Shown: positions 1-64,000 of the stretch, in pieces
Numbering within the stretch: the first letter of the stretch is position 1
Layout of the letters: every line of letters starts with the position of its first letter
Assembly: GCA_905250025.1 (NCBI GenBank)
Contig: CAJNOJ010000122.1
Coordinates: forward strand, 124,001 to 188,000
DNA length: 64,000 bases
Reading direction: 5' to 3'
DNA from: Adineta ricciae
Taxonomy: Eukaryota; Rotifera; Eurotatoria; Adinetida; Adinetidae
Notes under the pieces: model-generated
What the model was told of the DNA's origin: nothing
The model's database searches: none
Seen by the model: only the letters and a program-made list of their open reading frames with translations
Made by a program: the position numbers and the translations under genes

Positions 1-355
1 TGATAATCAGTTAGTTATTTATTAATTATCGTTTAATTAGTGGATATTTAATAGCCAATTAGTTAAAAGTTGAAAACTCGAAGTTGAAAGTTTAATACTC
101 GAACTTTGTGTTCGAGTTATACATGTATGAGTCATGGGATCGATGTTGATTTTAATGAAGACGTAAGTAATGATATCTCTGTTGTCAACACGCATACTCA
201 CCCTGCAACTGCTATCTGAAGACAAAGTAGTTTTTGTTTGATAATGACTCAAAACAAATTTCGTTTGAATGTCGCTTATCTTTTCAAATGTTTAACAAAC
301 AAGAGTTCTTTTTTATACAACACGAAAGCGAAGCGAGTACATTAGTGACGAAAAA

Positions 356-2504
356 ATGGCTCGATTGGAGCGTTTACCAGCCGAATTATTTCATGAATTC
401 TTTCACTATCTTTGGACACATGAAATTCTTCATTCATTTTCAAACTTGAATGATCGATTTGATTCAATTCTCAAATCTTATTCATCATACCGAATCAATT
501 TTGAATCCATTCGGTCTTCTGTATATGGACGTATTTGCGAACAAATCCGACCGGAACAAGTTATCTCACTGATACTTTCCGACAAAAATGATACACCTGG
601 CCTGGTAAAGGTCTTTTTATCCCGTGTCCATATTCAACAATTCACAAATCTTCGATTACTCTCGTTGATACGGATTAGCCACGAATCAATGTGTCAAATA
701 TTACCCGAATTATCTAAATTGAAACGATTAAACTCTCTCTCAGTTGATAATTCTGGCGGAAAGGGAAAATTTGTTGACTTTATAGATAAAGAAAAGAATG
801 AAAACACGAAAGTTTATTCACTTTTACCCAAATCTTCTCCGGAGATAATTTTCCAATTGAAATATTTGTGTACAACGTATTCAAATGAATTAACATCGAT
901 GTATTTCCCAAATTTACTTCAATTACGACTAAATTGCTACTCATTATATGGTATCAATGCAATTCTTCAACAAGCACCACAATTGAAATTGCTCACACTT
1001 TTTCTCGATCTTTTCGATGGTTTTCAAGAGTTCCAACCCTGTTATTCATTACGAAAACTTATTATCATAATTAAATGTAAGTTCAACAGACCTTTGTTCG
1101 CACGATCTGTGTTGTACAATTCCTAGATGCACATATTTCAATAAATACAATCGGCCAATTCCTGGCAAATTTTACCAATTTAATGCATTTTGAACTGAAA
1201 GATGTATTTGGATTCGCGGATGGAAGTTTAATCGATGGATTCCGATGGCAGAGCATTGCTCAATCTTTTTCAACGTTCAGTTTCAAATTTAAGATGAAAG
1301 AGACATTAACTGAACGAAACTTAGATTCATTTCGCACACGATTCTGGATTGAAGAGAAACGTTGGTTTGTTGCTTGTCACGAACAATGTTTATTTGCTGT
1401 TCCACTTTCTGATTTCGGTCTACCATACATCCGTTTGACTTGTATGAACTCTATACATTCGACAGTACCGAATAACGCGATTCTCTATCAACCCAGACAA
1501 CTAATACTTCCTTGGCGAATCCCCAACACCCAATTTCGTTTCACATCTATGCGAAATCTTGCACTTGTTTGGTTTGGCTCAATTCAAACGCTATCATCGA
1601 TCATTGATTTGAGCCAAGTTCAGCATTTAACAATTCGTCCTGATTGTTTTTCTTTGTCGAAAGACATTCCGTCTTATATGCCAAAACTTCATACTTTATA
1701 CTTTGACGGACATGAAGTTGATAGAGATATGCCAGACCAAAGTGATTTATCAGGTTTACAATTGAAACAAATCCACACATTACAATTTTGTATCGCGAAG
1801 GATTCGAAGAAAAGTGTTTACGATCTTCAAATGATAAGTCATTCATTTCCATCGGTTGAACATCTAAATACTTGGCCTGTTAAATCAAGAACAGATATTA
1901 TTCGTATTATTGGGCTATTCAAACAATTATCAAGTATATCATTTGTTATTCATCAATCAGTGGACAAGACAACACGATCATCGGAATTCGATTCACAAGT
2001 GATTCTCAATGATATCAAACAATACCTTCATTATTCTGCAATATGTCGAACTGAATTCACATCAGTCAATGATCGTACACCTGAACTGCTTCATTTTTGG
2101 CTTCGTGAACGAGTGAGTGGACTTGAAGCATAGCGATTTCGATTCTTTGTTTTATATGCTTTCAGTTACCAAATGAAATTTTGTCGGATGATGAAAAGAG
2201 ACCATCATCTGGCTTTTTATGGTATAAAATCAAAAGCTTCTTTGGCATTAGCAAGAAAACTCGAATGATATTGCCTTGTATGGGTCTTTTGCCTATTTAC
2301 ACAGGTCCTTTCCTTAACAAATTTTCTTCATTACCTGCTAAGGTTCTTTGTGGGGGTTCTGTGATGATAGCTTATTATATCATTTCTTGTATTATAATAC
2401 ATAAACTTCTTGTTAATATGAAATCGATTTGCATCTTTTATTTTGGTTTTTTTATAACCTCTCTTGGCGTATTTTATTGGCGCAACTCGACCTCTTCGAA
2501 CTAA
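356..2504 (+). CDS. F-box/leucine-rich-like protein with hydrophobic C-terminal tail
   Basis: Three exons are predicted: 356-1076, 1127-2112 and 2166-2504, giving about 681 aa. Intron 1 (50 nt, GTAAGT..AG) keeps codon phase 1. Intron 2 (53 nt, GTGAGT..TTTCAG) is phase 0. Residues 6-45 read as an F-box (LPAELFHEFF then a hydrophobic helix), which in the family binds Skp1 of SCF ubiquitin ligases. The rest has irregular leucine-rich segments typical of substrate-recognition regions. Exon 3 encodes a basic linker followed by about three hydrophobic segments likely to span a membrane. If intron 2 is retained, the protein ends at 2133 as a 575-aa soluble form. No disabling mutation was seen. The same family appears as relics at 17.2-18.7 kb. 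The F-box call is strong; the ligase role is inferred from the family, and no substrate is predictable. Confidence 0.78.
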
Positions 2505-2544
2505 CAGTTTCATATTTTCATTTATTTTTGTGATTAATTTATTC

Positions 2545-2550
2545 AATAAA
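2545..2550 (+). terminator. Polyadenylation signal AATAAA of the F-box gene
   Basis: AATAAA lies 41 nt after the stop codon at 2504 and before the inverted-repeat element at 2615. This position supports exon 3 as the last coding exon rather than the earlier stop at 2133. Confidence 0.5.
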
Positions 2551-2614
2551 CTAATGGGAATCCTTTAAGGGGGAGTGTGTGTACGAGAATGCGTATATTT
2601 CAATATTTGCTATC

Positions 2615-2847
2615 TACCCAGGTCGAACAATCCTATACTCGGATCCGAAACATGAATTTCCTGGATTTTCTAAGTGTCATCATAGAACATAGCTAAAAAG
2701 ATCGCTCATAAAATTTGCAACAACCGACGGGATTTTTCTAGTCGGATTCCAATGCAATTCCGTTTCCAGGAATCCGATCGGATTTTGTCGGATGGTGGGA
2801 TCCGGTCAGATTCGATCGGATCCAGCATCGGATTTGTTGACCTGGGA
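2615..2847. repeat. Short non-autonomous inverted-repeat element, copy 1
   Basis: The left end reads TACCCAGGTCGAAC and the right end is its near reverse complement (GTTGACCTGGGA). The interior is rich in CGGATTC/GATCGGAT words and has no gene. A second element with the same ends and similar interior words lies at 11867-12061. This is the structure of a MITE-like element. No target-site duplication is obvious here. Confidence 0.6.
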
Positions 2848-3721
2848 ACGTCCAACACCCACACGCTCAAGATGGCAAAATATTATTTCCAACCCTGTAT
2901 TAAAATGAAGGATCGAATTGTTGAAATTCCATTATTTATTGTTACACTCAAAAGTACGCAGTGGAACGGAATGACATCGAAATATCACGTATTTCGATTA
3001 GATGATAAACAAGACCTCAGGGATATCTACATACTGACATAACTTAGTTTAGAGGAAAACCAATGTCGTCTCGGTGCTCTCTGAATATTCTCGCGATTAC
3101 GACTTGTGCGCACATCATGTTTAATTAGACGTTTGCGATAAAAGTCTCAATTTAGTTTTGAACTTGCAATTACAAACGACGGAATTCTTCTAATTAATTT
3201 GAGGAAGTAACTCTTAATGTATCAGGTTGAAATGCTCCGTTTCCGCTTAAAATAACTTTTATATGGAATGTTTATTTCATGGACGACAAAAAAGACACAA
3301 GATTTTCATAACTTTTTTGTTGGACTGTGTTTCTTTTTATTGGTCTAAATTAATAATCGATTGTTTTTTTTTTTGAATACCATATGACATGTCAACCAAG
3401 AAGAAGGAGAAAAGCAACTCGATCTAAATCCATAACTACAAAGAGAAAAGTTCCATTGAAGAATTCACGGGTACAGAAAGAATAACTCGACTGAATTAAT
3501 ATTCTACATAAATTTCGTAATTACATCGAAAAAGGAGAGTAGGAAATTTACTTGTCACTCCACAAATGACAACGAAGAAAAAAGAAAAAAAAATATAAAC
3601 CGATAAAGAATATCACTCAAATCACAAAGAAAAAAGACTTCTCAAGTCTGAAAATTGATTTACATCCTAAACTTTGTTTGGCAGGTTTTCAGAAAACCCG
3701 AATTAGCACCGCTCATATCAT
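2848..3721. other. Intergenic stretch, no firm gene
   Basis: There is a 56-codon reading frame at 2872-3042 (ATG at 2872) right after the repeat element, with no recognisable domain and no intron signal. The rest is AT-rich with a poly-T run near 3363. I see nothing else that can be supported. Confidence 0.4.
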
Positions 3722-5824
3722 CTAATAGGAATACTTGGACGAAAGAATGTTGAGAACTAAGATATGAGGCAAGAAGGAATTGAGTTCCGGTCGAAGATTT
3801 GAATGAATCAGACGAATATCACCTGCCCATTCGTGACATAAAGATGTCAACATCAAACGCTGAAGATTTCCACATGCGGGCGACTGATCAAGTAATTGTT
3901 CGAATGGTTTCGTTGAACGTTGACTAGAAGAATGGCTTGTTGTAGATGATAATGTGAATTGTACTAGAAGCAAATAAGCATCCGAAGAAAGAATCGATGG
4001 TCGAGATGAACAGGTGGATGATGCTGGAAGCTTTGGTAGAAGAAGATACTCATTTGGTGAGCCAAAATCAAGAAAGTATTTCATTTCTTGTCGTTTACGT
4101 AATGGAAGTGATGAAGACGGAAGAAGATCTTTGGTTAATAGAAGGCAGTGTTTCGATTCAATTGGCGCCATTGTCTCAGATGAACTAGAAAAGGAAAATC
4201 GATGAATTATTGAACATTTTTATGGAAGATATTACATGATTGGGTCGTCTAGTTGATTTGCTGATTCTTTAAGATTATAATTCACCGGTGTGGGAAGTTT
4301 GGAAAGTTTACTGGAAAATTTTCGCATTAGAATTTGTTTCTTCTTGCTTTCGCATGGTGATATGTCGTTGGTTTTGACTTGATTCTTCTCCTTACGCATT
4401 TGGATAATCAAATCACGACATTGAGCAAATTGTGGCGAATTACGTAAACAATATGGATAACTCGAGTCCTTTAAAAACCGCTGAATACTTAAATAATACG
4501 ATCGAAGTGTTTCCGGATCATATTTTAAACCTTTTCGTGTTCGAATCGACGTTAAATAATCGATTAAATACGTTCGCATTGTATCCGGATCAATATCCAC
4601 CAGTGTTGTTGACGAGATATCGTAATATCGTTTTAAAAATTTACGAAAACGACGAACATCTTGACGCGTCTTCAGTTTTGTGTTGCCCAACGCTCGACGT
4701 AATGGTGTATGCATATCTTCATACAACGAAGAAGTGAACTAAAATAGAAAAGCCAGGTCTATTTATCAAATAAAAGACGCAAAAGACTACATAATTGAAT
4801 TCATGAATTAATCTCGAGCATAATTCTTCTCTAAAAACACGAGTCAGCATCTCGCGTTCCCCACTGACTCATCTTTCTAAAGAAATACTTACAGATGTTA
4901 GGAATACCGCCATAGATAAAAAAAAAAAAGAAAATCACATCATGTTTTTCTTCTTCTACTTTTTGAATAAATATGAGTAACTGCTTGTCTCTTTGCGGTG
5001 AATTTAAAAAGAAATGCTATTTATATAAACATTTTTTTCCTCTCTGGCGCACTTGTTCCTTTTTTTTCCTCTTTGAAAAGAACTGCCATACTGTTGTCGT
5101 TTTTCTTTTTCAAATTACCTTCACATACACATAGTATATATGTATCAGATGACGAACAAACTTGTATTGCTTTTTTTTATGGATTACTGTCAAGTGTGAT
5201 GATCAATAAGTCGGATACGATGATCGCCATACGCAAACACTTCCACCGTATGATAAGCGCGGGTGGAGAAGATAAAACTAAGACAAAAAAGCTGACTGTG
5301 TATATATTGAAGAACCCGATCTATTCGGCTCCTATATGTAACGCATTTTATAGTTCATCTATGTTCTCATCTTATCACTGGATGTCTTTTATGACATTCG
5401 CACGTAAACAGATGTCGAAAAAAAGAGGAATTTGTCTGTATCATTTTGTTGTCTTTTATGTAACGACGGTAAATCGAGATAAAACTACAGGTATGCTCTA
5501 TTTTTGGCAACACGGGAGAAAAGAACGAGAATTCTATTTACTAGTGATAAACATATTTTCTCTTGAAAATACAAAGAAGAAAAAGCCTATTCAGATTACC
5601 TCATCTTCTTTATTTGAATTGGAAATTGTAATTAATCCTAAATTCGATGTTGAGCACAAAATCGGATTGTTTTTTGCTGTTGATAATTTATATTTGGTCT
5701 TCGTCGGGCATAATTCATCAATGGAATCTTTACTTGTCGACGACGACGGAGGAGTTTCTATTGTATAAAAATCTCGTACATCCATAGGTTTACTCGGTGT
5801 GTAGATCACAATACTTTCACTCAT
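3722..5824 (-). CDS. Recombinase-like protein with a tyrosine-recombinase SAM-like domain (Crypton/DUF3504 type)
   Basis: Predicted exons on the minus strand are 5824-5600, 4738-4236 and 4184-3722 (phases 0 and 2), giving about 396 aa. The middle exon carries the best clue: a helical stretch with FRKFLKRYYD, then MRTYLIDYLTSIRTRKG, then TLRSYYLSIQRFLKD. This resembles the N-terminal core-binding domain of tyrosine recombinases as found in Crypton-derived, DUF3504-type animal proteins. The last exon is Ser/Leu-rich, and I see no catalytic Arg..His-x-x-Arg..Tyr set, so recombinase activity is unlikely. The first exon is Ser/Asp-rich. An alternative first exon at 4913-4893 (MAVFLTS, GTAAGT donor) would also join in frame, so the start is uncertain. 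The exon structure is plausible; the family assignment is tentative. Confidence 0.45.
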
Positions 5825-8800
5825 TCGTTCCTAATGTTTTAGTTATGGACACGCATCAGAAGTTAACAACACATATCAAAATAACTTTTTAACGCTGATG
5901 ATATAGACGAGTAAAACAGATGGTAAAAATAGACAACAAAAGAATGACGACAACGACTTTTATGCGTGTGTGAGTGTGTGTGTGCCTTTTGTGTAGTAGT
6001 GATAGTAGTTTAGTGTGTGCGTATGCGTTTCTTTTGCTTTTTTCGCGTGCTCGACGAACGGATAGATTGTTCTTCTATACATACACATTATCGTTGGAGA
6101 AAAAAAAACGAGAGAAGAAGAAGGAAAAATAGAACAAAACATCAGCAGACGGAAAAGAAACATAACCGAGAAGAGAGAGAAAAGAACACATCTTTACGAT
6201 GCAAAGAGACGAAAAAACGGACCTGTGTTGTTCGTTGTTGTCAGCGTACTATTTACTTGTTTGCAAATTAAATCAAGGTGTAATGTCATTCTATTGCCAT
6301 ACCCGTATGTTTATGTACGATGTTTTCGTCTTGATGATCGTCGTATGAAACTTTTATCTTTGATAATTTTCTTCGTTTTGCTTTTATGGTCGCTTTTATT
6401 GTTCTCGAACATACACATCGACATAAAATTTCTTCTCTTCTTTTTCTGATTAAATATTTAATCTATCTTTGCATATGGGAAAGAATACAAAAATATAGAA
6501 TTTGCCCAACATCAACACTTGTGTAGTTCGAGAGGTACTCGATGTTTTTTCATTACTCGAAGATGATTAATTGTCGATGATAACATTTTCCTTGATGCTT
6601 ATCGAAGACGGAATATATTGAAAATACTCAGTTCCCTATGAAAACGTGTGTTTCAAATTTTTATTTTAGACTGAAATAATCGAGATGCGCAATTAAATGA
6701 ACTTCATTTTGATGACTTCTGTCTCTGAATGTTCTTATTTTTAGACGAGATAGAAAAAAAAGACGTAAATTAGAATATATGCTTATAAATATGCGTACTT
6801 TCAACAAGAAGAAGACAAAGATGAAATACTGTAAGAGTGTAAACGTGATTGTATAACTGTAGAACATTTCAAGAATATTTTTAGTCATTTCATTTAATTA
6901 TTCAAGATTATATCCGATACAAAGGACGATGTGATACTTGTACATTCTGTCAGACAGTTTTCTATCTGAAAAATGTATTACTGTATATGATCGTGGTATA
7001 CAGGTCAAAGCGATGCGTGTTTTTGCTGTCAAGGAAAAAAAATCAAAGCTAACAAAGGCGGAAAAGATGAGTAATTGTATTGTAAAACATGAATACGTGC
7101 GTTGTGGATCACTGGAAGCTTCAATTAGCCGACAAACAGTAGTGTAAAACCGAGAGATGTATTATAGGAAAAAAACCGTGCGTCGATATTACTAAATTTA
7201 CTGATGAAGATTTTCAAGATAAATTCCAAAATCTATGTTAGAAAATGACGTTGATGGCATTTACGTGTGCCTTGTTGGTCGTTAACAATAGATAACGTTT
7301 TAAAAAGAGATGTTTTTGCTAATCATTTTGTGAAAGTGCTCAAAATGTTATCGATGGAATTATGATCATAGGTGTTCGAACAACATCTCGGAGAGAAGCA
7401 GCCGATTCTATGCCCTTAAAATTAGCAGAATCACAACGAAATCAATAGAATCTTAGAATTCTGCAAGAGCAGCTCCCTCCTCCAATAAACACTGCGCATA
7501 TAATCTATGAAGGTCGTGATCGTTTCTTATAGTGCATTTTAAGGAGTTATGCGTAGTTTCATCTCAGAATGGAATTACTTTTGACGCAACGGAAAGTAAT
7601 CCGAAATGGAGATTATTACAGAAAACAAACATAACACTAGAATATATTGTTAGTAAACCACGATCATTGCGGAGAAATATCACACGTATCATTTTGCTTA
7701 GAATCAACTGTTGCCCTTTTGGCTTTGTCTTTATTTAATTAATCTTAATACAGTATTTCCACAAAATTCTGATTCTTCTAAAACGTCTCTCTCTCACATC
7801 ATCATCCTATGTGAAAATCAATCTGTTTTAAATCTTTGTGAACATTAGGGAAAAGCAAGGCAATCTATACAGCAAAGTCTATATGTACAGAAACGATTTT
7901 TAGTTTTGTAAATAGTCTCTTTTAATGAAAACCAGAAATATATTCTACGATCACATGTGTTTATTGAAGATTTTCTACTTGAGAAAACTTGAATCTGTAC
8001 TTCATTTGTCTAGAAAATCTGTTTCGTTCAGAGAGAACTAATAGTAATCAAGTGATAAAAGAATGAACGTCTTGGAAAATATAAGAATTAGCAAAGAGAA
8101 ATCCAAAAAGAGGAAAAGTGAGTTCTTAGAAATAAAGTTCTTCAGGTGTTATACGAAGTACATGAAGTCTCGCTTTTCCCTCCTTAGAGATACCGTCAGA
8201 TTTATTAGAAATATTTCTTATGAAAATTTTCATATCCAATTATCAGAATCAACTGAGAAGATGGTGAAACATTTCTTCTTTAGACGTGCGTACTACAAGT
8301 AATCATCAGATTCCATTGAAAATTCGATCAATGTTGATATATTAGCTTTCAATATGAACATTTCTCATATTTTTCGAAGGAAACGAAATGTCGCCCAAGA
8401 TTCAAAAAGTTAAATTGATACTGTTCTCCACGGTATAACTTGTGCACTGGTCGATTACTTCGTTTATTTCTTGGTAGTGAAAGATATGAATGAAATCATT
8501 CTCTCAACTGACATGAAAAAAAGATCAAAGTTTTCAATTTTGCTTCCGAAAATAATCCTTATGTGAACTGCAAAACCTCGTACATTATTTTAGACTAAGT
8601 TAGCAGAAAAGTCTCTAATGCTTGAAGAAAATGTCTGTGCATAAAATCATGGGAAATAGCGGTAAAACAACGGTTGAGAAGCATGAAATGATATCCTCCA
8701 TGAAACGAGTAGCCGAAAAAAAAATGAAGTCATGAGCTAGTGACGGAGGGTTGTCTTCATGTTTTTTATAAGATAACCGTCTCTATTCGGACCTCATACA

Positions 8801-9037
8801 TCAATGCAACAGATGCATTGCTTATAATGAAATAAACTTGATGTGGTGCAATAATAACCATCATCCTTCGTTAATGACTCATCGGTTACTCAATGCACGT
8901 CAAACGACATGTCTTTTAATATTTTATTTAAGACAAAGAGAGAAAGAAAAACTTTTCCAAATGATGAAAAATAAAAAGATCAGCTGGTATCGTCTTACAC
9001 ACAGCGATTGGGTTTAAATGCAACGTCTCATTTATGC
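5825..9037. other. Long stretch without a convincing gene
   Basis: Reading frames here are short, poly-Phe/Lys-rich and lack splice or domain support. There are a GT-rich microsatellite around 5962-5983 and long A/T runs. Around 7200-7740 several short frames look protein-like (for example at 7370-7430) but are broken by stops, so a decayed gene is possible. The best short frame is 8063-8302 (79 codons, very basic), without any recognisable motif. Confidence 0.4.
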
Positions 9038-9337
9038 TTACTTAGCATTCTTCGGTGCGACATAAAAACCTTGTTGATTTTGAAGAGCATTTCGATCGAC
9101 GGGGATCAACTGGTAAACATTGACACATTGAACTTGAACTAAAAATGTCGATAGTTTCCTCTCGGTTCCCGTTGCAGTTGACGAATACCGACTTGAACGT
9201 GTTTCTTTGTTTGATCGAGGTTGAAAATGTGTCTTATATGAAATCGTTTGAGATCTCTTCACACTGGAATTTGAGGGTGGAACACTTTCAAAAATCTCTT
9301 TGATTTCATCATAATTAAACTGATATTCAGTCTCCAT
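9038..9337 (-). CDS. Small hypothetical protein, about 99 aa
   Basis: A single frame runs from an ATG at 9337 (METEYQFNYDE) to a stop at 9038. The composition is hydrophilic, acidic at the start and Ser/Thr/Arg-rich in the middle, with no signal peptide or membrane segment. It is head to head with the gene starting at 9634, about 300 bp apart, which would allow a shared promoter region. I do not recognise a family. The use of GAA/GAT/CGA codons is like that of the real genes nearby, which is the main reason to keep it. A splice from about 9165 cannot be excluded. Confidence 0.4.
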   Translation of the reverse strand: METEYQFNYDEIKEIFESVPPSNSSVKRSQTISYKTHFQPRSNKETRSSRYSSTATGTERKLSTFLVQVQCVNVYQLIPVDRNALQNQQGFYVAPKNAK

Positions 9338-9633
9338 CGTTTTCGATTGTTTGTTTTCTACTATGATAAACATGTTTATCACTCGACATATATATTCGTC
9401 AATGTGTGAACATCACAGTCAGACGCACACGAAAATTAGACTATTAAACGAATTATTCAATTGTCTTTTTCATCAACGACGCGTCAGCTATGCACATCTC
9501 TTCGACGTCATTATGTTCGTTGACTTTCTTCTATTGGATGTTATTTGTCAAACAATACAGGGTATAATAGAATTTTATATCATTGTTAGTTTTGCATTTA
9601 TTCTGACCGAATCAGAACTAGAAAACTTCGGGA

Positions 9634-10297
9634 ATGATAGGCGTTGTGGCGCAAGTAAAACAATCTGTGGAACGTCGACAAAGCTCAGATGAAGTTCGGA
9701 TCAAAAAAGAAAATATTGGCCTTGAAGATTATCAGCATCATTTATTCAATAATCAAAATAAACGTGATAGTTATTGTGAAGATTTAAACAAAATCAAAGT
9801 TCGATTCGATAAATCAATACCGAACATGCAGCAAATTATTCAAACGGATATGAAACGAATAAATATAAATAAACTTTATGATCGTCAACTGAGAGAAACT
9901 GTACATGGAACAAGAGGATTAGATTGGCAGCATAAGTAAGAGAAATTATTATTTGTTTTGCGAGAAAATCTTTTTAAACCTTAGAGAGCAATTAAAACGA
10001 TTCAAAAATGACGAGCGTGATATTCGTCGTGAATTACTTCGTCTAAATTATGATTTAGCAAAAATTTCTTTTTCATCTTATCTAAATGGAAGTTTGAATA
10101 AAAATCCGTTGCATCATTCAACAAAAAAAACAAAAGCGGTTCTTAAGCGTTCATTATTAATCACTGATCGCCGAGTGTCAATCAATTTCTCGACGCCAAC
10201 AAATCAAACACAATCATCATCATCTGGAAATGAATCATCGTCGAGGATAAGACAAAAACAATTCCATCGACAAGAAATCAAAGAATTTTTTGCGTAA
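9634..10297 (+). CDS. Coiled-coil-like protein of unknown function (gene A)
   Basis: Two exons, 9634-9935 and 9985-10297, are joined across a 49-nt GTAAGA..TTAG intron in phase 2, giving 204 aa. The protein is charged and helical (FDKSIPNMQQIIQTDMKR; FKNDERDIRRELLRLNYDL), followed by a Ser/Gln-rich tail ending in EIKEFFA. There is no signal peptide. The gene converges on a truncated CCDC170 copy at 10411-10868. A ruined copy of gene A lies in the same orientation next to the intact CCDC170 gene (25849-26165). The gene pair was therefore duplicated, and this copy of gene A is the surviving one. The family is not recognised; the coiled-coil character suggests a cytoskeletal or ciliary partner, but that is only an inference. 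Confidence 0.7.
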
Positions 10298-10410
10298 CGA
10301 ACATTGGTTTATTTTAAAGCAGAAAACGGAAACATACATTAAGTTCGTTTGAACACTGTTCCTTGTTTTTTCTTAACATTACTGACAAAACGGTATGCAT
10401 ACGAGATATG

Positions 10411-10868
10411 TTAGTATGTTCGTGGGTCGAGTTCCGCATGATGATTGGCTTGATTTCGACGAGAAACAGGACTTGGAGTACGACGACGACCATGGGCGGA
10501 GTGAGTGACAGGGTGATGATGATGAGGAGGAGGAGGTGGTTGACGTCTTTGATAAGGCGGTAACTGTTGCTGAGGTGCATTTGTTGAAGGTGGAATTTGA
10601 AGAAGAGCAACAGGCATTGATGACTGAGCAACACTGAGCTAAGTTGTTGTAAAGTGCCTTTTAAGAATCGTAATTCATTTGATAAAGTTCGTACAGCATT
10701 ATCCGACGAAATCAATGTTCGATTGGTTTCATCATCGACAGAATGCATTTTATCTTGTAAAGAAGAGATTTTAAATGCTTGTTTATCTCGGGCATTTTCT
10801 AATCGACTAATATCTTCTAGAAGACGACGAACTTCCTTTTCTCGTTCGATCAATCGATTCTTGAGCAA
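10411..10868 (-). pseudogene. Truncated copy of CCDC170 (last two exons only)
   Basis: The sequence is nearly identical to the last two exons of the intact gene at 26285-26935, including the His/Pro/Gln-rich C-terminus ending RTY. Similarity begins at the 5' edge of exon 8 (10866) and stops there, so the first seven exons are absent. Inside, the stretch that in the intact gene holds the last intron and the start of exon 9 (roughly 26543-26718) is deleted, which destroys the frame. It also lacks the short segment matching 26315-26337. The similarity continues through the intergenic spacer into gene A (9634-10297), so the copy arose as a block. Confidence 0.85.
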
Positions 10869-11192
10869 CTTTCTCTAGCTAAAGAGAAATCAATCGTTAT
10901 TTGATTCGAGATTTGAATAAGACAAACCTGATCAACAGAAATGTTTAACCATGGATAGATCACTGCGAAAGAAAGATCAGATGCTACTGATTTTCCACAC
11001 AATATGTTGTGTTCGATAATATTGTATTGAAATAAAGAAATACCTAAAGGAAAAATATACATCGTGATGTGCTCTTTTTCGCAAAGCAAAGCTACTCATT
11101 GTAGTGAAAGTCCGGTAAAGAGGAATTTTATTTAATTCTAATTTTGAGATTAATCTACATTAGTTTTTATGACTTTATCTCATGGAACATAC

Positions 11193-12180
11193 CAGATGTT
11201 GTTCGTGCATTTTGTTGATGGTCATATACAATGCATTGTGATAATTTTCAAATTTAGATAACAGAATTAGGCGTTTCTTGAAACTAAAAGACAGAAAATC
11301 GACGTGAATTTAGTATCATAAAATAAGTTTACGTACAATAAATCTACGATAGAATAAAGAGGCAATCGTTTCGCTTTTTCATTTTTGAATAAAACTGAAA
11401 TTAACTCCGATCGGGCAACACCAAATCCAGATAGAACAGTACATTTGATTGCATCAGTTAACAGATGTAAAGATTTTTGTTCCTCGATCATTGGTGACAT
11501 CGATAAGATATAATAACAACGTACAGCTTGAATATAACTGTTCTTATGATCAAATGCTATTGCCATAAATTTCTGCATGGAAGCAAAAGAAAGAAATGCG
11601 AAATTTTATCAAGAACTTCATGTTGTTAATTGTACATACTCGTAATTTCAAATCAACATCATTACTTATGTTAATAATCTTCTTTGTTCTCATCAATTCA
11701 CGTATTTCAAATAATGTCTTCTCAGCTGAATCATAATTAGCACTTTTGATATGATTCTGAATGGCTTCTAAGTATGAATCAAGCTTGACATCAGTATCAG
11801 AGGACATTCTATAAAATACAAAACAATACGATACATGTCAGATGCATCTATTGATAAAATCATACCTACCCAGGTCGATCATTCCAGCGACCGGATCCGT
11901 TGAGATCTGAATCGGTTCCGGTACAGCCCTTCTCGATTCCGGCACAGTTTTCGCCGATTCCAGAAAGTTCCGACAGGTTCCTTGCCGCCGGAATTGCACA
12001 GGAAATAGTCGGAAAACGAACCTAACCGGTCGGAACCGACCGTGCCATAATAACCTGGGTATCTATTTCTGGAAGTTCATATGGACAATCAGTAACAATA
12101 TTTAGTTCAGCTTCGTTTTTTACTTGTTCAACATTTAAATACCCGTCCGTTGTATCACTTTCGCCTTCTGGACTATTCAT
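11193..12180 (-). pseudogene. COP9 signalosome subunit 4-like gene fragment, interrupted by a short element
   Basis: Three well-formed minus-strand exons are seen: 11808-11640, 11572-11333 and 11276-11193. They give a helical-repeat sequence with the features KFMAIAFDHKNSYIQAVRCY, then DAIKCTVLSGFGVARSELIS, then LFKNEKAKRLPLYSIV. These align with the region around the start of the PCI domain in CSN4/COPS4. The N-terminal half and the winged-helix end of the PCI domain are missing. A further exon, beginning with an ATG at 12180 (MNSPEGESD), runs straight into the inverted-repeat element at 11867-12061 and meets a stop inside it at 12022. Whether that exon belonged to the same gene is inferred from position only. 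CSN4 normally acts in deneddylation of cullins; this copy is unlikely to be functional. Confidence 0.6.
11867..12061. repeat. Short non-autonomous inverted-repeat element, copy 2
   Basis: The ends are TACCCAGGT and ACCTGGGTA, a perfect 9-bp inverted pair. The interior is rich in TTCCGGTACAG- and GGTTCC-like words with no gene. It shares ends and interior style with 2615-2847. It sits between the exon starting at 12180 and the CSN4-like exons. Confidence 0.65.
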
Positions 12181-12265
12181 TATTTCCAACACACGTGGAA
12201 TTGTCAAACAAAAATTTTAATCTATAACAGTAAAGTCAACGCAGCGGCGTTACGTACTTCCAAAA

Positions 12266-12553
12266 ATGTTCAAACGTAACGTATTTGAATTGAAAACTGA
12301 ACATCTCTCAGGGTCCGATTACGTATCAAAGAAGAAAGAAAAGAATCCTTATGCAGAAGTGGAAGAAACAACCGGCCGGCCAATGAGGTGTAGGACGAGA
12401 ATACGTATACACAACTATTCGATTATAGATGGCGATCCGTACTATGTTCGAGACGAAAATCAGACAGATACTTTCATGGAAGAAAATAAGTCCCACTCAT
12501 ACTTGACCTTACTCAACATAATTGGTGTGCGAAAAGTTAGCTGGTACATATGA
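12266..12553 (+). CDS. Small hypothetical protein, 95 aa
   Basis: The frame runs from an ATG at 12266 (MFKRNVFELKTE) to a stop at 12553. It is charged, with a basic centre (GRPMRCRTRIRIHNYSI) and then an acidic patch (DGDPYYVRDENQTD). No signal peptide or membrane segment is seen. It is head to head with the exon starting at 12180, 86 bp away. The family is not recognised. A 44-nt GTGTAG..TATAG stretch inside could be an intron, which would change the second half. Confidence 0.35.
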   Translation: MFKRNVFELKTEHLSGSDYVSKKKEKNPYAEVEETTGRPMRCRTRIRIHNYSIIDGDPYYVRDENQTDTFMEENKSHSYLTLLNIIGVRKVSWYI

Positions 12554-12682
12554 TTGAATGATGATGTTAATTTATCAATGATGAAATATAATGACTAATA
12601 AATAAAGAATTGTTATTAGTAAATATATATCTAAGAATACTTCAGTCCGAACCGGAATTAAATAAGAAAATTTTGATTATTA

Positions 12683-13329
12683 AGGTTGGCGACAGGCAAA
12701 AGTGGAGCAAAATTTTTTTTGTTGAATTTTTTATGTGATATGATGCAGTTTGATGCGCTGAATCCGAATATGTATAATTTAGTGACATAGAAAGTCGTCT
12801 ACCAGGAGAAACCTTCAAAATACTACAAAAACCGAGGTTTTCGAAAAATCAGGATTTTCACTCGAAATTTGACAGTAGGGTTTTCAAAAAGTATGTTATA
12901 CCTTTGGAAGTTTATTCTCCTGATTCAGCATCAAAAACTGATTCTAGGACACTACTTTTTAGCGGTTCGACTCATGTCTTTGTCATTGAGAAAAGTCAGT
13001 TTTGTTAATATGAGAACGAATTGAGTGCCTCTCGTTAAAAATGCATCAACTCATTTTCTAGTAAAGATATACATTTTTTTCTTTCATCGTTCGACTTCCT
13101 AGATGCCCTAGATATAATCTACGTATCCTTTTTCCTTAATCCACTTTCATTCCCAAGATTTCGTCATTTTTTCCACGTGTTCTATCGGAATTTTTTTTCT
13201 TTGATTTTTAACACTATTTTCGCTTAAATTTCTTCTTTTTGAACAACTTATATGTTTATAAAGATCAAGATCTTTCTAATAACTATTTCTTTTGAATATT
13301 TATTGAAATATCTCTAAGATGAACAGACA
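12683..13329 (+). repeat. Left terminal inverted repeat
   Basis: This arm matches the reverse complement of 14377-15023 along its whole length with scattered differences. The outer end is AGGTTGGCGACAGG and the inner end is near GAACAGACAG. Confidence 0.85.
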
Positions 13330-13566
13330 GTCTGAGTTTATTTTCGTTCTGCTTGGAGTTCTTAATGTGGCGCGTGCTCTATTGGAATGATATGTGCAGG
13401 AAAATTTCACTTCACTATACGCCTATTTGGTAGCCATTGATAAGTGTAGTCGGTAGGACAAGATCGAAAATAAGTATTAGGGGAAAAACTAGAAAATCAC
13501 TGTCAAGTTTTTTACATTCTATCCTCGCAAAATCTTTCGGATCTCGCAACTTCACTCTTTCTGGTT

Positions 13567-14319
13567 ATGCCTAAAAAATCGAAAAGAAGATCTCAATCAA
13601 CCGCATCTATACAAATTCTTTGGGCTAAGAAAAATGTTGATGAATTAGATGATGCTTTTGCTCCGTATATCCCGACCGACCTGCATTACTCAAATGAAAA
13701 GTAATAAAGAAAAGAATTGTTTAAAGAACAAAATGAACGTTTTCGATATTGGAAACTTATTTGAGGCATTGTCGGAAGAGACTTCCATACGGCCGCTATC
13801 TGTATTAGTTTATTTATCATTGGCTTATTTCGGGATACCTTGGCGAGATATTGATTTATTTTTAAAGTGATCGGTGGGCTTACCGCAAAGGCTTGCAACA
13901 AATGGAGTACAAATATAATCGAACAAGACTTAGAAGAATTTCTGCAAGACAACAGAGGTGGTAAACACACCCATACCCTCACCCTCTTAATCTATTGTTC
14001 TTATGTCTAGATTTCAAAATTGGAAACACTTGCTATTGACTACGGTGTAACAATAACTTTCTCGCCGAAATTTCACTACGAGTTGAATAGAATAGAAGAG
14101 CTATGGGCGCATTTGAAGCAGCATATTAGACGTCGAGCGGATCAAACCTTTCCTTCAATGCTCAAGTTAGTTAAAAAATCCAGACCAAATTTTATTGAGA
14201 AAAATGCCTCTCTTAAACTTATCAGACGATTCTGGTGTACTTTGATCGCATATGAACGTGGTGACTCATATGAAGATGTACTAAAATGTATTTCAGTTCC
14301 ATGTGCAAAACTAACGTGA
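13567..14319 (+). pseudogene. Transposase remnant (N- and C-terminal pieces)
   Basis: An ATG at 13567 opens MPKKSKRRSQSTASIQ and the frame stops about 45 codons later. A second piece (13731-13970) reads LSVLVYLSLAYFGIPWRDID, then, after a stop, GGLTAKACNKWST and DNRGGKH. The third piece (14020-14319) is the C-terminal part of the DDE domain: FSPKFHYELNRIEELWAHLK contains the typical N-x-IE-x-x-W motif that carries the last acidic residue. The segment with the first two catalytic Asp residues is absent. The encoded protein cannot be active. Confidence 0.75.
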
Positions 14320-14376
14320 TTTCACATCCTCAAATCACTAATACCAGGCTAGATGACTGATTTTGTTGTTTACCCT

Positions 14377-15023
14377 ATCTGTTCACCTTAAGGATATTTC
14401 GATAAGTATTTGAAAGAAATAGTCATTAGAAAGATCTTTATCATTATAAACATATAAGTTGCTCAAAAAGAAGAAATTTAAGCGAAAATAGTGTTAAAAA
14501 TCAAAGAAAAAAAATTCCGATAGAACACGTTGAAAAAACGATGAAATCATGGGAATGAAAGTGGATTAAGGAAAAAGGATACGTAGATTATATCTAGGGC
14601 ATCTAGGAAGTCGAACGATGAAAGAAAAAAATGTATATCTTTACTAGAAAATGAGTTGATGCATTTTTAACGAGAGGCACTCAATTCGTTCTCATATTAA
14701 CAAAACTGACTTTTCTCAATGGCAAAGACATGAGTCGAACCGCTAAAAAGTAGTGTCCTAGAATCAGTTTTTGATGCTGAATCAGGAGCAGAAACTTCCA
14801 AAGGTATAACATACTTTTTGAAAGCCCTACTGTCAAATTTCGAGTGGAAATCCTGATTTTTCGAAAACCTCGGTTTTTGTAGTATTTTGAAGATTTCTCA
14901 TGGAAGACGACTTTCTATGTCACTAAATTATACATATTCGGATTCAGCGCATCAAGCTGCATCATATCACATAAAAAATTCAACAAAAAAAAAATTTGCT
15001 CCACTTTTGCCTGTCGCCAACCT
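14377..15023 (-). repeat. Right terminal inverted repeat
   Basis: Reverse-complement partner of 12683-13329. The outer end CGCCAACCT is followed by TA. Confidence 0.85.
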
Positions 15024-15048
15024 TATGTTTTGATTGGATAAGTTTTCA

Positions 15049-16316
15049 CTATTCGTCTGAATCGGATTCACTATCATTGTCTGAATATCGCACGTGAATC
15101 TGAAATGGATTTTCCAGTTGCTGAATTCGTTCATTGAACCATGATGGCCGTTCATCTACGATACGAACCGGAATTCGATAAATGTTCTGTGCATGACGAA
15201 AACACCAGAGACGACGATTATTTAACGACCAACTATTTCCGCTTCGTGTGCGCACCACGTTAATCATTGGTATATCGCTAACGCTGAGTACCCTGTTATT
15301 CAGATCGTCACGTACATCATGTATACTTTCACCGTTCGAAAAACGGTCTAAATAAAAGAGAAAATATAACTGTACTTATGACAAAATCAACGTACGACTA
15401 ATGGATGTTTGTGTATAACGTATATCTTTTGGATCCATATAAATTACATCATCTTCATCATCATCATTATTCATATCATTATCAAAATCATCGTTAACTT
15501 GCCATTCAAAACTACCATTATCTTTAACCATGAAATAGTTAGTATGATCCATCGGATCTAATACAAGATACTTGGTTTTGTTCAACTGTCTAACTATGTA
15601 CGAAGGTAAGTCAGGCGACCAACGAGCGGTCTCGTCTTGAAACGATACCCACCATGTATCATTCGGACCAAATGCTATATCTGAAACCTTCGGTAAAGAT
15701 TTTTGGCGGCCATTTAATTTGTTATGAAAATCGAATGGAACGCTTTCCCACGAACATTTCAAAGCATCATCTTGTATTACATATCCGTTATTACTATTAA
15801 ACCAAACCTTTATCACGAAAGAGATTTAAAAATAAACGCTACAACGCGTCAAGCGGTTTTCTTACTTTGTATGGTAAACTTGTGGAGCGCTCCAATTCAT
15901 GTTCTAATCCATCATATTCTACATTATAACCCACGTCACCGTTACTAAATCTAAATCAAGCAAGGAGTATAATCATCGATGAAAAATAATTAAGTTCTTT
16001 GTACATTTTGAAACTATCTGACCGTATCATCAAAGATTTAAACTGGAAAACTGATAAATACGCAGTGAACACAAGAGAGCACTAGCATTTCTCGAGATTC
16101 ATTCTACTCTGAGAAAAGAGTAACTTTTCATAATTACCTTAGAAACCATTGATCATCTGGTCCAAGCGTTAAAAATTCAATAGCAGATTTCTTTCGTCGC
16201 ACCGTGTTTATCAACTTATTTGATAAACCTTGATGCAACCATGAACCATCATCAAATAATATAGCATAAGACGAGTCGTACAGAGCAACACAAGTAGGAT
16301 TGGGAGATTCTGCCAT
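15049..16316 (-). CDS. Protein with repeated Trp/Asp-Gly motifs, function unknown
   Basis: Four exons (16316-16138, 15950-15866, 15807-15399 and 15347-15049) join in phases 2, 0 and 1 to give 323 aa. The frame is clean throughout. The first ~200 residues contain a repeated unit of aromatic strands with acidic-Gly turns: ILFDDGSWLHQGL, LGPDDQWFLRFSNGDVGYN, VWFNSNNGYVIQD, FGPNDTWWVSFQDETARW. Such alternation suggests beta-propeller-like blades, but I cannot name the family. A long acidic loop (Asp/Asn run) follows, then a basic region and a Ser/Asp-rich tail. No signal peptide is present. The gene lies right next to the transposon at 12683-15023 but is not damaged by it. The donor of intron 3 (GTCGTA) is weak. 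Confidence 0.7.
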
Positions 16317-16631
16317 TTTAGAGCAATGCAATATAATGTTCGATAAATTTCTAGAATTATAAAAATGAAAATGTAAACATAGCATTCATTCATTAACTCT
16401 ATGTTAATTCTCAAAAGAAAATCATTCGTTCTTCAAACGATTTATTGCATGCAGTCGTCCTTACAGCAATCAGTGGGAAAAAACCCAGTGAGACGAAAAC
16501 TACAAACAAATGTCGCTGTCGAATAAGACATAGTCAAGATGTCACTGCAGATCTTAAGTAACCTTTCGAAAGGAATGTGACGATTAATAGTATTACATCT
16601 TCGCATTCATTTATATTCTCGATTTGAACGA

Positions 16632-17057
16632 TCAAAGATGATTTTGAAAATTCATGATGGCCTTATTAGCATCACAACTTTTTTCAAAAGAATTAAATTG
16701 TTTGTAAATCGTGATATGATCACTGATGTTTGATCTCAAGATCATGACGGATAATTCTTCGTCATTAAAGGCGCCATTATTCGGTGTTCTATTTCCACGA
16801 TAAGGGTCTGTATTTGAAGTGATAGCGATCTGAAGAGAATTGATAACGAAACATAAATAACGCAAAACAAATTCATCATCTTTTACATAAAGCGACGCAG
16901 TTAGACGTAAAAAATGCTTATGAAGATGAGGATAAAGTCGCATCTTCTTCATATCCGCACACTGGTCTGAACTCCGATAATCCTTCGTATTTCGGTAAGA
17001 ATATACTTTTTCGCTGAAGCTTTGTTCAATTCGAACAGTATCGTATTTATGATACAA
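16632..17057 (-). CDS. Doubtful open frame of about 140 codons
   Basis: An open stretch without an in-frame ATG at its 5' end (it opens with TTG) could be an internal or last exon, or a decayed gene. It contains a helical-looking stretch (RLYPHLHKHFLRLTAS) and ends with a Lys/Asn-rich part. I recognise no family and find no clear acceptor upstream. It is kept only because its length is unusual for this AT-rich strand. Confidence 0.2.
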   Translation of the reverse strand: MYHKYDTVRIEQSFSEKVYSYRNTKDYRSSDQCADMKKMRLYPHLHKHFLRLTASLYVKDDEFVLRYLCFVINSLQIAITSNTDPYRGNRTPNNGAFNDEELSVMILRSNISDHITIYKQFNSFEKSCDANKAIMNFQNHL

Positions 17058-17169
17058 AAATCAAATTTTTGTAGAACATTTTTCATTATAAATAGTTTCT
17101 AGCATAGTCATTTATTGACAATATAGTAATCATTCGAATTCTCGTCACGCATGGGGGCCATTATTTCCT

Positions 17170-18651
17170 TCTCGATCAATTACCGATGGAAATATTGTAT
17201 TATGCATTTATATACTTCATGGCGCATGAGATTCGATTTAGTTTTTCTTGTATTAGTAATTATCTCAGCGCTATGTTTTATGGAACTACACAAATTGCCA
17301 AGTCAATTTCCGATCGATCAAGAAGGATGATTTTGATTCGATATGTGAACATATTCGACCAGAACAGATTACTACATTGATACTTTCCGATGAAAGAGAC
17401 TCACCTGCTCAACCCAAACTATTCTTTTCCCAGATTCAACTTGAACAGTTTACTCGTTTACAACACTTGGCATTGATTGACATGGAATCTGAATCGTTGA
17501 AAAGGATTTTTCTGAACATGGACAAATTGTATTGCTTACATTCGCTTACATTTCTTAATTCAAACATTGAACATAGATGGGAGAATCCAAGATTTGCACA
17601 AGAAAGTTTGACAAAAGTAGCACATCGCTTCAATTGAATTCATCTAACAGTAAATGGAAACTTTCTCCTATCCGTTCCTTTTCCCTGCCTTCAGTATTTG
17701 AGAGTCGACACATGTCTTGCACATGATTTCAAGACGTTGTTTCAACATTCAACTTAACTTCGGTCACATTCCGTCGATCTATATATGCTTCAAGTAAATT
17801 TTAATTGATTCAACTTCACTTAAAATATCACCGTAAATGAATGTGAATTTTAAAAACTTTCCTCATATTATTATCATTTGTAAACGGAGGCATATCAATA
17901 AGTCGTTTCATTTCAAATTCAATTCAGATTAGACACTGAACAAGGAGATTTTCGATTCATTTTGTACTCCATTCTGGCTTGACGAATAGCATTGGTTCAT
18001 CGGATATCGCGCTCGTTGTGTGTTTTTCATCCCTCATTGTACTCCTGAACTCCTTGACATGTCAAAAAATACAACCTTTCATACAACGTCATCGGAGTCA
18101 ACATTATTATATTGTCATGTGAATACCATCACATGGGGACAACATGAGTTCAATTTGGATCATTATTTTACTGATACCAAAACACTTCATATGAAATCGC
18201 CTGTACCATTTGAGGTCCTGACATCGAAAATTGATCTCGATCAAGTAATGCATTTATCTGTTATGAATGTAAATGATATATTAACATATATACCCTTACA
18301 AACTACAATGCCTCAACTCCGTAGATTATCGATTCTACTTTTTGTGTATTCAAGTACGGTTAAATCAGTATGACGCTTTCGATTTGAACAAATTCACAAA
18401 TTAGCAATAAAGATTGGAGGTGAATTTAGTGAATATCTAACTGAAGAATTAATTCAAATTTTCCCAAATCTTCAATATTTACAATGTACGTCTGAAATCA
18501 ACGCTGAAGAAATCATGTACCATTGTATCAATGGATTCAGACATTTGGAGAATGCGTCGTTTTCGTTTTCACCAGTTGTCCAACAAGATAAACGTATTAT
18601 CGGCATTATTTTGGATACCACTGTTTATCTTTCTTTGCAAAATGGAAAGTA
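17170..18651 (+). pseudogene. Decayed F-box gene, same family as the gene at 356-2504
   Basis: Successive pieces follow the order of the intact gene: an F-box start (LPMEILYYAFIYFM, about 17184), RPEQITTLILSDERDSP (17362-17408), FTRLQHLALIDMESESL, then FWLDE-stop-HWFI (17970-17998; the intact gene has FWIEEKRWFV), and C-terminal pieces to 18651. The frame shifts between about 17260 and 17300, and in-frame stops occur near 17635, 17752, 17986 and 18371. The stretch after it (18652-18910) still encodes hydrophobic segments in broken frames, perhaps the remains of a membrane tail. Confidence 0.8.
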
Positions 18652-19079
18652 AAAATTTGTCTCTTTCTTATCTTATTTGCTGTTGTTACATTTCTGCTTA
18701 TTTTTATTATTGCTTTGAAAGGCCTCAAGGAGAAGAATTTTCAAGGTTGTTCTATATGTTGGAGTGTTGGCGTCGATATGTTCTGTACTGTGATTGTTCT
18801 TGCCTGTTGTATTACAAATATGATGCATGAGCCAAAGAGCGATTCCAATCATGGCAGGCGTTCCAGTTACATGGAAAGAGCCCACGAGCACTGGGAGGAT
18901 TGGGGCTAGGAATCAGTCAAACTATTCTATCGGTTATATCTATTACGGACGAAATAAATTCACAGCAAATAGAACTTGGCATTGAATGTATGTCTTACGG
19001 TGTGGATGAGGACGCTTTCTCTCTATCACATCGTTATGCAGCCACTCACTAATACATATAAATCCGCAATATGTAACAT

Positions 19080-20113
19080 TGACTATTGTTGTTGAACACC
19101 TCTATCCCATTTGTGAGTATTGCACAATTGTATTTATTTCTGGATAATTCTTTAATGAATTTTGAATGTGCTGCACTTGATGATAATCCATTCCGTTGAA
19201 TATATAGTCCATCTTGGTAAATAACTATGCACAGAAGTAAATGTGTGATATCAGAAATGGATGAGAGTGCTACTTTATTTTGTTGTAGAACATTAACAAA
19301 ACGTTCGATTCCAGCCGATATTCAATGTAGTTAGTGTCTATAGGAAGCGCAGAATAAATAGTGTCGGAGAGGAGAGGAGAGGATTGAAAATGTCACTTGA
19401 TTTTCTTGTAAAGCATTTGCAAATGACGTGCTTCTTGGTCAAGGGTAGTGAGCGAGTAATCTCAGAAGAGATTGAGAATAGCACTAGCGAGATATTGTGC
19501 ACCGCGGTTCTGTATTTTATTTATAATGAGAACTAGTATAGACAGTGTCTGTGCAATGCAGTGTATGAACAGTAGAATGGAAGAGAGTGCGGATATCACT
19601 TCATTTTGTAGCAAAGTATTGTACTTCTTCCATGGATATGTAGATGAAAATGAGGGAGAGTGTAGTGAGTGTCTATGTGAAGTAGTAAATGGATAATTCG
19701 TGAATATAGAGTAAGAGTACTACTTCGTTTTGTTGCAGAGCAATGGCAAGACGCTGTATTCCAAAGCCATCTTCTTTACACGAGAGATCCAATGTAGTCA
19801 ATGTCTACACGAGATAGATAGCACCTAAACTTAGATAAATAGGGAGTGATGGAAGAATTGCGCGCCTGTTTTCTTTGTCATTATTTTCGAGCTATTTGAA
19901 TTGAGATTTTTTCTTCCTTATAGAAATGTACTGAACAAAAAAGTAGTTCACCTGGTATCGATGGTAGCTGCTGAGAATTATATTAAGACGAACACAAATA
20001 CTTTGTGCTGAACATATCATAGGCCAATCATCAAGATAGTCGAAAATTCGATAAACAAGCTCCACCGGCAATGTGGAAGGCGAGAGAACAGTTGTGTCAG
20101 ACATGGTCAACAT
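19080..20113 (-). pseudogene. Decayed F-box/LRR gene with one leucine-rich repeat per exon
   Basis: The first exon (20113-19952) is intact and encodes an F-box (LPVELVYRIFDYLDD) ending HRYQ at a CAG|GTGAAC donor. Three LRR-type blocks follow, each directly after a TAG acceptor and opening TLTTL: 19804-19724 (27 codons, TLTTLDLSCKEDGFGIQRLA, intact), about 19672-19598 (shortened, then a stop) and about 19337-19270 (deletion and frameshift). A last vestige lies near 19080-19200. The repeat type is the ribonuclease-inhibitor-like 28-residue LRR. The later repeats are broken, so a functional product is unlikely. Confidence 0.7.
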
Positions 20114-21658
20114 TTATTTTAAATATTTACGTTCTTATTAAATCAAATATATGATTGTGCAAATATTTGCCCGGATAAAGGAATGACTAATAGTTACACA
20201 TAAGACTGACCTTAACATTCACCACTATAGGACATTTCCATTGGCTGAGTTAGGATACAGATTAAAATATTTTCTCTCTAGTCCAAGCGCAACATCTAGT
20301 CGCTATGATACTGTTTATTGGGATATTATCCTGCCAAAATCAGACCCAGCAACGCTAAATACAGACGTCCGTATGGTTCTTCTTGAGTTTATCAGTGACG
20401 CAATTAACATTAATAAAACGCATATTGAAAGTCCGTCCATTATAATATTCCAACAGCTAACCTTCAATTAACTGCGGTATGGTAGATTTACGAACGACAA
20501 TCGGCGCTTTTGTCAAAAAATCAACGTCGTGTGAAGATATGAATGCGTAACATCAAAAGAAGTACTTTTCCTTTCACTATCTAACCCTGTTGTCCGATCT
20601 ATAAATAATGAAGACGAAAGGTGTAACGTCCGCGTCAGCATGAAAAATAAGATAATTATTATTTTTCTTTATAAAAATTCTGCTCATCTCGCAATTATAT
20701 ACTCTAACAACAGAAAAATTCGCTACAACTATTCGAGTATTCAAAATATGAGTTGGTGAATGTCTATATTTGCAATAGTATCATAAAAATTCTTCCGAAC
20801 GCCTACTTCGCATTGACCTAAGAATGCTTCCTAGTGGCACAGATTTGAATCTTTTTATTTCAATTACTCTTCGCTCAGTTCTTGTTGTAAATAACAATAA
20901 ATCATTGTTAATTGATAATCAATTATTTAATATTTAATAATAAGTTAAAATTATCATCAGATTTGAATTCCTCGACCTCAATTACCTTTCAGTCAAACTT
21001 TATTTCGCACTAATTATAGTATGCAATAATGATACGAACGAGCGAACAAACGGAAGGGCGGACGGACGGAAGGAAGGCCAAGCATCAACTTCATTTTTTG
21101 TGATATCAGCTCGACGCATATCTCTTCTTTCAGTAGAGGGAACAATAGAATAATATAGATGTAGATATCATCCATATATAACATAAAGAAAAGAGTATGA
21201 GAGTTAGTTTCATCTCTGAATACACCATTCTCACTCACACTCTTGTACCTAAAAATATGAGAATGTGAGTTCTACACCTTAGTCCCAAAGGGCTTGTGAT
21301 AATAAGCTTTTTTTCACAAAAGTCCACAATCGCAAGATGTGCTGAAGGACGCTCCTGACTAAACTATGAATAGTTTATCAAAGAACTGCTTTCGATTGTC
21401 GTAACGAGACAAAAATACAACAACTGTATGATGACGATGATTACTTAACAGAAACATCAATTAGTGCAATATTTGCACATTTAATGTCGCTTTGTCAAGT
21501 ACGATGTATAATTTGAGAAAGAGCAAATAAAAACAAATATATTGGTATGTTAAAAAGAACAATCAATAGAGAGACGTACGTAACAAATGAATAAAATACA
21601 ATCGTAAAGTACATCAAATTGTCTTTTCAAACGCACACATACGACCATTGATCATTAG
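20114..21658. other. Intergenic stretch with one short frame and the first direct repeat
   Basis: A 77-codon frame at 20241-20471 opens with TTG right after a possible acceptor (ATAG at 20228-20231) and may be an exon remnant. The direct repeat at 20488-20816 follows. From 20817 to 21658 I see no gene, only AT-rich sequence with a GGAC/GGAA-rich patch near 21055-21080. Confidence 0.4.
20488..20816 (+). repeat. Direct repeat, copy 1 (upstream of innexin)
   Basis: About 325 bp that recur at 23494-23820 in the same orientation with few differences. Its start reads, in frame, TIGAFVKKSTSCEDMN then a stop; copy 2 has TIIGSFVKKSTPHEDMN then a stop. It may therefore be a duplicated gene 3' end plus trailer, or a dispersed element. 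Confidence 0.8.
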
Positions 21659-22997
21659 ATGAAGATCGAAATAGAGACACTCCTTATTTATAAGTCACTC
21701 TTTCAGCTTGATGTTGATACGATTGATCGATTAAACAGCCGATATACTACATTGGCATTGATCGGTTGTTTCTTGATTATATTGGGAAAAATTTATGTAG
21801 GAAATCCAATCAATTGTTGGGGACCAAGTAAGGTTTGAAAATCATACATATTTCCCATTCGATAGTTGCTCGTTCTTCATCTACTATAGCGCAATTTCAG
21901 AGTGTTCATTTTACTTATGTTAATAGTATTTGTTGGCTCAAGGGAACTTATTATTTACCAACTAAGGAAAGTATGTTTTGTCGCATTACTAGTCGTCATT
22001 CATCATGACTGTTGTTGTTTTAGTTGAAATTCCTGATCGATCCGTACCACGAATGTATCACGTGTAAGTGAGATAGCTGATCCAAAATTAGTTCATCATA
22101 TTCTCATGTTATCAATATCAATCTAGATCTTATTACCAGTGGACGACAATAGCTCTTTTGCTGATGGCTTTTCTATTCACATTACCAGGTCATACGTGGC
22201 AAACATTTTCATCTCAAAGAGGTGTAAATTTGAAAAATTTGGTCAAAATGGTAAAAGAAAATCGTCATAGCAGAAAGGAACTCGATTACGTTCTTCGATT
22301 GATCAAAGCACAACTGGATATAACTAGAATTAAACGTTCACGTACTCTTTCTCATCTAAAATGTCGAGTAGTAAATCCTATGGGTCGGCTAACATTGTTA
22401 TTATTCATAGTCAAGTTTTTTTATATCATGAATACACTGGGTCAACTACTATTTTTAATCAACTTTCTTTCTTTACGACGTACTGATCTTAATGGTAATA
22501 TTATTGGTCGACTATTCGGAGACCGAATGTATACCTACGAGTCTGCTCGATTTCCGCATGTTGTTATATGTGATTTTATGATTCGCGAATTAGGCTCCAA
22601 TCAACATTGGTATGCTGTTCAATGCAATTTGCCAATTAATATTTACAATGAAATGATCTTCTCTGTACTCGTAATATGGTTGATTATTCTGAGCATTGCA
22701 AATATATTTTCTATTATTTTCTGGATTTTTTTATTGACAAAGAAGAATCGAAAACGATTCATTATTCAATGCTTGCAAATGTATGAAAGTGTGGAAACAA
22801 AAATGATGATCAATAAGAAGAGCTTGACAGAAAGTCATTTTATTGACTATATAGGTTTAGATGGCTTTGTTATTCTACGCGTTATTGGACAGAATATTAA
22901 TGAACTCTGCATGATTGAAACTATGAGTTATCTCTATAAACATTATAAAGGAAATCTTGGTGACGTTAACGATCAGTCTGAAGACCATATTGTGTAG
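21659..22997 (+). CDS. Innexin (gap-junction/hemichannel subunit)
   Basis: Four exons (21659-21827, 21890-21970, 22024-22063 and 22127-22997) join in phases 1, 1 and 2 to give 386 aa. Family hallmarks are present: DTIDRLNSRYTT before TM1, YVGNPINCW, the loop SICWLKGTYYLP with conserved Cys, SYYQWTTIALLL at TM2 (the innexin YYQW signature), and FPHVVICDFMIRELG before the second extracellular loop. Four membrane segments are evident. Innexins assemble into channels joining the cytoplasms of neighbouring animal cells. All introns are 53-63 nt. The first-intron donor GTAAGG at 21828 restores the usual residues before the first loop Cys, so I prefer it to the later GT. The gene lies between two direct repeats (20488 and 23494). 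Confidence 0.92.
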
Positions 22998-23493
22998 GTA
23001 TTAATGGTAAACTTTCGAAACGAAAAATTTAGAAAATGAAATCTGAAAAAAAAAACAATTTTCTGTATAAAATCAAACAAAACATCGTAAGAACCAAGAA
23101 ATAATCAAGTTCTGATACTCATCTTCATCTTTACTTGACTTTAAATTATTATCACTCTCATCTCTTATAATTTCCCATTAATTCTTTCGTTTATTTAATT
23201 GAAAAGTATTGAACTTCTTGATCATTTTCTAGTTAATGCTTGTTTCTCATCATCATTTTCTTATAAATTGAATTAAATTCTTTATTTGATTATTGTAACT
23301 TTTACAATTTTATCGCATACGTCAACTCATGACTTATGTGATGCTGTTATTCATATCGAAAGTCCGTTCGTTTAAACATTTGAAGAATCTTTAGTTAACC
23401 GCAGATATTTTTGAATACTGAAAAATATTGCATGCAACAAAATGGTAGAAAAAAATCAATGGAATCAAAGAAGAAAAAGAAAAGCCGATTTTT

Positions 23494-23820
23494 ACGAACG
23501 ATAATTGGCTCTTTTGTCAAAAAATCAACGCCACATGAAGATATGAATGTATAACATCAAAAGAAGTACTTTTCCTTTCACTATCTAACCCTGTCGTCCG
23601 ATCTATAAATAATGAAGATGAAAGGTGTAACGTCCGCGTCAGCATGAAAAATAAGATAATTATTATTTTTCTTTATAAAAATTCTGCTCATCTCGCAATT
23701 ATATACTCTAACAAGAGAAAATGTTACTACAACTATTCGAGTATTCGAAGTATGAGTTGGTGAATGTCTATATTTGCAATAGTATCATAAAAATTCTTCC
23801 GAACGCCTACTTCACATCGA
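23494..23820 (+). repeat. Direct repeat, copy 2 (downstream of innexin)
   Basis: Nearly identical to 20488-20816, from TTACGAACGA to CGAACGCCTACTTC. No terminal inverted repeats and no gene of its own. The short frame reading into it (23431-23552) is Lys-rich and ends in EDMNV. Confidence 0.8.
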
Positions 23821-24534
23821 TGCAAGAGCTCACTTTGATGACAAGAACCTTATAAGATCAGCAAGTTGCAGTAAGACAAAAATTATTTGTTTTCCGATAT
23901 TTTCCTCACAGATTGTTCCTAAAAGGAACATATAGTCTCTTTTAAAAGTGATTCACTGCTCGTTTGAGTGTTGAAACAGCGTAGAGAGAATTTAATCACG
24001 TCGTACTATTCACAGTTGGTAAGACCACGAATCTGATTGTTTCAAATATTCTATCTGATACTACAGTAATTTTGAACTAGTTGAGTATTTGATGAGCATC
24101 AGTATAGTCTGGAGAATTTTTTTCCTTCTGAAATATTTATAGAATAATTAAAACTAACTTCCTATCGTTAAGATATTTTCCAGGCAGATGATTTTATCTA
24201 CGACTTATACAATTTTGTTATTTTTTAAGCACATCAGAACCGAGTGTAGATGTTTATAATAACACAAAATTATGAATGACAAAATTGGTAGTTATTCTTT
24301 ATGAATAACGCTCAGAAAATGTCACATACTTCTTGTCTATATAGAATGACACTAGAATGTTACCCAATGCAACTCTTTTTTAAAAAACTTACATAGTGCC
24401 AATTTGCGTATGTCTGCTCGTAGAGAAGAGAAATATAGACATTCCATACCCCACAGTTCCAAATCAGGAAAATGTACAACTTCGCCGTTTTTTCATTATA
24501 GAATCTTCTTGCGCACAACTCAGTCTTTTTGATT

Positions 24535-25425
24535 ATGTCGATAATCAATAATACAACAACAGCAATCGTTCTTTTTGTTCCGATTAGACGACCTGTTCAG
24601 TTCAGCATCTTATTAATAATTGCAATCGTTTCTTTGCCATGTTCTATTTTTGTTCTTCATCATTTCTTTTCAAGCAAAACACTTTATCGCGCTGTTAACA
24701 ATCATATTATCATTCTTTTACTCATAAGTAATTGTCTTCAAACTCTAACAGATATACCAGGACAACTAAGCTACTATCTCTTAGGTACAAACTGGCCACT
24801 GACGCTCAGTTATTGTTATTATTTTTATTTCGTTGATTTTTATTTATTTACAACATGTTTTATACTTTTGTCATGGTCATCCTTCGAACGACATATTCTC
24901 ATTTTCCACGGACATGTCTTCAATACATATCGTAAACGTCTGATTTATCATTACATACCTCTCGTGATCTGTGTAATTTATCCACTGATTTATTATGTTT
25001 ACTTTATATTTTTTTACCCATGTGAAAATTACTATGATGAATATAGATCGTACTGTGTTCCAGTTTGTTATTTGAGAACGAATGCTGTGATGGCTCTATA
25101 TGAGCAGATTGCCCATGGTTTTGGATTGATGCTGATTATTTTCATTTTTAATGTTTTACTGCTTGTTCGAATTCATCGACAAAAAGCTCGAATGGGCAGA
25201 CAAATGACATGGAAGAAGAATCGGAAGATGACAGTGCAATTATTCAACATGTGTTTGTTGCTTTTTCTGACCAATGGCGGCTATTTTGTCGTTCAGATAG
25301 GACAAATGTTGTATGATCCAAACTTTGGAGTGGACTTCAACCTATGGGCACAAAATTACGACAGTTGCCAAAGAAGAATTCGAGGCGTCCTGCCATGCCC
25401 TAATCACTCGTTTACGTTTCATTGA
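24535..25425 (+). CDS. Rhodopsin-like GPCR, apparently lacking TM7
   Basis: A single frame from an ATG at 24535 gives 296 aa. Six long hydrophobic segments are visible. TM1 contains LLIIAIVSLPCSIFVL; TM2 IIILLLISN; TM3 FTTCFILLSWSSFER, with the ER of an E/DRY-like motif; TM4, TM5 (GLMLIIFIFNVLLLVRIH) and TM6 (LLLFLTNGGYFVVQIGQ) follow. After TM6 the sequence turns into a charged, Cys/Arg-containing tail (about 30 aa) with no seventh helix and no NPxxY-like motif. Another frame from 25313 also lacks one. Receptors of this kind are numerous in bdelloids. This one is probably 3'-truncated, or has an unrecognised last exon beyond 25425. Confidence 0.6.
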   Translation: MSIINNTTTAIVLFVPIRRPVQFSILLIIAIVSLPCSIFVLHHFFSSKTLYRAVNNHIIILLLISNCLQTLTDIPGQLSYYLLGTNWPLTLSYCYYFYFVDFYLFTTCFILLSWSSFERHILIFHGHVFNTYRKRLIYHYIPLVICVIYPLIYYVYFIFFYPCENYYDEYRSYCVPVCYLRTNAVMALYEQIAHGFGLMLIIFIFNVLLLVRIHRQKARMGRQMTWKKNRKMTVQLFNMCLLLFLTNGGYFVVQIGQMLYDPNFGVDFNLWAQNYDSCQRRIRGVLPCPNHSFTFH

Positions 25426-25848
25426 TGTTGCTTTTGTGAGTTTATTGAAAATATTATTTACTAGAGGGAGACCCGCTGCAAATAAGAAATATCTATGTCG
25501 AACATCTCACGTGCTGAAGAGTTATAACAGATAGAAAATCAATACAATTAAAATTTCTACGCTTCCAGTCCTTATTTTTCCCACCGTGCATCGCATAAAA
25601 TGGCAGTTTCGGCTATATCTCTTTATGCAAAACAGTTACCGAAGCTAATTTCTGCCTCAGAAATCATGAAAATTTCCTCTTTCTCTTATATTGATTTTCC
25701 ACTCTAGCTATTCATTCATCGACCTCTTTCTCACTCTCACGTCATTTCATGCCTTATATCCTTCGAATTCACCCACCCTCATCATTTATCTTAATCTTTT
25801 GAGATCCTGTAACGCTATTGGTGAGTTTCGCAGATTATCTGTAGCATN

Positions 25849-26165
25849 ACTGTGACAGTTTAGATAGAGTTAAACATCGATTTGACAAAACAATAATCAA
25901 TGAGCAACAGAAATTGTTATCCAAATTGATATGAAATGAATGGACACAAATCAACTTTATGAGCCAGACCATCAATCGTGTACACATGGACTGAAAGGTT
26001 AAAATTACCCATATAAGTAAGAGAGTTTATCATTTAGATATCGATTAAAGCGTTTTTAAAAGTGAAAGCACAATCCTGACTACCAGTAATAAAAGATGTT
26101 CGATACATGCTCTACTTCAGACAACTCTTTCCCATCTTAATCAACAGGAAATCAAAGAATTTTTT
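25849..26165 (+). pseudogene. Ruined copy of gene A
   Basis: The sequence can be followed against 9776-10297: a segment matching the region after the Cys-Glu-Asp-Leu codons, then ATATGAAATGAATGGACACAA against the Asp-Met-Lys-Arg region, the TAAGTAAGAGA exon/intron junction, and a final identical stretch of about 20 bp that encodes the terminal EIKEFFA and its stop. Between these anchors there are many substitutions, stops and deletions. It begins one base after a single N (25848). It has the same convergent placement next to CCDC170 as gene A has next to the truncated CCDC170. Confidence 0.75.
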
Positions 26166-26284
26166 GCGTAACGAACATTGGTTTATTTTAAAGCAGAAAA
26201 CGGAAACATACATTAAGTTCGTTTGAACACTGTTCCTTGTTTTTTCTTAACATTACTGACAAAACCATATGCACACGAGATATG

Positions 26285-29200
26285 TTAGTATGTTCGTGGG
26301 TCGAGTCCCGCATGTAACGGCGAAAGTGACCGTGCACGATGATTGGCTTGATTTCGACGAGAAACAGGACTTGGAGTACGACGACGACCATGAGCGGAGT
26401 GAGTGACAGGGTGATGATGATGAGGAGGAGGAGGTTGACGTCTTTGATAAGGCGGTAACTGTTGCTGTTGTTGTTGCTGAGGTGCATTTGTTGAAGGTGG
26501 AATTTGAAGAAGAGGAACAGGCATTGATGATTGAACAACGCTGAGAAGACGTTCTAATCGAGCTGTGATTTCATAGTCAGGAACAGATAATGTCTTGGCA
26601 TCTAACCCAAGCATACGAGCGATCAATGCACGAAAATCTAATAACTAAAATTGAAAAGTGTTTAGAAAAAGTGTTCATCAGCAAGGTTTCTTTCCTACTT
26701 GTTGTTCTCGTTCACTAATTTGTTGTAAAGTGCCTTTTAAGAATCGTAATTCATTCGACAAAGTTCGTACAGCATTATCCGACGAAATCAACGTTCGATT
26801 AGTTTCATCATCGACAGAATGCATTTTATCTTGTAAAGAAGAGATTTTAAATGCTTGTTTATCTCGGGCATTTTCTAATCGACTAATATCTTCTAGAAGA
26901 CGACGAACTTCCTTTTCTCGTTCGATCAAGCGATTCTAAATTTCGAATCGAAGATAATCGTTTTTCAAACAAGAAAATGCAATTACTTTGAGAGTATGAA
27001 CATCGGCACTTTGTGTTTTGAGTAAAGTGTTTTCATTTCGTAATTCATTGACTTGTTGAGTTAAACTTTCCACTTTTAATTTCATTTTTCGTGATAAAAT
27101 CACGTGATCATCAATTTCTTTTTCTAAATCTGTTTTCGCTGTTCGACCTTCTTCTAAAGCTGATACTTTTTTCTTCAATAGATCTAAATGTAAATCCTTG
27201 TTTTCCATCAATTCTTTCATTTGTTTGATTTTTCGCTGTAAATTATAAACCGATGTTCGTTGATCATTGAGCGAATCATTTTCAGTTTTCATCAGTTGTT
27301 CCGCTCGTTGTAAAATCACTTCTGGATTTAATTCCGTTGAATAACTTTCAATTTGCATTATTGCACCAAGTCGCTCGAGAAAATGAACGAACTTCGCTTT
27401 GTCTTGTTTATGATTTTCTCGATAGACATCTGCCGAAGTGCAGGTCATGTTCAATGTTTTCAGACGATTTTCTAATTCATACAAATGCGACTCGGTATGA
27501 GTTCGTTTCTTCTCCGATTCTTTGTTCATTTCGAGTTGTTCTTGTAATTGCTTGGCTAATTGTTCTTTTTGATTTTGAAGGTTTGTTATGATCTACGAAG
27601 ATGAAGTTAGTGAGTTTTGGTAAGAAAAGTAGAATGTGAACTTACAAGGCCTCGGTCTTTGCTTGATTGCATTAATAAATGAATCTTTTCTTTAATTTCA
27701 TCTTCTTTTGGTTCAACTTTGATATATCCATCAGAAAGCAGTTGTCCGACTTGTTGTTTGAATGCTTCGAAGCATGATTTGCTATAAGCTAAATCGTTTT
27801 CTAATTGTTTAACATGTAGTTCATTGGTGGAAAATCGATTTTGTCGTTCGTCTAATTCTCCACGTGTGTTCTGCCAGGCTTTCTGAATGGAATCAAGACG
27901 AGATTTCACTGTTTCAAGTTCACTTTTGACCATTTCTTTATCATGAAGTGCCGCATCTCGCTCGGCTTTGATCGCATCGATTTGCAAGCGATGGCCGATG
28001 GTATTATGATCATAGGATTGTAATTGATTGGTCATTTGTTGAATGGTTGCACGATTTGTTTGCGAATCTTGTTCTAACAACTTATTCGTTTCTTCTAATT
28101 TGACCATTTTTCCTTTTAGTAAGATATTCTCAGCATTTATATCAGCAATCTAAATGAGTAGTACGGTGAATATTTGACGAAATGTAAAATGATCCTTGCA
28201 GAACAAGATTAGAAACTTCTCGTCAACGTCAACGATACTTTTGACCTTGGATTGTATTTATTGACTTAAGAAATGATTTCTCTACTAGTCAATGAGTCTG
28301 TCGTGAAGAAAACTAAGTTGATTGATCACTTACTCTGTTTATAACTGTTTCGAATGCTAATGTACTCGGTTGTCCATAATCATGTCCAAGAGTGACACTT
28401 AATTGTGCGAATAATTCTTGTAATTTTTTGTGCAGCGCATCCATTTTTCGTTCATTTACTTCTCGTTCTTCCATGTGTGCTCTAAAGAAACATGTTCAGT
28501 TATCAAAATACGAATCCGTTGACCTTACCTGATTCGTGTTTGTAATTCTAATAATTGATCTTGTTTTTCTCGAGCATCTTTTTGTAATGATGAGATTGTT
28601 AATGATGATTTATTTGCAACTGAATCAAACGAACTCATGTTCGTCTCGAGCTCGCGAATTCGTAAACGAAATTGATTATTGGTTTGAAGAAGAAGCTCCT
28701 GCTCGCGTTTGAGCGAATCATTTTCATGTCTTAACTCATTGATTCGTTCATCTTTCGCCGAGCATTTGATCGATGTTTCACGTAACTAAAACGATTTTGA
28801 TTCATATTTCAATAAGAAAACGAAAGATCGGCGAGTTACATCGTGTGTTAGAGCGTCGATTTTCATTCGACATTGGTCTAGGTCGCGCTGAGCTGCTGCA
28901 AGAGATGTTCGATCAACACCAGATAAAACGTCGTATCGAGACGGTTCGAAATGAACATGTTTATTTGCATCCCTGTTGTGACGAAGAAAAAACAAAAAGA
29001 TGATTTTGACAAATACAAACTAATGCACATTACTTCATTGAAGTTAATTCTTGAACAAGAGCATCTTTATTCTCCAGATCTTTTTTCAAAATGCGTAATT
29101 GGTCTTGTAACTATGATGATGACACTCAAATAAACTTAATAAAGAATTCGATTTTTACTTACATCTGCTAGAGCTTTTCTCGATTCCGAATTATCACACG

Positions 29201-29369
29201 GAGTTGTTCCGTATCCAAGAGGACTGAAACTCGTAGATGTAGTTGTATATGGTCCTCGAAAAGTACTATATTGAGATTGTTGTGTAAGAGGAGCATTGGA
29301 ACTCGCATCGATAATCGCTCTTGCCGAGCCAAGCAGTTCGCGTTCAAGCATATAACTTGATGATGTCAT
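26285..29369 (-). CDS. CCDC170: CCDC170-like coiled-coil protein
   Basis: Nine exons: 29369-29163, 29110-29034, 28972-28840, 28785-28529, 28481-28334, 28149-27646, 27592-26987, 26935-26699 and 26644-26285. All join in frame, for 842 aa. Almost the whole protein is heptad-like coiled coil. Two stretches match vertebrate CCDC170 as I recall it: FLERLGAIM...ELNPEVILQRAEQL followed by NLQRKIKQMKELMENKDLHL, and near the end DFRALIARMLGLDAKTLSVP then DYEITARLERLL. The C-terminus adds a Gln/Pro/His-rich tail. CCDC170 associates with Golgi-linked microtubules in vertebrates; a microtubule or ciliary role here is inferred. A shortened copy of the last two exons lies at 10411-10868. The gene is divergent from TM9SF3 (starts 584 bp apart). 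Confidence 0.88.
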
Positions 29370-29952
29370 TTTTCTAACCAAAACTGAAGAAGTATGTCAA
29401 ATTAATATGTTTGCGTCTCGTATACAAATATCTCCTGCCATCATTTCAATTCAGCAACTTGGTTAAGACCTTTAGAGAAATTATTTTCAGAAAAATCTTC
29501 GACAGAGTTCATATAACTAACTTAGTTTTTCATACATTTCATTTTCTAATTATTTTAAGAATCTGATTTTCGAAATGCATATTCCAAGTGCATAGGTGCG
29601 TTACAGAAGTGCATTAACCAATGAGAATAAACCAGAGCTTAGTAATCATTATTCGTCTGTTATTTGTTGGCGTTGTTGTCACTTTTTGTCTTGTATTCGA
29701 AATATTTTTTATCTAATTTTCTCTATATATTGTTCAAATTCCACAAACTATCAAAAATTGACTACACATATTTGTTGTCCTTGTCTTCATACAGCAGTAG
29801 CAGTCAAGCATTACTTCGACTCTTTTTCCTCTTTTCTTCTTCAGCATGTTGACAGTATTTTTCCTCACCGCGGTTTGCCATTTACATTATGTTATAGATG
29901 AAAAATTGAATTTTGTCTTTATTACTCTAGTTGAAATAAAACACGTCGAATA

Positions 29953-32333
29953 ATGAATATTTCTGGTCTATGTCTTTTCTTTTGTCTTCTCTTCACAATC
30001 GTTTCATGTGATGAGCACGATCATAGAGTACGTATTTATTGTTTTTTTTTTGCAAAGTAAATTTCATTAATGTTTTCTTTAGTACCAAGATGGTAGTGAA
30101 GTTGTTCTATGGATGAATACCGTTGGCCCTTATCATAATCGACAAGAAACATATAATTATTTTTCTTTGCCATTCTGTCGAGGAACGAAACAAGAAATCT
30201 CACATTATCATGAAACACTAGGCGAAAATATCTTAGGTGTAGAATTAGAATACAGTGGAGTAGAGATCAATTTCAAGCGTAAGGGGAAAAAAAGAATTTT
30301 GCGATGGAATTTTATGCGAAACTTTTTTAGGAGATAAACCTAGAACTGATATTTGTGAAAAAATTGTGACACCGGAAGCGTACGATGAATTGACGTATGC
30401 AATCAAGAATCATTACTGGTATCAAATGTTTATCGATGATTTGCCGATTTGGGGTTTGGAGAAATCGAGTTGCATCGTTGGCTATTTTAATCGGTTTCCT
30501 TCTTTTAGGAATTGTTGGCGAAATGGACGAATCGGGTAAATCGGCGTTCATCTGGACGCATAAGAAATTTGAAATCGCATATAACGAGGATCGAATCATT
30601 GATGTTAATTTAACATCGGAAGCGAAGGTTAACATCAAACCGAATACTGCATTGAAGTTTACTTATGAAGTTATTTGGAAACCAACATCGGTTCCATTTG
30701 CCAAACGATTTGAAAAATATTTAGATCCAGGATTCTTCCAACATAAAGTAATTTGATCAGTTAGATTTGATTTGAATGAAATAAACTTTGACTTTGTTTC
30801 ATGTAGATTCATTGGTTTTCAATCTTTAATTCGTTTATGATGGTTTTATTTCTTGTCGGACTTGTCAGTATGATTTTATTGCGAACATTAAGAAAAGATT
30901 ATGCACGATATGGCAAAGACGATGACTTAGATGATATGGTAAATAGTCTTCGGTAGTTGATTGTGTTTTATGTTTTTTTCATATTTTAGGAACGAGACCT
31001 CGGTGATGAATACGGATGGAAACAAGTTCATGGTGATGTATTTCGTCCTCCAGCTCATCCAATCCTTTTTGCTTCATTGATTGGCTCTGGATATCAAATC
31101 GCCACTGTCTCGACACTGTGTATCTTAACCACCATTGCATTTGACCTTTACACCGAGTAAATTGTCAATGAAATTACCTTTGATTTGTTTTCTATTTGAT
31201 TGGTTCATTTCAGACGTGGATTATTGTTCAGTACCGCTATATTTCTCTATGCCGCTTCGTCAGTTGTCAATGGTTATGCAGGTGGAAGTTTATACGCTCG
31301 AATGAAAGGACAACTATGGATTAAACAATTATTAGTTGGCGCATTTCTTGTTCCTACAATCATCTGTAGTGTCGCGTTCTTGGTTAATTTTATTTCAATC
31401 TACTATGGTTCATCACGTTCGATTCCATTTACTGTTATGGTTTGTTGAAAAACTTCTCTTTTCGTTCTCATTCGCTCGATGGTTCGATTTAGTTGAGTGT
31501 GACAGCAATTTGTTTGTTCATTATCTTGCCATTAACAGCCGTCGGAACTGTCTTAGGACGAAATATTAGCGGAGAACCAAATGTACCTTGTCGCACAAAT
31601 GCAGTACCACGACCCATACCGGAAAAGAAATGGTGTGATAAATGAAAATTTCATGTTCAAATGAGAATGATTTGCTTTGAGTAGGTTTATGGAACCAAAC
31701 GTGATTATTCTCGCAAGTGGAATCTTACCATTCGGATCAATATTTATCGAAATGTAAGAAAATTTCCCAATTGAAAAGCTTTTCCACATGTTAGTTCGTT
31801 TTAGGTATTTCATCTTCACTTCGTTTTGGGCCTATAAGGTACAATGAGGAAATTTTTTCATCTATACGACAAAGATATGCTTTTTTATTTAGATTTACTA
31901 TGTTTATGGATTTATGTTACTCGTATTCTTAATACTTGCTGTCGTAACTGTATGTGTAACAATCGTAGCGACCTACTTCATGCTCAATGCCGAAGATTAT
32001 CGATGGTAAAGAAGAAGAAATCTTGAACAATTTCATTTGCTCGTTTTCCTAGGCAATGGACAAGTTTCTTATCGGGCGCCTCATCCGCATTCTACGTATA
32101 TTTATACGCTGTTTATTATTTCTTCTTTAAGACAAAGTAAATCGCGTTGAAAAACGAATTTGACTTCGAAAGGCATGTTTTCGATATTTAGAATGTATGG
32201 AATGTTCCAAACAGTCTTTTATTTTGGTTATATGGCTTTATTTTCTCTTGGTCTTGGCATTATGTGCGGCACATTTGGTTATATTGGCACTCAAGCGTTC
32301 GTTCGAAAAATTTATTCAATTAAAATAGACTGA
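29953..32333 (+). CDS. TM9SF3: Transmembrane 9 superfamily protein, TM9SF3 type
   Basis: Thirteen exons, the first at 29953-30027 and the last at 32192-32333, are separated by introns of about 45-60 nt, and all join in phase to give 579 aa. The order is a signal peptide ([19 protein letters not shown]); a lumenal domain with [25 protein letters not shown] and [10 protein letters not shown]; then the nine-helix membrane region with [48 protein letters not shown] and NAEDYRW; ending [11 protein letters not shown]. These match TM9SF3, and the length is close to that of vertebrate TM9SF3. Nonaspanins act in the Golgi/endosomes in sorting and surface delivery of membrane proteins. No frame damage is seen. 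Convergent with the chitinase gene (376 bp between stops). Confidence 0.95.
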
Positions 32334-32708
32334 GACACATTTGTTCTTACTCCAGTGATATTATCGTTTCCTTTTTCTTTCTTTGCTTGAGTTTTTTTTT
32401 CATTTTTTTCCTTTTGGCTCTTCAAATCTCACAGAAATTTTCAAAGCACAATGAACATCATCGAGCGTAAGTGACTCTTTCGAACGGGAGATGAAATGAG
32501 ATTAAAACAAAATGTTTGATGTTTCCTCGTCGATATTTATATTAATATTCTCTCTTTATCTTTTCCTTCTTTTCTTTTTTTCATTTCATAAATATGTTTG
32601 TTTTTGTTATTTGAGGAGTTGGAGACGAAAATCTTTCTTTTTTGTTCAAGAAAAAAAAGCGCCAAACTAAAGTTCAATTGTGGATTTATGTGGAGAAATA
32701 TGAGTTCT

Positions 32709-34790
32709 TTATTCGAGGAAATGAAACACCGATAGAAATAATAATAAGAAGAGCGAGTTTAATAGATGAAAATGGTCACCGGCCTCATTGACCATACGAG
32801 AATCCGATATGCTCTTTGTTCGATGCGATGGACTGAGCACAACGACGAAGTTCGGTTTACTCGTTCGATTGAATGATGATAATGAAAATTTGGAGGTATT
32901 TGTTGAGAGAACTACTGTCTTTGTTGTCGTCGTTATTTGGGATTCGTTTGTTATAGACAAGGTCGAAGTGGTTAAAATAGAATCAAACATCGTCTCATAG
33001 ACACGACGAGTAAATGGAAATTCACCACGATTGCAAAATAAGCCTGTGTAATCATCGTAATCTAACGACCATCTAAAGTTAACAGATCAAAACGATTAGA
33101 TGTATCGATTCTCTCGAGATTGACTTACAGCATCGCACCACCAAGTCCCATTGTCTTCGCCCAGATGACCTTGAAACCACAAAAGCAGAAATTCTGATTG
33201 AAAAAGTTTGTTTTTGTTTACTTTTAGTGTAACACTTCGAAGTGAATCGTATCCAACCCATTGACCTGTATCCGAATAAGCATATTGAGATTGAGAATCT
33301 AAATCCCATTCGGTTGTCCAATTATGGGCGCGCAACTTTTGACAGATCTAACAAAACCAAATAAAAAAACTTCATATAATTCGAATTCAATGACATTTAC
33401 CTCGAAATACGCAAGAATTCCTTTGTCTTTTGTATACGGCCCAGCTAAAATCATTCAAATGGTCAAAACAAGAAGACTGCAAATGAAATTCGATACCTTC
33501 TCCACCACCTTCGATGGTCTTTGCGCCAATTGAAGTATTCTGATGATCAGTTAATGTAAATGATCGTCCATACAGAGCCAAACCGAGATTCATTTTCGAT
33601 GGTGGACATCCGTGATTAATCCAATAGGAGATTGACGAATTCTAAACAAATCTGTCTTTATCTGTCTACAAAAGAATGTTCAATACTAACTGAATTTTTC
33701 CAATCCTCATGATCTTCTAATTCTGCATGACTTCTATACAATGGACTATTAATACCTGTAACCAAATCCCACTTTCCTAAAAACTTTCCGTGAAAATTCA
33801 TTTCAAAGCAAGATCTTTCCTCACCATGGTAATCATATGTCATAACATTGATATAATCCAATGAGCTATTGAAAAAGAAAAAAAAGGAACATTTGCGAAA
33901 ATGAAAGAAATATGTTTTACTTGCAAAACTCGTCGACGATATAACCTTCATCGATTTTCTTTGGATCGGAGGCAACAGCTGCTGTTAATAATAATCGATT
34001 TGTTTTATTCATTCCACCAGCTTCCTCTTCAAAGGCTTGCCGTAATTCTTGAACTAGAATATTGAATTTGAGTTTACTGTCAGGTTCCGCATCACGATCG
34101 CGTGAGCCCGGAAACTCCCAATCCTACGAAAGAAACATATTTTCCTATGCAAGACAAACAAACTTTTACATACAAGATCCAATCCATCGAATTCCCATTC
34201 TTTGAGAAAAGCGATCGTTTGATTAATAAATTTTGCACTAAAAATTTGAACGATTAGCCTGTATTTTTCTTTCGATCGATCTCTTTCAAATTTCTACCGT
34301 GTATTATCACTTCTTAATATTGCATTAAAACCTTTACTTCTTGCTGACCATCCTCCCACCGATAGAATAATCTTCAAACTTCGATTTCGTCGTTTTAACC
34401 CATACATTCTTATATAAAGTGGCTAAAATTATCCGATAAAAACCCTAACACTCTCAAGCTCTTTTCACATTACCGTTCCCGATCGATCTGTCCAATGAAT
34501 ATCATGTTCTTCGATTGGCGTAATCGCCAACGTTAATGGATCAATGTCTGCAAATGCATAATGTATGTGCGTACATAAAAACGGATCGATGTGATCAGGA
34601 TAAAGTGTTGGCATTGCTTCGCGATATAATGACCAATTGGTATAATAACAAACAACACGTAAATCTGCATTGTCTACGATGGAAGAGAAGATTCTGTTGG
34701 AATGTTTTTTTCTATTTGTCAAAGAAAGTCCTTACGAACAACTTTATTCCAAAAGATTATCGTCAATTGTATCAAAAAGAAGAACTTCAT
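32709..34790 (-). CDS. GH18 chitinase with signal peptide and C-terminal membrane anchor
   Basis: Eleven exons: 34790-34736, 34673-34474, 34422-34298, 34237-34174, 34123-33921, 33865-33691, 33641-33497, 33444-33401, 33347-33222, 33169-33129 and 33072-32709. All are in phase, for 513 aa. The signal peptide is MKFFFLIQLTIIFW. GH18 motifs are RVVCYYTNW (strand 1), ILSVGGW, the catalytic DGLDLDWE at residues 144-151 (split by an intron, proton donor Glu151), YINVMTYDYHG, GLALYGRSF and the late MLWSLDYDDYTG. The enzyme hydrolyses beta-1,4-GlcNAc chains outside the cell. After the barrel comes a Ser/Thr-rich stretch and a hydrophobic C-terminus (LFLLLFLSVF), which looks like a GPI signal or short membrane anchor. 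No chitin-binding domain is present. The many introns speak against recent transfer from bacteria. Confidence 0.92.
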
Positions 34791-35248
34791 ATTCGCTATC
34801 TCGTTCTTTTTCAATGATTAAAAGAAAAGTTTCATTCTTTGTCCTTTCGTTGTCTCTCTTTCTCTCGACATAGATCAACTTCGTTTGTCTGTTTACACAA
34901 AGCTCAACCAAAATGACGACGACGGTGTGTGTTCCTGGACATCAGTGACCGGATTGAACCATATACTTTGAATGAATGTATACGAAATGAAGCACACACG
35001 GCAAACTTTAGATGAATTCAGTCGACTATTCACAAGATAGACAAAATAAATGTCATTGACCACTTGTAAGCAATTTACATAGTCTCCTCTTCGCTTTTCT
35101 TTGTTATGTAAATTTAGATTATGTTCATACTTGCAGACGAACATTCTTGATTAACAGTTTTAGCATTTATTTAACAAAACAATCCTGTACATTTTTTACA
35201 AGATGACTTGAGTGGAGAAGGAACAAACAAATTATCTGAGTAGAGAAA
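34791..35248. other. Intergenic stretch upstream of the chitinase
   Basis: Contains the chitinase 5' region and, further on, the 3' region of the four-TM gene. Short frames here have no splice or domain support. Confidence 0.4.
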
Positions 35249-35869
35249 TTAAACTTTAGAAGAGTCAACATCGGAACTTTTTCGACAATGAGTTTTCAAC
35301 TTTTCGAAGAAATATTTTATGTGTGTCAACAGAAAACACACTGAAAAGAATATTAGAATGATGTAATAGATAATTATCATCCAAAACACCATCTGATACA
35401 ACGTCGAATCGCAATAGGTATGAACATCATATGTATTTGTATATTGAACTTTGTCTTTTATATGAAATACTAAATAATTTCCGCTAATAAACGAAGCGAA
35501 GAAGCAAATTAACAGAATCAACTGAAGAACAAAGCAGATCAAATGAACTACCGATAGCCATCTATTTTTTTCGTAAAGAAGAGAGAATATAATGAGAAGA
35601 ATTCCATTGAATGAATAAACCAGTTGAATAATTCCAATAACGAGTAAATAAAGGATTATTCGATCATCAATTGTACAACGATCTTCATAAACTTCGCTGA
35701 AACGTATCTGAATGATCGCTAATGGTATCGATAAAATAATGAATAGATAAAAATAATACGAAAGAATATATTTCGACACGAATTTGGAACGGTTCATCCA
35801 CCAACTATGACGCGTTACTTCGATCTCATCATGCATAGTAAAAAAATTGGTTGAAAAAGTATACATTTT
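35249..35869 (-). CDS. Four-transmembrane protein, function unknown
   Basis: The frame is open further upstream, but that part crosses an AT/GT microsatellite, so I start at the ATG at 35869 (206 aa); the ATG at 35836 (MHDEIEVTRHSWW) is equally possible. Four hydrophobic segments are seen: SYYFYLFIILSIPLAIIQI, ILYLLVIGIIQLVY with continuation, VVHLICFVLQLILLICFFAS, and VFWMIIIYYIILIFFSVCFL. There is a Cys-containing loop between TM3 and TM4 and a basic cytoplasmic tail. The layout is tetraspan-like, but the CCG motif of true tetraspanins is absent. The family is not recognised. Single exon, no damage seen. Confidence 0.6.
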   Translation of the reverse strand, partial: KMYTFSTNFFTMHDEIEVTRHSWWMNRSKFVSKYILSYYFYLFIILSIPLAIIQIRFSEVYEDRCTIDDRIILYLLVIGIIQLVYSFNGILLIIFSLLYEKNRWLSVVHLICFVLQLILLICFFASFISGNYLVFHIKDKVQYTNTYDVHTYCDSTLYQMVFWMIIIYYIILIFFSVCFLLTHIKYFFEKLKTHCRKSSDVDSSKV

Positions 35870-35880
35870 GGTATCTACAC

Positions 35881-35912
<32 letters not shown>
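35881..35912. repeat. AT/GT dinucleotide microsatellite
   Basis: A run of AT units followed by GT units just 5' of the four-TM gene (on its minus strand). It translates to His/Thr/Tyr repeats if read through and is therefore taken as non-coding. Confidence 0.85.
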
Positions 35913-36536
35913 ATGTGCACATGAAACAAAATTATTGTTTTGACACGCCCGAATGAAAAACGAATACTTTTGACTACGCCCTTTTTTCTATATCCGCCGT
36001 TTGAACTATACATATCGGATGATAAGAAAGAATCGAAATTGAAAGTAGTCATTGAGTAGGAGAAAAAATTCTAACGACACTGTTGAAAAACGGAAGACCA
36101 AGTCAAATTTGATATTTTTGATTTCTGAAGTAAACTTTTCAATTTGCTTCGCGACAGATGAATGAGTAGAAAAGGCTTTTTTTTTGCTTTTCTAGACTTT
36201 AGTTGTCTTTAAATAAGATCAGTGTAAATGACAGAAAACAAACCATCGCGTGCTGTCAATTTTTTCTCGCATTAAACTAATTAGTTTCTATCCGAAATGA
36301 ATATGTATGGTTGTTTAAAGAAATGTTTTCTGAATAAATCGACTTATTCTTTTGTATTCTCTTCTCGTCGGGATATTATTTGAATGCATGTTGAAGAAGA
36401 GGATTGAGTAATTAAGGGAGAAAAAGCAAAGAAGAAAGGCATTTATAGCAGACAGAACCAAACTGATAACAAATATAATTAACACAAAGAAGAAAAAAAA
36501 ATAAAACTATACAAAAGAGAAAACATTTTCTTTTCT

Positions 36537-38271
36537 TTAATCTTCCGTGGATATAGATAAACCATGAAATGACATATCTTCACGTTCATAGATCGATGAA
36601 ACGGGATCGGGTTGGAGTTTAACAATTAGACGATGACTAGTTGGGTTAGTTGATGTTTCACTGTTTAGTGTTATTGAGTATTTTGCTTTTCCATTGCCAT
36701 CTGAACGATGACGTTTACTTCGCTTATTACTATTTGATGAACGTGTTTGACTCGAGCCGCCGTGAGTTGTTGTATGTTGTAATCCACTGGTGTCAGTCGT
36801 GTTCGGAGAACTTGAACGTAATTTGATTTGACAACATTTGAAAAGATTTCGACGAATTTGTCTTAAACGTGATGAAATTGTTCCATCGTGTTGCAGGAAA
36901 GCAAGTTCAGTCGGTGTCAAAGGCTTGCCGATAATGAAATAAAGAACTGCTTGTATGAAATTTACCATTTCAGTGCGAAATTCTTTCGCCGTTGCCGAAT
37001 AGATAACAATATTAATCGAATGATTGAGATTCATTAAAATTATACAAAGAACTTTAATTAGAACTAAGACAGTTTGTCGATATAAATTTGTGTCATCTTT
37101 GACATATTCGTAAACACTTAAGAGGATAACGATCGGTGCTGTTAAAATAATAAAAACAAGGTTGACAGTGATTAACATCACAGATATGTTTCGTCGACGG
37201 CGCGAACGACGGGCCGACGTCGAACCAGCTCTCGAGGATGAACGAATCAGTGTTAAAATGATAATTATTGTACACGCAATCATTGCTAAAGCAAAAGAAA
37301 TGTTTATTCGAGCGGCAATTTTCGTTATACTAACCCGTAAATGGGATGAAAACATTCATTGCTAAATCAATCCAAACCCAATACACATACAGATTTGCAT
37401 GTTCTTTGGAATTCTCTAATGAACAATGAATAACATTCACATCGAAGAATGGGATTGCATCTTGTTTAATTGCTGTAAGAAGAGTCTCATAAGTTCGCTC
37501 TTGATGAATACTTGGAGATGGTGGTCTTGTAAATACTTCATAAGATAATGATGAATCACTTGTCGTTGTGAGTCGTTCATGACTTTCACTTGTACCTCCA
37601 CTGTTTGCTTCTGAATTTGTGAATGAGAACTGCGATTTCGATGATAAGTATCCATCGATAGCTGTGCTATTGTGGAGAATTCGTTGTTGATCGTTTCGGG
37701 TGTTCACTGATTCTGGATTTCGTTGTTTAATTGAATTATTTTCATAGAGAAGAAAATGACTATTTAATATCGTGAGAAACAAACCGAGAATGATCGTCAC
37801 TAGAACTGAATGTCTTGGTTTAGACCAAGTTTTTGCAAGACGAAGATATTTTGCTGAGATAACACGGTCGATGCTGACAGCAACTAATATCCACGAGGAA
37901 TATTGCGGAAGAAAATAAATGCAAAATGCGAACAATTTACATGGAAATGATTCGGTTTGAATATCATAATGAAAATGATATAACGAAATGAAATTGACAC
38001 AGAAAGTGGTGATCACTCCGAGATCGACGAGAGCGAGACATGCTAGATAACAGAATGTTGAATATCGTCGCATAGCTGCACGTAACAGAACACAGAAGGA
38101 AAGGAGATTTCCCAATGAACCCAAGACGAGTAGAAGCACCGGATAGACTTTGAGTATGACGATAATGGACGTGTACAATGAACGAGTTTTCGCATCGAAT
38201 AATGAAAGCGTCGAGGGCGGTGCGAATCCGCTAAAGACATCGACGACTTCATCGTGATTCTCTGCCGTCAT
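36537..38271 (-). CDS. Rhodopsin-family GPCR, neuropeptide-receptor-like
   Basis: Two exons, 38271-37335 and 37285-36537, join in phase 1 across a 49-nt GTTAGT..TTAG intron lying in TM5, for 561 aa. Seven helices are present: TM1 with GSLGNLLSFCVLLRAAMRR, TM2 with CYLACLALVDLGV, TM3 ending SIDRVISAKY (DRV in place of DRY), TM4, a long Ser/Thr-rich second extracellular region with N-glycosylation sites, TM5-TM6 with a basic third loop (ARRSRRRRNISVMLITVN), and TM7 with NHSINIVIYSATAKEFR (NPxxY variant NIVIY). The C-tail is long and Ser-rich. The layout is that of peptide receptors such as FMRFamide-type ones. The ligand cannot be told. Intact. Confidence 0.85.
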
Positions 38272-41200
38272 GTAGGGCTGAAATATTTCTGCTTAATTGA
38301 ACAAACATATTGAGCCTCTCATGGGTTTTATTTTTAAAGGCATATCTTTAAAAAAAAGAAAGAAGAATGTTGAGGCATTTTTGTTGAATGGAAGAAGAAT
38401 TAAAAAAGAATAAATAGTTAAGAGAACATCTTGAATGAATCGGAAAACGAGTGATTCTCAATGAGGAAAAAAAAATAAACGAATGAAATAATTATTCCTA
38501 CGCCGTGCTCCCCTGACACCAACATAGCGAAAAGAACAGCAAATGAAGGTTATATCATTCGCGAATAAAAGAGGAAGAAAAGAGAACACTTTTCACATAC
38601 ATTTACTTGAAGATTTATCAGACAAAGAAAAAACTTCTCTTTTTTTAATATCAAACTGTCATATATTATATTCTTTTTAATTAGAAAATACGTATAACGA
38701 AGTATTCTTTATGCCATCAGTCAGAATAATTTAGACAGACGAATGAGAAAGAAAATGATGGCGAATGACTTTTTCTTTATGTAAAGCAAGCTTCTTGCTA
38801 AACACCGTAACTAAGATTACCTACGCATGCAAACCATTTCTAAGCATGTATTTTCTAAATAGACGTGCGTGCGTTAATGTCATCTTTGAATAGTTCTTTC
38901 TGGGCTTCCTTCAATCTGAACAAATGAATTGATATGTTCTTATCTAACTAGTAACGACTCATTAGAAGGAAGTTTTTGTCTTGTCTTGCTCGTTGAAAAG
39001 AAAAGAAAGCGGAAGACGACGACAAGAGATTAAAACAATGTTCTTTGAGATCATACTACTTCGAAGCTGATTTGATCACATGATAATGACGGAGTTCTCC
39101 TGACAAAAGAACAACATATTTCTGCTTTAATGAAAGACACTTGTTTGTTTCGAAAAATGTCAGACGTCAAGAAAAATAAATGAATCGATTCAAAGTGAAA
39201 AAGAAAACGACTAGAAAATTAGATATGTTTTTGATCTCAGTCGTTCGAAGAAAAATAAATAATATAAAAGCAACAAATGTAATCTCCTGAAAAGATAGAG
39301 ATGTGTTGATAGATGAGTTGTGGATGATGTGAAATTGATCTGTCAACTTAATGTTGCCAACAAAGACAGAAAATTGAGTGATATGCACATGTGCGAATGA
39401 ATGAACCGGCAAATGACAAGTTTTTTCATTAATTTTTCTCTTTTTGCGTAAATCTATCGTTGTAGACATGAATATCTATTTAAAGTTGTTTTGTTCATTA
39501 CTTTCTGCCTCTCCTAGTGAGATGCATTTCACACACACACGCGGTCATTGCCTTATCCGTAATAACGTCGAGTAAAAATAAAAAGAAAAACAGCCTTTTT
39601 TTTTGTCGCGTATCGAAGAAGAGAAGTAACCTTCATTTTAACCTTGAATTTGAAAAGCTGCGAAGACACAAAATCTCTAATTGCAACTGAAAAGTGTCTG
39701 CCACTATTGGAAGGAAAAGAATGAGCGTTACCAAATGCAAACGACGAAGACAATGCCAATGATCAAATTGAATCCCACGGGAATAAGAATAAAAAGACGC
39801 GTATGACGCGAATCTATTCCATTTCGATCGAATATTTGCTGTTCAAAACATACGAGACCATCGACACTTCTCTTGATTCTGCGCAGATGCTCAAGTAAGA
39901 ATCCAAAGACATAGAAAAGACAGCATATCATCGGTTTATTTACTACATTGCCTTCTTCGAAGGAGAAGAAAAACAGATGGATAAAGAGATTTCCTCTATT
40001 ACATCAAACGGCTAACTATTAAGAGATAATCACGTGTAATTCTCAAGAGATGCCTTACCCCCAATCAGTTCTACTTCTGATAGAAGCAAGCAACTAGTCA
40101 CCATGATCTCAAATAAGGGCAAGATAGCATCTAGCGAGAAAATACACTTTCAGTGCGACTATTTATTTATCTATATATCTATTTTGTCTCGAACGCCTCA
40201 AGTTATAGCCGATAGAAAAATCAAAACTCAAGAAACAACACATGGGCTAATTAATTTCCTCCCTGCCAAAACGAGAAAAAGAAATCAACGATTAAACGAA
40301 CTAAACTATATCAGTCTCCTATAATAATAACAAACAAATGGAGATACTCGAAGATTCAAACACACATAGTTGACACATAATTAACCGCATGATTACGTTG
40401 GTAAAACAAAAAAAAAAGAAAAAGAGGAAATTTCCCTTCTCGCCCTGTTCGAGTTTATCTGAAAGCGAGTGGAATCTGTGATTGTCCTTTTGATTGAACG
40501 CGAATGCAACTAAACTGAAGAAAGTCTCGAACAATAAAAAAAAACAAACTTGTTCAATTACCAAGTGCTTTCTATTTGTCTCAAGAGAATAAAATACTCT
40601 ATTTACTATCTTCATCTAATCAAATTTTTCTTTTTCTCAGAAGAAAAAAATCTCAGACGAAAATATTTTCTTTTCAAATGAAAATTGGCGTGTGTAGTAA
40701 TTAACTAGCTTGATGAACGTCTCCCAATGTCTTCTTACTTTTTCCGGTTTCCACTCATAATCATATGTCATTGGACTTGAAAATCCTCTCCCTTCTTTTT
40801 ATAGCAACAAAGAATTCTTCTTGATACATTTTTTATACAAAGAAGGTTTAACTTAATCGAAAGAAAGATAAAAAAAAACATTTCGCAATAGGAAAACTTC
40901 ATTATTTATTAAAAAAAACTCACCCGATAAATCTACGCTTCCATCACACTTGGCTAATCAGCGCAAAAGAAGATTCTCTCACACGTACCTTTTCTGTTTT
41001 TTAGTCTTTCTTATCACAACAAATACAATCTGATAGGCACACAAGTTACCCATAATGTTGATTTATCTCTTCCCGATTTTCTCTTCTCCATCGTCATGTC
41101 AATTACATCTAATGATATTACACAATGTACATGAAGAGGATAATTCGAATAAGGAAGAGCGAAGAGAAAGATTACCATTGAGATTTTGTCACATATACAG

Positions 41201-44200
41201 AAGTTTTCCATTAACAAACTAGTGTCACTCTTCTTAATCTATTTCAAGTCAACCCCTTCCAAGCTTTCTTTATCGAACGTTTCTCATTCATCACATTCTA
41301 ATCTTCAAAGTTATTCCATATCTTTAATCTTCGGTTCTTCCTGTATGAAAAATCTGAATTATTGACAAAAGACCATCGAACAAATTCTACTCTATGATCA
41401 TTTATTTTTGATTGACATGCAGGAATCAAAGGGTCTTTCCGATAAATGGATATAAAGAAAAACATCAACAAACAATAATTCTTTTCTTTTCAACTCATAA
41501 GACGCTGAACAAGGAAACTCACGACAAAAAAAACTTGTCATTGATCGAGTAGTCGGAATATCTCTCCCGCCTCATTCATATTATCTGTCAAAATGAAGGA
41601 TATAGAAGTCTGAAGTTGTATTAATATTGTTATTATTGAAGATTTTCTTCTTTGCAAAACAAAACGCGTAATAACAACAAAGAAATCCAGATCTCAATTT
41701 CGTCTTTTCTTCTTCTCCTGTATTTAGAATAATATTTGCTTTCCTTACTCATTCGTTTATCTTCAATATGAGCTGAAAAGACTTTCTAAAGCAGCGCTCT
41801 CTTCATCTGTTTATATTTCTCGAGACATAGCAATGCCTTGACATTCTATCAGACAAGTCGAAGGGGGGAAAACGAAAGATTCTATCAACATTATTCGAAT
41901 TCTGACATATCTGATTTGTGTCTTTATGGAAGATTATGATTTAATAAGAAATATTTGCTTTTGAAAATCCCGAGAGATTCCACGATGAATTTAAATATGC
42001 AAGGCAATAAAGAAGAGAAAGCTGAACGATTTTTTTCAGTATCTATACTGTGGAAAGGCATTTATGCAAATGCGATTGCATTCATCGATCCAGTTTTGAC
42101 AAGAAAGAGGAAAAGGATTGAAAATTAGATTCAGTATTAAGCATCGCTGTGACTCTTTTGTGCAATCATTCAAAAGGAGACGAAAACGACGTAACATACA
42201 TAAAGAAAGTTTGCCAATGGTGCGCGGTTTAACTGGAATGAAAGAATGGATTTGTAGAAGAGAGAATCTTTCCTAGACAGACATATTAGTCGGATAAAAT
42301 AACAGGGAAAATGTATTAACTCGCTTTTCTTCGATCTATTTACCAGTACAGGTCAGAGCTATGAAAAGAAGACAATCTGACAATTGATAAAGAATATCGA
42401 TTCTCAATAGACTCGACATTAGTTTTTCAAGAAAGATATGTATGTTTTCTTTCGGTTGACAAATCGATCTTGTTGATCTCCTTTTAGGATATAAGAGAGA
42501 GAGAGAAGAAAGGAAGTTTTCCATCTGAATGTGAATACTTACGAAACAATCGCTATCGTTATTGCATCCTATTGTCGATAAAAGTCCGCGTGTCTGTCTT
42601 ATGTTTTCTCTTCATTCAATGAGGCATGAGCCACACATTTCCATATCGAAGCTTGCCAGTCAAGAGTATTATAGAGAGAAAACGCTATTTGCCCAAAATC
42701 AACTTAATGATGACATTCGATGGCATAGAATGATAAAAAAAAGAAGAGCAAAAGAGAATATCTTTCTCGAATCTTTTTCACGGCTAATTATCTCATATGT
42801 AGAGAAGAAAGAAAAGCATCCGTAGATCTGATTAACAATTAGTTGAAAGATTAATGAAGTAACGAATTTTTCTGGTTAACGATGCATTGATTTGCGTCGA
42901 AATCAACTACCAAGAACTTGCGATGTGAAGTCAGACGAAAGTCTATTCGATATTGTTGATCAAATTTCTTTCCGTATCAATATCACTTCCGTTGACAAAT
43001 GTTATCAGATCGTATATTTACTCCATTAGATTCATTTCATATTTGCCTGTAGTTCTTCGAGTAAATCTCGCCAAAGAGACGTTGACTTACCTTTGAAGAC
43101 GTGGGTAAATCTGTTTATATATCATCGTTTCGATTGAATAAATAAAGAAATTTCATTCTATGATAATAGTATCAATACGTGCGGAAGAATTCGAAGCGAT
43201 ACTCAGATGTCTACCATATCATTGTTTGGTGCGATGAGAAAGACAAATAAACAATTAATAAGCCAGATGACGAAAGCAGAAATCTCTTTATCAGTCGAGT
43301 TGTTGATTATTACACACTAACATTGTAGATTAAACTTTTACACGCAACAATTCTTTAATTTCGCGCAATGTAATTAATAAACTTCGATGTCACTGATAAT
43401 AAGACGATGTATTAAATGTCGAATACACTCGATTACCTGATTAGTTGTTAGTAATTAATTTATTTAAGTAAAACATGTCATACAGTGGATGCAACTGACA
43501 CATTGCTTTTTGTACTTAAACTGTCTGGCACGATCATGTTGTTCGACTGATGTGAAACATAAAACCGAAATTGAATTATCTAATATTTCTCGACGTGATC
43601 AACTTATATCTTTTAACAGTCGAAACACATTTTCTCTTCAATCATTCAACATCCAAACCTCACAGACATGTGGGCGATGCACATAACACACATTTCAATG
43701 TCATCATACCTTTTACTCTTGATTATTTCTTTCCATTGCGTGCTCTTACACATACGACTAACATCATTAATTACCAAATCTAACCAATCGGACTTACTAA
43801 TAAAACAAGCTCTAAAAATAAACTTCGTGAAGACGATCGAGCAAATTAAATAGGAAATCTTCGGTCTACGGAAGATAAAAGATCTTCATATTTAATCATT
43901 CATGTCAGATATAATCAAGTGAACAATCTCTCAATTGCAAACATTCGTTAATAACCATCGATTTTCTTCGTCATAAAGCATACTAATGAAATTCAATCAA
44001 TCAAATCATGAAGAAGATTTGTCATCTAATTAATTTAGCTTTCTTCTGTCGGAGATTTTCAAGAGTGAAGAGACGAAAAGGACGCGAAGAATAATCGTAT
44101 CGACGATGACTCTTCTTTCATAATTTCTTGTGAAAGGATTTGTTTCATTTTGAATATTTCAATCCCCATCGTCTATCTCTGATAACATCGTAGTTTAAAT

Positions 44201-44952
44201 ATAAATATTGACACATAAATTCAACAAAGAAAAACCTGATGAATAAACCCACATGAGTCCGCCCACCCTTGTATTGCGTAAATGAAACTTAGTTAACTTA
44301 TTTGAGTAATACGATCCGAGAATTCAATCAAGAAAACAAAAGTCAATAATTCACATTTGCTTTTATTACCATCACAATAAATTTTCTTCGATAAATGTCA
44401 CGTGAAACACATATGAATTTATCTTTTTTATGACAAGACTTCTGGTATCATCTAACGATTATTATCTTGATTTTTTTCCAGTCTCGATTGTCTTCTTGTG
44501 ATCAACTTCAAATGTACAGCTGTTCCTCCGCTGAATGAAAAAACAAGATCACATTTATTGTATACAAGTGTAGACACCGAGTTAGGGAGAAGAAGAAGAA
44601 AAAAGTACGAACGGCAATAAGAAGACCAAACCATTCGTTCTATCGCAATTATTAACCAATCGAACGAACAAATGTCTATACAACACAATACGTGTGTATG
44701 AAACGAAATAGAAAGCGAAGGAAAATGAGAGTGAGAAAGGAGAAAACCGAAAGACGAGAGAAAAATGAAGAACGCGTTGGTGTACTATATTGTTGTATGG
44801 CGTTTTTTTGTTTGTCTTCAAACAGCAGTACTAGACACAAGTTTCAATCAGATTTGATTTTCAAATACAGGTGATCAAATTGACAAGACGACGGAGACTG
44901 ATAAGATTATATCTTTCCTTCGTCTCATTCTAATGTCCTTTTCAGATAAATT
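38272..44952. other. 6.7 kb without a convincing gene
   Basis: Very AT-rich on both strands with many A/G-rich and T/C-rich runs. Open frames are short and of Lys/Phe/Ser composition. The only exon-like piece is 39728-39931 (see its entry). Just before 44953 a TTTTCAG acceptor precedes the kinase start codon, so part of this stretch is probably the 5' UTR intron and promoter region of that gene. Upstream regulatory DNA of the GPCR is expected at the left end. Confidence 0.5.
39728..39931 (-). CDS. Possible isolated exon with a membrane segment
   Basis: From an ATG at 39931, codons of normal composition read MICCLFYVFGFLLEHLRRIK and, later, LFILIPVGFNLIIGIVFVV, followed by a GTAACG donor-like site at about 39732. 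No partner exon was found. It might be the first exon of an unrecognised gene or chance. Confidence 0.2.
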   Translation of the reverse strand: MICCLFYVFGFLLEHLRRIKRSVDGLVCFEQQIFDRNGIDSRHTRLFILIPVGFNLIIGIVFVVCIW

Positions 44953-46803
44953 ATGCATTCGTCCGATGATGACAACAACAATAATTCTCTTCGCAATGTC
45001 CTTTTTGATGCTGCTGTACAATTAAGCGTACCGACAGTGACGTCAACAGCTTCAGTAGCAACAAAATTGCGCGCAAACTCGGCCACAGCAGAAACACTCT
45101 TAATTCCTTCACGGTCACGATCTACTTCAAGTAAATCAAGATATAGTCTTTCATCGAAGTCGACCTATTTTCGTCGGAATGCAGCTCAGAAAGGCGCCAA
45201 AGTTGTACGCGATGTCGCAACACAATCGTCACCCATTTTAATTGTCGAAAAGAACGTAAATGAACAATCGGATTTAATCTTAGATAATAATAACAATCCG
45301 ACGAAAACTTCATCTATATCGAGTACATCGAAAGAATATTTATCTGTTCCACGTGATGAACATCGTCGATCATCGCCCAGCTCTTCTCCTACGCGACACA
45401 AACAATCGTTTAAACATACTTTACTTGGACTTTGGCAAGGTTTAAATAATGACGAAGTTCGCTCAGCGGCTTCATCACCAATCGACTCGAAGAATTTCGA
45501 TGATCGCGTTCGAATTGTAAGAAGTAGTTCCTCAACAAAATCTTTTCTCTAAAAACCTTCTATGTAGAGTTCGCCACGATGGAAAGCGTTTTCTAAAGTC
45601 GTTACTTCTCTGCTAACATTTACTAGAACAAAAAAAGGACGATATGAATGGATTCAATTAGTTGGTCATCCAGGTAAGAGACGTTTTTTCGTATGAATTT
45701 TTCGACTGTGGTGTTTGGTTATTTTTGAAAAGGAACGTTTAAGGAAGGTTTTCATGATGGTTATATTCTTAAAGATTTATGTGAATACGAACGATATTGT
45801 TGTGAAGCACTTCAGAATGATCGTTTAAAACATTTTGTTCCCAAATACAATGGAACTGTGAAAGACGAAGAAGGAAAATGTAAGAAGAATGAAATCGATA
45901 CAAATCGTTCCATTGTTTCGTTTGCCTTTCAGCTTATATTGAAATCGAAGATTTATTAGCACCTTTTAATGACCCATGCATCATGGATTGTAAAATTGGT
46001 GTGCGAACTTATTTGGAAGAGGATTTAGAAAAATCAGAACGTGATCCTGTGCCGAGAGCTGTAAGATAAACATGACATATTTCTTTTTTGAATAATTGTG
46101 TTTAGGATTTGTATGAAAAAATGATTGCAATCGATTCAAGTGCACCAACTGAACAAGAACATGACGAAAAGAAAATCCTGAAACCACGTTATATGATCTG
46201 GCGTGAAACATTGAGTTCCAGTCAAGAATTAGGCTTTCGTATCGAAGCGATCAAGGTAGATGCAGATTTATTTCGTTATTTCTCACTCATTTTGTGTGTA
46301 TAGAAATCTCGTGGATTGATGTCCAAGGAATTCCAGCGAATAAAAGATCGCGAAGACATACGAAAGCAATTAATGGAATTTCTTGCCAATTCGATCCCAC
46401 GTGCTGTAAGGACAACTAAACATTGAACTTTCGTTCTCATTCATAATCTATTTTAGACTCGATATCTGAATCGTTTACTCGAACTACGTTCGACGTGTCT
46501 CCGTTCGAAATTTTTCGAAACACATGAGGTTTGTTGTTCTCATATGCACTCCATTGACCTTTCTTCTTCTTTGAAAAGTTAATTGGTTCATCGTTATTAT
46601 TCGTTCATGATGCCAATCGTGCTTCATTATGGATGATCGATTTCGGTAAAACACGAAAATTATCTTCCGATATTCACATCACTCATTCTCAAGCGTGGCG
46701 ACGTGGTACACATGAAGATGGTTATCTAATTGGTATAGATAATCTCATATTACTCTTCCAAGACATTATTGATGAACTGACATCTGGTTCTGTTTCGAAT
46801 TAG
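44953..46803 (+). CDS. ITPK: Inositol-trisphosphate 3-kinase
   Basis: Eight exons (44953-45516, 45568-45673, 45733-45879, 45933-46060, 46106-46255, 46304-46405, 46457-46528 and 46579-46803) give 497 aa. The N-terminal third is a Ser-rich, low-complexity regulatory part. The catalytic domain begins around [14 protein letters not shown]. It has the inositol-phosphate-kinase motif P-x-x-x-D-x-K-x-G (PCIMDCKIG), then [21 protein letters not shown] and the metal-binding IDFGKT, and ends with a [14 protein letters not shown] helix. Members phosphorylate Ins(1,4,5)P3 to InsP4, which damps calcium release. The TTTTCAG seven nt before the ATG suggests a 5' UTR intron. All junctions keep frame. The insert typical of InsP3 3-kinases favours ITPK over IPMK or IP6K. 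Confidence 0.9.
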
Positions 46804-48072
46804 AACTCGATCGAGACGTTTTTCTGTTTTCTTCCTGTTTGTATATAGAAAAAGCATCTTTTTTGTGTATATGACTTTACCTGGTGATAACGATTCGAAT
46901 ATGAACGTTCTTTTATTCCTACAGGAAGAAAACTTCTTCAGGGGAAAACTTGTCTTTTTCTCCTTCGATTCATTCCAATGAATGAGTTGGTCTCTCTGTT
47001 TTTGTGTTTGTTCAATTAATATTATTTTTGAGATAACTTTTAACAAGACTGATAAAAAATCACGCACATCTTATCTTGTCTATCGGTTTTGATCATCAAA
47101 TACATTTTTTTTGTGTCGAAATATTCTTACTCATGCGGAAAAAAGTCATTTATTGAATAAACAATTGATGATCGCTTCGAATGGAAGGAGATACTTGGAT
47201 ATCATTGGTATGTTTTGTGACGAGTCGAAACGGAGAAAAAAGGTGATTATACGTTTGTTTTGCTTTCGATCAATAATGACGCTTGTGGTCTAATCATAAC
47301 ACCTCAAAATAGTTATTCTATTGATAAAATCAATGTGAAATCTGAAATAATATTGTTTACCTAACGAATAATTCAGCGAAAAATAACGAATGACGAACGG
47401 GAATGTTCTACGCTAATTAGGATTAAGCAAATATTGTTTTTTAGTGAGTCATTGTTGACGTATTCATAACTTTTCCTATGACGAAATACTTTTGTCATCG
47501 AAAAACAAAGATACGAATAGACATTAATCCAGTAAAATCACGAGAAAGTGTCTTGCCGTTATAAAATGTAACAAAAATGCACCAATGCAGAGAACATTAA
47601 CATAGTTCCTGCGTAGAAAAGGGGTCAGAAAGTGAACTTTTTCGATTCGAGGGAAGAATAAAAAATGATTGATGATTTACTATTGATATCGAACGGCACT
47701 TTTGAAAAACAAGCTTGGAATTTTTTTACACTTGTAAATCTTTATTAAATACTGACGATGAGTTTCAAAGATGAAGATTCTCGACCGATAAGTGAGTCGT
47801 TTCTTTTTTTTATGAAGACCTTCACATTGCACATAAACTTGTTTCGTGTCTTTGCCTTGAGAAGATTAAAAGACGCGAAAATCGCGATGCGCACAATGCC
47901 ATTTCATGGATAACTTCCAATAACATTTCGCCAGATCGGCATTTGAAACAATGTTTTGGCGAGAAAGGCGTGTGATTGTTTCATTTAACATACTCTATCA
48001 TTGATTATTATCATCTTATGTCTTTGTAAAGTCCTTTTTGGCAAATCGAAACATTATCTTGTCATCGAAAGC
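46804..48072. other. Intergenic stretch before the carbonic anhydrase
   Basis: No gene is supported. A 34-nt frame at 47758 (MSFKDEDSRPI) runs into a GTGAGT donor-like site and could be an untranslated or short leader exon, but I find no in-frame partner. Confidence 0.4.
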
Positions 48073-49023
48073 ATGTTTCGGATATTTTCATTTTGCTTCG
48101 TATTCTTTTTCTTCTCGTTTATACAACTTTCAAATTTACAAACAGTTTCGCCATCAGAACATGAATGGGATTACGCTCGAGAAGGGCCGGATACTTGGCT
48201 TCATCGGTATGAATCGTGTGAAGGCGAAGCTCAATCTCCAATCAACATCCGAACGTCACAGGTGAAATTCGATCCAAAACTCACTTCACCGTTGGTTTTC
48301 AATGGTTACAATTCAAATTCTACTGTATTAGTTTGGAATTTTACTCATAATGGACATACAATCGTTGCGTATCCACCACCGTTAGCTCGTTTATCAATGA
48401 GTGGAGGTGGTTTGCTAGGTGAATATTATTTAATACAGTTTCATTTTCATTGGGGTTACAACGCTTTCCAAGGCTCGGAACATACAATTAATGAGCAAAA
48501 ATTTCCACTTGAAGTCCATTTTGTACATCGAGCAGCGTTTACAAATTCTTACGCTGTTCTCGGTATTCTGTTTGAGCGTCAAAGAGATGATAATCCATAT
48601 TTATATGAGCTACTATCGATTCTTAATCGAACTGTGAACAGTTCAATTGCAGTTGAACATCAACTTAATTTGTCTCGCATCATTCCGACAGCATCGTCGC
48701 CAAAGTTTTATCGTTACAATGGTTCGTTTACAACTCCACCATGTACAGAAGGTGTTATATGGACGATACTGAAACGACCGGTGTCGATTTCTGAATATCA
48801 ACTTCACGCATTGCTGAGTAATGCGATTCCATTTAATTTCCGACCGCCACAAAAATTATATTCCCGAAAAGTTTACACGAATTTTCAAGGAGACGATCAT
48901 GAAGGTACTGAAGAAGGAGAAGGCGAAGGTCATGGCGGACATCATTCTTCAGCATCAACATGCATTGGTCAATTATTTCTCATATTCATCAGTCTACTAG
49001 TTTATTTTTTTCGGATACAGTAA
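48073..49023 (+). CDS. Membrane-anchored alpha-carbonic anhydrase
   Basis: A single uninterrupted frame gives 316 aa from the ATG at 48073; the frame is open further upstream but without an ATG. A signal peptide (FRIFSFCFVFFFFSF) is followed by WDYAREGPDTW, SPINI, the zinc ligands His124 and His126 in QFHFHWG and His149 in EVHFVH, then VLGILFE, and FTTPPCTEGVIW, which contains the conserved Thr-Thr-Pro-Pro-Cys. Cys49 and the Cys of TPPC probably form the secreted-type disulphide. The end is Gly/His/Glu-rich, then Ser-Ala-Ser-Thr-Cys and a hydrophobic stretch, which looks like a GPI-attachment signal. This is the CA4/CA15-like layout. The enzyme hydrates CO2 at the cell surface. It is intronless, unlike nearly all its neighbours. 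Confidence 0.93.
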   Translation: MFRIFSFCFVFFFFSFIQLSNLQTVSPSEHEWDYAREGPDTWLHRYESCEGEAQSPINIRTSQVKFDPKLTSPLVFNGYNSNSTVLVWNFTHNGHTIVAYPPPLARLSMSGGGLLGEYYLIQFHFHWGYNAFQGSEHTINEQKFPLEVHFVHRAAFTNSYAVLGILFERQRDDNPYLYELLSILNRTVNSSIAVEHQLNLSRIIPTASSPKFYRYNGSFTTPPCTEGVIWTILKRPVSISEYQLHALLSNAIPFNFRPPQKLYSRKVYTNFQGDDHEGTEEGEGEGHGGHHSSASTCIGQLFLIFISLLVYFFRIQ

Positions 49024-49164
49024 CAAATTTTCAAACGTAATTCAGGTTTACAATTCCAGATGCGTTCAAATATTGATTTTTCTAGAATAATTTTCTATCC
49101 CAATTAGTATGTAGCTTTGTGAAATCTTGGTAAATATCAATAGTCGTGCTCCATTTTTGTTCTG

Positions 49165-49170
49165 AATAAA
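49165..49170 (+). terminator. Polyadenylation signal AATAAA of the carbonic anhydrase
   Basis: AATAAA about 140 nt after the stop at 49023, the first such signal downstream. Confidence 0.45.
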
Positions 49171-49459
49171 ATCGATTGCAGAATAGACGAAGAGTTCTAT
49201 TGCATTATTCCTTGTAAGAAGTCACAAAAGTACAAATGTCAATAACACTCTTGTCTGATCTCGCTTGATGTTATTGATACAGATCTGTACTATAATGTCC
49301 TTTAAGTGATAATTACTCTTGAAAGTTCTCGATTCTTCGTTTTTGATTCCAGGAAAATAAACACGAATGTTTTCTTGTTTTGTAATACTTTGTGACAGGC
49401 GCATCAGTAGCATCTGTTCGGTTGTTCTCGTACCTCGATATTATCGAGGCTTCGCTATT

Positions 49460-49642
49460 TCATCTGGCAATTACAATTTTGTCGTTAGTTTCAATCGCCT
49501 GGTTATTTAGGNACAACGTTCGAATTATACAATCGAATCTTCTGTTGATTTTGGATAATGACACTAAAATTTCATCCCATGTTAAATACGAAAATATGCT
49601 GAGTAATATTTCATTTGGTAATTTCTCCAATGTATTGACCAT
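49460..49642 (-). pseudogene. F-box gene fragment (first ~60 codons)
   Basis: An ATG at 49642 opens MVNTLEKLPNEILLSIFSYL, a clear F-box start, then SKINRRFDCII. An N base interrupts at 49512, and the frame ends 16 codons later without any leucine-rich part. No continuation is visible towards 49200. It is either a truncated relic or a gene cut by an assembly join at the N. Confidence 0.6.
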
Positions 49643-50530
49643 TTGAAATCTTAAATAAAAATATTCTGTTGTTATCAAACTCCCATATTCATCAAATCAG
49701 GGTGGTCGCCCCAGCATTAGATTTCCTTTAGTGATCATCTGTTTCTCACTCAAAAGATGATACTACAAAGTCTCGGAAGCTGATTGGTACTTTATATTTT
49801 ACTCTTGATAAATTCAACTTCTTAAACTTATCTCTTCAATAAGATTAAAGGTAAAGGTTTTTCAAAATTTCATTGGCAGTGATCGGAGCCAAAGAAATCT
49901 AATTGTCTAACGATTACCGTCCGAGCAAATAACTTAGCCATAAAATACTGGTTCTATCCTTCTCGTGAATATCCATTTACCGCCTAAGATATGCAGGAAA
50001 AAGTTTATTCTAAGAACAGCAGAGTAGGGTAGACTTGCAAATACAATGTCATCCTGAAATCCACAGTTACTTGTCTAATTAATCCATCATATCAGAAAAT
50101 GAACGAAGAAGTATATTCACTAATCAGTGTCTCAATTTGTCTTCCCAGTAACAACAAATTAAGATACACTGCGAATTGCACCATTTAGAAGAAAAGACTT
50201 GAACACAATACGCTGTTTCAATGCCACAGGAATGAGCTGACATACACTGTAACGAAATGTTTTGTGTTGATATATATATTGACGTTCTCTCCTCCCGCCT
50301 GTTATAAACGAAAATAATATTTTCTGTTTATGTGAGTTCGACGGACGGAAAAGTTCGTATGTTTTGAACTTTTGTTCATAATCATCTCATCGACTTTCTC
50401 TGATTTAAAACGAAAAAAGAAGTACATAAACAGCTCTAAAGGCGAGACCTAAGACAAGAATGATCTAAAACAACATGAGCATCAACAAGTTCTATTTCAC
50501 TTATTCTCGTACGAGTTTTTAATAAAAACG
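49643..50530. other. Intergenic stretch
   Basis: No supported gene. Contains an AT dinucleotide run near 50270 and ordinary AT-rich sequence. Confidence 0.4.
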
Positions 50531-51277
50531 ATGAAAATATTTCAAAATGAACCATTAGATTTTGAAAAGAAAATCATTGTTGATCATTCAATTGAAAACA
50601 AAACGACAAACGATCTGAATTTTTTTCGTTTGACGTCTGTAACATCGTGGGAACATTATTTTCACGTTCCACAAATGATTATCAAGCTTTATCCAGGAAA
50701 AAGCTATTCATTCGCATGGTTTTCATGGAACGAACTGTCTCGCGTCAACTCAAACACCACATTTAATACGATATTTCATGTGACTGTTTCTTTTCTCTCC
50801 TAAAAAGCATGGTAAAATAGAATTTGGATGAGAAACGATAGAAGAAAATCATCGCATTTCATGTCACAATTACATTTGCTGACAAATGCAAATGATTTAA
50901 TGTTTTGAATTTCCCTGTCCAGTCTTTGAAAACTATGCAACAGATTTGTTATGTTAATAAACGTCTGTATGAAGATTATTTGATTCATAAAAATGACAAA
51001 TTTCAATTGTTCTTTTGATAATAAAGAAGCAAAGCAAGGGCAAATGTTCTATAAATTATCATCAAGACAGAATTACACGTTTCATTTCTCTTGGACCTCT
51101 TTTTCTGGAGAAAATTTTCATGAAGTAATCAAACTTTATCAACTTAGATCACATTTCATCAACGGCTCATTTTCTATGACCTTGGCTCTTATCGTTCAAT
51201 ACAAAATTTCTTTGTGCAACTATGCAACAAATGATTCAATTGAAAGAGAAATCAGATCCAACTCATTCTTAACTTAA
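50531..51277 (+). other. Two successive short frames of similar style, doubtful
   Basis: Frames at 50531-50803 (90 codons, ATG start) and 50993-51277 (94 codons) each hold a stretch with aromatic residues around F-x-W (SYSFAWFSWNELS and NYTFHFSWTSFSG) and several N-x-S/T sites. They could be parts of one decayed gene or a divergent repeat. No signal peptide or splice junction joins them, and no family is recognised. Confidence 0.2.
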
Positions 51278-53358
51278 TAACTCTAACGCAATCGATTTTT
51301 ATCATATGAATAATGAATGATACTTGACTAAATTTGTAAAACGATTCGATAGTAGATCATGTTCATTCAAAATCAAAAAGAAAACGAAAAATTCATTTGG
51401 TAATAACATATTTCCATGTAGTAATTGAGTATTATTACATATATATATTCAAGGTTGTCATATTTATTTTGAATATCTTTCATTCAAGTGCTTTCAAGTA
51501 TACGTCAGTTATCAATATTCTCATCGAGTCTGTCAAGTCGTTTATTCTTTGTATGTCTATAAGAAAAGAAAATTTTCTATGCGCAATTGAAACTATTGAC
51601 TTTGAATTTCTATGAATTCTCGTTTTGTCTCGTTGACCTGTCGGTAGTTGAAAGTGGTGACGCCGAGAAGAGACATATCCCAGAACTCGCACAATTGAAC
51701 AAGACATACACCTCGAGAGTATATACTTCTAAGGTCTCTTCTTTTCTTCAATGTGTGATAAAAACAAATTTGAGAAGCAATGTATTTGAGAATGTGACCT
51801 TAATAGGTGCATAAATCGGTATTGTTAATCGAATTTTGAATGTCCGATTGAAGTTTCACGTGCATCAGAACATAAATAATAAAGCCCTGTTTCTTATGCT
51901 TGTTTTATGTGTACTAAGCGAGAGGTAAACCTGTAATTATTTTTCGATTCACCATATAATTCCTGTTGAGTTAAACCTTTTCTCCTCGTCGAAATATCGA
52001 TGAATGTTATTATTTACCATACTTTCTGCTAGGTGTACGTGCATGCATGTGTATGTTGATTCTGTCAATTTTAATTAAGACAATAAACTTATCGAATCGA
52101 TTTTGATTATCTTTGATTTCTAAGCAGATTGTAAAGAGTACACTTCATCAATGTCTAACTGGTCGTCTCCTAAACTCTTGAAATTCTAGTGGGTGAGTGT
52201 GAGAATAGGATCATAAATAAATGAATCAGTTCCGTAGTACATTCTTCTCATTTTTGCTTCTCGACGTGATTGGATTGAGTCAATAGTCAAAACAATCAAA
52301 TAGTTGTACATATATGATAGAGTAATCAAAATGAAAACTAAACCTCTTGTTACTTTGGCCTATTCAATTAATTGAAACTCGATCTCTTCTCTCTTATCTG
52401 CAACAGGATCAATCAGAATATATGTATATGAAATTGTACGCATGAAAGACAAGTTCAGGGTTGAACAAGTCTTGATTTCGACTGATGATGATTATCAAAA
52501 CTTGACGTGTATATGTAGACAAGAGAACAAACAAATACACATACCTATAATGAAAGACAACGCAAGAAATTTGATAACAGAAGAGGACTATGTGTTCGTC
52601 TATATCTGATGACTTGATTATGTCACTCACACCATCATCATCATCATCATCATCGGTAACAACGATATTGTCATCGGTATACGATGTTTTCGTATTCGAC
52701 TATCAAGGGAAATTGTATTTATATATGTGAGAGTGTCGTTCGTTCAATCTTAATACATTCTGATGACGATTGATTTCACACTTTCCCTCCTCATCACTCA
52801 TTTACACTTATCAATCGAGATTTCTCACAAAAATCAATTGAACAAGAGAGAAACAGAACATTGTTGTACTTCTTTTTGCGTTCTCTCCATCTCCCTTTGT
52901 CTTGTTACCCATCAATAATGTTCTACTTAGATGAAACACTAAAGAAAAGAGCGAGCGAAAGAGAGGGAGAGCACATACATGTCTATGTATGAAACGAAAA
53001 TGATGACGTGAGGGGAGAGAGAGAGCGAGAAAGAGTGAATGTAATTTTCTTGTTCGATTCTCTTTTTTATGTACGATTTTTTTTTATAAATAGCAAAAGA
53101 CACACGTAAATCCTCTTCTCTTACTCGGTACTCGACGTAACACATTTTCTGATCAAAGATTCGCATCTTCTATTCCAGTTTCAATTGAATATTTCTGTGT
53201 CCCTGAAATTGTGTGGAGGTGTATTCGTGTATATGCATATGTGTTTATATCAATGACGCTATATTTTCCTGTTCTGCTGTTAACTGTTCCAGTATCGCTT
53301 GATCAATTATCATTATACCAATTATTCTAATGTTGTTTCAAATTATTCCACCGAATGG
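51278..53358. other. Intergenic stretch, probable upstream region of the FGF-like gene
   Basis: No supported gene. Includes a CAT trinucleotide run at 52633-52653 and purine-rich GAGA tracts around 52940-53035, immediately upstream of the secreted ligand gene. Confidence 0.4.
52633..52653. repeat. CAT trinucleotide microsatellite
   Basis: Seven uninterrupted CAT units, outside any recognised gene. Confidence 0.85.
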
Positions 53359-55698
53359 ATGGCAAGAAGACTAATATTTCTGTTGATTCTCGTTGCCAGT
53401 TTATCCACTGCGGTAAGTAACACCTTCGAAAGTTTTATTAAATTTCGTTTCAAAGTTTTTCATGTTTTTTTTTCTTTCGCTGTTGTCAGTTTATGAGAGT
53501 CCTTCTTTTTTTGGCTCATTGCACGCAAACACGACCTTGTTTGAAGACTACTAGACATTTGAAAGGAGAATTCATCCATATGTTAACATAACAATTTATG
53601 ATCTGCCAGACATGATGGTTGACGTGAACATCTCGATTTTAGATCAATTCGACAAAGTTTAGTTCGTAGTAGAAGTTTCTTACTGAGAATTTCGCGTGTC
53701 AACATTCACATGACAATGTCTATTGATATTTGAATAGCAGATCATAAATATTTGAATTAAAGATTTGTAAGAGAAGAGAAAAAGAAGGGAAGTGAGACCA
53801 ACAGCACAGTAATATTTTTTACCGTAGTCCGATTTGTTTTACAAGGGTTAAAAACTAGAAAAACACGTTGTTTATTGTGATCAAAGAAAATTTACATCAA
53901 GTCATGTTTGTATTCTCGTTGACACGATCAATAATAGCGCGGGCTATCAGTTTTCCTGTCAAGGCTTAATGATGAAAATGGTGATAATAAGAATGACGAT
54001 GTTTCATCCTATTCGTTCATTTTCGATTGATATCTTAGGACATATATACAAATTATTGTCTCTCATATGTTCATTTTCATATTTTTACTATCACCCAATA
54101 CAATCACATTTGTTCAATAGTATTCGAATTCGTTCCACTTTCATATTTATTTTGCTATTTTCTTTCTCTTCTGTTCTTATACCTAAGAAATCGAAGGGAT
54201 TATCAAGAACATCGACATTGTTTGCATACATTTGGTATGCAACGAAATAGCATCAGCAGAAACGACGGTGACAACACAGGTGTAATTCGCCGGCTACGAA
54301 TACTATGTAAAGAATGTGCACATGTTTGTATGCATTAGTCTATTCTCTCTTGAAACGAGCTATTGAAGAGTCGAGAAAAAAATCGCCTCAGTAAATGCAA
54401 CACAATTACTGTGATAATATTGTTATTTTAAAACACAGTAAAACTGACTTTGATCAAAGCAATCGTATTTTTGCTATTCTCCAGCTATTTAACGATAAGT
54501 GAGAGAGAAAGAAATCCGAAAGATCGTAAACAATATGTTCTTATAATAATAACAGTCGCAATAATAGTTTAGAAAGTAGAAAGAAATCGAGCCTAGTTAC
54601 ATCAGCAGTGAAAATCTATCCTCGAATTTGTTCGCTTTAGTTCACTAGTACTGATCGAATTGATTACTAGTAACAAAAGTTCACAGTTCATTCTTTATAT
54701 ACAAATCAGTGAATGGAGAAGTTACATCATGTGTATATAAACGAACATGATGAACATTTAATCGGAATAATATCATGCTTTGTCAATAAATACGGACGTG
54801 GTTACGTCGTGTATTTCTTCGGTGAATGACAAGGTCAATTGAGTTTTGTAGACGGAAGTATCGAAAATAATTATTGGACGAAAACAAACAGTAAAATTGT
54901 TAATTAAAACACATTCGGAAAATCAGTGAAGAAGCAAAAAAAAACAAATCGAAAATTAATTAACCAACTTGTTATTTTTCTTTGTATTTTTCAGCCATTG
55001 TTTTCCTTACCTGTTGATCAACCATCAATCTCATCCTTTGTTCAATATAAACTCGATACAAATCATCGTTATCGATCATCAATAGTGAGCTTTGTACATC
55101 GACAACCTGATGGATCTCAACTAGCAACGACACGATATTATCGCATTGTTTTTCATTGCAATGTTTTACCTGGATCTCTTTATCTTCGATTTTCAAAAGC
55201 AAAACCTTATCGTACTGTAGTACAAAATCGACAAGATCCTTCGAGTACATTTCCGTTTTTTTCTTCTCCTCTCAAACTTGAAGTCAATATTGATTCGCTT
55301 TTCTTTTAGCAATCTTCGGTTTTCGATCCGTTGGAGCTTATAGTCGTGTTCAAATACAAAATTATCTCTCGGGATTTTGGTTATGCATGAATAAATACGG
55401 TAGAATAGTACCCAAATTGAATATCACCATCGATAATCTTGCTTGTACATTTCGTCAAAGTTCGGATGGGCCTTATTTGAGATTAATCTCTGAACTTGAT
55501 CCATCTCGTCAGATGGTCTATGATACTCTTCGGTTATTAACATTAAATCCTGTTCTACATCGTCGCTATGCTCATTATATGGTCGATGGAAAGCGTTTAT
55601 TTAAACGAGAACAATGCGGTCGATTTATGTTCGATAGTCAAATTGATAAAAGATTATTTAATCGAACGACGGATCCGTTTGTTCGATTGAGACAATAA
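53359..55698 (+). CDS. FGF-family secreted ligand (FGF8/17/18-like)
   Basis: Three exons (53359-53412, 54995-55244 and 55310-55698) join in phases 0 and 1 to give 230 aa. Exon 1 is a pure signal peptide (MARRLIFLLILVASLSTA) ending at a GTAAGT donor. Intron 1 is 1582 nt, by far the longest in the window. Exon 3 contains GAYSRVQIQNY, SGFWLCMNKYGRIVPK and, after a short loop, DNLACTFRQ..GPYLRL. This closely follows the FGF core signature (G-x-hydrophobic ... Asn/Ala-C-x-Phe-x-Gln ... Tyr) and the YLCMN strand of FGF8-type ligands. The C-terminus is basic and has an N-glycosylation site. FGFs act through receptor tyrosine kinases. The beta-trefoil is divergent, so the family call is good but not certain. 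Confidence 0.65.
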
Positions 55699-56053
55699 TT
55701 CTTTCGATTTCTCGTACTTGATGGCTCAGTCAAATGTTTCCCATTTGTTTCGTGTGTTTATTTATTATTCATTCTGTTCTCGTAATGTATATAATTATTC
55801 GAAAAGATCCTCTCGTTCTTTCGTAAAGGCGCAGTTGGTGCTTTGTTTATACACTTTTTCTTCGTTTCTTTCTCGATTGAATATGAATGTGTTTGTGTTT
55901 GTTTCTGTTCCTTGATTGACTTGTGAAAAAAGACTTTCTTACTTAGAAGATCTCGGATTTCGAATGATCCAAGTAAAGAATGAACAAGATCTTTATTGTG
56001 AAGAGAGATGTGAATACTATACAGTAAACTATTGAACACAAATATCTATTCAA

Positions 56054-57114
56054 TCAAGAATAATATAGATACGATGACACTGTTGGTAATGATGACATGT
56101 AATTCAAAGGAGTGTTCGATGAGGGATAGTCTGAAGGCGAGAAATGCGGAGGAATGATATTTGATCCGTCATGCATTTGTTGATGATACCAGTTAGTTAA
56201 TTCATCTAGTGAATGACGAAATTGCCATGATTTTGACGATGGTTTACCATCGACAATTGTCATACTACAATAACTAACTCGACCGGCAAGATCAAATAAT
56301 TGATCAGGTCTCGGGTCACCATTCATTAAATGGCGTGTCAATACCTCGAGACTCGGCGCGTGCGCAACAATCAAAACAGTTCCACCTGTTTTTCCGTGTA
56401 TTTTGATTAATTTTTTCATAATTTCCTTTGAACGATCATAATATTGATATTCACTTTCCAATGGTCGAAGATTTTTCAACGATGAACGATAAGAGCGGTC
56501 AATATTTACACCATTCATAATTAATTCTTGATCAGACATGAAATTAATTGGCACACGAGAATACCAAGACGAACATTCGAAAAGGCCAAGATCAAGACGG
56601 ATCGGAATATCTAATCAGTGAACATTGAAACTAAAATAAAAACTTTTTCATATATACCTTTACGACCCATTCCGCCAAGAATTTGATCTGCTGTTTGAAT
56701 ACTTCGTATAGCAGGTGAAGAATAACATGCGACAACGGGGGTATTATACTTCGCTAAAGTATTTCCGACATTCCATGATTGTTGTAAACCATTACGAGTT
56801 AACGGCGTGTCTGCTTCATAATCCGTCCAGTTAGAGCGCATTGGCAATGCTGGAGGCATATTTCCATCGACGGGATAGTATTGTCCATGATAATTGAAAA
56901 CATGTTGTGTCCAGCCACGACCATAAGTGTTATCCATACGTTCTCCATGACGTATGATTATAAATCGGAGTAATGGGTCATTTCCATGATAATTCGCTTC
57001 TTCAGATGTCAAATATCCATTATAATGCATGGTTGGTGGTGATGGTTGTTGTCGTTGTTGCTGATGATGGTAGGAGCGTGACGGACGAAAATATTCACTA
57101 AGCTTCGAATGCAT
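56054..57114 (-). CDS. Histidine phosphatase of the UBASH3/Sts type (phosphatase domain only)
   Basis: Two exons, 57114-56658 and 56610-56054, join in phase 1 across a 47-nt intron, for 337 aa. After a Gln/Pro/Ser-rich N-terminus comes the catalytic IIRHGERMD (nucleophile His). Then come YEADTPLTRNGLQQ, CYSSPAIRSIQTA (conserved Arg), GLFECSSWY and VLIVAHAPSLEVLTRHL (second catalytic His). The order and the WY after the second motif are those of the UBASH3A/B phosphatase domain. The UBA, 2H-phosphoesterase and SH3 domains of the vertebrate proteins are absent. The family dephosphorylates phosphotyrosine proteins or small substrates; which applies here is open. Intact. Confidence 0.8.
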
Positions 57115-57145
57115 ATATTTGTCTATCTATTTAAACAAAAAGAAA

Positions 57146-57176
<31 letters not shown>

Positions 57177-57788
57177 CTCTTAATTGTAATCAAACTCGTG
57201 CGAGCAATGTTTATTATAGAATCAGAGTCAGTGACTAGTATACACATAAGTTGGGTTATTACCTTTCTTTTTTCTCCCTCTCTTTACTCGTTTTCTTTTC
57301 AAGCGGCTTGTCGAAAGAACAGAAAATGCAGATGAGTAATTAGAGAATCAAGCAAGCGGCACGCGGTTGTTTTATGTTTGTCAAAATATAAAGGATGTAC
57401 ATCAGTGTGCATGTATATATAAAAGTGACTGTCGAGGAGAACCATTTACATGCGTGACTGATTCCTTTCTTTTGATCGTTGTTCTGTTTGAAAGCAAATC
57501 GAAAAAAAAATATAATCATATTGGAAACAGGACGACCGACAACTGACTTTCTTTTTTTGCAAAAAGAAACGAAAAATATGCATTTTTTTCATAATTTGAT
57601 CAATTGAAATGATTAGAAGCAGAAAATATACCCTCCAAAGAAAAATGGTGTTGAAATTTTCACATCAACTCTCCCATAAAAACAATTATTTCATCATATT
57701 CAAGCAGATATCGATGTTTATTTTCAATGCAACAAAACAAAATAATCTGAACACTTCTATCTGACAAAGACAAATTCATTGCTTTCTA
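57115..57788. other. Intergenic region with CT-rich microsatellite
   Basis: A run of CT and TTTC units at about 57146-57180 lies right upstream of the phosphatase start codon (minus strand). Otherwise no gene is seen up to the stop codon of the LIM gene at 57789. Confidence 0.6.
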
Positions 57789-59369
57789 CTAAAATTTATC
57801 GAGAGTATTCAAACGTTGGTGACAACATTCTTGACACAGTAATCTGTCACCTAATGGGTAACAACGACGATACTGTTCATCGCCTAATTGCTTTGAACAA
57901 TCCTACATTAAACAGAGGGATTTAGTTGCACATTCGCCTTGAAATTCTCATCGAGTTTAGTTACCTCGCATTGATAACATTCGACATGAAATGTTTTACC
58001 CATTGAAATTATTCGAATTGTTTCGTTCGAGTCCTGAAGAACATATTCGAAGCAATGAAATGTAACATAAATATACAATTTTACCTCTTCAGGGAAGATA
58101 ATTTCCGAACATTTATCACATCGCGGGCCGTAGGTCCTTTACAAATACGATTATTCTTTTCAATTGTTGAAAAAAGCGTTGTCTTACATGTGATAATCAC
58201 GTACGCAGAACAGATTTCGCTTCTTATCTCGCATAAATGGAGCACCATCCAAACAAATCGAACACTTCGAACATCGAAAACATGTGAAATGATACGATTC
58301 ACCCAAAGCTTGTAAAATCTAAACAAACACATGTGCTTTTATCTTATAAAACCTCTTCAATAACGTTTACTGTATCTGTTATCAAGTGATTACACGCCAC
58401 ACAATGTTCTAATGCTTGATGAAATCCTGTGTACTGAAATCAAGCCATCATTTTCGTTCGCAACTGAAATTTTTTCTTACGAGAAAATCTTCTTCACAGT
58501 ATAACTGATCTTTGACAAAGAAATGCTTATTTTTCACTGATCGTCCACATATAACGCAAATTGCACAAGCACTATGATACGTTTCGCCGAGTATATCACA
58601 TGGATCATCAAAACTTGTTATTATTTCTCCGCATTTTCGACATTCTCCTTGGTAAAAACAAAAACAATCAATTAATTTTATGGATCAATGAAATATTCCT
58701 ACCAAAATATTCGCCAATCGTTGAGTCATTCTCGATCGAAAGAGCACTCTCGACTTCATTGAAGTTGACTGGTGATCGATAAATGGTTTTCGATGATTGA
58801 GGTGAATTGAAATTCGGAATTGTCACCGAATTCTTCTGATTACGTGGTGGAATAACAGGTGGGTATAAAGGATAACGCGGAGGCGGTGGTGGCGGTGGTG
58901 GAGAATGATCTTGACAGGATGGTTGAGTTATATAAAGTTGGGTGGTATTCAAATAAGTTGTACTAGTTTTCATTCCATTGGTTGGATATTGAGGTAGAAG
59001 ATTGGAACGATGTATATAATTATGGTTTGTTGTTGATGTCAATCGAGGGACACGAAGTGGTGGTGGTGGTTTGAAATCATTATTTTGTTGAGGTGAATAA
59101 GCGTCTAAAATCGAATCGATGAATTACTTTTTGAGGTAGCAAAGTAGATGAGTAATACTTGATGTTATTGATATTTGTTCTTGAGAGTTAGATAATGGAT
59201 TAGTTTTAGTTTTATCAAAGACTGTTTCTTCATACGTCGGTGGAGGATGATTTAATGTTGGCGATGATGATAATCTTTCCAATTGATCACTTCCATTCAT
59301 ATATGTTCGAATGAATGTTTTCTGTTGATTATTTGTAAAGTCATTTCGACTGTCAAAAGCATGTGCCAT
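57789..59369 (-). CDS. Ajuba/LIMD1/WTIP-family protein with three LIM domains
   Basis: Eight exons (59369-59159, 59104-58703, 58647-58481, 58433-58371, 58318-58188, 58136-58085, 58033-57965 and 57902-57789) join in phase to give 402 aa. The N-terminal half is Pro/Ser-rich with a PPxY motif (PPPTYEE, a WW-domain ligand) and a poly-Pro run. Three C-terminal LIM domains follow: CRKCGEIITSF..YHSACAICVICG..YCEEDF; CVACNHLI..ILQALGESYHFTCFRCSKC..LFCVRDYH; and CDKCSEIIFPEE..FHVECYQCEDC..LLCQEC. The spacing and the motifs ILQALGESYH and GFHQALEHC are typical of the Ajuba family, which links adhesion sites to Hippo/Warts signalling. Exon 6 uses a TAAAG acceptor that avoids an in-frame stop. Intact. 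Confidence 0.88.
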
Positions 59370-60099
59370 CTAAAAAGTACAATAGTTGATTCAGTAAGCG
59401 TGTGTGTTCGTTTTTTTTCTCGATTTTAAACTACGTATGTATAGACGTGTTTGACTTGCGTGTAAAAGAACGAGAAAAAAAACGGTTTTGTTGATAACAC
59501 TTGATACATGGAGAAGAAAAAAATGAATAACGAAGAAGACAACGACTCACATTGAAATCTATACACACGATGGCTGAACTAAAGCGATCAAATGGAATGT
59601 GAATAGTGTATCATGTTCGGTATACATTCAACAGATAGATAGAGATTAGAACAACAATTTTTCTTCTCTCTTTTACGTTCTCTTTGAACTTCGTTGCGTT
59701 TTTTCTTCCTCGGTTACCGTTTAACGATAAAATGCCAGATGAAATGAATAGTCATAAAACGAAATCTCTTCCTTTTACATACATACATATATTCATACTC
59801 TTCAGTTTCATGTCGAATAGTGAACATGCTTCAATCAAAGTATATTTAGTATGATCAATTCAAAATTGCAATTGACACTTCTACTTGTTCGAATCGAAAA
59901 TGTCAAACAGAAGTTGAATTCTTTTCACATTTCAAGTTCGAATACTTTTCACCAATCATTCTTGATATGACTGTAAACTAAGATAACTGCTGAGATTACT
60001 CAACATAAATGCAACTAAACCAATGACTCACAGAGTGATTCACGTTTTTTCCTCTTTTAAATATACGCGCAACTAACACGAGTTTATTCGGTAAACAAT
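59370..60099. other. Intergenic region between divergent genes
   Basis: Head-to-head spacing of about 730 bp between the LIM gene (start 59369, minus) and the DUF4419 gene (start 60100, plus). No gene of its own is seen; it likely holds both promoters. Confidence 0.5.
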
Positions 60100-61311
60100 A
60101 TGTCGATGCAAACGTTCTCCGTAGCACAAGTCGAGGTTTGTAAAAAGCAACATGTGCAAACCGATGAATTAACGCAAGAAGACTTGAATCGATGGGCGGG
60201 AAAAGGATGCCAATTATCGCTTGAGAATTATCAAACAAATCACCCATTATCGGCTGATTTGAATGGAAAAAATCATCGCGTTGGAAATGCTTTTGTTGCT
60301 ACTGTATTCAAAGCATATTGCGAACACTATGCACTCGAACTTAGCGTTGAAGATATTTGGGTCGCGATTGTACAAGGAATTAGCATTCATTTGAATGAAA
60401 ATTCCGAAAAATATCGAGAATTAATGGTCGCCCATGAAGGTAAAAAGACGTTAATAGTTCCAGTTGACTTGCTTTGCATACCCGATTCTGCTCGGCCGAA
60501 AAATGGAAATAAATCTGTGCCTGCTATCGATTGGGCTGCTGCAGTTGGATTCATGGGACAAGAAATCCGAAAGGATATGAAAGCTGATTTGACAACAATC
60601 ATCACCACACCTTTTTCAACTACAACATCAGTAGAACAAGCTGTTTTCGATTGTACTTTGATGGATAGTGTGAAAAATTATTATGACTATCGATTTACTC
60701 TGTGTTGTGGAATTCCACAGGTGACAATTCGTGGTTCACCAGCTGATTTTCAACAAGTTATCGATCGGGTTAATGAACTTCGAGCCATCTTTACCGATTT
60801 TCATTGGTGGTTAGATCCACTTATACCACATCTAAAAGAATTCAAATCTAGTGCTGAAGGTAAACCAAATGTTGACTGGTGGCAAAAGATTTGCCATAGA
60901 GCCGGAGGTGGATCTGATATTAGTATGCTAGCTGGATGGTTAGCTGACTTTATTCCGTAAGTTCATCTTTAGTCTCAAAAGAAAGATCTAATCCGTGTTT
61001 TTTATAGGTATGCATCGGATGGGAAAGGACATTATCGTAAAGCTCGTCGTGATCATCATCATTACACACAAGTAAAGATTTTCTTTATGATACTGAAAAC
61101 GAAAGCTTCTTTTGGTTTTGTTTAGGGTTTGATCAATGGTATTGAATTTCAAGATTTTGATGAAAGTGTTACTCAAACCGACTTTGTTCTGGATGATAAT
61201 GGTCATGAAACTAAAATGAAGATCATTGCTGGATTTCTTGGCGTTGGTCAAAATCCACAAACCGGTGCACTTCGGCCATGTCTTGGATGGTGCACAGCAC
61301 TAATCGTCTAA
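60100..61311 (+). CDS. DUF4419 family protein
   Basis: Three exons (60100-60956, 61008-61071 and 61126-61311) join in phases 2 and 0 to give 368 aa. Landmarks of DUF4419 proteins are HPLSADLNGKNHRVGNAFVA near the start, YALELSVEDIWVAIVQGISI, VDLLCIPDSARP, FSTTTSVEQAVFDCTLMDSV, YYDYRFTLCCGIPQVTIRGS and the terminal GFLGVGQNPQTGALRPCLGW. No signal peptide or membrane segment is seen. The biochemical role of the family is not established. Members occur mostly in fungi, plants and some protists or bacteria as well as bdelloids, so acquisition by transfer is possible, but the gene now has two host-type short introns. Convergent with the intermediate filament gene, with only about 105 bp between stops. 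Confidence 0.85.
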
Positions 61312-61359
61312 GACAATCGGATCTGTATGCCGTGGTTATTTTTTATATTTTCAAAAAGA

Positions 61360-61365
61360 AATAAA
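61360..61365 (+). terminator. Polyadenylation signal AATAAA of the DUF4419 gene
   Basis: AATAAA 49 nt after the stop codon at 61311, inside the narrow gap to the convergent neighbour. Confidence 0.5.
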
Positions 61366-61415
61366 GTTGTCTAAAAGCGAGATATAATTTGAAAATTTAT
61401 ATACAAATTCTTTTG

Positions 61416-63770
61416 TTAATCTTTTATTGTTTGTTCGAATAATGCTTTGCCTACGTCATCCCGATTGAACAATTCTGTGCGCATTTGTCTTCCATTTCCC
61501 CAATCGTAAAAATTCGGTGCGATTAATTGCAAATGTGGATCGTTTGCATTCGCTGATGATCGACGATGATAATTTCCATAGATTCGAACGATTTGATGTG
61601 GGCCAAGTTCATAAATTGGGAATGTATATTCCAGACGTTGATCATCGACTGTTCGTTCGATGTACCAACCAGTTAAATCTCGTGGTTGATTACCTGTATT
61701 TTCAATTTCAACAAAACGACCACTGACATCGACAAATTTGATTAGAATATTTCCTAGAATGAAATGCTTCGTGAATTAGAGCGACGTGAAATGCCGTTTG
61801 TACCTTTGTATTTTCGTGTGATGTGAATTTTACTTTTGAGAAACTTCTCGTCGAGTTCGGGAACGTTACTTGTGCTTTGTTCGGTTGCTCCGTGACCGAA
61901 ACGTCGTGTTGTTCGTGTTGTTGTTGTTGTTGTTCGATTCTGATCGAGTGAACTTTGTTGAATACCATACAGATCAGCATCTGGTCGAGCAGGGAGAAGT
62001 GGCCGTTCTGTTGAACGATCTCGATCGGTACTTTCACCATGAATTGACGAGGTTTCACCCGATGAAAGTGTCTCATAAGTCCAATGACTACTTGGTTTTT
62101 CTACCTGCGGAAAAAAAGACTCGTTCTCAATATAGAAAAACGACACAATTCAAGGACATTTACTTCGCTAACTCGAAGTATTGGTGTAATTTCATTCTGT
62201 CGTTTTATTGTTGTTGTGGTTGTCGTTACTCCAGATAGATTTGGTTGTGAACGTCGAAATCCGAACGAATCTCCACCCGTGGTCAGTGTATCAACAAAAT
62301 GCTTTGTTGTTGTTGTCGTATCTCTTAATAATGGTGTCGGTCGATATTCAGCTGTATATGTATGTGTTGTTTCGGATAGATTCGGTTGTGATCGTCGAAA
62401 ATCGGATGCACTTCCTCCAGTACTACTTGAATCGAAATAATGTGTCGTCGTTGTCGTTGTTTTCTTTGTTGTTTCATCGATAGCTGGTTGATTTTCCTTT
62501 CTACGATTTAATGAATTCAACAAAGCTTCGTAAATTCTTAATTCTTCCTCGACACTGAATCGAAGTGTGTAAGCTAGTTTATCTAATTCATCTTTCAATG
62601 CCTGATACTCCGCACGTGTTAGGTCAGTTTCATGTTCAAGTCGCGCATGTTGCTCCGCATTCTTTCTTGCTTTGTTTCGTAATTCATTTTCTAAATCTTG
62701 TAACATCCGCCGTTTGCGTTGCATTTCTTCTGACAGTGAACGATAATCATTTTGTAATTGATCGTATTGTTTTGTGCTTTCTTCCAGTCGACTTTCGAAA
62801 CGTTGAGTTTCTTCTCGACGTCGTCGTTCATCTACAAAACAAAAGCATTGTCTGACCGAAACGAAGAAAAAAGAAGCCAACCGCTTTCATCAAGTGGTAA
62901 ACCCAAATGAATTTTGTCTTGAATCTCTTTCAGACGAGTATTTAATTGAACTTCAATGTCCATCTGTTGATCTTTAGCCATTTGTTCATAATCCATCTGA
63001 ATTTGTTGTTTTATCGTATCTAGGTAATCTCGATAGTAATTCTTCGATTCTTGAGAAATCCGATTTAATAAACGTTGCCATTCGTTGATTTCCTCTTGAT
63101 TATACGCTAAACGTAGATTGTACCGTTCTTTCAACGATTGGATTTCGTTTAGGAGATATTGTTTATCTAATTCTAATTGCGACCATTCGGCTAAATACGT
63201 GCGAAATTTTGTTAACTCTTTTATATAATCATCGTCATGAGATTTGACTTGAGCATTGCTGATTTCGAGTCGCAGACGAATTTTTCGTAGTTCTTCTTCC
63301 AATTCATTTGTTAAATCGAACAAAATAGAACATTTATCACGATATAAGTTGATTATATCGATAAACACGACGGTAACTCGATCGATTACTTCGGTTTGTT
63401 CATCGAAGATTTTCGCTTCGGCTTGAAAAATCACTTTCCGGCGATTTTGATCGCCTAAACGCCGAATAATTTCATCGAGTTCTTCTAGAAATTTGTCGCG
63501 ATTCTCCCCGCCGATGCCCCAATTTGTGATTAATGCATTCAAATCATCTCGCAGCTTCACATTGGCTCGCTCGAGATCTTCTAATCCATGGAGTAAATCT
63601 TCTAATCGATCATTCAGCGAATGCAAATAACGTTTCTCATCTTCATCTTGTCGTTTGATCGTCGAAACATTGTGCAAAGCTTGTTCAATTGATTGTTTTT
63701 CGTCCTGAACTTGACGATTGACGGTAGCATGGGTCGCTAGTTCAGTTGAATAACGTTGAATCAACGCCAT
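61416..63770 (-). CDS. Intermediate filament protein with C-terminal lamin-tail domain
   Basis: Four exons (63770-62882, 62831-62164, 62104-61804 and 61753-61416) join in phases 1, 0 and 1 to give 731 aa. After a short head, a long alpha-helical rod starts with RYLHSLNDRLEDLLHGLEDL (coil 1A-like, corresponding to the LNDR motif of intermediate filaments) and ends near LRFSVEEELRIYEALLNSLN (the rod end, TYR-LLEGE region in relatives). A Thr-rich linker follows that repeats the phrase FRRSQPNLS twice. The last ~115 residues are an Ig-like lamin-tail domain (VDVSGRFVEIENTG..DLTGWYIER..YTFP..IYGNY). This is the layout of invertebrate cytoplasmic filament proteins related to lamins; no CaaX box and no obvious nuclear signal are seen. 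The ATG at 63770 is the first in the frame. Confidence 0.88.
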
Positions 63771-63970
63771 TGCACTCGCATTCAATAGAAGTTCCTTCTA
63801 TTTATACTCATAGAATATCCATCGATGTTCGATCGTAATCCTTCATCAAATGATCATTTGAAATTCATAGACTTTTTCTTCTCCTAGACTCATTTATAAA
63901 AACTTCTCATTAGTCTTGACCTTCATGGTCACGTCCTTCGACAAAAGTCGAGAATAAAACGTTGATGTGN

Positions 63971-64000
63971 AATAACGTTGAATCAACGCCATCGCACTCG
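63971..64000 (+). repeat. Partial second copy of the intermediate filament 5' end after an N
   Basis: The last 30 bases match 63749-63778 with one difference and follow an N at 63970. Either a tandem copy of the gene begins here or an allelic contig was joined at the N. Confidence 0.7.

Follow-up and report, generated by a model that had tools for sequence, protein, structure and literature searches.

Two damaged copies of a gene pair

The window, by which we mean the whole stretch of 64,000 nucleotides of Adineta ricciae DNA analysed here, carries two damaged copies of a gene pair, 16 kb apart in the assembled sequence and in the same orientation and order. The pair consists of a gene referred to here as gene A and a coiled-coil gene called CCDC170 here, the name assigned to it by the first-pass annotation. 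The left block is an intact gene A followed by a copy of only the last two CCDC170 exons, and the right block is a decayed gene A beside an intact nine-exon CCDC170. The features are as follows:

3725..4738, minus strand: gene X, left of gene A; 59% and 84% amino acid identity to C45:162271-163156
9634..10297, plus strand: gene A, intact left copy; exons 9634-9935 and 9985-10297, 204 aa, with reading frame and GT-AG intron
10267..10861: high-identity tract; gene A last codons, spacer, part of CCDC170 exon 9, and exon 8
10411..10861, minus strand: CCDC170 3' tail; frame broken by a 169-bp gap, with more in-frame length differences
10862..25847: middle segment; COPS4 fragment, inverted-repeat transposon-like element, F-box-like gene, innexin, 7TM gene
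10862..11780, minus strand: COP9 signalosome subunit 4 (COPS4)-related fragment; meets the CCDC170 tail at most 2 bp from the exon-8 boundary
25848: single N, probable scaffold join; gene A homology stops there
25851..26140, plus strand: decayed gene A; collinear with 9775-10266, about 200 bp shorter
26285..29369, minus strand: CCDC170, intact; nine exons, 842 aa, contig C176 match, homoeologue at C45:167329-170281
63749..64000: apparent single-N join; the N at 63970 is followed by 30 bases that match 63749-63778 except for one difference

The structural claims of the first-pass annotation hold up in part. The pair recurs in the same orientation about 16 kb apart, as seen in the direct repeat that appears when the window is compared with itself. 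The left gene A reads through as two exons, joined across a 49-bp intron (9936-9984), and the right CCDC170 is free of internal stops, with GT-AG boundaries at all eight introns. As to what these genes encode, Pfam gave only matches below cut-off for either gene, a PDB sequence search gave no match for CCDC170 at E 0.001, and for gene A it gave nothing useful, its one match, a VirG-like protein at E 0.01, being set aside.

The right gene A had been called a wreck, and it is indeed related to the left gene A (65% over 226 columns, E 8 × 10−19). The alignment score of 60.5 lies far above those of 200 dinucleotide shuffles (mean 14.8, maximum 21.5), which rules out a chance match. The decayed copy begins three bases to the right of the N at 25848. 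Left of the N, where gene A should continue, no homology was detected (scores of 15.5 and 13.5, with shuffles averaging 13.8 and 13.7).

The left CCDC170 is cut down to its last two exons, as had been proposed, and is broken further. It keeps all but 16 bp of exon 8 and, with the stop codon, the 3' portion of exon 9, and outside gaps it is about 97% identical to the right gene, with 6/221 differences in exon 8 and 6/225 aligned positions in exon 9 (2.7% divergence). The missing 169 bp correspond to 26546-26714 on the right, comprising 99 bp of exon 9, the 54-bp intron and 16 bp of exon 8, and it is the absence of this stretch that shifts the frame; three further length differences (24, 12 and 3 bp) are in frame. 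The fragment has its start no more than 2 bp from an exon boundary (10859/26935) and its end next to gene A. A retrocopy was considered and rejected, since the lost stretch takes 99 + 16 bp of the flanking exons along with the intron, and also since the high-identity tract reaches the last codons of gene A.

In the self-comparison, the direct repeat comprises 10266-10638 against 26140-26545 (88%, gaps counted) and 10639-10861 against 26715-26937 (97.3%). The longest exact runs are 118 and 128 bp, of which the 118-bp run is the spacer region. The spacer was rightly described as almost identical (3 differences in 113 bp, 2.7%), but the tract begins within the last codons of gene A, at about 10267, and not at the end of the gene. 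At this point identity shifts sharply, from 65% on the left to 93-97% on the right, so that the gene A part of the blocks diverges by 35%, far beyond the distance between the CCDC170 tails. A sharp change of identity inside a homologous stretch, the mark expected of gene conversion, is present here. With divergence this uneven, almost every model has to include an exchange or conversion across the CCDC170 side, in line with the earlier suggestion of such an event over the right part.

Among the neighbouring elements, an open reading frame at 11270-11605 matches COPS4 chains (phmmer, E 2.5 × 10−10), and pieces at 10853-11023 and about 11730-11777, judged by eye, are presumably COPS4 as well. 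F-box-like reading frames occur in the same order before both blocks, at an offset of 16.8 kb and with 40% and 25% amino acid identity. The left F-box-like gene has nearer relatives on contigs C836 and C508 (79-80% at the DNA level) and thus belongs to a dispersed family. No other left-flank reading frame of at least 60 aa is duplicated in step, as judged by a tblastn search of the window against itself.

Related copies on other contigs

A search for further homologous copies, which had been recommended, found an allele-level copy of the 5' part of CCDC170 on contig C176 and homoeologous copies on contig C45. C176 begins inside CCDC170, without the tail; its first base aligns at window position 27439, and from there rightwards it matches the right gene at 96-97%. 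Coding differences number 38/1480 (2.6%), 31 of them synonymous and seven in residue-changing codons, while noncoding divergence is 4.6-4.9% (introns 22/451, downstream 51/1106). In a protein search of the same genome (E 0.001, all 32 candidates scored), the CCDC170 tail was found only in the left block, the right block and C45, and the 5' part only in the right block, C176 and C45; a third allele-level tail was not among them. By this search the assembly has only two allele-level CCDC170 copies per position, and a single one over 26936-27438, which neither the left tail nor C176 covers.

The only copy of CCDC170 beyond allele level is that on C45 (42-66% amino acid identity by stretch). C45 carries gene X, gene A and CCDC170 together with genes matching window positions 30.0-38.3 kb, and over 162-177 kb it is collinear with the window, gene X being turned round relative to its homologue in the same neighbourhood. 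The C45 gene A (165989-166198) is the only other gene A protein match listed genome-wide (32%, E 2.1 × 10−5, six of six candidates scored). It stands out against the left gene A (score 34.5, shuffle maximum 23.0), and the score of the decayed copy against it, 18.5, is not above those of shuffles (mean 14.0, maximum 21.5). On this evidence it is C45, and not either of the window's two blocks, that qualifies as homoeologous, as a collinear diverged copy elsewhere. C45 is one locus, and tetraploidy does not follow from one locus. Because C45 has gene A next to CCDC170, this adjacency is the older order. None of the middle-segment reading frames of at least 60 aa that were tested has a match in C45:150001-179999. 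No separate allele of C45 was seen, so a third CCDC170 tail could likewise be collapsed or missing.

Two haplotypes or a linked duplication

The reciprocal damage is, as far as the assembled sequence goes, real. Whether the two blocks share a molecule depends on the N at 25848: the first-pass annotation had placed the pair within one contig, and both blocks do lie in one assembled record, C122, but their linkage on one molecule is doubtful. Scaffolding programs conventionally mark a negative gap with a single n. A published statement of this convention was sought in part of the literature and not found. Another N run in the DNA retrieved, on C45, has 10 Ns, and a single N may be an ambiguous base. 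At 63970 the sequence after the N is a variant repeat of that found 221 bp before it, and this N looks clearly to join two overlapping variants. No overlap of the two sides was found at 49512, or at 25848, where the N sits 15 kb beyond the left CCDC170 tail, unlike the direct overlap at 63970. The N at 25848 nevertheless probably marks a join, and probably a false one. In two bdelloid drafts, many of the places where collinearity breaks down lie across Ns in the scaffolds, according to the portion of PMC5916493 consulted.

We lean, with little more than even confidence, towards reading the two blocks as the two homologous haplotypes of a single locus, placed one after the other on one scaffold, with a different gene damaged in each. 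Scaffolding would have set the two in a row at 25848. One haplotype would run from gene X through the intact gene A to the CCDC170 tail. A rearrangement that introduced the segment with the COPS4 fragment would have interrupted its CCDC170 at the exon-8 boundary, and the 5' part of that gene would be C176. The other would carry the decayed gene A, the intact CCDC170 and the genes that follow. An exchange between them would have made their CCDC170 sides alike but ended within the final codons of gene A, so that an old decay of gene A is still visible beyond the end of the tract. In favour of this are the way in which the left tail and C176 complement each other in extent, their similar distances from the right gene (2.7%, and 2.6% in coding sequence), the gene A homology that is strong to the right of the N and undetected to its left, the join-like repeat at 63970, and the adjoining of A and CCDC170 on C45 without the tested reading frames of 10.9-25.8 kb. 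The claim that each locus kept what the other lost is accordingly altered: the damage is reciprocal, but the distance between the left tail and the right gene fits that of alleles, and most of what remains of a second allele would be provided by C176. Misplaced alleles with uniform divergence had been named as the case that would refute a duplication, and this comes close to the evidence, save that the divergence found is uneven, with identities of 65% in gene A and 97% in the tail, for which reason the two-haplotype model needs the extra exchange. Also against it are the lack of overlap between the left tail and C176, a spacer divergence below the noncoding divergence of C176, the shared order of the F-box-like reading frames, and an N that lies far from the tail and shows no overlap.

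A true duplication on one chromosome, the model of the first-pass annotation, in which the pair was copied about 16 kb off, each copy lost a different member and recent ectopic conversion re-homogenised the spacer and tail, is rather unlikely. It would account for the shared orientation and order, the collinearity of the decayed copy with gene A, the offset F-box-like reading frames and the single record, and the jump from 65% to 97% resembles the edge of a conversion tract; yet the linkage crosses the N, a third tail for the C176 allele was not found, and no other left-flank reading frame of at least 60 aa has a partner in step. That the block was copied as a unit was not confirmed. A larger in-step 16-kb duplication including the F-box-like reading frames fits their order, but carries less weight given the closer relatives of the left one on C836 and C508, which count against the smaller duplication too. 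It is distinctly improbable that the assembler, or a real crossover, swapped the blocks within the 118 bp of spacer that match exactly. The true pieces would then be X, A, CCDC170 and the rest, both genes intact as in the C45 order, and a dead piece of decayed A, CCDC170 tail and COPS4 fragment that takes all the damage, so that the apparent reciprocal loss would be a product of the swap. The dead piece would, however, combine a tail (97%) and a decayed A (65%) of very different ages and must close on itself at the N, and 118 bp should be crossed by ordinary paired short reads. Least credible, and very unlikely, is the view that the decay of gene A and the CCDC170 fragment have nothing to do with each other, the fragment being a short and recent ectopic copy of the CCDC170 3' end that was inserted with gene A on one side and the COPS4 fragment on the other. 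The start of the fragment near an exon boundary and its end by gene A agree with this; the tract, however, covers the whole spacer and reaches into the final codons of gene A itself, the missing intron was lost with pieces of both adjoining exons, unlike in a processed copy, and A beside CCDC170 is the older order.

It is possible, though we would put it below even chances, that the two homologous chromosomes of a clonal animal carry complementary nulls at adjacent genes here, gene A working on one only and CCDC170 on the other only, with the exchange tract ending in the last codons of gene A. Such a state would not survive free segregation.

Comparison with known systems

Taken at face value, the window would show linked copies on one chromosome with reciprocal loss of genes. 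Evidence of this kind served in the past as an argument that bdelloid chromosomes do not sort into haploid sets. The checks made here point rather to a scaffold join, and are thus a caution for claims of linked reciprocal loss; complementary damage on two homologues, if it remains, would bear on clonal genome decay. Among the papers listed on linked or complementary loss in bdelloids, titles and abstract openings contained nothing on this locus.

A tandem segmental duplication with gene conversion would share the direct repeat and the sharp high-identity tract, whereas here linkage is unproven and only the F-box-like reading frames repeat in step besides the pair. Bdelloid drafts contain linked homologous blocks and collinearity breaks (Flot 2013, as described in part of PMC5916493). 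The present case is similar in that a single scaffold carries the homologous blocks, here directly repeated and separated by an N, and differs in involving one gene pair only, with complementary damage. Haplotypic duplication, in which alleles are assembled as paralogues (from the excerpted text of PMC10548655), differs in that here 15 kb separates the copies, which are not located at the N itself, and the gene A flank is far more diverged than alleles; it is alike in the two tail copies in one draft, at a distance that fits alleles, and here another contig ends inside the gene and an N lies between the copies.

Divergence between the two blocks

Comparison of the window with itself recovered the repeated gene pair that the first-pass annotation had described, in the same orientation, as direct repeats 10266-10638/26140-26545 and 10639-10861/26715-26937. 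The left gene A (9634-10297) is intact, as had been claimed, with two exons encoding 204 aa, and so is the right copy of the gene named CCDC170 in that annotation (26285-29369), which encodes 842 aa in nine exons with GT-AG at 8/8 introns. The left CCDC170, said to be cut down to its last two exons, is indeed present only as a tail (10411-10861), and its frame is also broken, 169 bp around the last intron being absent. The right gene A (25851-26140), described as a wreck, is decayed yet a real relative of the left gene A, with 65% identity over 226 columns (71% with looser gap costs) and a score of 60.5, against a maximum of 21.5 among 200 shuffles.

The shift in identity between the blocks is abrupt and lies at about 10267/26141. 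Beyond it, two differences are found in the last 31 bp of gene A, 3/113 in the spacer (which is thus almost identical, as reported), 6/221 in exon 8, and 6/225 aligned positions in exon 9, with 39 additional gap columns. The exon-8 protein sequences agree fully over 69 residues. The left tail carries three further length differences of 24, 12 and 3 bp, all multiples of three. By eye, the 24 bp are present in the homoeologous contig C45, indicating that the left copy lost them, and at least two exon-8 changes fall on the right-hand lineage. These differences follow the pattern of two recently working copies, so that the left tail probably died only recently.

Copies elsewhere and the older gene order

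Places matched in the CCDC170 protein search (130 Mb, 1033 contigs; 32/32 candidates scored: four places)
Right block, window contig: intact CCDC170
Left block, window contig: tail only
C176, a contig beginning inside CCDC170: first base aligns at window 27439, then rightwards; 96-97%
C45: 42-66% amino acid identity by stretch, up to 70% in a second comparison

C176 differs from the right CCDC170 at 38/1480 coding, 22/451 intron and 51/1106 downstream positions, which places the left tail at about allelic distance. The left tail provides a large part of the sequence missing from C176, and neither of them covers 26936-27438. The gene A protein search (6/6 candidates scored) matched only the left copy and C45, the decay of the wreck being too heavy for recovery by this search. 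The left gene A stands out against its C45 copy (score 34.5, shuffle maximum 23.0); the wreck does not (18.5, below the shuffle maximum of 21.5). A DNA search with window 9600-10900 listed only the two blocks (2/2 candidates). The search with window 1-10900, in which 39 of 442 candidates were scored, was dominated by matches to a dispersed repeat (2600-2855, about 210 bp), which occurs at 86-96%, in pieces of 150 bp or more, on more than 30 other contigs as a lower bound.

C45 carries a copy of gene X (window 3725-4738, left of gene A), turned round, then gene A, CCDC170, and genes matching window 30.0-38.3 kb, indicating that gene A beside CCDC170 is the old arrangement. Its gene A has two open exons (by eye), and the matches to its CCDC170 span the whole query. 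At E 0.001, the ORFs between 10.9 and 25.8 kb that are at least 60 aa long gave 0 matches in the 30 kb of C45 examined; the middle segment (10862-25847) is, therefore, an addition or belongs elsewhere.

The middle segment and other elements

The middle segment contains, in order, a COPS4 fragment, an inverted-repeat element, an F-box-like gene, an innexin and a 7TM gene; the Pfam search covered 10/259 window ORFs. The COPS4-like fragment (10853-11060) adjoins the CCDC170 tail in the same orientation, <=2 bp from the exon-8 boundary/splice acceptor, and a fused transcript is conceivable. At 12681-15025, inverted arms of about 650 bp (95.9%) flank an ORF whose match to DDE_3 is weak (E 0.0015, short of the curated threshold); the element resembles a long-armed transposon of the Tc1/mariner type. 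The innexin ORF (22092-22994) lies between two 327-bp direct repeats (20487-20813/23491-23817, 94.2%). Members of a family that we presume to be F-box-like lie at 296-2501, 17171-18595 and 49517-49657; in Pfam, the first gave only a weak leucine-rich-repeat match and the second ORF tested gave none. The match of the third ends 5 bp from an N at 49512.

The probable join at 25848 and the origin of the blocks

Single Ns occur at 25848, 49512 and 63970. In the output of some scaffolders a single n denotes an estimated negative gap, a convention for which our literature search found no passage; one N run in the examined C45 DNA is 10 long, so run lengths vary. After N 63970 the sequence restarts at 63749, with 1 difference in the 30 bases after the N that lie within the window, and this variant repeat (63749-64000) resembles an unmerged overlap of two variants. 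For 25848 and 49512, comparison of the flanking sequences revealed no overlap. N 25848 lies three bases before the homology of the wreck begins, and to its left neither gene A nor the region upstream of that gene could be detected. The homology thus ends at the N, whereas a copied block should continue leftwards.

The simplest account, and on balance a probable one, is that two haplotypes of one locus have been set in a row. One haplotype would carry the decayed gene A and the intact CCDC170; the other would carry X, gene A and a broken CCDC170, with its tail in the window, its 5' part on C176 and a rearrangement between them. This explains N 25848 and the stop of homology there, as well as the number of copies and their allelic distance. 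The 35% divergence of gene A is not explained by haplotypes alone and calls for an exchange tract, which would end inside the last codons of gene A. Such a tract would be needed equally by a true duplication on one chromosome with ectopic gene conversion, which we consider rather unlikely: it additionally requires that a third tail is missing and that N 25848 is harmless. In its favour, F-box-like ORFs run in the same order before both blocks. Assembly methods of other bdelloid drafts are given in part of PMC7943196. Passages of PMC7953838 state that scaffolding errors can yield artificial palindromes, and a section of PMC10548655 counts Adineta vaga as one of the species in which haplotypic duplications have been reported in large numbers. 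In the portions of PMC5916493 concerned, many collinearity breaks in two bdelloid drafts span scaffold Ns, and the linked homologous blocks of Adineta ricciae number only 2, both tandem.
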